A DNA stretch of 64,000 nt from the NCBI RefSeq assembly GCF_000203815.1, contig NW_004457711.1, positions 124,001 through 188,000 of the forward strand. Direction: 5' to 3'. Below, piece by piece: positions 1-64,000 of this stretch (the first letter of the stretch is position 1; the number at the start of each line of letters is the position of its first letter). This DNA is from Cavenderia fasciculata. Taxonomy: Eukaryota; Evosea; Eumycetozoa; Acytosteliales; Cavenderiaceae. A model generated the notes under the pieces. That model was not told where the DNA came from, made no database searches, and was given only the letters and a program-made list of their open reading frames with translations. The position numbers and the translations under genes were made by a program.

Positions 1-1235
1 TTTGTTTTGATTGTCAACGATCCATAATATTGGTGATTCAGATTCTACAAACTTTCTAATCGTGCTTCGTAGTGTAGACGATGGATTAATAATAATTGAT
101 TCATCAATCGCTAATGGATCTTCTGATACTTTAATAAACATTGAAATTGGTTCCAAACATCTATTAAATGTATAAATTGATAATTTCTATAAATAAATAA
201 AATAAAGAAATAATTAATAAAGTACAATAATAATAATTCTTTTTTTCTATTACATACACGTAAATCAGAAGAACTAAAACTACCAATTAAATGACCATCA
301 TCATTGACAACAGCAATCTCTGTAATATGTTCATTATTTAATTTGTGTAGAGCGTCGATTACTTTTTGTGAAGAATTGATGGTAGTGATCGATTTGGAAA
401 GCAGTGACAATGAAGAGAGTGATGCACTTGACTTGTTTCCAAGTGCTTCAATATTGTCATAGATGAATTTAATGACATTTAATCTTGATACAATATCTAC
501 TACAACTGTTTCATTTGACATGATAGCAACTTGTGATACTCGTTGTGTCATGATATGAATTAATAATTGAATTGGTGAATTTACAAATAATGGTACAAAT
601 GGTTCTCTATTATATTCTAGAAAAATGATAGAGAGAGAAAATTAGTATATATATATATATATATATGTACTATGATATATAAGGTTTATAGCTTACTTAA
701 AACTTCAGCAACAGAAGTATTTGGAGCAAATTCATTGGTTGGTTGACTACCAAGAAAACTACAGACATCGACAATTGATAACATGCCAATGTATTGTTTG
801 TGTTGAAGATCGACGACGGGTAGTGAAGTTACATTATTTTCATTCATACGCATCAATGCATAGTCGAGTGTAGACAAACTGTCAATAGTTATTACATTGT
901 GTGTATCGTCACCCAAGATGTATTCAATGAGTGTATTTTGTAATAGATCGACTAGACTGATCGATGCATCGGTCGAATTGGACAATGATCTCGATCGCTT
1001 ATGATTGATTCCTCCAGACGATGATTGTAGTGATGAAGATGATGTAGATTGTTGTTGTTGAAATTGTTGTTGTTGTAACTGTAGTTGGTATTGTCTTCTT
1101 TCGTATTCAAGTATCTGTTGGATTTGGTCGTCTTCTATCGATGTCTTTTTAATCACCCAATAGATAACTGCTCCTGCTGCTCCACTTGCAAGTATCTTTA
1201 CTAATGTATTTAATGTACCTGATGTTATTAATGAC
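1..1235 (-). CDS. CBS-domain protein, 3' end outside the window
   Basis: Three exons are visible on the minus strand: 697-1235, 258-616 and 1-186, with introns 617-696 (GTAAGC...CTAG) and 187-257 (GTATGT...ATAG). The start is the ATG at 1235 (MSLITSG); the frame stays open upstream but has no other good start. A short hydrophobic segment with GAAGAVIYW near residues 18-30 suggests a membrane anchor, followed by a Gln/Ser-rich linker. Then come repeated CBS-like units: one around the motif LPVVDLQHKQYIGMLSIVDV and one around ITEIAVVNDDGHLIGSFSSSDLR, so tandem Bateman modules as in SNF4/AMPK-gamma-like nucleotide sensors. The C-terminus is missing. Family membership is seen in sequence; ligand and function are inference. 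Confidence 0.8.
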
Positions 1236-1380
1236 ATCTTTTTAAATAAATACAAATAAATATAAATAAATAAATAAATTAAAGTGGATGGATCGGTTGT
1301 TGGTCTTTGCAAAGTTTATATCTTCACTACTTTTTAAAAAAAAACATTTATTTTATTTTTTTTTGTAGAATCTATCTATC

Positions 1381-2952
1381 TTAAGAGGATGGAGGACCAC
1401 TATTATTATTATTTTGATTATTATTTTGATTAATATTAATATTTGGACAATAATCAGCAAGACATTCAATATGACAATCTTGAAGAGTATTATTATGTTT
1501 TGCATTGATGGCATGTTTTTCGTGACCGTCCATTGATTCGACGGTGAGAGCAAAACCAGTTGGTAATAGACCAGGTGTTGACATTGGTATACGTAGCCAT
1601 TGGCCAGAATTGTGTTCATCAAATTTCTCTGTTGCATCTACTGGTATCCATCCATGTGTAGAATCATAAAACTCGGCAATGCAATGTGATCCAAACTTTT
1701 TGGTATGTGCATCCAAACATGGATGGAATAGTCTACGAGCTGGTATACCTGCACTTCTACACAACATTACAAAAAAGAGTGCATGTCCTCCACACTCTAC
1801 ATATCTGAATCCACTTGATAGATATTGTTCAAGTGTAGGCCATTGCATACCAGGTTTAATCATTTCATAAGGTATATCACCAACCCATCTAGCTATTACC
1901 TTTGCTTTTTCTAATATTGTATAATTTTCTTTACCTCTTAATATTTCATTTCTAATTTCAATTATCTAAATATATAAAATAAGTATATTTAATTGGTATC
2001 TTTTTTTTGTGTGATTATTTATCGACCTTTGTTTTACCTTTGGATGAAATGGATCAATTTTAGCAGAAGTATGAGTTGTAATACCAAGATATTGAGATGG
2101 ATCATCTTTTGATAATTCCCATTGATCATTATAATGATTTGATGTTATTGGTTGTGGACTAAAGAATATATCCAAAGCATAGGTGATGGATGATGGAAGT
2201 GGACGAGGTAATTGTAAAGCAATATAGGTATTACAATTTCTATTGTATTTACCCAATATAGTGACACCTTGTTGTGGTGATAAAACATAAAAACTACCAT
2301 GACGTTGGAATGGCCTGTCTGGTGGCAGAATTAATTCTAAATTACCATCAGACATTAAATCACGATCGTTTGTAATAGGAGTACTCCATTGTAATCTTAA
2401 AACTTTAGAGACATTAAAATGATGATTAAGTGGTAATGATTTAATCTCTAATGATTGTTGTTGTAAATGTTGTGTTGATGATTCTAATATATCTATAATT
2501 CTTTGTCCATTCTCTGTTGGTTTTCTAAAGTTTCCTGGTTTTCTAAATAAAATAAAAAATAATTATTATTAATAACCTTTGTTTATAACATATATATCAA
2601 GTTGTTGTTTTATCATATATATATATGTATACCTAAAATCCCAACCACCAATACGACCTTGTTGTTTATTTACCCAAAAAACCCATTGTAAATCAGTATT
2701 GTGAAGTACAGTAAGATAGATATGACCATTGCCAATGACGGTTGCATCTTTGATACCTTGAAATGGACCAAAATTGAGTGACTGATTAAAGAATGATTGA
2801 ATTTGATCTTTGTTCATATTAACATTGGTTAGTTTGGTTGCTTCTTCAAAGTTGGCATGACAACAATGCAACATAAACGTTGATACTATATCTAATTCAC
2901 GATGACCTGTTGGTCTTCCCAAAGGTGCTAATTGTTTATGTTTGTTTGTCAT
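1381..2952 (-). CDS. transglutaminase-like fold protein
   Basis: Three exons (2633-2952, 2038-2542, 1381-1965) give a 469-aa protein; introns 2543-2632 and 1966-2037 keep phase. The first exon starts MTNKHKQLAPLG. The C-terminal third holds the cysteine-histidine-aspartate triad expected of the transglutaminase/PNGase superfamily: Cys in YVECGGHALFF, His in GSHCIAEFYD and Asp in GWIPVDAT, in the usual order and spacing. The tail is Asn-rich. The large N-terminal part is not recognised. Family knowledge suggests a cysteine hydrolase or transferase acting on amide bonds, but classical PNGase zinc cysteines were not seen, so the substrate is unknown. Confidence 0.75.
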
Positions 2953-3436
2953 TTTTAAAAAGAAAGAAATAAATAGAGAGAGAGAGAGATGATAATAAAG
3001 TTGTTTATAACTATGTATATATCTATCTAGGTATGAAATAGTAACTATAACTAATTAGTTACAAACTCATATATATTCCTTCCTTGCAGAGGTGGTAATT
3101 CATTAATTTACTTGAAAATATGAATTTTCTTTATAAATTTAATTTAATTTATCTTAAAGATTCTTCTTGATTGTGTGCTTTCGAGAATATATGTATTATC
3201 AATCACTCATATCTATCTATCTATCTATCTATCTATTTTACTTAAATTTAAATGATTGATTAACTTGACCAAAGCTTTGTGACTTGTTTGTCACCAATGG
3301 TGACCTCTGTCATAGAAAAAAATAATAACCAAAAATCGAAAAATTGTGTCGCTCAAAACGAACGACAGTTTGAATATTATTATTATTGTTGTTGTTTTGT
3401 AAATAGAGTTTAAATATATAGAGATAAATAAATAGG
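2953..3436. other. divergent intergenic region
   Basis: AT-rich spacer between two genes transcribed away from each other. It holds a GAGA run near 2975-2990, a short TCTA microsatellite at about 3212-3236 and a less AT-rich patch at about 3290-3370 that includes TGTCGCTC and AACGAACGACAG. It must contain both promoters; no coding sequence was seen. Confidence 0.6.
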
Positions 3437-4002
3437 ATGGGTCAATCAGTTTGCAGTAATAGAAGATTAAGAAATGTCAGAGTCAAGAGACAAAAGACTA
3501 AAGTATTTGAAGCTAATAGATTGAAAGATATTACCGATAAACTCGCAAAAGAACTTTCAGATCAATCTGGTGCTGAAGGTTAGTAGTACTATATAGTTTA
3601 AATATTTTAACAACAACAGTAGAGGATATACTATAGGTAGACTGCTAGTACTATACTATATATATGCTCTCTTTTATTGTTAGAAAAAAAAAAAAAAAAA
3701 AGAACAATCAACCGATCGATGACTTATACCATTTCAAATCTCATCGTTTATCCAATATCATATCTATAGCATTAAACATTCCACCAGAAATCCAAGCTTT
3801 ATCAATGCAAATCGACAAAAATAAACCAACTCCAGTTGATGACTCTGACGACGACGATGTATCAATGGACAAACCAAAGAAGAACAAAGTTGCAATTAAA
3901 AAGAAGTCGATAAAGAAGAAGAAATTGAACAGTAGACAAAAATCAAGAATTCAAGGTATCCATAGTGCTCAAAAGAAGGGTACTCAATTGCTCAAACATT
4001 AA
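3437..4002 (+). CDS. LLPH/YBL028C-like ribosome biogenesis protein
   Basis: Two exons, 3437-3578 and 3770-4002, joined across an intron with GTTAGT donor and CTATAG acceptor (phase 1), give 124 aa. The N-terminus MGQSVCSNRRLRNVRVKRQ is basic and resembles the start of the LLP-homologue/DUF2423 family (yeast YBL028C, human LLPH), nucleolar proteins of about 110-130 aa linked to 60S assembly. The middle has an acidic DDSDDDD patch, and the C-terminus is Lys/Arg-rich (KKSIKKKKLNSRQKSR), fitting nucleolar RNA binding. The length matches the family. Assignment rests on the N-terminal motif, basic tail and size, so it is probable rather than certain. Confidence 0.65.
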
Positions 4003-4525
4003 TAAATCAAACATATATATATATAATAATAATAGTCCTATTATTAGTTTTCTAAAAAAAATAATAATAATAATAATAATAATTATTGATAACAAAAAGT
4101 CAACAATTAAGATTAGATAGATAGGATAGATAGATAGATTTATGATTGATTAATATTGGTTGAGTGTTGTTGGTTGGGTGGGACTACAGATAAAAATATA
4201 AATATATAATTAAAATCGGTTCATTCACTGAGAGGTGAGGAGGAGTTGGAGGTGAAAAGTTTTAAAAAAGATCTTCGAAACTCAAACTCTTATTATTAAT
4301 TAAAGTAAAGGTCTTTGCTCATGATAATAAATTTATTATATCATCATTAGAGAGAAAAGAGAAAGAGAAAAGAGAAAGAGAAAAGAGAGCAAAGGAGGAG
4401 ATCAACTAGTCTACAACAAAGATTATAATCAATCATCACAGAGAGATAGAGAAGGAGAAGAGTCATTAAGGCAAACAGTTTAAACTGTGTATATATATAT
4501 ATAAACAAACAACTTTTATCATATA
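4003..4525. other. intergenic region upstream of ARL1
   Basis: AT-rich spacer with A-runs, a GATA microsatellite near 4110-4138, and GAGAAA purine repeats at about 4350-4400. It contains the 3' end of the upstream gene and the ARL1 promoter. No coding sequence was seen. Confidence 0.6.
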
Positions 4526-5520
4526 ATGGGTATGTAGTCTCCAAATCATCATATTGTACTTCTTCTAAAAAGGATGACAAACCTGATGGTGTAACAACTA
4601 CTCCTAAAACAACAACCAACCAAAAAAAAAAGAAAGAAGATCCATCAGACAATTACAAGAACATTGACATAATAGATAATATACAAACAACAACTAATCA
4701 TCAATATATATATATATAACTATTTAGGTAATCTATTCTCATCGATGTTCTTTAGATTATTTGGTAATAAAGATGTTCGTATTCTTATATTGGGTTTGGA
4801 TAGTGCAGGCAAAACTACTATATTATATAAATTACAATGCGGTGAAGTCTTAACAACTATACCTAGTATGTACGATTATTGATAGCAGACAGACAACACA
4901 CATCATCATTGTTGTTTGTCTGTCAGATGACAATATATTAGAATGAAACAACAACAACAAGACACTAACAACCAACCAAACCATCAATCACATATTAAAC
5001 TATAATAATAGCTATTGGGTTCAACGTCGAGACTGTATCATATAAAAATATTAGATTCCAAGGTTTGTATAATAGAGAAAAGAAAGAAAGAGATAGAAAT
5101 GATAAAGATGGATGGATGGAAGGATGTTTGTTAACACTTTTATATATTTGTTGATGTTTAGTTTGGGATTTAGGAGGACAAAGTGCGATAAGGCCATATT
5201 GGCGTTGTTACTATCCAAATACAAATGCAATTATATATGTAGTGGATAGTAGTGATCCAGATAGATTGGGAATAGCCAATGAAGAGTTGGTGGCAATGTT
5301 ATCAGAGGAGGAACTAAAGACGACTCCTCTTTTGGTATTTGCAAACAAACAAGATCTACCCGGTGCATTGACAGAGGCACAGGTATCAGAAGGCTTAAAA
5401 CTAAGTCAACTTAAAAATAGACAATGGTCGATCGTAAAGACATCTGCCATTAAAGGTGTTGGTTTATATGAAGGTTTGGATTGGTTAGTAAATATCATTT
5501 CTTCTGGTGCTGCTGGTTAA
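4526..5520 (+). CDS. arl1: ADP-ribosylation factor-like GTPase ARL1
   Basis: Four exons (4526-4529, 4728-4865, 5012-5062, 5162-5520) give a 183-aa small GTPase. Exon 1 is only ATGG; joining to GTAATC gives the myristoylation-type start [14 protein letters not shown]. Nucleotide-binding motifs are intact: [10 protein letters not shown] (P loop), the TIGFNVE switch I, WDLGGQ (switch II), NKQD and TSA. The stretch [19 protein letters not shown] is diagnostic of ARL1 rather than ARF1. ARL1 acts at the trans-Golgi, recruiting GRIP-domain golgins. Intron 1 (4530-4727) contains a perfect 128-bp copy of coding sequence from the gene at 62 kb; the donor GTATGT is made of four intron bases plus the first two bases of that copy. 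Confidence 0.95.
4534..4661 (+). repeat. 128-bp perfect copy of exon sequence inside ARL1 intron 1
   Basis: Base-for-base identical to 62168-62295, including a run of ten A residues, in the same orientation, 57.6 kb away. At 62 kb the segment is in-frame coding (begins VVSKSSYC, ends PSDNYK); here it lies in an intron. Flanks on both sides are unrelated, and there is no obvious target-site duplication, poly-A tail or terminal repeat. Confidence 0.95.
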
Positions 5521-5952
5521 CAAATAATAATAATAATAATAATAATCTTTATAGGATATATATTAAATAATAATAATCAAAATAATAATAATAATAATAA
5601 TAATAACTATAGTAATAATAATAATAATAATAATAATGAATAGAGAGATTGGGCATACATATTTTTAAACAACAACAAAAAAAAAGAGGCACTATCAATA
5701 ATATCATATGATACCAAACTTTATTCATCGAATTTCCAATCCCCCCCAACTACTACTTACATCCATCATCATCATCATCATCTTTATCTTTTACCAAACC
5801 AATTTAAATATTTACAACATGATCACATATAAATTTCATTAAAGCAATACTCTACTATAAAAAGTATTTGTCTTTTTAAAAACTAGATTAGATATATTTG
5901 CAATCTTCTTCGATCAACAATCAAATCGATTTCATTTTTTTTTAAAAATTTA
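5521..5952. other. intergenic region downstream of ARL1
   Basis: Made mostly of AAT and ATC trinucleotide repeats (about 5527-5638 and 5760-5782) and A/T runs. Contains the 3' UTR of ARL1; no gene seen. Confidence 0.6.
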
Positions 5953-6176
5953 ATGTACAGGGGTTGTTGAGACGATCATCAGTTTTCTATTCCGAAGGTA
6001 TTCACAATCACCATTGGTGGTTTATGTTTTGTATCAAAGAGAATGATAATGATACTAATCAGTTTATTCCTATTCTTTTATTTTTCTTGGATTTATTAGC
6101 AACACACAATGAGATGGAATGGGAAGGAGTACCCGCACAACCAACAATACCAAATGTTATTGTTAACATCAACTAA
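5953..6176 (+). CDS. possible small mitochondrial protein, start unresolved
   Basis: Two coding-like blocks, 5961-6030 and 6100-6176, are joined by an intron-like stretch 6031-6099 with a GTATCA donor, a long pyrimidine tract and a TTATTAG acceptor. Phase is kept (T plus CA), giving LLRRSSVFYSEGIHNHHWWF then MFSTHNEMEWEG and a short tail. Arg/Ser-rich onset and tryptophans resemble tiny inner-membrane subunits of respiratory complexes, but I do not recognise a family. The nearest ATG (5953, MYRG) lies in another frame, separated by a run of four G. Either a first exon is upstream and unseen, or the G run has a one-base error. Could be a chance ORF. Confidence 0.35.
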
Positions 6177-6279
6177 AATACATATTTACATGTGATCACA
6201 TAATTAATAATTAAATAATAATCAAATAATCAATAATAATAATAATAATGAATATTTAGCAACTATTAATAATAATTAT

Positions 6280-6429
6280 ATGACATTTTTCAAGTTATTA
6301 ATCATGGAACCACTTACCAAAACATTCGTCAGATCTGCACTTTCATCAATCTCTTCTTTTGTAGGAGTATCTAATTTGAAAAAGAGTGATGATCAATTAA
6401 TAATCATCAATAATCCTACTACTACTTCA

Positions 6430-6461
<32 letters not shown>

Positions 6462-7986
6462 GACTGCAGTTGTAGATAGAACCATTCAAATCATCAATGA
6501 AAAAGGTGAAATGAAACCATATGTAGTTCCAATGTATGTTGAAAAGACAATTATCTATCAATTGTGTCAATCTTATCAACCGGCTAGAAAGGATCTATCG
6601 ATGGTATGTTGGCGTTGGCATAGAATGGTACAACAATTCAACTCGGATTTGGGATCGGTCAAACTTACCGATAGGGTTGAACAGTCGATACGTCGTGCCA
6701 ACATACTCAATGAAACGACCAATATGTTTCATATGGGTGTCTCCAAGATCATAGTACCATGTTCATTCTTTTCAACGGTCAAGAATATTGTATTTGCCAC
6801 CACCTCACTACGTTCACTAGAGGTTAGTTTTCTTCCAAAGGATTTCAGTCGCCGTGGAGGTGTCAAAACATCAATCGACCATTTTGGAGAGTTCCTCGAT
6901 CGTCTAGAGGAACATCAAATTAAAAGACTTTGTTTCAAATCAAAGATTACTATTGTTAATTATGACTTTTCCAGTCTCAAATATTTGTTGGGTCACAAAT
7001 GTTTTGCATCATTACAATCTTTTAAAATGGAGATGGCTCCACCTCGTTTTGCTGTACTGTCAGAGTACCTCCCATTCAACCATCTCGTTCATCTACATCT
7101 AGATGTTAAACCATCGGTTGATAACTTTCAAATCGATTTGATTTGTATTCTAACGTGCCCGTCGGTCATTGACAATCTTGAGACACTCTATCTCAATGAA
7201 CACAATCATGTCCCATGGACTATGTTGTCGGGGCATACCTTTAAAAAGTTGCATACCTTTGGTATCACCAATCCAAAGATTAAACAGTCACAAGGGTTTA
7301 TTGATTTTGTCAAGTTACAAACATCCATCCAAAAACTAGACACTGTCATCTACTCGCAACAAAGAACGTATCCAATCTTTTTGCAATCTAATATCACTGA
7401 TTACAGTGTTCATTTTGATTACATTGTTCCTGCGTTCCATGCGAACATTCAAACTATGCATGTCGACTTTCTATACAACCGTGAAGCATTTACCACATTC
7501 TTTGGTGCCAGTGCTGACGTTCTCCCACTCTTGCAAGACCTGACCATTTCGTGTTACTCTATGGCCAATGTTGAGAGAATTGCCGAGTTTATCGATAAAC
7601 ATACCAAGATCTATCGTGTATCGATGCGACACCAAATAGCTACCAAAGAACAAGTACAATCATTCTATTTGACCAATGGTGGGTTCTTTGACACGTTATC
7701 CAAACCAACATCATCGGTACGAGAATTAAAGATCCAAACCTTTTCAAACTTTGAAGATGTCAAACCTCTCATCGAACGTGTCAACAATAGTTCCATCAAT
7801 AGTTTTACATTTTCAATTCCAAAATCACAATCAATCTCTTTAGGTTCAACACCACCAACAACAGACACTTACTACCAAACACTTACTAAACTCTATCATA
7901 TCATCCGTGAAGGCTGTGAATATCAACCATTTCCAATATTTACATTACTTAAAAAACTAAATGATCCTTTTAAAAATATTAAATAA
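6280..7986 (+). CDS. F-box/LRR-like dictyostelid family protein
   Basis: Single-exon gene of 568 aa from the ATG at 6280 (a second Met lies at 6304). After a Thr-rich run encoded by ACT/ACC repeats (about residues 45-62), the segment around LCQSYQPARKDLSMVCWRWH looks like a divergent F-box helix bundle, with the typical late W-R-x-H. The rest is a long series of weak leucine-rich units such as SLRSLEVSFLP, HLVHLHLDV and LETLYLNEHN. This architecture fits the large, fast-evolving dictyostelid F-box-like families that act as SCF substrate receptors. F-box identity is an inference from pattern only; the target is unknown. No introns. Confidence 0.6.
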
Positions 7987-8218
7987 AATAAAACAAACTA
8001 TCAAATTGATATTATTATCCATCTTTTCATCAACGTGCCCGAAAAAAAAAAATTAAAAAAAAAAAAAAAAAATAGAAAAAAAACGAACGAGTCGATTTGT
8101 ATCATTATTTTCTCTTATTATTTAATTGATTTATTACCTCACTCCCTTTATTTATATATATATATTGTATAGTTTATTAAGTTAAACAATACACTAGTAG
8201 AAAGAGAGAGAGAGAGAA

Positions 8219-11128
8219 ATGTCAAGTGGTAATTCAAGAATTATAGATTTACTGCAATTGCAGAATCTAACAAAGAGAGATCCACCTGCCTACAAGGAAG
8301 AGTTTAAACTTCAATATCAACATTATCTTACTCAATTACAAATCTTTCAATTAAAACCAACTAAAGATTTTAAATCTTTCTCTCAATTGGTTAGTTATTT
8401 ATCTCATGTATGTTTAGTTTAAGAAGAAGAAAAAAAGCAGTAGACTTATATAAGTTTATATATTTACAAACAAATCAATCTCTATTTATTTACTTTTATC
8501 TATATATATATATATATATATATTTTAGGTAAGTGCATGTTATCCAGAAGATATGAAAGACTTTCCAAAACAAATATGTGATTTATTAGAGAATAGTTGT
8601 ACCAACTTTGAACCAGAGTTGAGACGTGTATTGGTTAAATCATTGATTTTAATGCGTAACAAAAACATGATGCAACAGATACCGTTGTTGTCTCTCTTTT
8701 TCAAATTGTTCCGTGTACACGACAAACCACTTCGTAAACTTCTCTACTCGTACATTGTCGCCGACATTAAAAATACAAACATCAAGCAAAAGAATGTCAA
8801 ACTCAACAAATCACTTCAAAACTTTATGTTTACAATGATGTCTGATCCTTCTGAAATTGCTACTGTCATGTCTCTCAAAGTTATGATTGATTTATTTAAA
8901 AGAAAGATTTGGTAAATATTTATATATATATAGACATAAAAAATAGTATTCTTTTTTTAAAATAATATTAATAATATTATTTTCTATTTTCTCTATTTTT
9001 TTATAGGCATGATATTAAAACAGTAAATGTAATTGCAAGTGCAGTATTTTCAAAGAATGGTAAGATTGTATCAACTGCATTAAACTTTTTCCTCAAGATT
9101 GATGGTGACAAGACCGACGATGAAGAAAAAGAGGCAGCTGAACGTGAAAAGGAGGCCAAGGCCGAGATGAAGGCTCAATCACTCTCAAACAAGGTCTCTA
9201 AAAAGACACGTTCCGGTAAACGTCGTTACGAAAAGTCAAAGGATAAATTCAAGAAACTCAAGGAACAAAATCAAGGACGTAGCAATCCCAACTTCCCCGC
9301 CATTGAGTTGATCCACGACCCACAGGGATACGCCGAACGTCTCTTTTCTCAACTCCGTCGTTCCACTGAAAAGTATGACAATCGTCTCTTGATGATGAAC
9401 TTTATCGCTCGTCTCGTGTCGACACATAAATTGTTGCTCTACAACTTTTACCCATACATTCAAAAGCTTCTCACACCAAGTCAAAAGAATATCACCTATA
9501 TATTGGCTGTTGCCGCACAGGCCTGTCACGAGTTGGTCGACCCCGACATTCTCAAACCTGTCATTCGAAACATTGCCAAATACTTTGCCAACGATGGGTC
9601 CAACCCAGAGGTCATTGCCATCGGTCTCAACACGATCCGTGCTATCTGCTCGAGAGCTCCACTTGCCATGGAATCGCAGCTCTTGCACGATCTCATCCAA
9701 TACAAGGACAACAAGGAGAAGGGTGTCAAGATGGCCGGTCGTAGTCTTCTCTTGTTCTTTAGAGAGGTTGCTCCACATCTCCTCCCCAAGAAGGAGCGTG
9801 GCAGAGACGGTCACAAAAAGATGCAGGCTCCTGTCCTCCAATTCGGTCAACAAAAGGTTAGTCAAGGTGTCGAAGGTGTCGAACTTCTCTACGATGAAGA
9901 ATTAAACAAAGCTTTGGAGAAATATGAAGCTGGAGAATGGAGTGAAGAAGAAGAAGAAGATTCTGATCAAGAAGGTTGGAATGATGTTGAAGCTTCAGAT
10001 GATCAAGATGATGATGGTGAATGGGAATCTGTCAGTGGTGAAGAAGAAGTAGAAGAAGGTGACCAAGATGAATGGGAATCTGTCAGTGGTGATGAAGATG
10101 ATGATGATGAAGAAGATTGGAAAGATGTTGATGAAGAATTAATAGATCAAATTAATAATGGTGAGTGGGAAGAAGTTGATGAAAATGAAGATAGTGATGA
10201 TGAAGAGGAAGAAGAAGAAGAAGAAGAGGAACAACAAGAAGGAGAAGAAGTTGGTCAAGAGTCATCTGGTGCAGCATTTGAAGGTACTGCCAATATCAAG
10301 GATATGTTAAAGTTACAAGCCAAACAACAAAAACAAATTCAACAAGACAAGCAAGAAATTAACAAAAAGAAACAACAAGAACAATCAAAGAAACAAGTTG
10401 CCACCACTGCTACCACCACCACCAACAACAACAAGAAGAGACAAATTCAAAAAGAGGAAGAATCAGAAGAGGAAGAATCTGAAGATGACGACCAAGATGA
10501 ATGGGAATCTGTCAGTGAAGACGAAGAAGAAGGTGAGGATGATGATGGTGAATGGGAATCTGTCAGTGATGATGAAGAGATCCAACAACAACAACAACAA
10601 CAAGATGAAGATGAAGAAAAAGAAAAGAAAAAACAAGAAGAAAAGAAAAAGAAACAAGAAGAAAAGAAAAAACAAGATGCACTTGACAAGGAAAAGGTTG
10701 ATTTGGACAGAATTTTAACAGACGAGGATTTGGCAAAGATTCAAAAATTGAGAATGATTAAAGATGTCATTGAAAAGAAGCGCAAGATTGAAGATATGGA
10801 TGACCTTGAAGATCAAGGTAGCGATATGGACGACGATGACAATCCACTTGGTATCATTGATCCAGACAATTTGATTGGTGATCACAAGAAAAAGAGACAA
10901 ACCAGACAAGAAAGATTGGATGGTGTCTTGCAAGGTAGAGCAGATAGAGGAGAGTATGGTGCCAAGAAGGCTCGTCGTGAAAAGTCTGGTAACTCTATGA
11001 GAAACGAAGAACAAGCCAAACGTAACAAACCATTCCTTTTGGTTAAACAAGCTGATAGAATTAGAAAGAAACAATTCATGTCTCTCAGAGATAAACAAAT
11101 GGCCAGATCAAAACCAAATGATTATTAA
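8219..11128 (+). CDS. sdad1: SDA1 homologue, 60S ribosome biogenesis factor
   Basis: Three exons (8219-8407, 8529-8911, 9007-11128) encode 897 aa. The N-terminal half matches the SDA1/NUC130 family: LRRVLVKSLILMRNKNM, FRVHDKPLRKLLYSYIVADI and KRRYEKSKDKFKKLK, followed by an armadillo-like region. SDA1 is a nuclear protein needed for 60S export and actin-linked growth control in yeast. The C-terminal third has a long acidic, Gln- and Lys-rich linker in which an EWESVS-type motif recurs at least four times, then a conserved basic tail ending KARREKSGNSMRNEEQAKRN and MARSKPNDY. An AATAAA signal lies just past the stop. The codons of the core exon are clearly richer in C than the linker. Confidence 0.93.
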
Positions 11129-11469
11129 AAATAAATATATATTTTTTTTTAAAAAATACGTTTTCAAGTGAGGTCGATGACCGGGGTTATCCATGACTTC
11201 TTTCTTTTCATATTTATTTATTTTTTATTAAAAAACAACAAATATTTCTAAATTGTTTTGGTGCATTAAATGAAAAGCTATTATTTTAAATAAAGGTTCA
11301 AGGTGAACATACCATTTCAAATAATTAAAGAGAAAAATAGAGATAATATAAATCACACCTAAAACAATTTAGAAATATTTAACCCTCTATCATTTTACCT
11401 TTTACCTATTTTCTCATTTAACAAATCATAAATTTTTTCAGGCATTTACCTTATCTTCTCATCAAATGG
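11129..11469. other. intergenic region with an inverted repeat
   Basis: AT-rich spacer between SDA1 and a microprotein gene. Besides the 11240-11380 inverted repeat it has a stretch near 11390-11410 matching the 5' flank of the second microprotein gene (both contain TCTATCATTTTACCTTTT), showing that the duplicated block begins upstream of the coding part. Confidence 0.6.
11240..11380. repeat. MITE-like element with 24-bp inverted ends
   Basis: Left arm 11240-11263 (AAATATTTCTAAATTGTTTT then GGTG) and right arm 11356-11380 are reverse complements with a single one-base gap, enclosing about 92 bp of non-coding DNA. Both sides show AAC next to the arm, a possible 3-bp target duplication. It could be a miniature DNA transposon or the stem of a structured RNA; no second copy was found in the window. 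Confidence 0.45.
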
Positions 11470-11646
11470 ATGATAACCAACCAAAAAGAAGAAGTACTAA
11501 TGCCTGAATGGCTTTTTGTGCCGATCATGACAGTTAGCACTTTTGGAATTGGACTAGTCTACTACGTATATCTGAAGCATCAACAAAAACTTCGACGAAA
11601 AGATTATCCCTTAAGAGAACCTCTCATCAAGAAACCCAGTCAATAA
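11470..11646 (+). CDS. 58-aa single-span membrane microprotein, copy 1
   Basis: Short intact frame starting MITNQKEEVLMPEWLFVP, with one hydrophobic span (IMTVSTFGIGLVYYVYL, about residues 19-35), then a very basic tail ending REPLIKKPSQ. It is a paralogue of the gene at 14864: both have the N-terminal NQ, the IMTV-T-GIGL span, the YLYLK/YVYLK edge, DY-L-R and the exact ending PLIKKP-Q. Substitutions are scattered and the frame is kept, so it looks like a gene under constraint, not a random ORF. An ATG four bases earlier (11466) opens another frame that stops quickly. Topology suggests a tail-anchored or inner-membrane microprotein. No family recognised. Confidence 0.6.
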   Translation: MITNQKEEVLMPEWLFVPIMTVSTFGIGLVYYVYLKHQQKLRRKDYPLREPLIKKPSQ

Positions 11647-13269
11647 TCTTTTTACTCATCATCCTTGCATCAAAATCTTCAGTTTAAACCCACCAGGGGA
11701 ACTTGGCCACCAATCTCACTCCATACTTTTCAGAAATGAAACTTGGAGGATGTGAAGGAATACAAACCTTTTAAATAAAATAAAACCTTCCTTACTAGAC
11801 AATTAAATTAATTTCCCAAAGAATACTATCATAGTTGGTTTTTAATAGAATAAAAATGGAAAAATTAAATATATACTTCCATACGTGGATATATACATGT
11901 TAGAAAGGAGGAGCCAGGATGATGGAGAGTCGTTCGTTAGTCATTCAGCAGACATTAGTTAGTCACTTATTCACTCATTCACTATCATACACCACAATTT
12001 ATTTATTTACCAATAAACCATTTTTTCAATTTGATTTAATATACGAAAATATATTGTTGATGGATGCCAAGACAAGGGTTGTTCGTACATCAAACCACAG
12101 GTTTAATTGTTGGATCTCCAATTATCATCATAATTTTGTTATGGGTGACGAGTAAACCCCAAACTGATTATTGATTGTCTTCAATTTGAACCGTTAACTG
12201 TTTCTATACCAGTTTGATAATTATTGGTCATAGTTTGAGGGGTGATCTGCACTCGACCCCTCAAAAATAGGAAAAAGAGAAGGGAAATAATGGATAATAA
12301 AACCCCACCAGCCTGATTGTTGATAGTCCTTCAAATTGAATCTTACTCTTGTTTTTAACTTTGAAGTGTTGACATTTAGCCACCAAGGTTTAATTATCAT
12401 TTCTTTTTATTTATTATTTTTTTTCTCCCAATATTATTTATTGAGTGCATGTAGATCAACTTATTTCATTAAATAGTCTCATCATAAAAAAAAAAATAAT
12501 AGTAATAATAATATTAATATACTTCAAAATGTCATACTAGTCTGTAGTTACTATTTTTAATGCTATTTGTTATTTTCTTTTTGCCATTTACATGACACTG
12601 AAAACACTCTTCTAATGGTCAAATCACCAGCAGTCTAATAAGTGTTTCAAGTTTGGGTTAGTTCTTAGAATGATCAGCAATATCAGCAGTTCCGGTGGGC
12701 ATCATGGAGTGTGTGGCTTTTTATCAAGATATACCCAATAGATACAAACCAACATTTCAACTTGTCTTCATGATCTTATGGATTGTACAAATTATTTCCA
12801 TTGATATAAAAAAATATTCAGACAAGATAAATCCCAAATAATCAATATTTAATAATTACTAATAACTTTTAATATAATTAATATATAATAATAATTAAAT
12901 AATATATTTGAAATAATCAATAAGAATCAATAATAATCGATAAATAAAATTTTTCTTCGTTTATCATTAATTTTATTTATTTTCTCTTTTTTGCCAATAT
13001 CAAGACTTCAATAATAAACTTTAATCTTTTTTTTTTTTTGACAGTTTCAAGGATCAAAACTAATTAAATTAAATTCTACCTCCTCAAACAATTTTAAAAT
13101 GTAAATTATAATAATTTTTTTTATCATTCTAATCTCTACTTGTTATTACTTTTACCAATGTCACTTTTTTATTAAATAAAAATCTAGCTTTGTTCTTACT
13201 TGTTGTAGGTACAATAGTAAGACTTTCATTTAGTAATTTACTTTTTTTTTTTTTCTTTTTTTTTCTTTA
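11647..13269. other. 1.6-kb spacer present only in copy 1 of the duplicated block
   Basis: No convincing gene. The corresponding interval in the second copy of the block is only about 30 bp (15056-15087), so this DNA was either inserted here or deleted there. It contains a hairpin at 12234-12265 and two diverged direct repeats beginning near 12154 and 12301 (AAACCCCA...CTGATT.TTGAT..TC.TTCAA). A 78-aa ATG-initiated frame at 11919-12155 lacks coding character. The last 400 bp are AT-rich. Confidence 0.5.
12234..12265. other. perfect 9-bp stem hairpin
   Basis: TTTGAGGGG (12234-12242) and CCCCTCAAA (12257-12265) are perfect reverse complements around a 14-base loop. Unusually GC-rich for this spacer. 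Function unknown. Confidence 0.5.
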
Positions 13270-14586
13270 TTATTCCAAATCAAAAAAAGATAAAGGTGAA
13301 ATAGTTTTAACTATATTAAATAATTGATTTAAATCTTGTTGGTTGTTATTCATTGATTTTAATAGGTCGATAGTTTGTTTATAGATTTTTTGAAAAGCAG
13401 GGGTGTTGCCGTAAAGCTTTGGGTATGGAGTCATGGTTGTGGTAGTGTGAGTGTTTGGAGATTGAGCCAAAAGTTGATCGCCACATTTTTGATTTAACGA
13501 ATCAATCGCTTCAAATTGTTTGGCATTAAGCCAATTGATAAATGCAAATCGATAAAAATAGAGAGTAATATTATCCATTCCTTCCAATGGTAATTGAGAG
13601 AAATAAAACTTTGTTTTGCCTCCTTTTGGACAATATTGTATCCATTTGATAAGTACAAGTAATCCAAGGTATTGATTTTGAGGGGTATTTAACACGAGAT
13701 GATTAGCCAACCATTCCAATACATCTCCACGACCACTATAATACAAGTTATCGAGTACCTTTGAAACCTTTTCAACTGTTGGAGTATCTAGTACATTGAA
13801 TGTGTAAATGTAATAGTCTCGAGAGGCAACCAATTCAGCATGAGTTGTAATACGTTGATCCCAAGGACAATAATCGAGAACGTTTCTGTCATTTCCAGGT
13901 GACCGATAATAATCAGCAGGAGTAATCGAACCAAACCCCTCGAATTGTTTCTTGTGCTTAAAGATAATCTCGAGGTATTCAATTGGAGAGACATCAGTCT
14001 TTGCTAAAAAATTGAGTAATACATTGATTGGTTGTTGAACTTGATCTTTACCATTTCGACGATGAATCGTATTTTCCATAAATACTTTAAAGTAGGCAAA
14101 TGAAAAGTGTGGATGTGAAGCCAACTCTAGATCAATACAATTGTTGAGCAACTTTTTTCTACAAGCCATCTCCATCGTCTCCTTGTCTTGAATCAAGTTG
14201 TAAATGGTTGATGAACTACCTATGAAACGTGTATAACAGTATGACGATTCATCAGCCGTACTTGTATTAAGTGAAAATGTATACTGATCAATATTGGTAA
14301 TAGACACATCATTGTATTGAGGATTGAGGTGTTTGATGACTAGTTTCATGAGACAAGGTGTAAGCATTTGACTATAATGAGTCAATGTTCTTGTCTCTAC
14401 CAAATTGATTATATCTTTAAAGTTGTAACATTGTGACTTTTTTGCATTCCAATACTCCAAGTATATAGTTCTAACCCATCCAAATATAGTCTTGAATAAA
14501 TATCTATTTTGTATTAAAACTAATTTAAATAGTTTTTCAAATATTAATAATTGATCATTATTAAGAAGAAGAAGAAGTTGAGTCAT
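13270..14586 (-). CDS. uncharacterised dictyostelid family protein
   Basis: Single-exon gene of 438 aa. The start was set at the ATG at 14586 (MTQLLLLLNNDQ) because the decayed neighbour copy keeps the same start sequence; the frame is open further upstream. The protein is helical-looking with repeated patterns such as CIDLELASHPHFSFAYFKVF, VLEWLANHLVLNTPQNQYLG and YFYRFAFINWLNAKQFEAID. This arrangement resembles the dictyostelid proteins with degenerate ankyrin-like or F-box-like helical repeats that occur in large lineage-specific sets. I cannot assign a function. It converges on the microprotein gene at 11470 in the duplicated block. Confidence 0.6.
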   Translation of the reverse strand: MTQLLLLLNNDQLLIFEKLFKLVLIQNRYLFKTIFGWVRTIYLEYWNAKKSQCYNFKDIINLVETRTLTHYSQMLTPCLMKLVIKHLNPQYNDVSITNIDQYTFSLNTSTADESSYCYTRFIGSSSTIYNLIQDKETMEMACRKKLLNNCIDLELASHPHFSFAYFKVFMENTIHRRNGKDQVQQPINVLLNFLAKTDVSPIEYLEIIFKHKKQFEGFGSITPADYYRSPGNDRNVLDYCPWDQRITTHAELVASRDYYIYTFNVLDTPTVEKVSKVLDNLYYSGRGDVLEWLANHLVLNTPQNQYLGLLVLIKWIQYCPKGGKTKFYFSQLPLEGMDNITLYFYRFAFINWLNAKQFEAIDSLNQKCGDQLLAQSPNTHTTTTMTPYPKLYGNTPAFQKIYKQTIDLLKSMNNNQQDLNQLFNIVKTISPLSFFDLE

Positions 14587-14863
14587 TGCAGTATATAAAT
14601 AAATAAACATGTATAAATATATAAATATATATATTTGATGAACAATGAACTTCACACAAGTGCCACATGCTCGGTAAAAAGCGGAGTTGTATTAAAAAAA
14701 AAAAAAAGTAACAATAATTTAAATAATTTCAAAAATTCTCATAAAAATTAAGGCAGTTCCAAGGTCAAGCGTCTTCCAACAAGGTATTATTAATTATTAA
14801 TTTTTGTTTTTTAATTCACCAAATCATATAAAATATTTCAAGATTCTATCATTTTACCTTTTC

Positions 14864-15055
14864 ATGGATAACCAACCAAAACAAAAAAACAAAGTAAAAG
14901 AAGAATACCCTTTTCATTGGACACAACTGGTAATAATGACAGTGGGTACACTTGGAATTGGACTAGCTTGCTACTTATATCTGAAGAGTCATCGAAAGGA
15001 AATGCAAGAAGATTATCTCTTAAGGAAACCTCTCATCAAGAAACCTCGTCAATAA
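14864..15055 (+). CDS. 63-aa single-span membrane microprotein, copy 2
   Basis: Starts MDNQPKQKNKVKEEYPFH at the ATG at 14864, then a span WTQLVIMTVGTLGIGLACYL (about residues 19-38) and a basic tail ending RKPLIKKPRQ. Upstream codons of the same frame have no ATG. Paralogue of the 58-aa protein at 11470, about 3.4 kb away, with similar 5' flanking sequence. The hydrophobic span and the PLIKKP-Q end are the best conserved parts. Function unknown. Confidence 0.65.
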   Translation: MDNQPKQKNKVKEEYPFHWTQLVIMTVGTLGIGLACYLYLKSHRKEMQEDYLLRKPLIKKPRQ

Positions 15056-15087
15056 TAATCTTTTATTTTTTTACTTTATTTTTCTTT

Positions 15088-15458
15088 TTTTTTCTTTATT
15101 ATTCCAAATCCAAAAATGATTAAGGTGATATAGTTTCAACTATATTAAATAATTGACTTAATCCTTCTTCTTCTTGTTGATTGTTATTATTCATTGATTT
15201 TAATAGTTTATAGATTTTTTGAAAAGCAGAAGTGTTGCCGTAAAGTTTTGGTTGATGTGTTTGAGCCAAAAGTTGATCGCCACACTTTAGATTTAACCAA
15301 TCGATTGCTTCAAATTGTTTGGCATTAAGCCAATTGATAAATGCAAATCTATAAAAATAGATTGATTGATAAATGCGAATCACTATAGTTTTTAATATAA
15401 TATTAATTTATCGATCATTATTAAGATGATGAAGAGGAAGAAGAGGAAGTTGAGTCAT
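15088..15458 (-). pseudogene. collapsed copy of the 13270 gene
   Basis: Minus-strand remnant keeping both ends of the 438-aa neighbour gene but lacking most of the middle. The 5' end (ATG at 15458, MTQLPLLPLHHLNND) stops after a few codons. The 3' part still matches FAFINWLNAKQFEAID, KCGDQLLAQ, LYGNT-AFQKIYK, LKSMNNN and LFNIV-TISP. About 1 kb of coding sequence is missing. Homology continues past the start codon into the 5' flank (GAACAATGAACTTCACA), so the duplication included upstream DNA. Confidence 0.8.
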
Positions 15459-15611
15459 TTTTGAAATAATTAACGAAATATAGATATAGAAACAGATATA
15501 TAATATAATCTATCTATATTTTGAACAATGAACTTCACAAGTGTCTAAATTTTACCTTTTCCTTTTTTTTTATTTATTTACATTTTATTAGTTACTATTA
15601 TCTACTTTACT

Positions 15612-16519
15612 TTACTTATTTTCTTTATTAATACGGAATGAATTAAAAAAGTCTAATTCATGGAAATGCATATCACCACAGATAATAAAGGAATGAAGAG
15701 GAGCACCGAAATCGATGCTGACGAGTTCCTTCATGGTGCCGGTGATGACTTGTTGGTCGTCTTGACCGACACGAGCCATACCGACACAAAGAGTATTCTC
15801 ATCGTACACCTTTTCACCACGAATATCTTCAATCTCTAACAATTGCTCCGCACATTGATTGACGGTCATGAATCTAGGTGGTTCGTAGACCTTGCGACCA
15901 CGCAACATGTTTTCAATGGTTTGTTCTTTCACCTTGATATCCAACAGACAGAGTGTGTGTAGACCAGCTTGACGATTCGATTTGACACGATCATAGAAAC
16001 TATCTGGTTTGTAGGTATCGGTAAAGAATACCATTGAAATCGTCTGTCCAAACGTATACAACTGTAATCCACAACATCCAACTGCATTCATAATACTTGC
16101 ATTGTGTACAATCTTTACTGTTATATTTAATTCTTTTGCTCTCATTATTAAATCTGTATGTGTTGTTGCTCTAAAAATATAAACAAACAAAGTATAAAAG
16201 TAAGTATTAATTCTTTTTCTTTTTACTTTTTCTCTGTTTCTCTCTCTTACCCAAAAGGATCACCAACAACTAAAAAAGAAACATCCATAGTTTTAGATTC
16301 TTCCAACATTCCTTCACAACCAGATTCAACAAATTCACGATCAGCCAATATTAATTGCTTTCCATAGAATGCTTCCATACGTTCGACACTTGTCGATCCT
16401 CCCAAAAGAGATGTATAAAACTCCAAGTATACCTTGGCCGATGATTTAACTGCTTCTAATCCTTTAATTGTAATATCTTTTTCATCTCCTAATCCTAATC
16501 CAACAACATATAGTACCAT
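15612..16519 (-). CDS. dph5: diphthine methyl ester synthase
   Basis: Two exons (16251-16519 and 15612-16170), intron 16171-16250, give 275 aa, the usual DPH5 length. The N-terminus MVLYVVGLGLGDEKDITIKG is the signature of the SAM-dependent tetrapyrrole-methylase fold; GDPFG followed by ATTHTDL spans the intron (glycine codon split). Further family motifs are VKIVHNASIMNAVGCCGLQLY and FGQTISMVFFTD. DPH5 methylates the histidine-derived intermediate on elongation factor 2 during diphthamide synthesis in the cytosol. No missing key residues were noticed. Confidence 0.95.
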
Positions 16520-16769
16520 GTTTTAAATCGGTCTTTTTTAATATATATCTAATGTAATAATGAAAAACGAACGAATGATGAATACTTATTTGATGAGTAA
16601 TTTTTTTTCGTATTTTTTTTTTTTTTTTGAACTTGTTTTTTTTTTCATGTTCAAAGGCTCATGAGATAGCTCCTATCTCTCTCTACTTTTGTAAATCTAC
16701 TGATAGTTCTTTCCTCACAATATTTATATATATATATATTTATATCTAAAGAAGAAGAAGAATACAAAG

Positions 16770-18456
16770 ATGTTATCATTAGGGGATATGTTAAAAGATG
16801 GTACCAAGCATTTTGCAGGTAAAGATGAAGCCATTTTAAGAAACATTGAAGCATGCAAACAACTATCAGAGATTACAAAGACAAGTTTGGGTCCAAATGG
16901 TATGAACAAGATGATCATTAACCACTTGGAGAAGCTTTTTGTGACCAATGATGCTGCCACAATCATCAAGGAGCTCGATGTCATCCATCCCGCCGCCAAG
17001 ATGATGGTGATGGCTGCTCAATTGCAAGAACGTGAAATGGGTGATGGCACCAACACTGTCGTTTCATTGGCCGGTGAATTGTTGCACAAGTCTGCCACAT
17101 TGCTCGAGATGGGTTTGCATCCAAGCGAGATTGTCGCTGGTTATGAACGTGCTGGTGAAAAGGCACAACAACTTTTGGAATCATTGGTCATATATCGTCT
17201 CGGCGACATTCGTAATATAGAGGAAGTCAAGAAATGTCTCAAGGCTTCATTGGCCAGCAAGCAATACGGTTACGAAAACCTCTTGTCTGATTTGATCGCC
17301 AAGGCTTGTGTCCAAGTCTGTCCAAAGAACCCTTCCAACTTTAACGTCGACAATATCAGAGTCACCAAGGTTCCAGGTGGAGGTGTCGGTGACACTACCG
17401 TCATCAAGGGTTTCGTCGTCATTGGTGACACCGACGGTACCCTCAAGCGTGTTGAAAAGGCAAAGGTTGCCGTATTTGCCTCTGGTATCGATGTTGGTAA
17501 AACTGAAACCTCTGGTAAAGTTCTCATTACCAATGAACAAGAATTCCTTAGTTTTTCAAAAGGTGAAGAAGATTCAATTAAAAAGGTAAAAGAAAAGAAA
17601 TTGAAAAAATAGAAATAGAAAAAAAAAGAAAAAAGAAAAACTAATTTTTACTTTTTAGACAATTGAAGATATTGCACAATCAGGAGTAAAAGTTATTATT
17701 TCAGGATCAACTGTATCAGAAATGGCATTACATTATATTGAAAGACATGGAATCATGTTGATTAGAATGCAAAGCAAATTCCAATTGAGACGTGTATGCA
17801 AGACTGTTGGAGCAACACCATTGGTTAAATTGGGAGCTCCCATCCCAGAGGAATTGGGTTACTGTGATGAGATTGCAGTTGAAGAGATTGGTAGCAGCAA
17901 GTGTATCATCTTCCGTCAAAACAAGGAAGAGTCTGAAATCTCGACATTGGTAGTCCGTGGATCGACAAATAACATTCTCGACGATATTGAACGTGCCATT
18001 GACGACGGTGTCAATGTCTACAAGGGTATGTGCAAGGACGGTCGTTTCCTCGGTGGTGCTGGTGCATTCGAATTGGAAATGTCTCGTCAACTCCAACAAT
18101 TTGCAGACTCTACCCCAGGTCTTGCTCAATACGCAATCCGTGCCTACGCCGAAGCCTTTGAAGTCATCCCACGTGCCCTCTCTGAAACTAGCGGTCACAA
18201 TGCCACTCGTACCATCGCTTCCATCTATGCTGCTCACACCAAGGGTTCCACCGACGCTGGTTTGGATATCGAAACTGGTCTCCCACGTTCTGCCCTCGAA
18301 ATGTCCATCCTCGATCTCTTTGTCTCCAAACAATACGCTCTCAAACTTGCAACAAACACTGCCTGTACCGTTCTCAGAGTTGATCAAATCATCATGTCTA
18401 AACCTGCTGGAGGTCCAAAACCACCTCAACAAGGTCCTCTTGATCAAGATGATTAA
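16770..18456 (+). CDS. cct8: T-complex chaperonin subunit theta (CCT8)
   Basis: Two exons, 16770-17585 and 17659-18456, phase-0 intron, 537 aa. Group II chaperonin motifs are present: TKTSLGPNGMNKMIIN, NDAATIIKELDV, and GDGTNTVVSLAGELL with the catalytic aspartate. Subunit-theta features are the start LGDMLKDGTKHFAG and the end with LRVDQIIMSKPAGGPK. CCT8 is one of eight subunits of the cytosolic TRiC ring that folds actin and tubulin. Coding DNA is markedly richer in C-ending codons than neighbours, as expected for high expression. It is divergent from DPH5, sharing a 250-bp promoter region with T-runs and a TATA-rich stretch just before the start. Confidence 0.97.
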
Positions 18457-18590
18457 AAAAAAAAAATAAAACTTCAATAAATAAATAAATATAATTTAAA
18501 AAGACAAAAAGAAAAAGGTATACTTTTTTGATTTTCCCTCTCTTTTTTTTTTTTTTTTAAACCTCATTCCCTTTATACATGTAGTACAGA

Positions 18591-20385
18591 ATGATGGAAT
18601 ATCCATCAATTAAAAGATTTAAACTATCTAATCAAACTAATAATAATAATAATCATGTAGAAGAAATACAAGAAAACAATAATAATAATAATAATACTAC
18701 TACAACTACAACTACAACTCCTTCTAATAATAGTTATAGTACAAATTATCATAGTTATCAATTAATACCTATACCCTTTACATCAACACCACCACCAACT
18801 GTTACATCACCTTTAACAACATCAACACCATCACCATCTACACCATCACCACCATCTTATTATGTTTCACCACCTATTCATCCATCATCGACGAGTACTA
18901 CATCATCAAATTCTTCATCATCATCATCTTCTTCATCTTCTGTTGATCATCGATTTGCAATTATTGCAATAGAGGAGGATGATGTATTACCAACACCAAC
19001 ATCAAAGATACTAAGTGATGTTTATAAAGTATCTGCAACCTCTAGAATAGAGACTGCTATTGCATTTGATTCGGTCGATGAACAACAAGGTACAGAACTT
19101 GAATTGGATGACTTTGAAATATGTCAACATGGTTTATTCTCTCTGCATTATACTGGAGGTATCATTGGAGAGGAATCTTATATTTCATTGGATCGATTTG
19201 ATAGCTCAAAAAAGACATTGGTTGTTGGTGTTGTCTCCAAAGTCGGTCATCCACTCTATCAACAAACTGTTAAATTCTATATCAAAGATTATTCTCTAAT
19301 GTTTGAAACGAGTATTAGTTGGAGTCTTTGGGTTAAAGAATCTCATTCACCAGAACTTTGGTTTAAACTACAACAACCTCATGAAAGATATAAAACTATT
19401 CATAGTATCTTTGAATATAAATATATACTATCAATGCAAGTTACTTCTTTTATTGAAAATAAATCTGAAAAAACTATATCAAATATGGAATGGCATGTAT
19501 GTAAAAGAAGTAATAATAATAATAATTTAAAGGATAAAATTAATTCTATCTTTCCAATCTATTTAGTTAAAGAATAAATTACAAAATTATGTTGATGGAG
19601 ATTTAGATAAAGCAAGTGAATTTATAACTCATCATGTACCAAAGTTGGTAAAATCATTTGGTCAAAAGACAAAAAAAATGTTTGATGATCAATTGGCAAG
19701 ATTAAAATTTATTGAAGAATGTAAGTAGAAAAAGAAAAAGAAAAAGAAAGTATAAACTTTACTTTTTATTTATATTTATTATTTATTATTTTCAAAGATC
19801 AAGGATCATTATTAGCACCATTATTATCAAGTAAAGCACCACCAGATTGGTTAACAACCAAAAAAAGTCCTATAAAAGGAGTTTTACAACCAGAAGAAAG
19901 AGTTAAAAAAATGGTTTTATTAAAGAGACAACAATTAAAACAACAAATTGAACAAGCATCAAAACAAGAATTTGTTTCACTACGAAATATGCCAGAGAAT
20001 ATGATGGGTTATCATACATACAATAGAAATAGAGGTAAACAACCAGAAGAGACATTTGAAATTGATTCTACAGGAGAGAATGAATTTGCACAAGACCTAT
20101 TACCATTTCTACAATGTATGCTTTGTAAACAAGGTAGACATATTTGTCCGGCACATGCACTCGATACAGTGGTACCATACTCTAGTGAAACAATGGAGGT
20201 TTTTGAAGAGTTTCTTTATCATTTAGAAGACCATCGTGAAATATTGGAAAAGAGTCTTAGTTTGGCTCAACAATTGGAATTACAAACTAGAGCAATGGTT
20301 AATCAATTCAGAGTTAGATCGGCAGTTGAAGGATTACAAGAAATTTTTGAAACTGAAAGGGATAATATTAAGGATAATAATAAGG

Positions 20386-20475
<90 letters not shown>

Positions 20476-20561
20476 GTAATGGTAATAACAAACAAAAGAG
20501 ACCAATATCTATTCATTGGCCATCTGGTTATAATAATAATAATAATAAGTCAAAGAAATAA
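18591..20561 (+). CDS. uncharacterised 607-aa protein with C2-like N-part and poly-Asn
   Basis: Three exons joined by phase: 18591-19496, 19567-19720 and 19798-20561. The first donor (GTATGT at 19497) lies inside an open frame that otherwise ends at 19577; splicing fuses MEWH to LKNKLQNYVDGDLDK, giving one long protein. Two adjacent ATGs at 18591 and 18594 are both possible starts. Residues 1-130 are Asn/Thr/Pro/Ser low complexity. A compact beta-rich region follows (FSLHYTGGIIGEESYISLD, VGVVSKVGHPLYQQTVKFYI), then a helical part with PPDWLTTKKSPIKGVLQPEE, a CMLCKQGRHICPAH cysteine/histidine cluster that could bind zinc, a coiled helix and a run of about 27 Asn. Family not recognised. Confidence 0.6.
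20392..20473 (+). repeat. in-frame (AAT)n tract encoding poly-Asn
   Basis: Nearly pure AAT repeat inside the last exon of the preceding gene, read in the Asn frame. Such tracts are common in dictyostelid coding sequence and vary in length between strains. Confidence 0.9.
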
Positions 20562-20793
20562 ATTATTAAAAACACTTGTATATACAGTTCTTAGAGTAGA
20601 TTGAGTTTTATAAAAGTTTTTCTTTTTTATGAATTATTGGTCGATAAAAAAAGACATCTCTAAAGAAGAATTGGATAAACCTCTTAAATAATAATAAATT
20701 AGCACAATTAATTAATCTTAATTAAATAAATAATCTTTAGAATCAAGTATTATTATTGTTATATATCTAATTTCCAAAACTCTTAATTTATAT

Positions 20794-21892
20794 TTATTTT
20801 TTACCCATCATACTACCAAACATATTCATAAATTCTGGATTCTTCATCATATTTTGAGCCATATCTTCAAGATTACCATTTTGCATCATTTGTTGCATTT
20901 GTGGATTGGACATGAGGTTTTTAGCCATGTTTTGCATCATTGGATTGCTCAAGAGGCCTGACAAGTTACCAAGATCCATACCACCAAGGTCTGGCATACC
21001 ACCTGCTGGTGGTGATGAGACACTACCAACACTACCCAATTTGGACTCTGCTTGTTGGAGTGAAGCCTTGTAGACTTCATTATTTGGTTCCAACTCGATA
21101 GACTTGCGGAATGCATCGACAGATTCTTGGTTTTGACCGAGTGAGAAGAGAGCAGATCCTAATCTAAAGTATGCCTTTCCATAGGATGGGTTTCTCTTGA
21201 TGGCTTCGTTGGCATCTTGAACGGCATTGTCAAACATCTTGAGGTTGGTAAATGCAGATGAACGATTGGCATAGTAGATGGCATTGCTACCATCATATTT
21301 AATGGCCTTGGTGTATGCTTCAACAGCACCTTGGAAATCTTGTGCACTCAATTTGGTGTTTCCTTCAACCTTGATTGCCTCTGCAATTGCTTTAATCTCT
21401 GTCATCTTACTCTCTACAAACTTTTCCTTTGAGAATTTTAATACTGTCTCGATTTCTAAAAGAATAGAATAATAATTGAAATGAAATGAGAGTGTTAGAA
21501 AGAAGAAGAAGAAGACAATAGATCTAATCTATTGTTTATGTTTGTTTATACATACGAGATGGATCAGCAAAAGCATTCTTGCTTTGAAGAATATCAATAT
21601 AGCTTTTAAATGATGGATGTAATTGATCTGGAATATCAGACATGATCTCCTTTAGCAAATCTGGTAATGAACTAGTAGAAGTAGTAGAGGTTGTTGCAGG
21701 AGCAGCATGAGCATTGAATATTTCTTGTAAAGATTGAGATGATTGTAATTGAACATCTGATTCATCTACTCCAAAGGCATCTCTGATACAATCAATAGAT
21801 ACAGAAAGACTTTCTGCACTATCCTCTGACAAGGATGGTAATGTTGATTTTAAGAATTGTAATATACTAACTGCTAATCTCTTTCTATCCAT
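20794..21892 (-). CDS. sgt: small glutamine-rich TPR co-chaperone (SGT)
   Basis: Two exons, 21556-21892 and 20794-21455, intron 21456-21555, give 332 aa. The first 85 residues (MDRKRLAVSILQFLKSTLPS) match the SGTA/Sgt2 dimerisation domain. Three TPR units follow (about residues 135-240): GNTKLSAQDFQGAVEAYTKA, AIYYANRSSAFTNLKMFDNA and GKAYFRLGSALFSLGQ, carrying the N/R carboxylate-clamp pattern that binds HSP70/HSP90 tails. The C-terminus is Met/Asn/Gln-rich (NPMMQNMAKNLMSNPQMQQM), the client-binding part. Family role: handing tail-anchored and mislocalised membrane proteins to the GET/BAG6 system. Gly and Met replace much of the Gln seen in animals. Confidence 0.93.
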
Positions 21893-22542
21893 TTTTAAAA
21901 TGTAATGTATGATATATATAAATTTATCAAATTGAACTCAAAACAAAAAAGTCATGTGCAGTTGACTGTGAAAGTTTAATTTTTTCTTTTTTTATTTCTT
22001 TTTTTTTTATTTCTTTTTTTCGAGTATTATTATTATATCATTTGAAAGTGAAGATTGTTTATGTTTATCTTTTTTTTTTTATGTTCTATTTGATATATAT
22101 ATAAGAGAGATTTACATTTGGACAATTGAAATTGAATTGAATGTCTAAATTTGATTTGAGAGGAGGTTGTTGTTGTTTTCCAACCTGGAAAGAGGGATGA
22201 TTCATCTTTATCGATTAAATATGTAGGGATGATTGGTTTGATTTTGTTGTAATTATTGGGTTGTACATTAGTAATTTGAGGATTGGTGTTTTGCAAAAAA
22301 ATGGGTATTGATTATATAAGTTATGATGATTGTTTGTGGATTGTTACTTTGGGATTTCATGTACAAATAGTGATTGAGAGAGTCTATTATTATTATTATT
22401 ATTACTACTACTACTACTACTACTACTATTGATTGTATGGTTTTGTTTTGTGAAGTTGATTTTTCTTTTTTGGGTTTTGTATTTGCCTATATTCTATTAT
22501 TCTATTCTATTATTATTCTATTATTCTATTATTGTTGTATTA
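21893..22542. other. spacer between SGT and TBP
   Basis: Upstream of SGT and downstream of TBP, both on the minus strand. T-runs at 21980-22020; ATT and CTA repeats at about 22386-22430. A minus-strand open stretch around 22110-22290 has coding-like codons (TYLIDKDESSLFPGWKTTTT) but no in-frame ATG and no acceptor, so I do not call it a gene. Confidence 0.5.
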
Positions 22543-23544
22543 TTATTTTTCTGGAGGAGGAAGAGCAGGTAAAGCTGCTTGAGGTTTTCTAAATGAATTT
22601 AATACAGGATAGATATTTTCAAATGCTTCATAAATCTCTTCTCTAACCTTTGCACCTGTAAGTACAATCTTTCCAGAAACGAAAATCAATAATACTACTT
22701 TAGGTTGAATCATCTTGTAAATTAAACCTGGAAAGATTTCTGGTTCATACTATATAGAAAGAAGAGGAACCAAATTAGGAATCAAGTAATTGGATATGTA
22801 ATTCTTGCTACTACTTACATTTGTGAAAACCTTGTGAGCATTATTTAGATTTTCCAATCTAATTGGGAATTTAACATCACACGATCCTACAATATTTTGA
22901 ATTTTAAAGTCTTTAAAGATAGCAGGAAAGTCCAACTTTTGAATGATTCTAGCATATTTTCTAGCAGCCAATTTACTAGCTTCCTCTGATTTTGCACCAG
23001 TGCATACCATCTTTCCACTCTTAAAGATAAGAGCTGTTGTTTTTGGATCACGAATACGCATAATAACTGCTGCAAAACGCTAAAGGAGGGGAAGGGGGGG
23101 AATGTTTAATAATCATATGTTATAAACAGTCAGAGTTGATAGATGTTTTATATATATATAATACACCTACCTTTGGATTATATTCAGCATTTAATGCACC
23201 CAATGCAATAGTCTTTAAATTTAATTCTGTTCCCATATTTACAGTTGATACAATATTTCTAAATATATAGAAAGTAATAAAATAATAAATAGTTTTTATG
23301 TTAATATAAAGAAAGAATAATAACAAGTATCAAAACTATCAACTATAATATTATAGTTAATCAAACTCAAAAGAGGTGTAGATTCTTACTGTAAAACAGG
23401 CACAATACCAGAAGGGTGCTTTACAAGATCTATAGTTGATGCTTGTTGTGTCGATATGGAAGGTGTAGTTGGTGGTAATGGTAATGAAGCACCACTACTA
23501 CTAGTGCTAGTTGTTGATGTTGTAGAGGTTGTAGATGTACTCAT
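22543..23544 (-). CDS. tbp: TATA-binding protein
   Basis: Four exons (23390-23544, 23171-23258, 22819-23079, 22543-22749), all phases consistent, give 236 aa. A Ser/Thr/Pro-rich N-terminus of about 45 residues precedes the two TBP saddle repeats: [20 protein letters not shown] with [17 protein letters not shown] and [17 protein letters not shown], then [20 protein letters not shown] with [12 protein letters not shown] and [20 protein letters not shown]. These are near-universal TBP motifs, including the phenylalanines that kink the TATA box. The C-terminus carries a short Pro/Ala extension. General factor for RNA polymerases I-III. Confidence 0.97.
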
Positions 23545-24162
23545 TTTTCTTCCTATATTTATATATTTATTTAAGTGTTTTTCTTGTTCTTCAAATGTAA
23601 AGTAAAGTATTGTGATGCTATTATGTAAATGTTGTTTGATGTCAATTGTAGTCGTTGTAGTCTAATCGTTGTCGTCTCTATTGTTCGTAGTACTGATTAT
23701 GATGATCGAATATCTTATCTGTTTTGAGAGAGAGATTGTATAGTGATAATGACAACAACTAATTATAAAACAATAAAGATTATTGCAAAACTATGCTTTC
23801 CTCTCCTTTTATCATTTGCGGTTGGGTTTTTTTTTAATTTTTTTAATTTTTTTTTGCCAACACCCCCTTTCGCGCCTCTTTCATTTTTTGAACATCTCTT
23901 TCTTCATCTTTTTTCTCAAGTTGCTAATATTAATTGTATGGTACATGATTGACAACATCCACATGATTAACGAGTTGGTTTCATCATGTTTTAAAGTTTC
24001 TACTTGATTCATCTTGGTATTTAATTGATTAATTTGTTTATCAACTATATGACAAGAGTTGTTAATTGCAATTGTTGTCAATTGCCTAAAATATCGATGG
24101 CATGAGTTGTTAATGGAATGAATTATTTATCAATTTATTTATTTCTTTTTTATCATATATAT
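23545..24162. other. spacer between TBP and CDC48
   Basis: TBP promoter side and CDC48 3' side. Contains poly-T runs (about 23826-23855). A pair of self-complementary segments with ACATGATT/AACTCG motifs occurs near 23940-24110. Short frames here lack coding character. Confidence 0.5.
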
Positions 24163-26651
<2,489 letters not shown>

Positions 26652-27726
26652 GTTTTTATATTATTTACAAAAATGAAGTTCTAATTATACAAATAAAAAA
26701 AGTTATATTGGGTTGTTGTTGTTGGGTTTATATATTATCTATAGATAGATGAAAGAGAACAAAAAGGTTAGTACAATCTTATGATTATTATAAAAGAATA
26801 GAAATAGATAGATTATAGAGAGAGAGAGAGAGAGTTGATGATAATTACTATCTGAAATTAAAAAAAGTAATTAAAATTTCTTTCTTTTTCTCTCTTTTAA
26901 ATAAAAATATATAATAATAAAAAAAATGGTGTGATGATCAAGTTTTTTAATTTACACAACACTCTCTTCGCAGAGGGTACAAAAAAAAACAAAATAAAAA
27001 AAAAAAAAAAAAAACTACACTTGATGAAGTTGTTGGAAAGAGAATAGAAGTAGTAGTGTGGTAGATCGCTAGTGATAGTGAGTGAGATGGATTACTGTAC
27101 AGTAATCAAGCAAATCGAGGTATACATACCAGTAATTACAATGAAGCAAGTCTGACTTTTTGGATGAATATATTAATATATATATATATCGGGTTGGTTA
27201 ATAAATAATTATTAAAATTAAATATGTGTAATTGTTGATGATGGTGATGTGAAAAAAGAATTTGATTCTTCTTTTGTTCCAGATTAATAATAATAATCTC
27301 TTGTTGTTATTATTATATTATATATTGGGTGACGAGGCAGGCAGGGTTTATAAAAAAACTAATGTGTGGCAACTGACAACTTGTCACCATGATGTTTTAT
27401 AGTTATGTATTTAGGTATTATTCATTTTTTCCTCATTTGATCTAAAATTCCCAGGAATTTCAATGAACCAATTACAGTGAATTTATTTGTGACTTCAAGA
27501 TAGGTATATTTGGGAGTGACTCATAACCCCGTGGTCACTTATATTTTTAGTAGTTCAGATGGATTGGATATAGATAAATCATGATCTATCACATGTGATC
27601 AATAACCCAAAGGTATCTATCAGATGACGATGCAACAACAATATATTTGATTTTGGCTTATGTTGATGGGTTAAAAAATGAATAATGATCATTCATTGTG
27701 TATAATCATATGATCATCATTATAAT
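26652..27726. other. 1.1-kb divergent spacer between CDC48 and rhomboid genes
   Basis: Contains both promoters. Features seen: A/T runs near 26995-27015, an 18-bp perfect palindrome at 27090-27107, a GAGA run at about 26818-26835 and TA repeats near 27175-27190. No coding sequence supported. Confidence 0.55.
27090..27107. promoter_or_regulatory. 18-bp perfect palindrome
   Basis: GATTACTGTACAGTAATC is its own reverse complement. A related half site (CAGTAATTAC) lies about 25 bp downstream. Located between two divergent promoters, it could be a dimeric transcription-factor site; this is inference from symmetry. Confidence 0.4.
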
Positions 27727-28779
27727 ATGAGTGATAACAGCAATACTACTTCTACTACTTCAACAACATCAAGAATAGTTGAATCATTTCAATCATGGAT
27801 TAAAAATATACCATTTATAACTAGAATCATACTCTATACATGTGTTACTTTATTTCTACTTGATAGTGTATTATCATTCTTTCCAACCGTATTATGTTAT
27901 CTTTCATTTAATATTTATGAATCTTGTAAGTAGAGAGTAAAGCTAGTCAATCTCTAAAGATCATGTTTCTAACAATCTATCTTTCATTCTTTAGGGAGAT
28001 TAATAACATCAACATTATTTCATATAAATTTATTACATTTATTATTTAATATGATGGCATTTATACCATTCTCTACATTGCTTGAAAATAGTTGTGGTAG
28101 TGTATTGTATGGTTATTTAATGTTGGTGTTTATGATTACTTCATCATTGATGGCTGTCATTATATCAAATACAATCTATTGGATTGATCCAACTGCCATT
28201 TCCTATTCATGTACTATTGGATTATCAGGTGTTGTATTTTTATTGGTTACTGTCAATTGTCATTGGGTTACTACACCTAGATCATTGTATGGTCTAGTTA
28301 CTATACCCTCCAAATTATATCCTTGGGTCATACTTTTTGTTACTAGTATACTATTCCCACAATCAAGTTTTATTGGTCATCTTGGTGGTATAGTGGCTGC
28401 TTACATTTATCTATATAGATATTTAGATATTATAATGCCATCTGATCATTTAATCATTTCAATTCAATCCTCAAATCATTTACAATCAATTGTAAATTTA
28501 AATTATTTTATTTCTTTTAATCCTTTAAATTTACATTTTAATAATAATAGTAATCAAAATTTAGATAATGGTACTAATAATAATAATGGTTATTTTTCAA
28601 GAATATCTTCTTATTTTCAACAACAACAACAAAATAATAATAATAATAATAACTCTACTACTTTTAATGGACAAGGTAGAGTATTGGGTAATTCACCACC
28701 TTCCAATAATAATTTAAATTCATTACAATATTCAAGAAATATTGATATGTCAATTGATGAATCACAACCATCTACTTAA
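27727..28779 (+). CDS. rhomboid-family intramembrane serine protease
   Basis: Two exons, 27727-27925 and 27995-28779 (tryptophan codon split), 327 aa. After a Thr/Ser-rich head there is an amphipathic TM1 segment, then WRLITSTLFHINLLHLLFNM, the loop/TM2 signature of rhomboids. The catalytic serine sits in YSCTIGLSGVVF (Ser144) and the catalytic histidine in SSFIGHLGGIVAAY (His195), so the Ser-His dyad is intact. About six membrane segments are visible. The cytosolic tail is Asn/Gln/Ser-rich. The order resembles the RHBDD1/RHBDL4 and plant RBL-type ER/Golgi proteases involved in membrane-protein turnover; proximity to CDC48 is probably chance. Confidence 0.88.
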
Positions 28780-28819
28780 TCAATAAAAAACCAACTACTA
28801 CTTTTCCTTTTTTATTTTG

Positions 28820-31800
28820 TTATTTACTAAATTGTTTTTGAACTTTATGATAATATTGTAATTCATCTTGACTAACTGATGGAACAAGATTATCAACAGC
28901 TTCAAGGAAATGTTTTTGTTTAACTATTACTTGTTTTTGTTGTTTTTGTAATTGTTCAATAAATTCATCTTCTCCAATTGATCCAAATTCCTTTCTTCTT
29001 GATTTTCTTTGATCTTCCAATTGATTAATTTTATCTTTAATAGAATTGGCAAGTGAATCTGAACAGAGGGCATAGAAATCTGAACCAGTTAGATTGAATG
29101 GACATTTGGCAACAATGGCATGAAGGTCAACATCATCGTCTAGATGGAATTTACGTGTAAGAGCTTGAACAATTTTAAGTTGTGATTCCTTGTCTGATGA
29201 TATACCAAGATAAAGTAGACGATCAAGACGACCTGGAATCATCAATGCAGGATCCAATAAATCTGGTCTATTAGTAGCACCAATGATAAATACATCTGAT
29301 GCTCCTTGCATTCCATCCAATTCAGCCAATAGTTGAGAGACTACACGATCCATAACACCACCACTATCGGCACCTGCACCTCTTGCCGGTGCCAGAGAAT
29401 CTAGTTCATCGAAAAAGATGACACATGGTTTAGCTTGACGTGCACGATTAAAAATATCTCTAATATTCTTTTCACTCTCTCCAATGTACATATTGATCAG
29501 TTCTGGTCCCTTGACGGATAGGAAATTAAGTGAACACTCTGTTGCAATGGCTTTGGCCATCAATGTCTTACCAGTACCAGGTGGACCATACAATAAAATA
29601 CCAGATCGCTTTCCAATACCACTTGCAAATAAATGTGGGTTTTCGAGTGGCAATTGGATGGTATCCATAATTTCACTCTTTACATTGGCCAAACCACCAA
29701 CATCATCCCATTTTACATTTGGAATTTTTGGTGCTCCAATCGACGATGATTGATATCCTTGCATATCTGCCAATGCATCTGAAATATCATCACTTCCAAC
29801 CACTACACCACATGAACATATATCTTGAGCATTGATAGACTTGTCAGTCAATGATTGAAATACTCTTTTCAATGCTGCCATTGCTGATCTCTCACGTAAT
29901 TGGTGTAAATTTAATGGTAAAAATGATGCTGTTCTCATTGCTATATTTGAAATTGAAACTGAATTATTCAATGGTATATTTCTAAATATTGATTTTAATA
30001 ATATTTTTCTTTGATTTTCATCTGGTGACTAAGAAAAAAAGAGAGAGAAGTTTAATATATATTTCTTTTCATTTCTTTTTTTGTTTTTTATATATCTTAC
30101 CAATAATTCAATTTCATATTTAAACCAACCTCTTAATTTACCAGACATTTCATCAGTAGTTTCAACAGTTCCAATTATTATTAATGAATTATTATTTTGA
30201 TTATTATTTTGATTTTGTTGAATTGTTGAAAATTTATCATTAATTAATTGAATAGTATCTTTTAAAATACTAGTAATATTTGATTCTTTTTTTTCCAATA
30301 ATGAAGTTGAAGGAGATTGTTCTAAAACATCGAAATGTTCCAAAATGACAATACATGGTACATTGTCTGAAGCAGCGATTAAAGCATTTTTTAAATTATC
30401 TTCTTTTTCCTTTTCATTAAAACTAAACAATTCAAAACAATCAATTGTAATGGTACTTGTACCTAATCGATCTGCCAATTGTTTAATCATTGTTTTCTTT
30501 CCAATTCCTTTTAATCCTTTAATCAATATTGAACAATTATAATCTATATCTAATAGATTTAAATTTGATTGATTTGATTGATTTTCAACAATTGTTGACG
30601 TTGTAAAAGTTGAAATGATATTTTGTAATTTTAAAAATTCATCATTGTATGCAATGACTGAAGATTCTGGATGATGTAATCGATCAGAGAATGATTTGAT
30701 ATTATTTGGTAAAAATGAATTACATGAACCTTCTTGAATGACTGTACATTTTCTATAATCTATTATAAATAATTCAGTCTCTGGTGGTCCAATAGTTTGT
30801 GTTGTTGTATTATTGGTTGGTGATTGAATTTGTTCAACTTTGAAAAATATTAATTGTCCACCATTATTATTATTATCATTTTCATTGATTGAAAATATAT
30901 CACCTTGTTTCATAACTCTAATAATATCACTCGCAGAGGAATTATTAAAATATTGTACCAATTGATTTGTATATGATGCATATCCATTTGATTCTGGTGT
31001 ATTAATTCTTGAAATTTTAATCTTGTTTGCAATTGGAAATATATTATATAAATTATTATTATTATCTAGTTTATCTTGTTGTTGTTTGTTATTCTTTAAT
31101 ATTGAAATTTCCAATTCAAAACTTTCATTTTCTTCTTCTCCTTTTCCATTTCCCAAATTAAATGATTGAATTGGTGGTAGATAGAGAATACCATCTTGTA
31201 GTGATAGAGTATCAATCAACTTTGAACCCAACCCAATTGGAATGATTGAATAGACTCTAACTACGATTTGTTGATTCAAACGAGTATTGTTTAGTTTGAT
31301 AAATGAACCATGAAACAAACCCAATTGTTTCAGCGTTGTCAATGTAACACAACAATCATTCATATAATCATAGTTTTGATCAATCAATCGTATATCAATT
31401 TCATGTGGTATAGTTGTCATTATTCTAGATTGTACTATATTATTTGATAATGTTCTATTTGAATTTGGTGTAAAATGAAATAACGATGATGATGAAATGG
31501 GAGTAGGAACTGTAGGAACAGGAGTAGATAATGGATGAATAATAAAATTTGATATTCTAAGATTATTATTACCATTTGTTGATAATAATGATGTTGTTGA
31601 TGGTATAGATTTAACAAATGGTTGATGTTGATGTTGTTGTTGATGAATTGAATCTGGTGCAACAATGATTAAAGTTGTAGAATCATTTATACAACCTTGT
31701 AACATTGGATAACATTCCAATACTGTAAAACTTGATTGTGCATCCATTGATATATTTGATGATTGTATAAATGTTATTCCATTCTCTGCAACAAATGATT

Positions 31801-32413
31801 TAAATTGTTGATTGGCTTGATATTTCTTGATCACCGATTGTTGTTGTTTGTCTTGAGGAATAGTAACACTTTCAAATGATTGTAAATCCTTTGATAATAA
31901 TATTACACGTTGTAATGAAACTGATTGAATTGGTACTAATCTTGAATGAACAATATCATCATCCATTAATCCAAATTGTCTTGAAAATGTTATTGATACT
32001 AATATTATTGTTTTTGATAAAGATGATGAAGATGAAGATGAGGAACTAGTATCATTTTGTTGTTGTTGTTGTTGTTTTTGTTGTTGATTATTTAAAAGAT
32101 GAAAAGATACTAATAATTCTTTTGAACCTTGATGATATTGTAAATAACTATTATTATTACTATTACTACTATTACTATTGTTATTCTTTATATTATTATT
32201 AATTCTAAATGTATTAACATGATCTAATTTATATAGAAACATATGATATTGATTATGTAATCTAAACTTGGTTGTTGTTTCATCATCACAGTTATCATTT
32301 GATGGCATGATCAATGTACCACAACACAATGAAGTAGTTGATGGATATAATTGAAGATATCTATCATCACTAATCACTCTTATTCTATGCCATGATGATG
32401 ATTGATTTGTCAT
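28820..32413 (-). CDS. pex6: peroxisomal AAA ATPase PEX6
   Basis: Two exons, 30101-32413 and 28820-30028, give 1173 aa. The C-terminal D2 module is typical PEX6: WDDVGGLANVKSEIMDTIQL, GPPGTGKTLMAKAIATECSL, the PEX6-type VKGPELINMYIGESE, FFDELDSLAPARG and GATNRPDLLDPALMIPGRLD. The upstream D1 module is degenerate: its P loop reads GLKGIGKKT and its Walker B is IVILEHFD, without the DE pair, as known for PEX6 D1. The N-terminal half is divergent with Gln, Asn and Ser runs. With PEX1, it forms the peroxisomal exportomer motor that recycles PEX5. It converges on the rhomboid gene with only about 40 bp between stops. Confidence 0.92.
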
Positions 32414-32660
32414 CTCTTATCTTGACTTTTAATAGTTTGATTAATATAACTATAGCTCACCTCCTTACTCTTTCACTTCAACTCTCATAGTTTTTCGCGG
32501 GCATAAAATTTGAAATATTAAAAATGAATTTGTTTCATTTTTGAATGATTTTTCAAAAGACGAGAGTGGTCGCGCGTCTCTCTGAGCTCTGCCTACTTGT
32601 TTGACATATCAACTATTTTGATGATTCCTTTTAGTTTATCACTTCAGACAGCATACAACA
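32414..32660. promoter_or_regulatory. shared promoter of PEX6 and RPS17
   Basis: A 247-bp divergent promoter with a locally GC-rich core (GGTCGCGCGTCTCTCTGAGC near 32570) and a TTTTTCGCGGGC motif near 32491, which stand out from the AT-rich surroundings. Probably directs the strongly expressed ribosomal-protein gene; inference. Confidence 0.45.
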
Positions 32661-33190
32661 ATGGTATGAGGAAGGAATTATATAATTCATTGAAGTGTAT
32701 CTATATACTAATCTATCCACTTTCTCTATATATTATTAAAATACTATGTATACTCTACTACTTTACTTACTTATTTTAGGGTCGTGTTAGAACCAAGACA
32801 GTCAAGAGAGCCTCCAAGATCGTTATCGAGAAGTACTACCCACGTCTCACCCTCGATTTCGACACCAACAAGCGTACTTGTGATGAAGTTGCTCTCATCC
32901 CATCCAAGAGATTGAGAAACAAGATTGCTGGTTTCGTCACTCACTTGATGAAGCGTATTGCTAAGGGCCCAGTCCGTGGTATCTCTTACAAGTTGCAAGA
33001 AGAAGAGCGTGAGAAGCGTGACAACTACGTCCCAACCACCTCTGCCATCAAGACCAATGAAATCCACATTGATCAAGATGTCCACGAAATGCTCAAGGCT
33101 ACTCTCGGTAACTTCCCATCAATGCCACAAATCATTGCTGACCACAAGAAGCACAACAACAAGAAGAGACACCACCACCACAACAAATAA
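32661..33190 (+). CDS. rps17: ribosomal protein eS17
   Basis: Exon 1 is only the ATG (32661-32663), immediately followed by intron 32664-32779; exon 2 is 32780-33190. The product is 137 aa, starting [20 protein letters not shown] and containing [30 protein letters not shown] and [20 protein letters not shown], all eS17 signatures. The tail is extended by Lys/His residues (KKRHHHHNK). Component of the 40S subunit. Codon use is strongly C-biased, as in CCT8 and CDC48. Placing the intron right after the start codon means that an intron-retained transcript gives a different product. Confidence 0.97.
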
Positions 33191-33879
33191 ACTTTCTATT
33201 GTTATAATGAGGGTCCTATCATCTTTTTGAAAAAGAAATCAAAATACCATAATCAATCAATCAATTTTTCAATTGTTTGTTTCTTCTTCTTATTCTTCTT
33301 CTTTGCGTATTATTAATCATTATTATTACTTTTACAAACACAACATTCTCAGTTATTATACATTATCATCACCGATATTTCTAGACTCACCCTCATTTAA
33401 ACACAGATCACCATTGCTTGTTGTCGCATTGCCCATTAGATTATTAATGTTTGTGGTTCACCCTGTGATATCAAGTCATTGTGGTTTGTGGAGTCGAAGT
33501 CATCATTATAATGATACTCAATCGATTCCAATTATCAAGTCAATCTCAGACCACAGGAGAATCTGTCTTCACACTTGAACACAACCTGTACATTCATCAA
33601 ATCAAGATAGATCTATCTCGCATCAACATCGCACTGACCTAACTTTTTCCTTTGTCCAAATATACGTTGCAGTAGTTTACGAGCTTGTTGTTGTCGATAA
33701 CACACCACTTTAAGCCTTTATCCCAAGATCTTTACAAAAAATCGGTCACTCAATCTGCAATGCAACAAGCCAAGATATTTTTGACGGAGATGATCGATTT
33801 CAATATTTGGGCTTCTTCTCTGTCTATTTTGACCTTGGTTGGTTGGTACATAAGTAATCTAAAAAAGGAGTTCTTTTCC

Positions 33880-33910
<31 letters not shown>

Positions 33911-34001
33911 GATTCTATCTTTGGTCTAGTCTGACAGTCGATTAGACAGTTGTATACTTCTTTTTTGTTCCAATTTTAATTATCTATCTATATATCATAT
34001 C
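33191..34001. other. 0.8-kb spacer with a coding-like, broken stretch
   Basis: Between rps17 and the first ComC-like gene. Roughly 33400-33850 is less AT-rich than true spacers and has codon-like composition in several frames (for example FDGDDRFQYLGFFSVYFDLG in one and SAMQQAKIFLTEMIDFNIWA in another), but no frame runs from an ATG through it. It may be a decayed host gene or a non-coding RNA. T-runs follow at 33885-33910. Confidence 0.4.
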
Positions 34002-37000
34002 ATGTATCAATACCACTTTGTAATATTATTATTAACTATATTTCTCATTTTTTGTTCAAACAACCACCACCACTATGCAAATGCCCAACTTGTAGTTCCA
34101 ACTGATGAATGTTTGTATCAGATCAGATCAAATCAGATTGAATTCAAAAAAAAGTATTAATTAATTTATTTGATTATTACTACCTACCTGTACCCCTCCC
34201 TCCCTCCCTCACCCTTCTACAGTAAATTCAGTTATATTTTTTATTAAACAATATGGAGTATCGGGGGCACCATTAGACTCGACCATTTGTTCTTTTGGTA
34301 TTGGTCTAACCAGGGTACAATGTGACGCGGATGGACATATCACCTATATGTAATGTTGATCATAATTATAATTATAATTAATCATTAGAAGGATAAATAT
34401 TCTAACTCTCCTTACCTTCTCACTCTATCTTATATAAAATTTAATAGAAGGATTTATCAGACAACATTTACAAATATTGGTACTCCAGATCCTTTGACTG
34501 TTATTGTATTACCCAAAGTCAAAACATTAATGTTGCATGGAGCATCTCAAGTTGCCAACCCATCAATCAATGTAGCCACCTATATCAAGAATCTACCACT
34601 GTTGGAGACATTGGGGCTCGAGACTGACACATCTATAACATACCTCCCAAGTACATTTCCAGAGGGGTTGCCAGCGCTTGTTGTATTCACTGCCAAGGAC
34701 AATGGTATTCGATCAATCGGCAACTTTTTCAATAATTCCATGATATCCAGAGTGAGTATCCTCGAACCACTCGAAGCAGTTTCTATTGACAGTACACTCA
34801 ATTTACCAAAACTCAACAGCTTGGATTTGAGAACTGGAGCTGTTTCGCTCGCATTTACTTTTACCCAATCATCATTTCCAAATCTCAAAGCTGTCATCAT
34901 CAAACAAAACCAAGGATCAGTTGTTACCATTACACACGATTATCCAAATACACAAGAGTCTGCTCTCACAACTTTGTAAGTTATCAATGAATGTTTCAAT
35001 TAATATTAACCTTACTAACTTATTATTTTTATTAATAATAATTTTATATTAGAAAATGTTCAGGAGATGGAGAAGGATCCCTTAATCCAGACTTTTCAAA
35101 TTGCAATGTAATCTTTACAAACCCAGAAACAATTTCAATCTTGTATGTATATATAAATATATATATGTGTGTGTGTGATCACTAATATGTTATTATTATA
35201 TAAATATTAATAATAATTCTTTTTTTTATTTTCAAAAGGGAGATTGCAGGTAAATACTCTAGCATTTCACCTCCACTTGGTCCAGCCTATATCTATCTCT
35301 CCAATTTAGCTTGGATTCGTGCTAATTTGACTTCAATACCAGGATCATTACCTCCAAAATTGGGTGCTTTGTAAGTTTGTTTAAAAATATATTATTATTA
35401 TAATCGTGTTTTTAATTTTTAATCTTTTCTTTTTATTTTAGATCATTTGCAGTAAACAATTTCGCAACAATTCCATTTGTTTTTCCAAGTAGCTTGGCAG
35501 TGGCTGATTTTAGCCGTAATTACTTGACTGGTACAATCGATGTTGATGCCGCATGTGTAAACTCTCCAGTTGGTACCACCGTAGATCTTTCACTCAATCC
35601 CAATCTACTCGCTATCAAAGTAGATTCATGTTTGCAGGCTATTGATATTTTATCGACTGGTATTACCACTCTCCCAGATTGCTACTATTGTTATTTGGGA
35701 TCACAATTTGTCAGATCTGATTTAGAAGCACCTCCAAACTTTGTTTGTAGTATGTATCAATTCAATCAACCTAGCCAACTATTAAAATATATATACCTAT
35801 AACTAATCCTGTGACATTATAATATTATATTATTCTATCATATTATTATTATTATTTATAGATGTAACTATTGATAATTCTGATTTAATTGTTACTAATT
35901 CAGGATTTACCGAAATAACTGGTAAGTTTCACACATTTATTATTATTATTATTATAACTAATTAATATTTCTTCTTCTTTTTCTTAAATGTAGGATCAAA
36001 AATGGGATGGGGGACTGGTGCAATAGGTCAACCATATTCACTCTCAAGAGGTAAACCAAATAGATCGGTGTATATTGCATTTAGTGCGACCAATCTAACA
36101 GTGCCAACCAATTTCGAGATCAAGTTTTCCAATGATCTTGTGCCGCCAACAGCCAACGCCACATTTGTCGAAGGTGGAGTCATATTGCTTCAAGCTACCA
36201 CCTCTCATGACACACCAAATTTGACCAACTTTACAATCGATGTTTTCAAATACAACCCAGTCTATTTCAACCATACTGTCACTATTGGTCAATCCACTCC
36301 ATGTATCGTTACAAACTTTACTGCCACCCAAATCAAGTGTTGGGTATCTCCAGCCCTCCCAAGTGGAACCTATTTAGTCGATGTTGCCAACACATACTAT
36401 AACAATACCATCTCAACCACCATCACTGGAAAAGATTATTGCCAACAATCCACTGATTATTGTCACGGTAACGGTCAATGTAATCAAGATGGCCAATGTG
36501 TTTGTAATAGTAATGCATATTATAATAATTGTTCACAACGTAAGAAAAAAACAACAACACAAATCAAAATGATCAAACAAACAAAATATTAATATTGTTA
36601 ATATTTATGATTATACTTTTTATTTTATATATATATAGCATATCCTATATTATCATCTGGTGAATTTGGATTATTGAATAATCAAACAGTTAGTCTATAC
36701 GGTGACTTTGGACCATACGGACAATCGAATCTATCAATTACAATTAATAATACTTTGGATTGTACAGTTGTCGATAAATCACAAAAGGTCATCAACTGTA
36801 CACTTGCCAGTCAACCAACACCTGGTTTGGCATCGGTTCAACTCCAAGTTGATGGACTTGAGACAATGGTTAGAAATATTCTCAAACTTCGTCCTGCCCC
36901 ATCCAATGGTGGTAATCCAGGTGGAAATACAACAACAGGTTCTACATCAACATCTTCACCAACCACCAGTAGTACAACAACAGGTGGATCAACACCACCA

Positions 37001-38133
37001 GACACACCACAACAACAATGTCAAAAACAAACATCAAATTGTTATGGTCATGGTATTTGTGATGGAAATGGAATATGTCAATGTCAAGATAATTATAACC
37101 CTGATGATAATTGTTTTACAAAGTGTATGTTATTCAAAACAAACAAACAAATAATAATAATAATAATAATAATTCAAGAAATATTAATTAATTATTTTAA
37201 TTTATTATTTATTTTATTTAATTAGTTATCAATACGACTATTACACCAAATACAACAGATCCAACGGTATCATTTGATATTGATGGAATTGATTTCCAAT
37301 TTGAAGTTGTATCTATTCAAGAATTGGATTTTGATAGTAATATTGTCAAAGAATTGTTTATTTCAAATTATACTTGGATTGTCAATGCTGCAACCAATAA
37401 TATTACAACTGTCGTTGATTATCAATTAAATACAACTCTTTCATCTTCATCATCATCATCCTCTCCCAATATCAACGATATCCTATTCCAATCAGTCAGT
37501 GTATTGTCAACGATATCATTCTCGACACAAGCAAGAGATATTCAATTTGGAGATCAACAACTTCATATCAATGCCAATTCGATTAAACTATCAGTCAATA
37601 TTACAAATTGGCAATATTCATCAAATTTAGCAACACTCAGAGTTGTATTTAGAACAATCATCAATAATGATCAAACAGTTGAATATGATTGCAATGAAAA
37701 AAAGATTGAACCATTGTCATATGATTCATTGTCATCATTGCAATATCTCAAAGTGATCAAAGATGATATTCAATTCAATGGTAGATTTATTGATGTTGCA
37801 TTGTCAGATGGTCGACCAACCTATTCACAAACACAACTCATTTCAATGACACAATCAACCAATAATCAAGATGAATCTATTGCATTGATTGGTATCAACT
37901 TGCCACAATGTCAATCATGTGTTCTCGATCCAGATTTCTCACCATTATTAATTGACAAGAGTAATGATAGTGGATGTAGCAAATCAAATAGTTGGAGAAT
38001 CGTAGTTGGATGTGTTGTTGGTGGAGTTGGTGCTGTCGCTATTGCTATCGGATCGATAGTTGCTATCAAAAAGATGAGAAGATTTAAATCAGATAGTGCA
38101 TGTATTGAATCTAAACTTCACAGCATCAACTAA
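34002..38133 (+). CDS. ComC-like LRR/IPT/EGF transmembrane receptor A
   Basis: Ten exons: 34002-34110, 34223-34349, 34448-34975, 35053-35142, 35239-35370, 35442-35749, 35862-35921, 35994-36539, 36639-37124, 37226-38133; 1097 aa with all phases consistent. A signal peptide (VILLLTIFLIFCS) is followed by leucine-rich repeats, an Ig/IPT-like region, a first EGF-like module (CQQSTDYCHGNGQCNQDGQC), a second IPT region, a second EGF module (CYGHGICDGNGICQCQDNYN), a large beta-sandwich domain of the ComC type (FEVVSIQELDFDS), and one membrane span (IVVGCVVGGVGAVAIAIG) with a short basic tail. ComC-type proteins in Dictyostelium are surface EGF/LRR proteins linked to cell recognition in development. 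The LRR introns split leucine codons in phase 2. Confidence 0.85.
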
Positions 38134-38367
38134 AACTAGATCCATTAATGATGATTAAATTTAATAAATATAATCCAATAAACATGTCTAAACATAAAGT
38201 ATGATTAGTTGAGAGATTCACGCTTCATTGATCCAGATTAATCAACCCAAACACGTCGGCATACCACGAGGTTTTCAAAAAAATTCTTGTAACAATCCTT
38301 GTTGGTTGATCCTCTCCATTATGATCGTCAATTGTAGATAACTTTCTTGTTCTTTATATCTACAAAC

Positions 38368-38865
38368 ATGAATTATTATTATTTGTTCGCACGTATATTA
38401 CTATGTATTTCATTACTATTATCTTTACAGTGTAGCATTATAGTTTCACAAACACAACAACTCTTGCTACCCCAACAAGAACGTATGTTAAAAAAAATTA
38501 ACAAGCAAGAGTGGTGGTTGAAAATCGACGATTTATTGACACCGTTTTACTTCTTCTTATCTTACTAGTCGACTCTGCTATCTATCTCATAAGGTAACTC
38601 TAACTCTAACTCGCGATATTTATATGTATGTAAACTACTTTTTGAACAAACTAACGAATATAATATAATAATATATATATAGACAATATGGATTATCGAC
38701 ACCACAGGACCAATCATTATGCAATGACACTCTAAACTTTGTATGCGGAGATAGTACGCCTGATGGATTCAACCATATCATTCAAGTGTATGTTTAAAAG
38801 AAGATCATATGATAATGATATGATATGATTGTGATTCATTCTAACCAACCAACCAACTCTCTCTA

Positions 38866-38926
<61 letters not shown>

Positions 38927-40381
38927 CTTACTCTTACCTTTTTAGTAAAATCATAAGTTCTAATTATTTAAATGTTGGAGTACCAGATGATACAATGACT
39001 GATCTCTATTTCCCAAGGATTAAAGTTTTCAATATAAATGTGGGAGCCACTACTACAGTCGCAAACACATCAATGGGCATTGTAGGGATGATCAAACAAT
39101 TGAAAACTCTATCTTTGATCAATATTGTCAATGATCCTACATGTGCCTCTCTGCCTGACAACTTTACCTACTTTCCACAGTTGGTGGAGGTCGTATTATC
39201 GTGTCCCAATTTAGTATCGATTCCTTACAACTTTTTAAACAACTCTGTCCAACTCCGAGCGCTTACCATTTCCATGCCAATTCAGTCCATTTCAATTGAT
39301 GATACACTTTACTTTCCAAGTCTAGAAACTCTCACATTGGGCTTGAATGGCAGCGTAGGATCTAGTTTTATCAACATTACATCAAAGTCTTATCCAAAAT
39401 TATCATATCTGTATGCAACTATCAAAGGAGTCCCAAGACTTTTTAACAAAAAAACACTAACAATCTAATAATTTATTTTCATTCAAAAATAGTAATTTAA
39501 AGACAATGCCAAACTCTGTCAATACAATTTATCATAATATATGGAGTCATTCATTTGGTTATACGTCAGTGTATGTTATTTGCTACTCTATTTATTTATT
39601 TATTATTATTTATTAATCAAAAGTCATCATTTCTACTTTTAATTTAAACCTTTTTATTGTCTAGATGTTGTGAAGGCTATGAAACGCATATTTATGGCCA
39701 ATGTAACCTGCTCATTGGATATCCAGCTATGATCTCTGAATTGTACGTATCAAAAAGAACGTTCATTTGTCAGCAGCTTTATAAACTTATTTATTATCCA
39801 TTTTATCTAAATATATAGAACATTAGTTGGACCTGAATCAACTCTATCACCCGTGCCTAGCTCAGATTATGCATTATTACAATCATTAACAATGGACTCT
39901 ATGGCATTGACACAATTCCCAATCACTGCTCCTTTCCCACCATTATTATCGACTTTGTAAGCTATTCTCAGATAGAAATGATAGAGTTGTTAAACATAGC
40001 AGGCAGGCAGTGACTGACATAGTCTATTTCAATTTCTATTTTTATTTTAGGTCTTTAAAATACAATCATCTTACATCCCTATTACCAATCCCACCAACTG
40101 TGACAATATTGGATTTGCAAGGAAATGAATTTACCACATTGGACGAAAACATTTTAGCAAGTCATCCTGGACTAGATCTGAATCTTCAATACAATACTCA
40201 ATTCGATGGCCCCATTACCGATCTCTATTGTGCGCACACTCTCAATGTCATTCACACTGGTGTAACCAGCTTGCCCGATTGTTATTGGTGTTACATAAAT
40301 GTAACGGTCATGCCTTTTATTAGAACAATATTAACACCTCCCCCAAACTTTGTTTGCAATGGTAAGTTTTTACAGAATGTT

Positions 40382-40433
<52 letters not shown>

Positions 40434-42286
40434 TTTTATTATAAGTTGTAATTGACAATGCTAATAATATTGTAACAAATAATGGGCAAGTGTATCTGCT
40501 AAATGGCCAGAACCTAGGATTTGGTGGTAGTTCATTTGCCAATTATACCTTGACAAGAGTCATTGCAAACAAACAAATTGCTGCCAAGTTTAATAGTTTA
40601 CCTTTCGTACCGACCAATGTTACATTGAAACTAAACTCGTATCCCAATACTCCAGAGGCACAAATCACACTTGTCGAGGGTGGAGTCACAATCAATCAGA
40701 TTTCATACTCAACATTCAACACTGGTCACGAGATAGTATTTACGGTTTCAGTAAACATCAATCCATACTTTCAACATGAAATCATTATTGATTCGGAAAG
40801 CTGCAACAATGTCACCTACGAACCTATATCAAAGTATTTGACTTGTACCAAGTCTGAACTTTCCCCAGGACCTCAAACTCTGACTGTTTCCAATCCTTAT
40901 TACAACGATTCAATTGAATTTGTATTAATACAAACCTATCCAATCATATCATCCGCAAGTTATGATTTAAATAATCCCAAATTGGTTAGTCTATTTGGTT
41001 ACTTTGGAACCTACGGACAATCGAATCTATCAATTACAATTAATAATACTTTGGATTGTAAGGTTGTAGATAAATCACAATCATTAATCAATTGTTTGTT
41101 GGACCAAGCACCAAATTATGGATTATCATCTGTTCAATTACAACTTGATTCATTGAATACCAGTGCTTGGAATATACTATATCTGAGACCACCATCTGAC
41201 ACATCAGATACACCACAACAACAATGTCAAAAACAAACATCAAATTGTTATGGTCATGGTATTTGTAATATAAATGGTATTTGTCAATGTCAAGATAATT
41301 ACAATCCAACGGACAATTGCCTTACAAAATGTATGTTATTGAAAACAAAATTGAATTACTTTTTTAAAAATAACTAATTAAATATTATTAAATATTTAGT
41401 TATCACCCCTTCAATTGGACCAATTCACCCAAATACAACGGATCCAACGGTATCACTTGATGTTGATGGAATTGATTTCCAATTTGAAGTTGTATCAATT
41501 CAAGAGTTGGATTCAAATAGCAGTATTGTCAAAGAATTGTTTATTTCAAATTATGTTTGGATTGTAAATTTGATGACAAATAATATTACAACTGTCGTTG
41601 ATTATCAATTAAATTCAACACTTTTGTCATCATCATCCTCTTCAAGCAATACCAACTCAACTTTATTCGAATCAGTCAGTGTATTGTCAACGATATCATT
41701 CTCGACACAAGCAAGAGATATTCAATTTGGAGATCAACAACTTCACATCAATGCCAATTCGATTAAACTATCAGTCAATATTACAAATTGGCAATATTCA
41801 TCAAATTTAGCAACACTCAGAGTTGTATTTAGAACAATCATCAATAATGATCAAACAGTTGAATATGATTGCAATGAAAAACAGATTGACCCACTGTCAT
41901 TTGATTACCTCAGAGTCGTCAAAGATGATATTCAATTCAGCGGTCGATTTATTGATGTTGCTCTTTCAGGTGATCAACCAACCTATTCGAAAATACAACT
42001 CTTTTCAATGACACAATCAACCAATAATCAGAACCAATCGATTGCATTGATTGGTATCGATCTTTCTCAGTGTCAATTGGGTATACTCAATCCTGATTTA
42101 AATGACAAGAGTGGATGCTCCAAACCAACTGCTGGAGACAGTAAATCAAACTCTTGGAAAATTGCAGTTGGAGCAGCAGGTGGAGTTGTCGGAGCCGTCG
42201 TCATTACAGCAGTAGCAACCATCACTATCAGAAAGGCAAAACTAAAGTCAACAACCAAGCAAGCAGCCAATCCAAGTCCACAATAA
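38368..42286 (+). CDS. ComC-like LRR/IPT/EGF transmembrane receptor B
   Basis: Ten exons: 38368-38482, 38569-38593, 38683-38787, 38946-39410, 39493-39570, 39665-39742, 39819-39956, 40051-40361, 40446-41330, 41400-42286; 1028 aa, frame intact. Tandem paralogue of receptor A, 235 bp downstream. Signal peptide (ILLCISLLLSLQCSIIVSQ), LRR region, IPT-like region, a single EGF module (CYGHGICNINGICQCQDNYN), the ComC-type sandwich domain, one membrane span (VGAAGGVVGAVVITAVATI) and a basic tail. Compared with A it lacks the first EGF module and the two introns around it, but has one extra intron that creates a 25-base exon. Part of the sandwich domain is almost identical in DNA to A. Confidence 0.85.
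38873..38922. repeat. (CT)n microsatellite in an intron
   Basis: About 25 uninterrupted CT units within intron 3 of receptor B, forming the pyrimidine tract ahead of the acceptor at 38945. Likely length-variable. Confidence 0.95.
40385..40437. repeat. (TTTA)n microsatellite in an intron
   Basis: About 13 TTTA units filling most of the intron at 40362-40445 of receptor B. Confidence 0.95.
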
Positions 42287-42378
42287 AGAGATCCATACTC
42301 GCTGTTAACAATTCATGTTAGTTTAGGAAAGAGAAAAGAAAAGAAAAGAGAAAAGAGATAGAGTGAGGGAGGAGAATC

Positions 42379-42672
42379 AACTGGAAAAGAGATAAAGACA
42401 GATGTATCATTATTGTATAGATTTCAAATGAAAAAGGATTTCATTAGACATTGTACAATCAGTACTGAACGACTATCTCAGTTCATATTAAAATCTTACA
42501 ACTACACCAAAAATAATAATATTAATAATAAGAATAGTAAAATATTTCAAGATCGAATGACATGGTTATTTAAATTGAATTTGAATTATCATTTACATTT
42601 GGATGGTATACCAAAAGAGTATTGTTGTGGCAGGCACCATTTTTTTGACAACTAAATTGCTCAATACTTATA
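42379..42672 (+). pseudogene. truncated copy of the B-box gene at 43249
   Basis: Matches codons of the downstream B-box-like gene from TGKEIKT through RHHFF. Shared blocks include SLLYR-QM--DFIRHC-IS, LSHFIL-SY and F-DRM-W-F-LNL. It has no B-box, lacks an upstream start, carries an extra T near 42640 that ends the frame at DN-stop, and loses homology after about 42672. An ATG at 42410-42415 would give only about 80 aa. Host gene fragment, not expected to be functional. Confidence 0.8.
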
Positions 42673-42738
42673 AAATATAATAATAATATAAAAATAATTT
42701 TTTCTTTTCTTTTCTTTTCTTAACTTTTTTTCTTTATA

Positions 42739-42872
42739 TATCTTTTTAACCAATAAGAACAATTCATTTTTGATTACTTTTATTTCATCAAGTAATCTTA
42801 AAATTGAGTCAGAGCAATAATAGATTGAATCATTGGCCACACGAGAGTTCTTTCCAACACAAATTGTAGAGT
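42739..42872 (-). pseudogene. cytochrome P450 C-terminal fragment
   Basis: Minus-strand remnant of the last P450 exon. Recognisable pieces are the tail (NCSYWLKR against NYSYCLLKR of the full genes), LDEIKVIK against LDETEVIK, and the CVGKNSRVANDSIYY stretch against CIGMNLANDSIYI. At least one frameshift and a deletion are evident. It sits converging on the truncated B-box copy exactly as the complete P450 converges on the complete B-box gene. Confidence 0.75.
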
Positions 42873-43248
42873 CGCCTAACAATATCCTTTTAGAAAATAC
42901 ATAAAAACTCAATCAAATTTGTTTGATATCTCTTTCGGAAATTTCAAATTAATATGTGGTGTGTGTTAGTAATCAGACTGTTCGTTCAATCACAACACCC
43001 CCCTTTTCTCATTCTACTTAGTCTGTTTCTGTATCTTGCTCATTATTATTATTAATGTATGATGGTTTTGTGGTGTTGTTGAAACACTATCCTTTTTCGA
43101 TCATTATGAACTTCTCAAATATTCGATATTGCAACATATGTAAAATTTTAAATGTAAATAATTAAAAATACAATTGTACTACTCTCTTATACACCTAAAT
43201 TAATATTTTTATATATAATATATACTTTTGTTTTTATTTTTTAATAAT
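42873..43248. other. spacer before the B-box gene
   Basis: AT-rich with a C-run near 43000-43005; contains the promoter of the B-box gene, including TATA-rich sequence at about 43208-43225. No gene seen. Confidence 0.5.
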
Positions 43249-44088
43249 ATGAGACCAACATTTTTAAGTATTTTTAGAAATCAATTAATTAGACCTATAA
43301 TAATGTCAAGTATTCATATAATAAGTCATCCAATTCTACCATCTCCTCCATCTACTCACCCTAAACAATATAAAATTGAAACTTGTAAAGTTGAAGGACA
43401 TAAAGAGGTGATTAGATTTAAATGTACAGAATCACAATGTCAATCTCAAAGGATATGTGCTGATTGTATTGTTGACAATCACAATACTCATCGTTTAGAG
43501 GTTTTGGAAGAATATCGTTTATTCAAAGAACAACAATTATTATTACAACAACAAAAAGAAAAAGAAAAAGAATCAAAACAACAATCACAACAATATCTAA
43601 CTGGAAAAGAGATAAAGACAGAGTTATCATTATTGTATAGATGTCAAATGACAGATGATTTCATTAGACATTGTATAATTAGTAAAGATCAATTATCTCA
43701 TTTCATATTGGAATCATATAATAATAGTAAAAATATACATATATTTCATGATCGAATGAAATGGGTATTTACTTTAAATTTGGATGTTAATCTACTTTTG
43801 GACAGTATTCCTAAAGATTGTTGTCCAGACATTCACCATTTTTTAACAACCAAATTACTCTATGGTCATAAAATCTATACTCCAGAGATATTGATGACAT
43901 GGGCATCAAAACATGGTTACTCGGTCATTGTCATGAGATCAAGTTGGAATAGACAAGTTAGTTTGGAAACTTTTGACAAAGTTCGAAAGATAGCAGATGA
44001 GAATGGACATGTTCATGTTAAAGATTATTTGGATCTATCAAATTATCGTCATAATAGAATTTCAATAAACACAAACCATTGTAAATAA
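43249..44088 (+). CDS. B-box zinc-finger-like protein
   Basis: Single exon, 279 aa, from the ATG at 43249 (MRPTFLSIFRNQ). Residues about 45-85 form a B-box-like metal-binding pattern: CKVEGHKEVIRFKC, then QCQSQRICADC and DNHNTHRL, with the Cys/His spacing expected for a B-box. A Gln/Lys/Glu coiled stretch follows (LFKEQQLLLQQQKEKEKESK), then a region typical of dictyostelid B-box families (SLLYRCQMTDDFIRHC, TPEILMTWASKHGYS). B-box proteins with this layout are numerous and uncharacterised in dictyostelids. Stop is 14 bp from the convergent P450 stop; a truncated copy of the pair lies upstream. Confidence 0.75.
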   Translation: MRPTFLSIFRNQLIRPIIMSSIHIISHPILPSPPSTHPKQYKIETCKVEGHKEVIRFKCTESQCQSQRICADCIVDNHNTHRLEVLEEYRLFKEQQLLLQQQKEKEKESKQQSQQYLTGKEIKTELSLLYRCQMTDDFIRHCIISKDQLSHFILESYNNSKNIHIFHDRMKWVFTLNLDVNLLLDSIPKDCCPDIHHFLTTKLLYGHKIYTPEILMTWASKHGYSVIVMRSSWNRQVSLETFDKVRKIADENGHVHVKDYLDLSNYRHNRISINTNHCK

Positions 44089-44102
44089 AACATTTTATTT
44101 AA

Positions 44103-45847
44103 TTATCTTTTTAATAGACAATATGAATAATTGTTGGGAGCACTAAATGTTTTGATAACTTCAGTTTCATCTAAAAATTTAAATTCACCAGTACTACTTG
44201 TAATCTTAAAGTTGAGTACAATATTGGTCAGAGCAATATAGATTGAATCACTAGAAAGATTCATTCCAATACATTGTCTGTGACCTGTTCCAAACAAGAC
44301 AACATTTGCTTTGTTGTTCAATTGTCCTATTGGAGGATTAATAAATCTTTCTGGATTGAATGTATGTGGTTCATCAAAATAGTCTGGATCATTTTGAATA
44401 ATATCAATGCATCCAGATACCATACACTTTGTTTTTAAATAAAAAGGGGATCAATAATTAATTAGTTAGTTCATTTGGGGGACAATTTGATATTTACATT
44501 TTTTGGGAAAAAGTAATATGAAATGATAACATCTTGAGTACATTCTCTTGGGAATGAAAAAACAACAGTTGGTTTGTATCTGTATACTTCTAAAATGAAT
44601 GCATTGACATAGGGGGTATTTGGGCGATGAGATATAAGGCATTGATTACCTCGTCCAACTATTTCATCAAGTTCTTGAAACATCTTTTCTTGATATTCTG
44701 GATAATTATTTAACATTAAAAATGCCCATTGAAAAGTTGATAAAGTAGTATCCAATCCAGTATACATATCATAACATGTATTGATAACATAATCTTTATC
44801 ATATCCTTCTAAAATTAATAAATCACATATATCTCTTGGACTACAGTTTTAAAAAACAAAGATTCTTTTTTAGATCAATTTGAAATCATTTGATTCTTTT
44901 CATTTTTTTTTCATACATACTTTTGATCATCCAAAGTTTCTAAATGATGATTATAAATTGGTACAAAAGCTTCAATAAGTGTTTTATAATGATTTTTTAG
45001 TTTATATTGAATCAAATAACAAAGGGGCCAGATTATTTTAGAACAGGAAATGAAAAATTGTAAACCCATTCCAAAATTGATTCCATCAAGTGCATTATAA
45101 ACCCGGTAATAAAAACCTTCTTTAAAATCCTCATCATAAGAAACATAATGTGATAGTGCATGATTTGATACAATATTCATAAAATATTTCTTCCAAAATT
45201 CATTGGTTTCAATCTAAAGATCAAAATAATGGATTAGAAACTATAAAGGTATGTTTTTTCTTTCTTACATACAGGTTGTCCATTAAATTGTTTAAACTTT
45301 TCAATTAATTCTTTTGTTTGAGAATCAATAAAAGGTGAATAATTCTTTGCCAATTTTGATTTACCAAATGAACCAATTAATAGTTTACGTGTCTCTTTCC
45401 ATTTTTGATAGTCTGATGTGGCGATGAATGAATCATTTGAATTGTGAGCCAATAGATATCTGCTTTGGTATGGTCTTGCCTTGAAATAATCACCATTTTC
45501 AGCAGAGTATACATTTTTAAGGACAGCCGTATCAGCAATTGTAATATAACATTTATCCAATACAAAAATCTTTAAAACTTTTCCAACCTTTGCATACTTT
45601 GGAAAGTATTCTCAACAACATGTGTACCAAACCAATTTTAAAACAATCCCTCAGAGGTAACCCTGTTATTGGGTACAAAAATGGACTTGGAGGATCTTTT
45701 TCATTATATTTCTTATTTCTAATGACCTATTTTGTGTTTTTTTTTTTTAATATTTGAAATTAATAAGAATAAATAATAAATTAATTAAATACATACAAAG
45801 GATAATACAGTGATCAAAGAAAATATTAAAAAAATATATAGAATCAT
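44103..45847 (-). CDS. cytochrome P450, copy 1, frameshifted in exon 2
   Basis: Five exons at 45797-45847, 45273-45726, 44921-45213, 44498-44840 and 44103-44426. Exons 1, 3, 4 and 5 match the intact copy 2 or copy 3 in length (51, 293, 343, 324). Heme motif FGTGHRQCIGMN, I-helix YTGLDTT, K-helix EVYR and a membrane-anchor first exon (MILYIFLIFSLITVLSF) are present. Exon 2 is 454 bases, not a multiple of three after its phase-0 start: relative to copy 2 two bases are missing near 45612 (VLLR region), while one codon was gained near 45418. The frame therefore breaks after about 55 residues. Either a recent pseudogene or a sequence error. Resembles the dictyostelid CYP508-type families. Confidence 0.75.
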
Positions 45848-46211
45848 TTCTTTCTTTTTTTTTTTATAAATATTAAAATTTAGGAATCTCAAAATACAAA
45901 ACAATTCCTAAATACCCTTTCATTTTAGAGTTGAGAGCAGCAATTAGTCAATTCAAAAGATATTTACTCTCAATTAGATTGGGGATATATCAATGAATGA
46001 CAATTATTTAATTGTTTGTACAAACTGACAGATATATATCTTATTTCTACAAAAAAAAAAAAGAGAGATTTAGAGATTGCTTTTTTTTTAGTATTACTAT
46101 TCAAATACTCACCCTCACGTACATGTCGATCAACTTAACGATTTTAAATTAATATTCGTTTGTTTAATTGTTGGTTAAATGTAAATGAAATTAATTAATT
46201 TTTTCTTTTAT
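45848..46211. other. 364-bp spacer between P450 copies 1 and 2
   Basis: Exactly the same length as the spacer between copies 2 and 3 (47943-48306) and similar at the P450 3' ends and around TTTTAGTA...ACTCACCC. Holds promoter 1 and the 3' end of copy 2. No gene seen. Confidence 0.6.
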
Positions 46212-47942
46212 TTATCTTTTAATTAAACAATGGTAATAATTGTTGGGAGCACTAAATGTTTTGATAACTTCAGTTTCATCTAAAAATTTAAATTCACCAG
46301 AACTACTTGTAATCTTAAAGTTTAATACTAAATTGGTCAAAGCAATATAGATTGAATCATTGGCAAGATTCATTCCAATACAAATTCTTTGACCTGTTCC
46401 AAATGGAACAAGATTCTCTTTGTTGTTTAATTGTCCTACCGGAGGATCAATAAATCTCTCTGGTTTAAATGTTTCCGGATCATCAAAGTAATCTGGGTCA
46501 TGATGAATAATATCTGCGCATCCTGAAACAATACTCTAAAATATTGTGGAAAAAGATGTGAATATATTAAAACAATCTTTTGATTTATATTTACCTTTTT
46601 TGGGAAAAAGTAATCTGAAATGATTACATCTTGTGTACATTCTCTTGGGAATGAAAAAACAACAGTTGGTCTGTATCGATAAACTTCAAAAAGGAATGCA
46701 TTGAAATAGGGTGTATTTGAGCGATGTGATAAATAACATTGATTACCCTGACCAACAACCTGATCAAGTTCTTGAAATATCTTTTCTTGGACCCTTGGAT
46801 AATTATTTAACATTAAAAATGCCCATTGACATGAAAATAAAGTAGTATCTAATCCAGTGTACATATCATAACAAGAGTTTATAACAAAATCTTTTTCATT
46901 TCCTGCCATAATTAATAAATCACATAAATCCCTTGGACTATAAAAAAAATAATAAAAATATTAGTTTGTTTGTGAATTTTAAAGTATTTTTCAAACTATT
47001 TTTTTTCATACATACTTTTGAGCATCTAAAGTTTCTAAATGATGATGATAAATTGGTGTTATTTCTCTAAATAGAGTATTATAATAATCTTTGAGTTTAT
47101 ATTGAACCAAATATCTAAATGGCCAGAATAAAAAGGAACATGACATTATAAATTGTAAACCCATTCCAAAATTGATTCCTTCAAGGGCTTCATAAACTTT
47201 GAAATAAAAACCTTCATTAAATTCCTCATCAAAAGAGACATGATGCGAAAATGTATGATTTGAAACAATATTCATAAAATATTTCTTCCAATATTTATTA
47301 ATCTCAACCTAAATTATATATTAAAAAATAAATTGGAAACTAAATATTATTATTATTATTAGTATCATCATCATTGTTTAAAACTTACTGGTTGATCATT
47401 TTTTTGTTTAATTTTTTTAACCAATTCTTGAGTTTGAGAATCAATAAATGGAGAATAATTCTTTGCCAATTTTGATTTTCCAAATGAACCAATCAATAGT
47501 TTACGTGTCTCTTTCCATTTTTCATAATCTGCCATGATGTAGGAATCATTTGAATTGTGTGATAAAAGATGTTTGTTGTGGTATGGTCTTGAATCGAAAA
47601 AGTCACCATTTTTAACAGAAAGAACATTCTTTAGTACGGTTGGATGAGCAATAGAAATAAAGCATTGGTCAAATACAAAAAATTTTAAAACTTTTCCAAT
47701 CTTTGCATACTTTGGAAAGTATTTTCTCAACAAAACGTGTCCAGTACCAATGTTAAAAGTATTCCAAAGTGGTACACCTGTTATTGGGTATAGAAATGGA
47801 CTTGGTGGATCTTTTTCATTATATTTTTTATTTCTAAATATCTTTGAAAAAAACCAATTAGAAATTATATAAAAAAAAAAAAAAGATTAATACATACAAA
47901 TGATATAAAAATTAAAGAGACTATTAAAATATATAGAATCAT
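46212..47942 (-). CDS. cytochrome P450, copy 2, intact
   Basis: Five exons: 47898-47942, 47389-47841, 47016-47308, 46595-46937 and 46212-46535; 485 aa with every junction in phase. The N-terminal anchor is MILYILIVSLIFISF, followed by a proline-rich hinge (DPPSPFLYPITG). The I-helix reads DMYTGLDTT, the K-helix has the ExxR pair in LFEVYRYRPTV, the PERF-type segment is KPERFIDPP, and the heme-cysteine loop is PFGTGQRICIGMN. All P450 core elements are present, so this copy should be an active ER monooxygenase; substrate unknown. It is the only one of the three tandem copies without a frame break. Family resembles CYP508-type dictyostelid P450s. Confidence 0.93.
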
Positions 47943-48306
47943 TTCTTTTGAAAATATAGAAATTTAATAATAAATTGAAATACATGGATTAAACCCCATT
48001 TATTTCAGGCGATGAGAATGAATGACTGTATGACTTGTCTTCACAATTCATTTTGCAACAAATGACCAATAAAAGATTGCAGACCTGCCTGAGTGGTAGA
48101 GCTGAGTTATTTTTATTATGTACAATTAATGAATGTCAGGTAATTAAACCATTAAACCAACTGAGATGTAGTTTGCTTGTAGAGTCAAGAGTGGAGTTAG
48201 TGGTTTCTTTTTTAGTACTACCATTACTCACCCACATATCAAATTATTACATTATCACATGTGTGTTGTTATTAACCAAAATTAATTAATTAATTATTTC
48301 TTTTAT
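47943..48306. other. 364-bp spacer between P450 copies 2 and 3
   Basis: Contains the promoter of copy 2 and the 3' end of copy 3. A segment near 48085-48105 looks like a tRNA A-box but has no B-box or acceptor stem. No gene seen. Confidence 0.6.
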
Positions 48307-50119
48307 TTATCTTTTAATTAAACAATAAGAATAATTGTTTGGAGCACTAAATGTTTTGATAACTTCAGTTTCATCTAAAAATTTAAATTCACCAGAACTA
48401 CTTGTAATCTTAAAGTTGAGTACAATATTGGTAAGAGCAATATAGATTGAATCATTGGCAAGATTCATTCCAATACAAATTCTTTGACCTGTTCCAAATG
48501 GAACAAGATTCTCTTTGTTGTTTAATTGTCCAATTGGAGGATTAATAAATCTATCTGGATTGAATGTATGTGGTTCATCAAAATAGTCTGGATCATGATG
48601 AATAACATCAGCACATCCTGATACAGTACACTATTGATTAGATAATTGAATAAAAAAAGAAAAGTGAAAAATAATGATTAATGGATGGAAGTCAATAAAT
48701 AACAATTTTAGGATAATATATATATTTTTTTTAGCATCGATATTTACATTTTTTGGGAAAAAGTAATCTGAAATGATTACATCTTGAGTACATTCTCTTG
48801 GGAATGAAAAAATGACAGGTGGTCTATAACGATAAACTTCTAATAGGAATGCATTGACATAGGGTGTATTTGGACGATGCGATATAAAACATTGATTACC
48901 TTGACCAACAATCCCACCAAGTTCTTGAAATACCTTTTCTTGAATGAGTGGATAATTATTCAACATTAAAAATGCCCATTGACATGAAGATAAAGTAGTA
49001 TCCAATCCAGTATACATATCAAAACAAGTGTTTATAACAAAATCTTTTTCATTTCCTGCCATAATTAATAAATCACATAAATCTCTTGGACTATAAATAA
49101 TAATAAATAAACAACACCATAATAGTTTGTTTGTTAGTGCGTATACTAATTTCTATGTATATCTATTTTCATACATACTTTTGTTGATCCAAAGTATCTA
49201 AATGATGATAATAAATTGGTGTTAATTCACTTATTAGGGTATTATAATGATCTCTGAGTTTATATTGAATCAAATATATAAATGGCCAGAGAAAATAGGA
49301 ACATGAACAACAGTATTGTAAAACCATTGCTAATTTTATTCCATCGAGTGCATGATAAATTTTGTAATAAAATCCTTGATTAAAATCCTCATCATATGAT
49401 ACATGATGTGATAGTGCATGATTTGAAACAATATTCATCAAATATTTCTTCCAATATTGATTGATTTCAATCTAAATTAAGAAAAATCATTAGTTATATA
49501 TTTAGTTACTTTTTTTTTAAATACATACAGGTTTTCCATTATATTGTTTAAACTTTTTGATTAATTGTTGAGTTTGAGAATCAATAAATGGAGAATAATT
49601 CTTTGCCAATTTTGATTTACCAAATGAACCAATTAATAGTTTACGTGTCTCTTTCCATTTTTGGTAGTCTGTCATGATGAATGAATCATTTGAATTGTGA
49701 GCCAATATATGTCTACTTTGGTAAGGTCTAGCCTTGAAATAATCACCATTGTCGGGAGAATAAACATTTTTAAGGACAGCGGGATGAGCAATAGCAATGG
49801 TACACTGATCCAATACAAAAACCTTTGCAACCTTTCAACCTTTGCATTCTTTTGGAAAAAGTCTCTCAACAAGTGAATAGAACCAATTTTAAAACAATCG
49901 GAAATTGATAACCCTGTTATTGGGTATAAAAGTGTACTTGGTGGATCTTTTTCATTATATTTCTTATTTCTAATTACCTAAAAAAAAAAAAGAAAAAAAA
50001 AGAAATATTAATATATAATAATGAACAAGAAGAAGAAGAAGAAGAAGAAAAGGGTTGTGGGTATATACAAATGATAATATGATGATCAAAGAGACTATTA
50101 TTAAAATAGATAGAATCAT
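48307..50119 (-). CDS. cytochrome P450, copy 3, frameshifted in exon 2
   Basis: Five exons at 50069-50119, 49529-49977, 49179-49471, 48748-49090 and 48307-48630. Exons 3-5 have the same lengths as copy 2 and carry intact motifs: YTGLDTTLSS, LLEVYRYRPPV, NPDRFINPP-like segment and PFGTGQRICIGMN. Exon 2 is 449 bases, against 453 in copy 2: three bases are lost near 49878 and one more near 49838 (AKVERLQ against AKIGKVLK), which shifts the frame. As in copy 1, the break is within the N-terminal 70 residues. The downstream frame (DQCTIAIAHPAVLKNVY) is well preserved, suggesting recent inactivation or a base-call error. Confidence 0.75.
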
Positions 50120-50567
50120 TGCTTTTGTTTGAAAAGAACAAACAAACAATTATAATTATATTTATATACTTCCTTCCTTTGTTCATAATATATTAATAGC
50201 CTACCCTCTTGTGTGTGTCTTGTTAAATCGATTGTGACGTGACCATAGCAATAATAATAATAAGCAACATTGTGAATGCCCAACCTATAGATTAATTACT
50301 ACACCCAACAACATTGTGAGAGGAGAGTCTATTATAATCTTTTATTTTGACACATTGTGAGAGTTAGCTAGCTAGAGGGTTGAAGTTGCAACAATACTAG
50401 AGTAGAAGAGATAATTGTTGTTGTTGATATTACGAAAATTAAAAAATTGAATTAATATTAATTTAAAATAGGGTCTCATTTGTTACCCAATGTATGTCAT
50501 TTTCAAACGTTCGTTTTATCTGCATTCAATAATAGATACAAAGAAAGATAATATCGATATCTATAGA
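50120..50567. other. divergent spacer upstream of P450 copy 3
   Basis: Contains the promoters of P450 copy 3 and of the microprotein gene at 50568. AT-rich with a TAGCTAGCTAGAGGG patch near 50367. An earlier in-frame ATG exists at 50490. Confidence 0.5.
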
Positions 50568-50881
50568 ATGACCAATAAAAAGAATTTGAAATTAGGTGGA
50601 GCATTGATAGGGCTAATAGGAATAGGATTAGCATTCCCTGTATATTTCGTAATGAGTAAAAAGAAAGAATTGAAAGACCCAAATAGTGCTTATAGTAGAA
50701 ACGCTTCAATCAGAGGTACCTTTTTAAACTCTGGTAGTAAAGTATGTTACTATGTTTAAACAATGAATCATATATCGTATATTTATACTAAATCTTCATC
50801 ATTTCTTGTTGTTTCTTGAAGGACATTGGTAAAAGTGATGTAAAATTGATTGGTGTAAATAATAATAATAACAAAGAATAA
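50568..50881 (+). CDS. 77-aa single-span protein with GSKDIG motif
   Basis: Two exons, 50568-50741 and 50822-50881. The start MTNKKNLKLGG was chosen because it places the hydrophobic span (GALIGLIGIGLAFPVYFVM, residues 11-29) right after a short basic head; an in-frame ATG at 50490 would add 26 residues. After the span: KKKELKDPNSAYSRNASIRG, then TFLNSGSKDIG and a poly-Asn tail. The pattern R-G-x-x-x-N-x-G-S-K/R-D-I-G resembles, from memory, small one-span proteins of unknown role in plants and other eukaryotes. Probably an organelle membrane microprotein; the family link needs confirming. Unrelated to the microproteins at 11-15 kb beyond size and topology. Confidence 0.65.
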
Positions 50882-50988
50882 TAATATAACAAATAATAAT
50901 AATAATAATCAAAGAGATAATAATAATAATATAGATTGATATTTTCTTCTGTATAGTTTTTATAAATTAGTATCTTTTCTTTTTCTCT

Positions 50989-52506
50989 TTATTTATTTAA
51001 TAATTCTTTAATAAGTTTATCAGCAAGTTTGAGATCAATTTTTGAAAGATCCAAATCATTTGGATTGACAAGATTGCTTAGGATTTGTTGGTTGATGATG
51101 CCAATACGTTGAGCATCGGCGTATGGTACACAGGAAAAGGAGATTAATTCATAACGAGAGATATAACGACCTGGATAAGTATCCTCCAAGAGATGTTCCA
51201 ATTTCTTTTTAAACAAAAAGATGGGGTCTGCGACATGATCACGCATCTCGTAAAAGTTTTCGACTGCCATCTCTGCAATGGCGTCTGAATTGGCCTTTCT
51301 GTGGAGTTGGTAGAGTTGGTATGCCTTTTTCCAGAGGTTGGTATCGATCTTGACTTGGTCGTGTCCGGTTGTGACGTCTTGGTGGTGTTCATGTTTGTTG
51401 GCAAAATCTTTGATGCAGTGGTAGAGATCGAGACAGTCTTCAAAGGCTGCATTCATACCTTGGCCGTAGAATGGGACGATAGCATGTGCTGCATCGCCGA
51501 CAAGCACCGCTTTACCATCAACATGCCATGGACTCGTCTTGACAGTGACCAACGAAGACGTTGGATTCTCGATAAAGTCTTCGACCAATGTTGGCATGAT
51601 CTTGTGAGCGTCTGGGAAGAAATCTCTAAAGAATTGGTCAATCTTTTTGGGGTCGTTTCCAAGTTTGGCAAAACTCTCCTCTTTCTCTTCCTCGCCATCA
51701 AAAGCGAAAAAGAGAGTACATGTAAATGAACCGTCAATATTGGGTAGAGCAATCATCATAAATGAACGACGTGGCCAAATATGAAGACAATTCTTTTCCA
51801 AAAGATGTGTTCCATTGGGACCGGCTGGAATACTGAGTTCCTTGTATCCATGCTCTAAAAAGCTTTGAGAGTATTCTTGTCGATCCAATTTAGTCATTGA
51901 TTGTCTGACTGCAGAGAATGCTCCATCTGCTCCAATGACAGTGGCGGCACCGTGACTCAGAGTTTCTCCAGTGGCATTATCGACCGATTGGAATTGACCA
52001 CGTTTCAAGTCAAGATTACGAATCTGTTTGTCAAAGTAAAAGTTGAGTCCACGACACTGCATGGCATGTGTACGAAGACGTTCGTTTAACAATTGACGTG
52101 ATATACTGTACAAGTGTTTTGAAGTGTCACTTGAATAGGCTTGGTAATTCGAAGCTCCCTCCAAAGTATGAATCATTCTACCTTTCATTGGGATAGCAAT
52201 CTTTTCAGTATCTTCCATGACACCAGCCTCTTGTAGTGTTGCAATACCACGTGCAGACAATGCCAAATTAATCGATCTTGCTCTCTGTTGATTCTTGCTT
52301 ACATCCAATGGTCTCTTTTCAAATACATCTATATTATTAAATCCTTGTTTGGCCAATAATACTGCCATGGCACATCCTGCTAATCCTGCACCAATAATTG
52401 CTATCTTGTTTTGTTCATTATCTATCATTTTTGTTGTTGTTGTTATTCTTCTTGTTATAGTTGTGGTAGTCTTTGTAAAGGTTTTAAATAAATATTTACT
52501 AATCAT
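50989..52506 (-). CDS. kmo: kynurenine 3-monooxygenase
   Basis: Single exon, 505 aa. The FAD-binding motif IAIIGAGLAGCAMAVLLAKQ, the family motif RSINLALSARGIATLQEAGV, VIGADGAFSAVRQ, and GDAAHAIVPFYGQGMNAAFE with downstream EDC are typical of KMO rather than other group A hydroxylases. The first 26 residues are Lys/Thr/Arg-rich (MISKYLFKTFTKTTTTITRR), a possible mitochondrial targeting extension; the next Met starts MIDNEQNKIAII. KMO hydroxylates L-kynurenine with NADPH and O2 at the mitochondrial outer membrane. The C-terminal hydrophobic anchor of animal KMO is weak here. The C-rich codon use creates open antisense frames that are not genes. Confidence 0.95.
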   Translation of the reverse strand: MISKYLFKTFTKTTTTITRRITTTTKMIDNEQNKIAIIGAGLAGCAMAVLLAKQGFNNIDVFEKRPLDVSKNQQRARSINLALSARGIATLQEAGVMEDTEKIAIPMKGRMIHTLEGASNYQAYSSDTSKHLYSISRQLLNERLRTHAMQCRGLNFYFDKQIRNLDLKRGQFQSVDNATGETLSHGAATVIGADGAFSAVRQSMTKLDRQEYSQSFLEHGYKELSIPAGPNGTHLLEKNCLHIWPRRSFMMIALPNIDGSFTCTLFFAFDGEEEKEESFAKLGNDPKKIDQFFRDFFPDAHKIMPTLVEDFIENPTSSLVTVKTSPWHVDGKAVLVGDAAHAIVPFYGQGMNAAFEDCLDLYHCIKDFANKHEHHQDVTTGHDQVKIDTNLWKKAYQLYQLHRKANSDAIAEMAVENFYEMRDHVADPIFLFKKKLEHLLEDTYPGRYISRYELISFSCVPYADAQRIGIINQQILSNLVNPNDLDLSKIDLKLADKLIKELLNK

Positions 52507-54254
52507 AATATAGTATAGTATTATTAATTAGTATGTTAAACAATCAATTTGTACATATTTATATTTATGAAATAAAGGTCAAACGTAATCTTTGGTCTTT
52601 ATAGATAGATTCGATCAATGTATTGGAATGTGTAGAACAAACACACAATCAATCCTTGCTTTGTTCGAACAGTCAGTTCTATCAAAAACAGACAGACAAA
52701 CAAACAGAAAGACATTGGTGGTGTGATTCTATGAATTAAAATCAAAGTAGATTCCAACCCGACACCTTTAAATTTCATTTCATTTCTGGCTTACTTTTAA
52801 GAAGAATGATATATATATAGCTATATATGTAAGTTCAGTCAAAGTAAGTTACTGTCTCTTTATAAATATTAACTAATATGTTTGTTGTATTGTTGTTAAA
52901 TGAAGTGCTTATATTTTACAATATTGTTTGTTTGTTTGTTATTGTGTGGAGATTAGGAGAGTATATAATGCAATATAGTATCTTGTCTAATTAAAAGAGA
53001 GAAATGAATAAAAGGGTTGGGTTGGTTGTGATGAGACAGAGAGATAAACTTTTGTACAAGATCGAATGTCGTTTGGACACGTGTTGAGCCGATATTATTA
53101 ACAAGGAAGGGGACAAAAAAAATTAAATTAATTAATGAGGTGGGCGAGGAGGATGTCAGCTGAGCACAACAACACGGTTTAAAAAATACTAGTACAAAAA
53201 GGAACAATTAACAACAGATAAAGACAAAGAGAGAGTGAGTGAGAAAGAGAAAAGGGAGAAGAGGGAGCAATAGAATAATAATCAGTTTAAATAGGAATGT
53301 TTGATATTATTGTATGATAGATAGTAAGGACCTTCCCCTTCTTTTTCTTTCTTTACCGTTTGCCCCCCTGGATAAGATATTTAGCTCTCTCCTCGTCGGT
53401 ATGAATATGAGGAAGAAGAGGATGTGGAGGATGAGGAGATGAGGTATGCTATAGCAAGCTAATGTTCATCCTCTCATCCAGAATAGGGTATGATGTTCAA
53501 GGTAGGAGGATTTTGCTTTGCATTTTGTTATCTGTTTATCTGAACTATGATTGAATTCAATCAAAGAATCATGTTGATATTTGCATTTATCGTGATCATC
53601 GTCTTCGTCGTCGTCGGTTCATTATGCGAAGGTTGTGGATGATCATCATACAACGGTTGATGACTGGGAAGGTTCTAGACAAGTTCAAGTGTCAAGAGGA
53701 CAAAGATGGAAGCGATCAAACAGATCCCTTTTGATCAGATCTTACATTCATTGGCTACTCTGTATGAATCTAAAAAAAAAAACAAAAGTAATGCTATCCA
53801 CATAGATACCAGACACAAACTGAACTCGTTGTCAATCAATCCCTTCCCTCTACCCACACATCAACCAACATATACCCAACTTTAGAAACTAAACATCAGA
53901 TCCAGAGATGAAATAGACCAAAAAGTAGAAAAGAGAGAAAGGATATTTTTGAAACCGTTCATCAACCAAAAGTTTAACAAAAAGATATCCATCTATCTAA
54001 TCTATCTAATCTATCTATCTATCAATTGAAATGATTACAAATAAGTTATTTGTATCTATGATTTGTACTTATCATAATTGATGAACAATGAATTTCTATG
54101 TGACATGTAAATGCAACCGGTTGCACAGAATGCATAATTATGTACTTGCACGTTTTTTGATTTTTTTTGCAAAAACGACCGAATAATATAAACAAACAGA
54201 GAGAGAGAGTAGTAGTTGAGGATAAACAGAGACAGATAGAGATAGATAGATATA
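52507..54254. other. 1.7-kb divergent spacer
   Basis: Lies between KMO and the predicted RNA-binding protein, which are transcribed apart. Most is AT-rich, but about 53380-53770 is clearly less so, with GAGGA repeats near 53408-53450. An ATG at 53547 opens a 31-aa frame that looks like a signal peptide (IMLIFAFIVIIVFVVVGSLC) and stops at 53642; overlapping frames continue open to about 53770. Could be a fragment of an unrecognised secreted-protein gene or a long upstream regulatory region. GATA/TATC repeats occur near 54000-54025. Confidence 0.45.
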
Positions 54255-55956
54255 ATGTTATCAATTAATAGATTCAAGCATTTATTAACGAAATGCAATT
54301 ATTCTCAGACTCAATGTGTATACAGATCATATGCCAAACAAAATAATAATAATAGAGCTAATAATGAAGTCGATTTTGGTGACAATGAAACTACGACTAC
54401 CTCTACTTCTACTACTACTGCTACTGCTGCATCTTTTGAAGATGTAGATCAAGAAGTTGGTAAGTTTACTAGATGATTCAATGATACATATCACAACTCT
54501 AACATCTAATGATATGATTGATTTGATTATAGATGAAATTTATAATAGACTATTTGGCAAATCTGAAACAAATACAAATGTTTCAAAGATTAGTTTAAAA
54601 CAAGAAGGAGGAGGAGAATCAGTATCATCATCATCAAAAACAGAGACATCAAAGAACTTTAATTTAGATAAATTCTTTGAGAATTTGAATAATCCAAAGA
54701 CAACACAACAATTATTTGCAGGTGTTGACAAGAAGAAACAAAGAGTAACAAAAAGAGAAAAAGAAGAAGAATATGATGATGAGGATCAAGAAGAAGAAGA
54801 AGTGGAACAAACTAAATATTATATACCAAAAGGAGGAAACAAATCAAGAGATATATTGGGATCAGATCAAAGATATAGTTTAAAAATCTATCAACAAACA
54901 TTGACAAAGCAAATAAGAGCAACACAAGATGCAATCATGTCTGGTACACAGTCGGAACAAGACACTTATCATGCCAACTTTTTAATTGAAAATATTCCCG
55001 ATGACTACAAGGACAATGATTTGGAACATTTGATCATCGAGAATATCAACAAGCCACTCAAGAGTCTTCATTTTGAACGTGTACGTGACACTGCTTCCAG
55101 ATCACAACATTCAGCCGTCTTTGTAGCTGCTGAATATTATCGTGATGAAGAAGCTGCCAGACGTTTGGAAAAGCAACAAGAAAAATTACTCGAAAAAAGA
55201 TTGACTGCCAATGACCAATCGGTAGAATCAAACATTGATAGTATCGTAGCTGAATTGTCAGTAGCTCCAACCCTCGACGACGGTCATGGAAACATAATCT
55301 CTTATGGTGCAGTCCCTTCAAAACTTTCACTCAAACCAATCAAAAAATCAAATTCACCAGATACTGTTTATAAAAGATTTGATACTTTTGGTTTTACTAT
55401 TGATGTAGGAGAAACAAAAAAGATATATATATATATATTGGTTGATATTAATATTATTTTCTTTTATTTAATTTATTTTTAGGGACAAAGATATAAAGTA
55501 ATTGAATCAAACAAATTAAAATCAATTAAAATATTTAATATACCAAGATATATGAATCAAGAAGATGTATATGCAATTTTGAATGATCATTTTAGTAATG
55601 GTATTGCTAGAAACTTTACAATCAATCTTCCAAAACCAAGAACCAATTCTCATCAACCAGAGACCGATGAAAACAATGGAAAGTGTGTTGTTACGTTTGC
55701 ATCTCACATGGATGCTGTCAATGCCTATCAACAAATACCTCAATTACACTTTGGCGATCATCAAAGAGCTCATTGTCAATGGAGTAGATTTATTCAAGGT
55801 GACAACTCTCCCCAATCACTTTTGGCAACTAAAATGTCAAGATCCAAAAATAGACTAGTTGCTGAATTATCACTCATGAGAAAGGTTTTAGATTTATCAA
55901 GTCGTGTAAAAGAACAAGAAGAAGAATCTAACAGTAATAATAATAATAAAAATTAA
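54255..55956 (+). CDS. predicted mitochondrial RRM-like RNA-binding protein
   Basis: Three exons, 54255-54459, 54533-55404 and 55483-55956, 516 aa. The second donor is uncertain: GTAGGA at 55405 keeps phase and was chosen; GTTGAT at 55440 is also in phase. The N-terminus (MLSINRFKHLLTKCNYSQTQ, then YRSYAK) looks like a mitochondrial presequence with Arg/Lys and no acids. After Thr-, Ser- and Glu-rich linkers come two RRM-like regions: ANFLIENIPDDYKDNDLEHL with FVAAEYYRDEEAARR, and SIKIFNIPRYMNQEDVYAIL with CVVTFASHMDAVNAYQ. The RNP1/RNP2 signatures are weak, so the fold call is inference. Likely role: organelle transcript processing or translation. Confidence 0.6.
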
Positions 55957-56115
55957 TAACTATCGCTAATAATTATTTTCAAAACTAAACCAAAACTAAA
56001 TTATAACTCCTCTCTATTGATTCTTCTTTTATATCTGTACAATTATTTTAAATTATTTATTATATTATATTTTTTATATATATTTGTTTGTTTGTTTGTT
56101 TGTTTGTTGTTTGTT

Positions 56116-59100
56116 TTATGGTTTAACCAAATCAGAACCAAACATACATTTTCTTCTTTCTTCATTTGTCATTTTGTTAAAATCATTTCTGAATAAACGA
56201 TTGGTAGAGAGAACACCGATGGATCCAACCCAACAGCTTCCATATCTAGCGTCTTTAGTTTGTTCATAGTCTTCCCTCGTGGCTGGTGTCGTTTCAATAA
56301 GCAATTTCTTTGCATTTCTTAGCACCTGTCTAGGACTATCCAATACACTATTTGTACAATGTAACCACATAAATCCATAATTTGGATCTGCATTTATACA
56401 CAACTATAATAGTGGATAAATAAATATTAATATAAATATTCATATTTTATCTCTTTTCTTTTCTTTTCTTTTCTTTTTTTTTTGTTTTCAACATACTTGT
56501 TCAAGTCTTGAAGTATCACAATTGAATCCCTTTTCCATAATTTCAAGTCTTAATAATTCAATAAATGAATCACCAAATTGAGGTGTAAATTGAACTGCAA
56601 ACTCTAAGAATCTTTTTGCTTTTTCAAGGTCATTATTATTTAAAGCAATTCTTGCTCCTTCACACCAAACTTCACCTGATTTTGGTACCTATAAAAATAA
56701 AATTAAAAAGTGTAAATATTATTATTATTATTTCTTTTTTTTCTTTTTGTTTTTTATATTTACAAATTGAAGAGCCTTTTTAAAAACTTTTAATTGAGCT
56801 TGATAACCTTTAAGTTGATTTAATTGAATGAGAGCAGCCCAAAGACGACCAGCACCAGAATGGATTTTCAGAGATTCCTTGGCGGCAATGGTAGCATCTT
56901 CATAGTTGTTGGCACGCATTTCCAATAAGACACTTTCAAGAAAGACCTTCCAATCAAGACGGGCTTCATCGTGTGCCATCTTTAGGATTCTTCTTGATTT
57001 GTTAATGTTGCCGGCATACTCTTCGAGACGGCTGTACTCGAGGAGGACAAGTGATTTGAGTTTGGCGGGTACTTCTTTGAGTGCACGGAACACTAGTTTA
57101 CGGGCAACGTTGATATTGTCGGCATTGAGTTCGGTACGGCTACCGCCCAACCAAACCTTCCAAAGTAGATTCTCTGGACACAGCTCTACACTCTTGACAT
57201 AGGCGGCACGTGCCAGCCCAAGATGATTGGCACGCTCTTCAATTTGAGCGGCCTCAAAGTACACCTTCCACGTCACCTCTCGTGAGACTGATTGGCGGGC
57301 TCGGTCGACCGTGGCACGCGTATGTACCAACTGGCCATTAGACGTCTTTTCGTAGAGTCGGAGTGCCGAGAACCAGAGTGGACCGTACTTGGGGTCCTCG
57401 GACAACCCCTTTTCAACAATGGCAATAGCACGTTCATAGTCTTCGCAACGTTCCTCTAGCTTGTACGCCTCTTGGTAGATGGGACCGTACCATGGGACAT
57501 GCTTCATCAAGTACTTGAAAATCTTGCGTGCAACGTCGATATTGCCAGCACGTGCTTCCAACAACCCACCTTCCATGACTGCACGCCATGTCTTGAATAT
57601 CGACTGGTCACGCAACTGAGACAATAGAGCACGGGCACCTTCAAGATTATCCATCTTTTCTTCGTGTCGGATACCCTTGATTAAAAGGCTCTCGTTGAAT
57701 GGACAATACTTGAGACCTAGCTGGAGAATCTGTTGACACTTTTCCAATCGACCATAGTCTTCTTCCATCTTGGCGTACTCTAGCCAACCCTGACTAATGT
57801 ATGGCTGCGTACGAGTGACAATACGGTAAAACTTGCGAGCCAACTTTAGATTGTTTTGACGGTTTGCCAAATCAGCCAACTCCAAATAGACACGCCAATG
57901 TACCTTTTCAGATAGGGTCTTTAATGATTCCTTGGCAAATTCCATTGCAACCTCTAATCCTTCCTTTTCCTTTAATTTAAATTGTTTGATAAAGTGTTTA
58001 TATTGTTGTCTAGAGATTGGACTTTCTACCATCTCTCCTCTCTTTAATTCAATTTGTTTGTTTGTTGATGTTGATGTTGTAGTTAGAGAGTCTCCTTTAC
58101 CACTATAATGATCCAATTCTGGATCAACTTGTTCATATGATTTATAATCAAATGATAGTTGATCATTGGATTGATTTGGATTATTAGAAGATGATGATGA
58201 AGGATGAGGTGTATTATGTTTTGTCAATGATGATGATCTTTCTCTTTGACCATATGATTGTTGTTGTTGTTGTGGTTGTTGTTGTTGATTATGATGATGA
58301 TGTTGTTGTTGTTGGTTAGATGAAGAGGAGGATGATGATGAATGGTGACCACCAGATGAATGATAATATTGATTACCATGTGATTGTTGTTGTTGTTGAT
58401 TATGATGTTGATTATGATGAGAGGAGGAGTGTGGTTGATGATGTTGTTGATTAGAGTGATGGTGATGGTGTTGTTGACCAGTGGAAGGATGTGATTGTTG
58501 TTGTTGGTTATGATGATGGGAGGAATGTGATTGATGTTGATGTTGGGGTTGATGATGATGTTGATTATGAGATGATTGAACTGGATGGTGATGTTGTCCA
58601 GAGTGTGATTGTTGTTGTTGTTGCTGTTGCTGTTGCTGTTGATGGTGATGATGAGATGATTTACCAACAGCTGTATTATTATTATTATTATTATTATTAT
58701 ATTGATGGAATGATGATGATGAAGATGATGATGATGAGGATGACCCCTTATTACTTGTCGGTTGGAATGGTGCTACCAAAGGATTAAATGGTTTTGCCTT
58801 GGTATCTCCACTACTGGCTTGTGCACCACCACCAACACCTGCACCACCAAGTTGACCCAGAGTTGCGTCTCTGGATATAACGGGTTGGGATGAGGAGGCG
58901 AGGATAGGAGGTGATTGCAATGATACAATGGGTGGTTGAATCGTTTGCGAGTGAATGGCCCCAACCATTGACTTGTGTTGTTGTTGTTGTAATGGTGGTA
59001 ATGTAGATGACCCCACAAGTAACTCTTGTGGTGATGAAATGGGTGAATGAGAATACCCTCCAAATATTGGTGAAGATTGATAGAATGCCATGTGTTGCTG

Positions 59101-60432
59101 TTGTTGTTGTTGAGGAGGTGGAGGTTGTTGTTGTAAAGGTGGTTTTTGATAATTTGAAGACCAATCCAATCCACTACCATTCATCAAAGGTGATGTTTGT
59201 TTCATTGGTGGTGGATGCGGTTGTTGGGGTAACTTGTTCATGAACCCATTTAATCCCTGTGGTTGTTGGTGTTGTTGTTGAGGTTGACCAAAATAGGTTG
59301 GACTTGAGAATTCTGGTGAACTGGTTGTCATCCCAAATCCATGACCGTGTTGTTGTTGCTGAGGTGGTGGTGGTGGTGGATAGTAATGTTGTTGGGAGGG
59401 ATGATGGTGATGAGCCTGTTGCAAAAAGTCACTTGGTAAATCATATGATTTGAACGATGATGTGGAGGATTGTGGAGGAGGAGGAGGGGGAGGGTGAGGA
59501 GGATGTTGTTGCTGTTGATGGTGAATAGACGGGCCATCCAACCAACTGACTCCAACAGGTCCAAAAGATTTTTGAGGGGGCGGTGGACCATGAGGTGGTT
59601 GGTGTAGAGGTTGTTGAATCATATGATTATTCATCTGTTGTTGTTGTTGTTGATGATGATGTGGATGGTAAACATGTTGCTGCTGAATGTATCCACTACC
59701 AATATCACCACTAACACTACCATAAGTTGGAGAAGAATGTTTCTTCATTAATTGTTGTTGTTGTTGACCAATTACATTTGAAGAAGAATTGGAATAGTTG
59801 TTGTTGTTGTTGTTGTTTCCACCACCATAGATACCACTACTAGTATTAATAGAAGAACTACTAGTATTATTTGCAATAGTTGATTGATTTCCAAAATAAA
59901 TATGGTTCATACTAAAGGGGATACTTTCATCACTGTCACTCAACAAGTCAAGTGATTTCTGTAGTTGGTGACTTTGTTCATCCAATAATCTTTCATCGTC
60001 ATAATTGGAATCTGAATCACCTGATACATAGGATGAAGACATTGACACTTGATGATGATGATGATGATGTCCATACACACCAGGTAGTATTCTACTACTA
60101 CTATTCAACTGTTGTAGTAGTAGTGAATTGTTGTTGTTACTGTTATTGTTACCAGTCGTGGTATTCAAGTTGATATTATTTAAACTTGTATTGTTTAATG
60201 CATTATTGCCGCTACCACCAGCACTACTATTTGTAGTTGTACCACTACTATTGTTATTGGTGGTTGGTGATGTTTGTTGTTGTTGTCCATTTAAAGATAA
60301 CTTTGAGAATGAATATTCAGTCTTATCCATTTTTTGTTGTTGATATTGTTGTTGAAGATATTGTTGTTGTTGTTGTTGTTGTTGTAGAATATTTCGATTA
60401 TGATAAGCTTGGTTATCATAAAATGGGATCAT
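56116..60432 (-). CDS. HAT/TPR-repeat protein with prion-like N-terminus
   Basis: Three exons, 56764-60432, 56497-56688 and 56116-56403, 1382 aa from the ATG at 60432 (MIPFYDNQAY). The first ~780 residues are extreme low complexity: Gln, His, Asn, Pro and Ser runs. From about residue 800 on there is a regular helical repeat array of the HAT type: RVYLELADLANRQNNLKLAR, WLEYAKMEEDYGRLEKCQQI, FEAAQIEERANHLGLARAAY, then WKVFLESVLLEMRANNYEDA. The last exons carry a conserved tail with DPNYGFMWLHCTN and DARYGSCWVGS. HAT arrays occur in RNA-processing scaffolds such as PRP6, CstF77 and organelle HCF107-type proteins; which of these roles applies is unknown. A 5'-UTR intron at 60495-60574 is possible (GTATGT...AATAG). 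Confidence 0.8.
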
Positions 60433-62068
60433 AATCGTAGTCGGAGTTGATAGATATGCGTCACACAATAAACTCTCTCTGTATTATTGATGACCTATTC
60501 ATAGTTGGATAAAAGAAAAGAAAAGGGTCGATTAATATAATTTCTATATTGTTGATAAGTTTTAAACTACATACCTTGTTTCTAGAATTTGTGTTGTTTT
60601 GATGTTGATTGGATATTAGGGTGTTTGGGTATTAATTAATTAGATATATATACAATGAAATGTGTTGTGTGTTGTGTGCGTGTTGGGTGGTGATTATTAA
60701 TATCTTGATATTATTATTATTATTAGTATATAGGTATTATATTATTATTATATTATAAGATGAATGATTTATGGTGTTATAGCTAGGTCTTACCCCCTAC
60801 ACCTCTTTACTAAATCAATCTCTTTATATATATATTTATAGTTGTAAACTACTTGGTTATTTGTTGTAACTATTCTCGTTCAATTGTATAAATACATATA
60901 TATTTATATTTATATATATACTCTACTACGACCGTATGTCTGCTGATATTATTATTATTATTTATTTCACTAGCGATATTCTAATTTATAATTAATTATC
61001 TTATGTATATGTCAGTCGTGTCGTTTAGTAGTAGTAGTAGTGTTGTAAAGTAGTCGTCTCTATTCTATTCTTTCTTGTTGAAATAATCTATAACCTTTTT
61101 GTTTGTGTTTGTTGTTCTTGTTCTTATTTATTATTATTATTATTATTATTTCCTCTCTCTTTTTTTTTTTGTTGTTTGAAAGTAAAGATATAATCGAATC
61201 GATCAAATATATCTCTAAATGGTTTAGAGAGGAGTTATTGTTGTTGTTGCTGTTGCTGTTTGTTGCTGTTGTTGTTATGTTGTGTTGTGAATGAGGACTG
61301 TGTTGAGAGGAGGGATGAGCTCATTCAATTTTTTTACCGTTGCTTGGTAAGGGCGCCAACAAAGCTGTTTGTAACCGCTCTCAAACCAATTCAAAAATAT
61401 TGATTTTTTTTATTTTTTTTTCTCACCCACTCCCACTCGCTGAACTACGTGTTGTTATCATACATGTCAATTTTTCATAAATTTAATGTAGCGCGAGTTG
61501 AAAGCAACTATGAACCTTAATGTAATCAATATTGCAAATCTATATATCTATCTATCTATGTCACGGGTATCAAATATAACATGTATATCTATATGTCTGT
61601 GTATCTCTATATGTATTTGTGATTGTTCGAACTTCATATCATTATGTGCATGTCTTGATGAACGCGAAAGATGTGAGAGTGAAAAAAAAATTAATTTTTT
61701 TTCGTGAGTTTCTTTCTGATCACACTCAGTGTCATTGCCTGATGCAGAGATTGACACTCGTTTAGCTACATTTTTCTCTAACTAGTTGCATTCTTCGTCT
61801 TCCCTCCCTCCTTTGCATATCTTTAAAAGAAGAAGAAGAGAAGCGAGAACCCACCTATCACTATCTACGCATTCAACATCATACGCCAGAGTATAATAAT
61901 ATATAGTTAGTTAGATGTATGTTCATTCATTCACTTTGCTGACCGAGGAAATGTTAATGATAATGATGATGATGATCATCATCACCATCAATCAATGATG
62001 ATTACTAATACGTGTCTATAATTACATTTGTAATATACATATATCTATTTAGAGAGAGAGAGAGAACA
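60433..62068. other. 1.6-kb divergent spacer
   Basis: Promoter region for the HAT-repeat gene (minus) and the acidic-protein gene (plus). Contains TATTAT repeats (60710-60755, 60945-60965, 61130-61150), a less AT-rich patch near 61310-61380 (GGTAAGGGCGCCAACAAAGC), TCTA repeats near 61545-61560 and a GAT repeat near 61960-61985. No gene supported. Confidence 0.5.
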
Positions 62069-64000
62069 ATGTATAGATGTGCTGCAACTGCTTCAAAGCA
62101 GCGTATTAATAGTTTGGTTGCAAGTCAAGTAACAGCTACTTTGACTGGTACCAAAGGAGGTTCATTGGTAGTCTCCAAATCATCATATTGTACTTCTTCT
62201 AAAAAGGATGACAAACCTGATGGTGTAACAACTACTCCTAAAACAACAACCAACCAAAAAAAAAAGAAAGAAGATCCATCAGACAATTACAAGAATCTTT
62301 TAAAGAATTTTGAACAAAGATTAGATACTAAAAAAGAAGATCAACAAACAACAAAAGATCAACAACAACAACCACAACAATCATCGTCATCATCAAAAGA
62401 ACAACAATTACAAAAGACATCAGACAAACCATCACTTAAAAAGATATCAAATATTCCAGCATTTGATGCAAGTTTTGCATCTTACAATGGTGGTGGTTTG
62501 GGCATGTATATGGCCGAGCAAGAGGCTGATGAAGATACTGCTGCCGACGAAGAGTTTGATATTGAAGAGTTTAAAAACATGAGATTCAACGAACACGAAG
62601 ACGTGATTATCGAGGATGTCGAAGACGAGGATATCATGATCGAAGACTATGAGTTGGATCGTGACGACTATGGTGGTGACATTGTCGACGACCTCTTGGA
62701 GGAGAGTCAAGCCATCGAATATGAAGAAGATGGTGAGGACGGTGACGGTGTTAAATTGTCCAAGGGCGACGAGGCAGACTTGGACGAGGACGCCGACGAC
62801 GACCAAGACGAAGAGTTTATCGATGAATACGAAGAAGATGATGACGAGTTGGACGACGAACTCCTCGACGATGCCGACAATGATGGCGATCTCATCGGTG
62901 AAGAGCTTTTGGACAAGGAGTTGGACAAGTTGTTGTCAAAGAAGGATCAAGAGTTTGCTATGGCCGAGTTTGACAATATCCAAGAGGAAGAAGACGACGA
63001 GCCACAAGCCGAGTTTGAAATGCAAGATATGGACGAAGCAGCCGAGTTGGAAGTAGAAAGAGCCACAGAAGACGACGATGAGGATGTTGTCGTGCCACAA
63101 GATATCGCCGAATATCTTGACCTCGAGGATTTGGACCGTCAAAACCTCTTTACTCATACCGAAAATCTTGAACTATTCATGAAGAATTTCGATGGTGAAG
63201 AAGGTATCTTGGAAACACTCGAAAATGAATTAAGACAAGATGGAAAACAAGAAGTCGACGAAATCGATCAAGACGACGACGATGAAGATGATATGATTCA
63301 AGTAGAGGAAGAGATTGACTTGGAAGAAATCGAGGAAGATGAAGAGGATGAGGGTTTGGAGATGGACGACGATTTGGAAGAGTTTGATGAAGATGGAGAG
63401 GAAGAGGTAGACTATGATAATCTGTCCGATGAAGAGACCGATCTTGCTGTCCGTGCCGAATCATTGATCAAGGATTTGCCAACACTGCCATTCCACGAAG
63501 AACTTGCTATTGCCCAAGAAGAGGGGTTGACTCCATTTGACCAACGTTCGGCCGACTATGGTAAGCTGACCAAGGACAAGATGCGTGTATTCACCAAGAA
63601 CTGGGAGCAAGGTCTTTTGCAAGACTCTCTCGAGACCTTGTTTGCCGATGACATGGCTCAACTTGCCAGCACACAGGATCCTAGCAAGGTGCCATACATC
63701 TTTGACCCCAAGCTCATCAAAGAGTACAACGACGACGTCAACGAAAAGTTGGGAGACCAGTTCCTCGAACACCACCAACGTCTCGAGCTTGTCCAAGAGC
63801 TCATTGACGCCGACCCCGAGGACTCGCCAACCATCGAGGACTACATAAAGTTGGAGCAACACCAAGACCAAGACCAAATCGCGTTGCCAGAGTCTGCCAA
63901 GCAAAAGGCCAAGCTCAAGGCACTGCTCACCAAATACTCGGTCGAGGAAACCAAGGCTATCGTCCAAGACAACATTGCTGGAAATGATGCATTGGATGCC
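62069..64000 (+). CDS. very acidic protein with mitochondrial-type N-terminus, 3' end outside window
   Basis: Open from the ATG at 62069 to the window edge (at least 644 codons, no stop). The start MYRCAATASKQRINSLVASQ is basic with no acids for about 40 residues, fitting a mitochondrial presequence. A Lys/Thr/Gln/Ser linker follows, then several hundred residues dominated by Asp and Glu in blocks such as DDDQDEEFIDEYEEDDDELD. Toward the edge the sequence becomes more ordinary: DKMRVFTKNWEQGLLQDSLE and VPYIFDPKLIKEYNDDVNEK. No family recognised; an organellar ribosome or nucleoid protein is possible. Purine repeats (AGAGAG) end just before the ATG. Residues 34-75 correspond to the 128-bp segment that is duplicated in ARL1 intron 1. 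Confidence 0.8.
   Translation, partial: MYRCAATASKQRINSLVASQVTATLTGTKGGSLVVSKSSYCTSSKKDDKPDGVTTTPKTTTNQKKKKEDPSDNYKNLLKNFEQRLDTKKEDQQTTKDQQQQPQQSSSSSKEQQLQKTSDKPSLKKISNIPAFDASFASYNGGGLGMYMAEQEADEDTAADEEFDIEEFKNMRFNEHEDVIIEDVEDEDIMIEDYELDRDDYGGDIVDDLLEESQAIEYEEDGEDGDGVKLSKGDEADLDEDADDDQDEEFIDEYEEDDDELDDELLDDADNDGDLIGEELLDKELDKLLSKKDQEFAMAEFDNIQEEEDDEPQAEFEMQDMDEAAELEVERATEDDDEDVVVPQDIAEYLDLEDLDRQNLFTHTENLELFMKNFDGEEGILETLENELRQDGKQEVDEIDQDDDDEDDMIQVEEEIDLEEIEEDEEDEGLEMDDDLEEFDEDGEEEVDYDNLSDEETDLAVRAESLIKDLPTLPFHEELAIAQEEGLTPFDQRSADYGKLTKDKMRVFTKNWEQGLLQDSLETLFADDMAQLASTQDPSKVPYIFDPKLIKEYNDDVNEKLGDQFLEHHQRLELVQELIDADPEDSPTIEDYIKLEQHQDQDQIALPESAKQKAKLKALLTKYSVEETKAIVQDNIAGNDALDA
62168..62295 (+). 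repeat. source copy of the 128-bp segment found in ARL1 intron 1
   Basis: In-frame coding DNA beginning at a codon boundary (GTA GTC TCC), identical to 4534-4661 over 128 of 128 bases. Because this copy has a coding role and continuous frame, it is taken as the origin and the intron copy as the derivative. Confidence 0.95.

What the first reader, a model, noticed from the sequence alone, without database searches (positions are those of the whole stretch)
4534..4661. Perfect 128-bp exon copy lodged in the first intron of ARL1
Positions 4534-4661 and 62168-62295 are identical over 128 bases, in the same orientation, 57.6 kb apart. The source is protein-coding; the target is an intron that starts four bases earlier, so the spliceosomal donor GTATGT is half intron, half copy. 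No poly-A tail, terminal repeats or target duplication is visible, which argues against retroposition or a transposon and for templated repair or template switching. Zero divergence, even in a ten-A run, implies a very recent event, a converted pair, or an assembly join. If real, it shows how exon fragments seed introns in dictyostelids, and it makes ARL1 pre-mRNA carry a sense piece of another mRNA.
Basis: seen in the sequence. Interest (0 to 1): 0.75.

Follow-up and report, generated by a model that had tools for sequence, protein, structure and literature searches.

The report
Exon fragment copied into ARL1 intron
In a social amoeba genome, a 128-letter piece of one gene's coding sequence has been copied, letter for letter, into an intron of a gene 58,000 letters away, most likely as a patch during DNA repair; this is a known type of mutation caught soon after it happened, with no sign so far that the copy does anything.

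Summary
4534-4661 equals 62168-62295 over 128 of 128 bases, same strand, 57,634 bp apart; a whole-assembly search (30,995,898 bp, 21 contigs) found these two places only. The target lies in intron 1 (4530-4727) of an ARL1-type GTPase gene; the donor lies in the 5' part of an open 1,514-aa frame. GC, frame and, more weakly, coding score favour exon to intron. Best reading: a recent templated-sequence insertion (class-2 TSI-like repair patch or template switch) into an intron that probably already existed. The idea that it shows how exon fragments seed introns is not supported: the 70 nt outside the copy have ordinary intron length and a complete-looking 3' end. Intron birth in one step is not excluded. 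A partial survey of 258 kb found two more near-identical exon-fragment copies, 92 bp from 1.6 kb away and 364 bp from another contig, so this looks like one case of a recurring process. A coding-sequence-derived intron is already reported in D. discoideum (PMC4683709). New member of a known kind; moderate interest. No sister genome, reads or RNA data could be examined.

The parts
4526..4529 (+). Coding exon 1 of the ARL1-type gene (ATGG; phase-1 intron follows)
4530..4727 (+). Intron 1, 198 nt, GTATGT...TATTTAG
   Evidence: given by the second version of my gene finder (the first version, called 4538-4588 an exon); splicing gives MGNLFSS...
4534..4661 (+). Copied exon fragment, 128 bp, 100% identical to 62168-62295
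4530..4535 (+). Donor splice site GTATGT; its last two bases (GT) also belong to the copy (2-bp overlap)
   Evidence: GTATGT is the commonest donor, 99 of 514 predicted introns
4662..4727 (+). Remaining 3' part of the intron: ACTAAT at 4693-4698 (branch-point-like, motif recalled), (AT)n, TTTAG acceptor
   Evidence: CTAAY occurs in the last 60 nt of 98 of 514 predicted introns
4728..5520 (+). Rest of the ARL1-type gene: exons 4728-4865, 5012-5062, 5162-5520
   Evidence: joined by me; the gene finder ends the last exon at 5473 and runs on into the next gene; Pfam Arf E 1.3e-74
62168..62295 (+). Donor segment, codons 34 to 76 (last partial) of the donor ORF
62069..64000 (+). Donor gene, part inside the window (1,514-aa frame; its second exon ends 2,694 bp beyond the window); acidic protein with a presequence-like N terminus (inference)
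   Evidence: no Pfam family at E<=0.01

Best explanation
A 128-bp stretch from the 5' coding part of one gene was copied once into intron 1 of an ARL1-type gene 57.6 kb away, after the fourth base of the intron. The donor stayed intact. Shown: exact identity, two places only in the assembly search, an open donor frame, and no visible retroposition or transposon marks. Inferred: a break, or a stalled fork, near the start of ARL1 was patched by copying from the donor locus (DNA template switch or SDSA, polymerase-theta-type or NHEJ patch; a cDNA patch is not excluded), with a 2-bp GT overlap on the left. Inferred: the intron existed before. The extra length is presumably spliced out, so the insertion was tolerated; if retained it reads ATG GGT ATG TAG and stops at once. 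No function is proposed for the copy.
For: Identity and two places only. Direction: with the donor gene left out of training, ARL1 intron 1 ranks 5 of 514 predicted introns for best sense coding segment, in the donor's frame, and falls from 10.0 to 2.7 without the copy; GC of the copy is 32.8%, of the rest of the intron 18.6%, mean intron 25.1%, mean CDS 36.3%. Of the three sense frames only the donor's is open through the copy; the other two hold 2 and 4 stops. 128 is not a multiple of 3, so insertion into a coding exon would need a compensating change. Without the copy the intron has an ordinary length. Two similar near-identical copies: C11:116522-116613 against C11:118116-118207 (91/92) and C11:221185-221548 against C8:836368-836731 (361/364). 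Class-2 TSIs in human cells have the same anatomy: no target duplication or poly-A, donor intact, 73-414 bp in the experimental set (PMC5110952, passages). D. discoideum has NHEJ factors and a polymerase theta gene (PMC8529158, passages); this genome was not searched for them.
Against: No empty-site allele, sister species, reads or RNA data could be examined, so insertion and splicing are not shown directly. A junction microhomology cannot be told from a 2-bp chance match. The antisense coding score of the same intron (10.7) is as high as the sense one, and eight other introns score higher antisense, so the coding score is supporting, not decisive. DNA and RNA templates are not separated. That the intron is older is an inference: two Arf-family paralogs in the same genome have no intron at this point, and the whole intron is flanked by a 4-bp GGTA repeat, a length reached by 14 of 514 predicted introns. 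Both other targets are called partly exon by my gene finder, so they are not plain noncoding parallels.
Confidence: 0.78

Rival explanations
1. Intron birth: the whole 198-nt intron 1 arose in one repair event at ATGGGTA, with the exon copy as the main patch, extra filler, and GGTA duplicated at the two ends.
For: 4-bp GGTA repeat at the intron ends; 14 of 514 predicted introns reach 4 or more. Arf-family paralogs in L025 and L028 lack an intron here. Direct repeats flank 43% of gained Daphnia introns (PMC3443670, passages). A coding-sequence-derived intron is reported in D. discoideum (PMC4683709 section 8).
Against: 66 nt of the intron look like a finished 3' intron end (ACTAAT, AT-rich, TTTAG), and no source for them was listed (which scored 39 of 389 candidates and skips simple repeats, so this is weak). 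Splice consensus inflates short flanking repeats, and in Drosophila conserved introns are flanked as often as gained ones. The paralogs are distinct Arf-family genes, not orthologs.
Confidence: 0.1
2. Reverse direction: the segment began in the ARL1 intron and was copied into the 5' coding region of the donor gene.
For: Identity alone has no direction; the donor N terminus is low-complexity and might tolerate an insert.
Against: GC, coding score, only the donor's sense frame stop-free, length not a multiple of three; a presequence-like SSYCTSS segment inside it (motif recalled).
Confidence: 0.06
3. Assembly or cloning artefact: a chimeric read or join placed the exon piece in the intron.
For: 100% identity; the second copy is on the same contig.
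Against: The sequence returns to the same intron after 128 bp, so two precise joins would be needed. The two other pairs carry substitutions (1 in 92, 3 in 364). The published D. fasciculatum assembly used dideoxy and 454 reads, a fosmid map and primer walking (PMC5282741, passages); that this is that assembly is inferred.
Confidence: 0.04
4. Sub-variant of the best reading: a cDNA patch, i.e. reverse-transcribed donor mRNA filled the break.
For: Human class-2 TSIs are argued to be derived from RNA (PMC5110952, passages). The donor segment lies in one open frame, so a cDNA would look the same.
Against: No poly-A and no target duplication, though class-2 TSIs lack these too. Two of three donors found lie on the same contig, 57.6 and 1.6 kb away, which suits a DNA template, but the third is on another contig and n is 3.
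Confidence: 0.25

Closest known systems
Class-2 templated sequence insertions / TSIPs (human; PMC5110952, passages seen)
   Same: Short copy of an intact distant sequence, no target-site duplication, no poly-A; inferred break-repair patch; 128 bp lies inside the 73-414 bp of the experimental set
   Different: Polymorphism not shown here; amoeba, not human; break not observed; template DNA or RNA unknown
Fourth intron of D. discoideum DDB_G0273471, derived from the 3' coding sequence plus UTR of DDB_G0267666 (PMC4683709, section 8 read)
   Same: Coding sequence of another gene inside a dictyostelid intron; no short direct repeats reported at its boundaries, none seen around the copy here
   Different: There the search required 80% coverage of a newly gained intron; here the copy is 128 of 198 nt (65%), 100% identical, and the intron is probably older
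[quoted passage not shown] reviewed in PMC3443670, passages)
   Same: Sequence from elsewhere between splice sites; a short direct repeat (GGTA) at the intron ends
   Different: No evidence that the intron itself is new; 14 of 514 predicted introns have such a repeat

Membership tests
Class-2 templated sequence insertion | Copy templated from a distant locus, donor intact | tested here: met
   128/128, donor frame open over 1,514 aa, two places in the assembly search
Class-2 templated sequence insertion | No target-site duplication, no poly-A tract | tested here: met
   flanks read by eye: GTAT before and CATT after the copy
Class-2 templated sequence insertion | End-joining marks at junctions (microhomology, microdeletion, added bases) | tested here: inconclusive
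   only a possible 2-bp GT overlap; no empty site available
Class-2 templated sequence insertion | Insertion polymorphic or absent in relatives | not testable with these tools
   no relatives held for G000 (note)
Intron gain by double-strand break repair | Intron absent from outgroups | not testable with these tools
   no orthologs held; two Arf-family paralogs lack it, four other loci scanned gave no readable 5' end
Intron gain by double-strand break repair | Short direct repeats at intron ends above background | tested here: inconclusive
   GGTA, 4 bp; 14 of 514 predicted introns reach 4 or more
Intron gain by double-strand break repair | Source found for most of the intron | tested here: inconclusive
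   128 of 198 nt (65%); no source listed for 4662-4727 (39 of 389 candidates scored)
Retroposition / processed copy | Poly-A tail and target-site duplication | tested here: not met
Introner or DNA transposon | Multicopy unit with terminal repeats | tested here: not met
   two places only in 30,995,898 bp; no terminal repeats seen by eye

The most novel reading that the evidence does not exclude
Intron 1 of this ARL1-type gene is a newborn spliceosomal intron made in a single repair event, caught with its coding-exon source still 100% identical 57.6 kb away, in a genome where exon fragments are patched into other genes and their flanks often enough (three near-identical copies seen in 258 kb) to make the supply of raw material for introns directly measurable.
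Probability: 0.1. Interest if true: 0.75.

Novelty: new member of a known kind. Interest (0 to 1): 0.38.

Why it matters
A recent templated insertion with both donor and target known is useful because the sources of new or changed introns are rarely found (PMC4683709, section 8). If the rate seen here holds, long-read resequencing of strains would give a direct count of how often coding fragments land in introns, and how often they create, lengthen or break them. For ARL1 itself nothing seen here suggests more than a harmless lengthening of an intron.

Tried and rejected
Chance similarity: rejected (E 5.7e-61). Transposon or introner: rejected, two places only. Special RNA structure of the intron: no support (z -0.61). 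Rfam: 0 families at gathering threshold in the whole window; ARAGORN: 0 tRNAs. Pfam for the donor protein: 0 families, so its function stays open. Sense transcript acting on the donor mRNA: same strand, so no pairing; not pursued.

Hunt for other exon copies in long introns: 85 predicted introns of at least 140 nt gave 104 low-complexity-masked segments; I kept 75 of at least 60 nt, leaving out the contig start and the ARL1 intron (8,518 nt), and sent 60 of these 75 whole (6,566 nt). 40 of 60 candidates were scored. All 46 C11 matches lie at the segments' own places, and 6 of the 60 segments did not return even their own place, so the search is about 90% sensitive at best. Matches elsewhere came from segments 1-3 only, dispersed or contig-end repeats.

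Arf paralogs as a test of intron age: six loci scanned for a P-loop, two gave a readable 5' end, both without the intron; four did not resolve. Cis-only donor preference: considered after two pairs, dropped when the third donor proved to be on another contig. Intron positions of ARL1 in the literature: the PMC8358228 passages seen (12 of 13 places) treat four ARF subgroups and give no ARL1 intron positions. Paper search for Cavenderia fasciculata + insertion + intron: 0 papers. A paper search for the sequencing method gave nothing of use.

Full report
What is there. The two 128-base stretches are identical; the whole-assembly search found these two places only, in 30,995,898 bases and 21 contigs; the window is C11:124001-188000. 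Size and gene content fit Cavenderia (Dictyostelium) fasciculata; the 31-Mb figure is recalled, PMC5282741 gives 25 supercontigs (passages) against 21 contigs here, so the species is an inference. The copy starts at base 5 of a 198-nt intron (4530-4727) in an Arf-family gene; the spliced protein of 183 aa matches Pfam Arf at E 1.3e-74. The donor segment is codons 34-76 (last partial) of a 1,514-aa frame that runs beyond the window.

Gene models. I wrote a small hidden-Markov gene finder and ran it on C11:1-258000, i.e. the window plus L003-L022. The second version predicts 84 genes and 514 introns, median 84 nt, 25th-75th percentile 69-117; 7.6% are 199 nt or longer. It over-calls introns in noncoding stretches and runs genes together (ARL1 with its downstream neighbour, for one), so these figures are approximate. 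The first version called part of the copy (4538-4588) an exon, as a recent exon fragment might provoke. The second gave the intron as I read it, 4530-4727, but put a 48-nt intron at 62223-62270 inside the donor segment; the frame is open through it and the first version has no intron there, so I take it as false, without RNA evidence. GTATGT is the commonest donor, 99 of 514; GTATCA, which would be left if all 128 bases were simply removed, occurs in 0 of 514. A 2-bp GT overlap at the left junction, leaving GTATGT, is therefore the simplest reconstruction of the old site; it is inference.

Direction. The copy has GC 32.8%, the other 70 nt of the intron 18.6%, predicted introns 25.1% and CDS 36.3% on average. 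With the donor gene left out of training, ARL1 intron 1 ranks 5 of 514 for best sense coding segment (10.0), in the donor's frame, and scores 2.7 without the copy; but its antisense score is 10.7, and eight other introns score higher antisense, so I count this as supporting only. Of the three sense frames only the donor's is free of stops. Together with the length, not a multiple of three, this favours exon to intron.

Old or new intron. For an older intron: the residue is of ordinary length and has a complete-looking 3' end. For a new one: a 4-bp GGTA repeat at the intron ends, reached or exceeded by 14 of 514 predicted introns, and no intron at this place in the two Arf-family paralogs whose 5' ends could be read, out of six loci scanned (L025, L028). 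No ortholog is held here, so this stays open; I put birth at about 0.1.

Is it alone? Self-comparison of the 258 kb (words of 20, at least 90% identity, low-complexity filter) listed 16 pairs. Two have sharp ends and unrelated surroundings on inspection: the ARL1 pair, and C11:116522-116613 against C11:118116-118207, 91 of 92, where the donor is coding sequence of a NAD_binding_4 (thioester-reductase-like) gene and the target lies at the 5' end of a release-factor-like gene (name recalled). A third is a 183-bp tandem repeat at the contig end. The other 13 I took, from position, as tandem, internal or paralogous repeats (several are seen as such) and did not inspect one by one. Whole-assembly searches were made with window 1-20000, 20001-40000, 50001-64000 and 5 of the 20 fetched C11 loci L003-L022 (L012, L013, L014, L017, L019); window 40001-50000 and 15 loci were not sent. 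Each of these searches scored 39 candidates out of 109 to 602, and and 46 gene families or simple repeats filled the list, so misses are likely. One more case appeared: C11:221185-221548 against C8:836368-836731, 361 of 364. The donor there is taken to be C8, where the stretch lies in the coding 3' part of a DUF3818 (PX-protein) gene. The target joins the end of a gene-family homology at L019:3548/3549; the other end falls in a (TTG)n run present on both sides. My gene finder calls most of both these targets exon, as it did with part of the ARL1 copy, so whether they lie in coding, intron or flanking DNA is unsettled. In those lists I saw no further match of at least 95% identity and 60 bp other than simple repeats ((AAT)n, (TTG)n; letters checked).

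Meaning of the count. Three in 258 kb would be about 360 per 31 Mb (hand calculation; Poisson 95% limits about 74-1,050), but the ARL1 pair was the reason for looking, so two is the fairer count, and the trans search was incomplete. Long introns themselves yielded no second exon copy in the 60 segments tested. Two of three donors are in cis. I draw no conclusion about template or distance from n = 3.

Mechanism. Shown: a faithful copy with open donor frame, without visible poly-A, terminal repeats or target duplication. Inferred: patching of a break or a template switch. D. discoideum has NHEJ components and a polymerase theta gene (PMC8529158, passages); I did not test this genome for them. 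Human class-2 TSIs have the same anatomy and are attributed to break repair with RNA-derived or DNA patches (PMC5110952, passages).

Against what is known. The kind of mutation is known. For dictyostelids, PMC4683709 (abstract and section 8 read) found sources for two gained D. discoideum introns, one of them 3' coding sequence plus UTR of another gene, and noted that the proposed models did not account for them. The present case is a younger relative of that observation, with the difference that the host intron is probably older. I found no paper on this particular copy in the listings of searches, in one open-access library; subscription journals are mostly not held.

Noticed in passing
C11:116522-116613 (L014:6522-6613) and C11:118116-118207: 92-bp near-identical copy (91/92) of a coding segment of a NAD_binding_4 gene at the 5' end of a release-factor-like gene, same strand, 1.6 kb apart; my gene finder calls most of the target exon
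   Followed up: partly
L019:3185-3548 (C11:221185-221548) and C8:836368-836731 (L036:1501-1864): 364-bp near-identical stretch (361/364): 3' coding part of a DUF3818 gene on C8, joined on C11 to the end of a gene-family homology
   Followed up: partly
window 53737-53910: Noncoding-looking stretch 83% identical to C21:377932-378120; no Rfam match up to E 1 in 53500-54100
   Followed up: partly
C11:297-663 (L003): 183-bp tandem duplication, 98.9% identical, near the contig end
   Followed up: no
C11:2989-4188 (L003): Dispersed repeats near the contig end, with matches of 79-94% (first segment) and 75-90% (second and third) on other contigs, some near contig starts
   Followed up: no
window 4490-4503 and 4704-4718: (TA)n runs on both sides of the inserted copy; possibly fragile sites, not tested
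   Followed up: no
window 33975-38134 and 41202-42099: Large gene family: the 62 matches listed are 68-86% identical, with a cluster on C17:384000-447000; a tandem relative lies in the window
   Followed up: no
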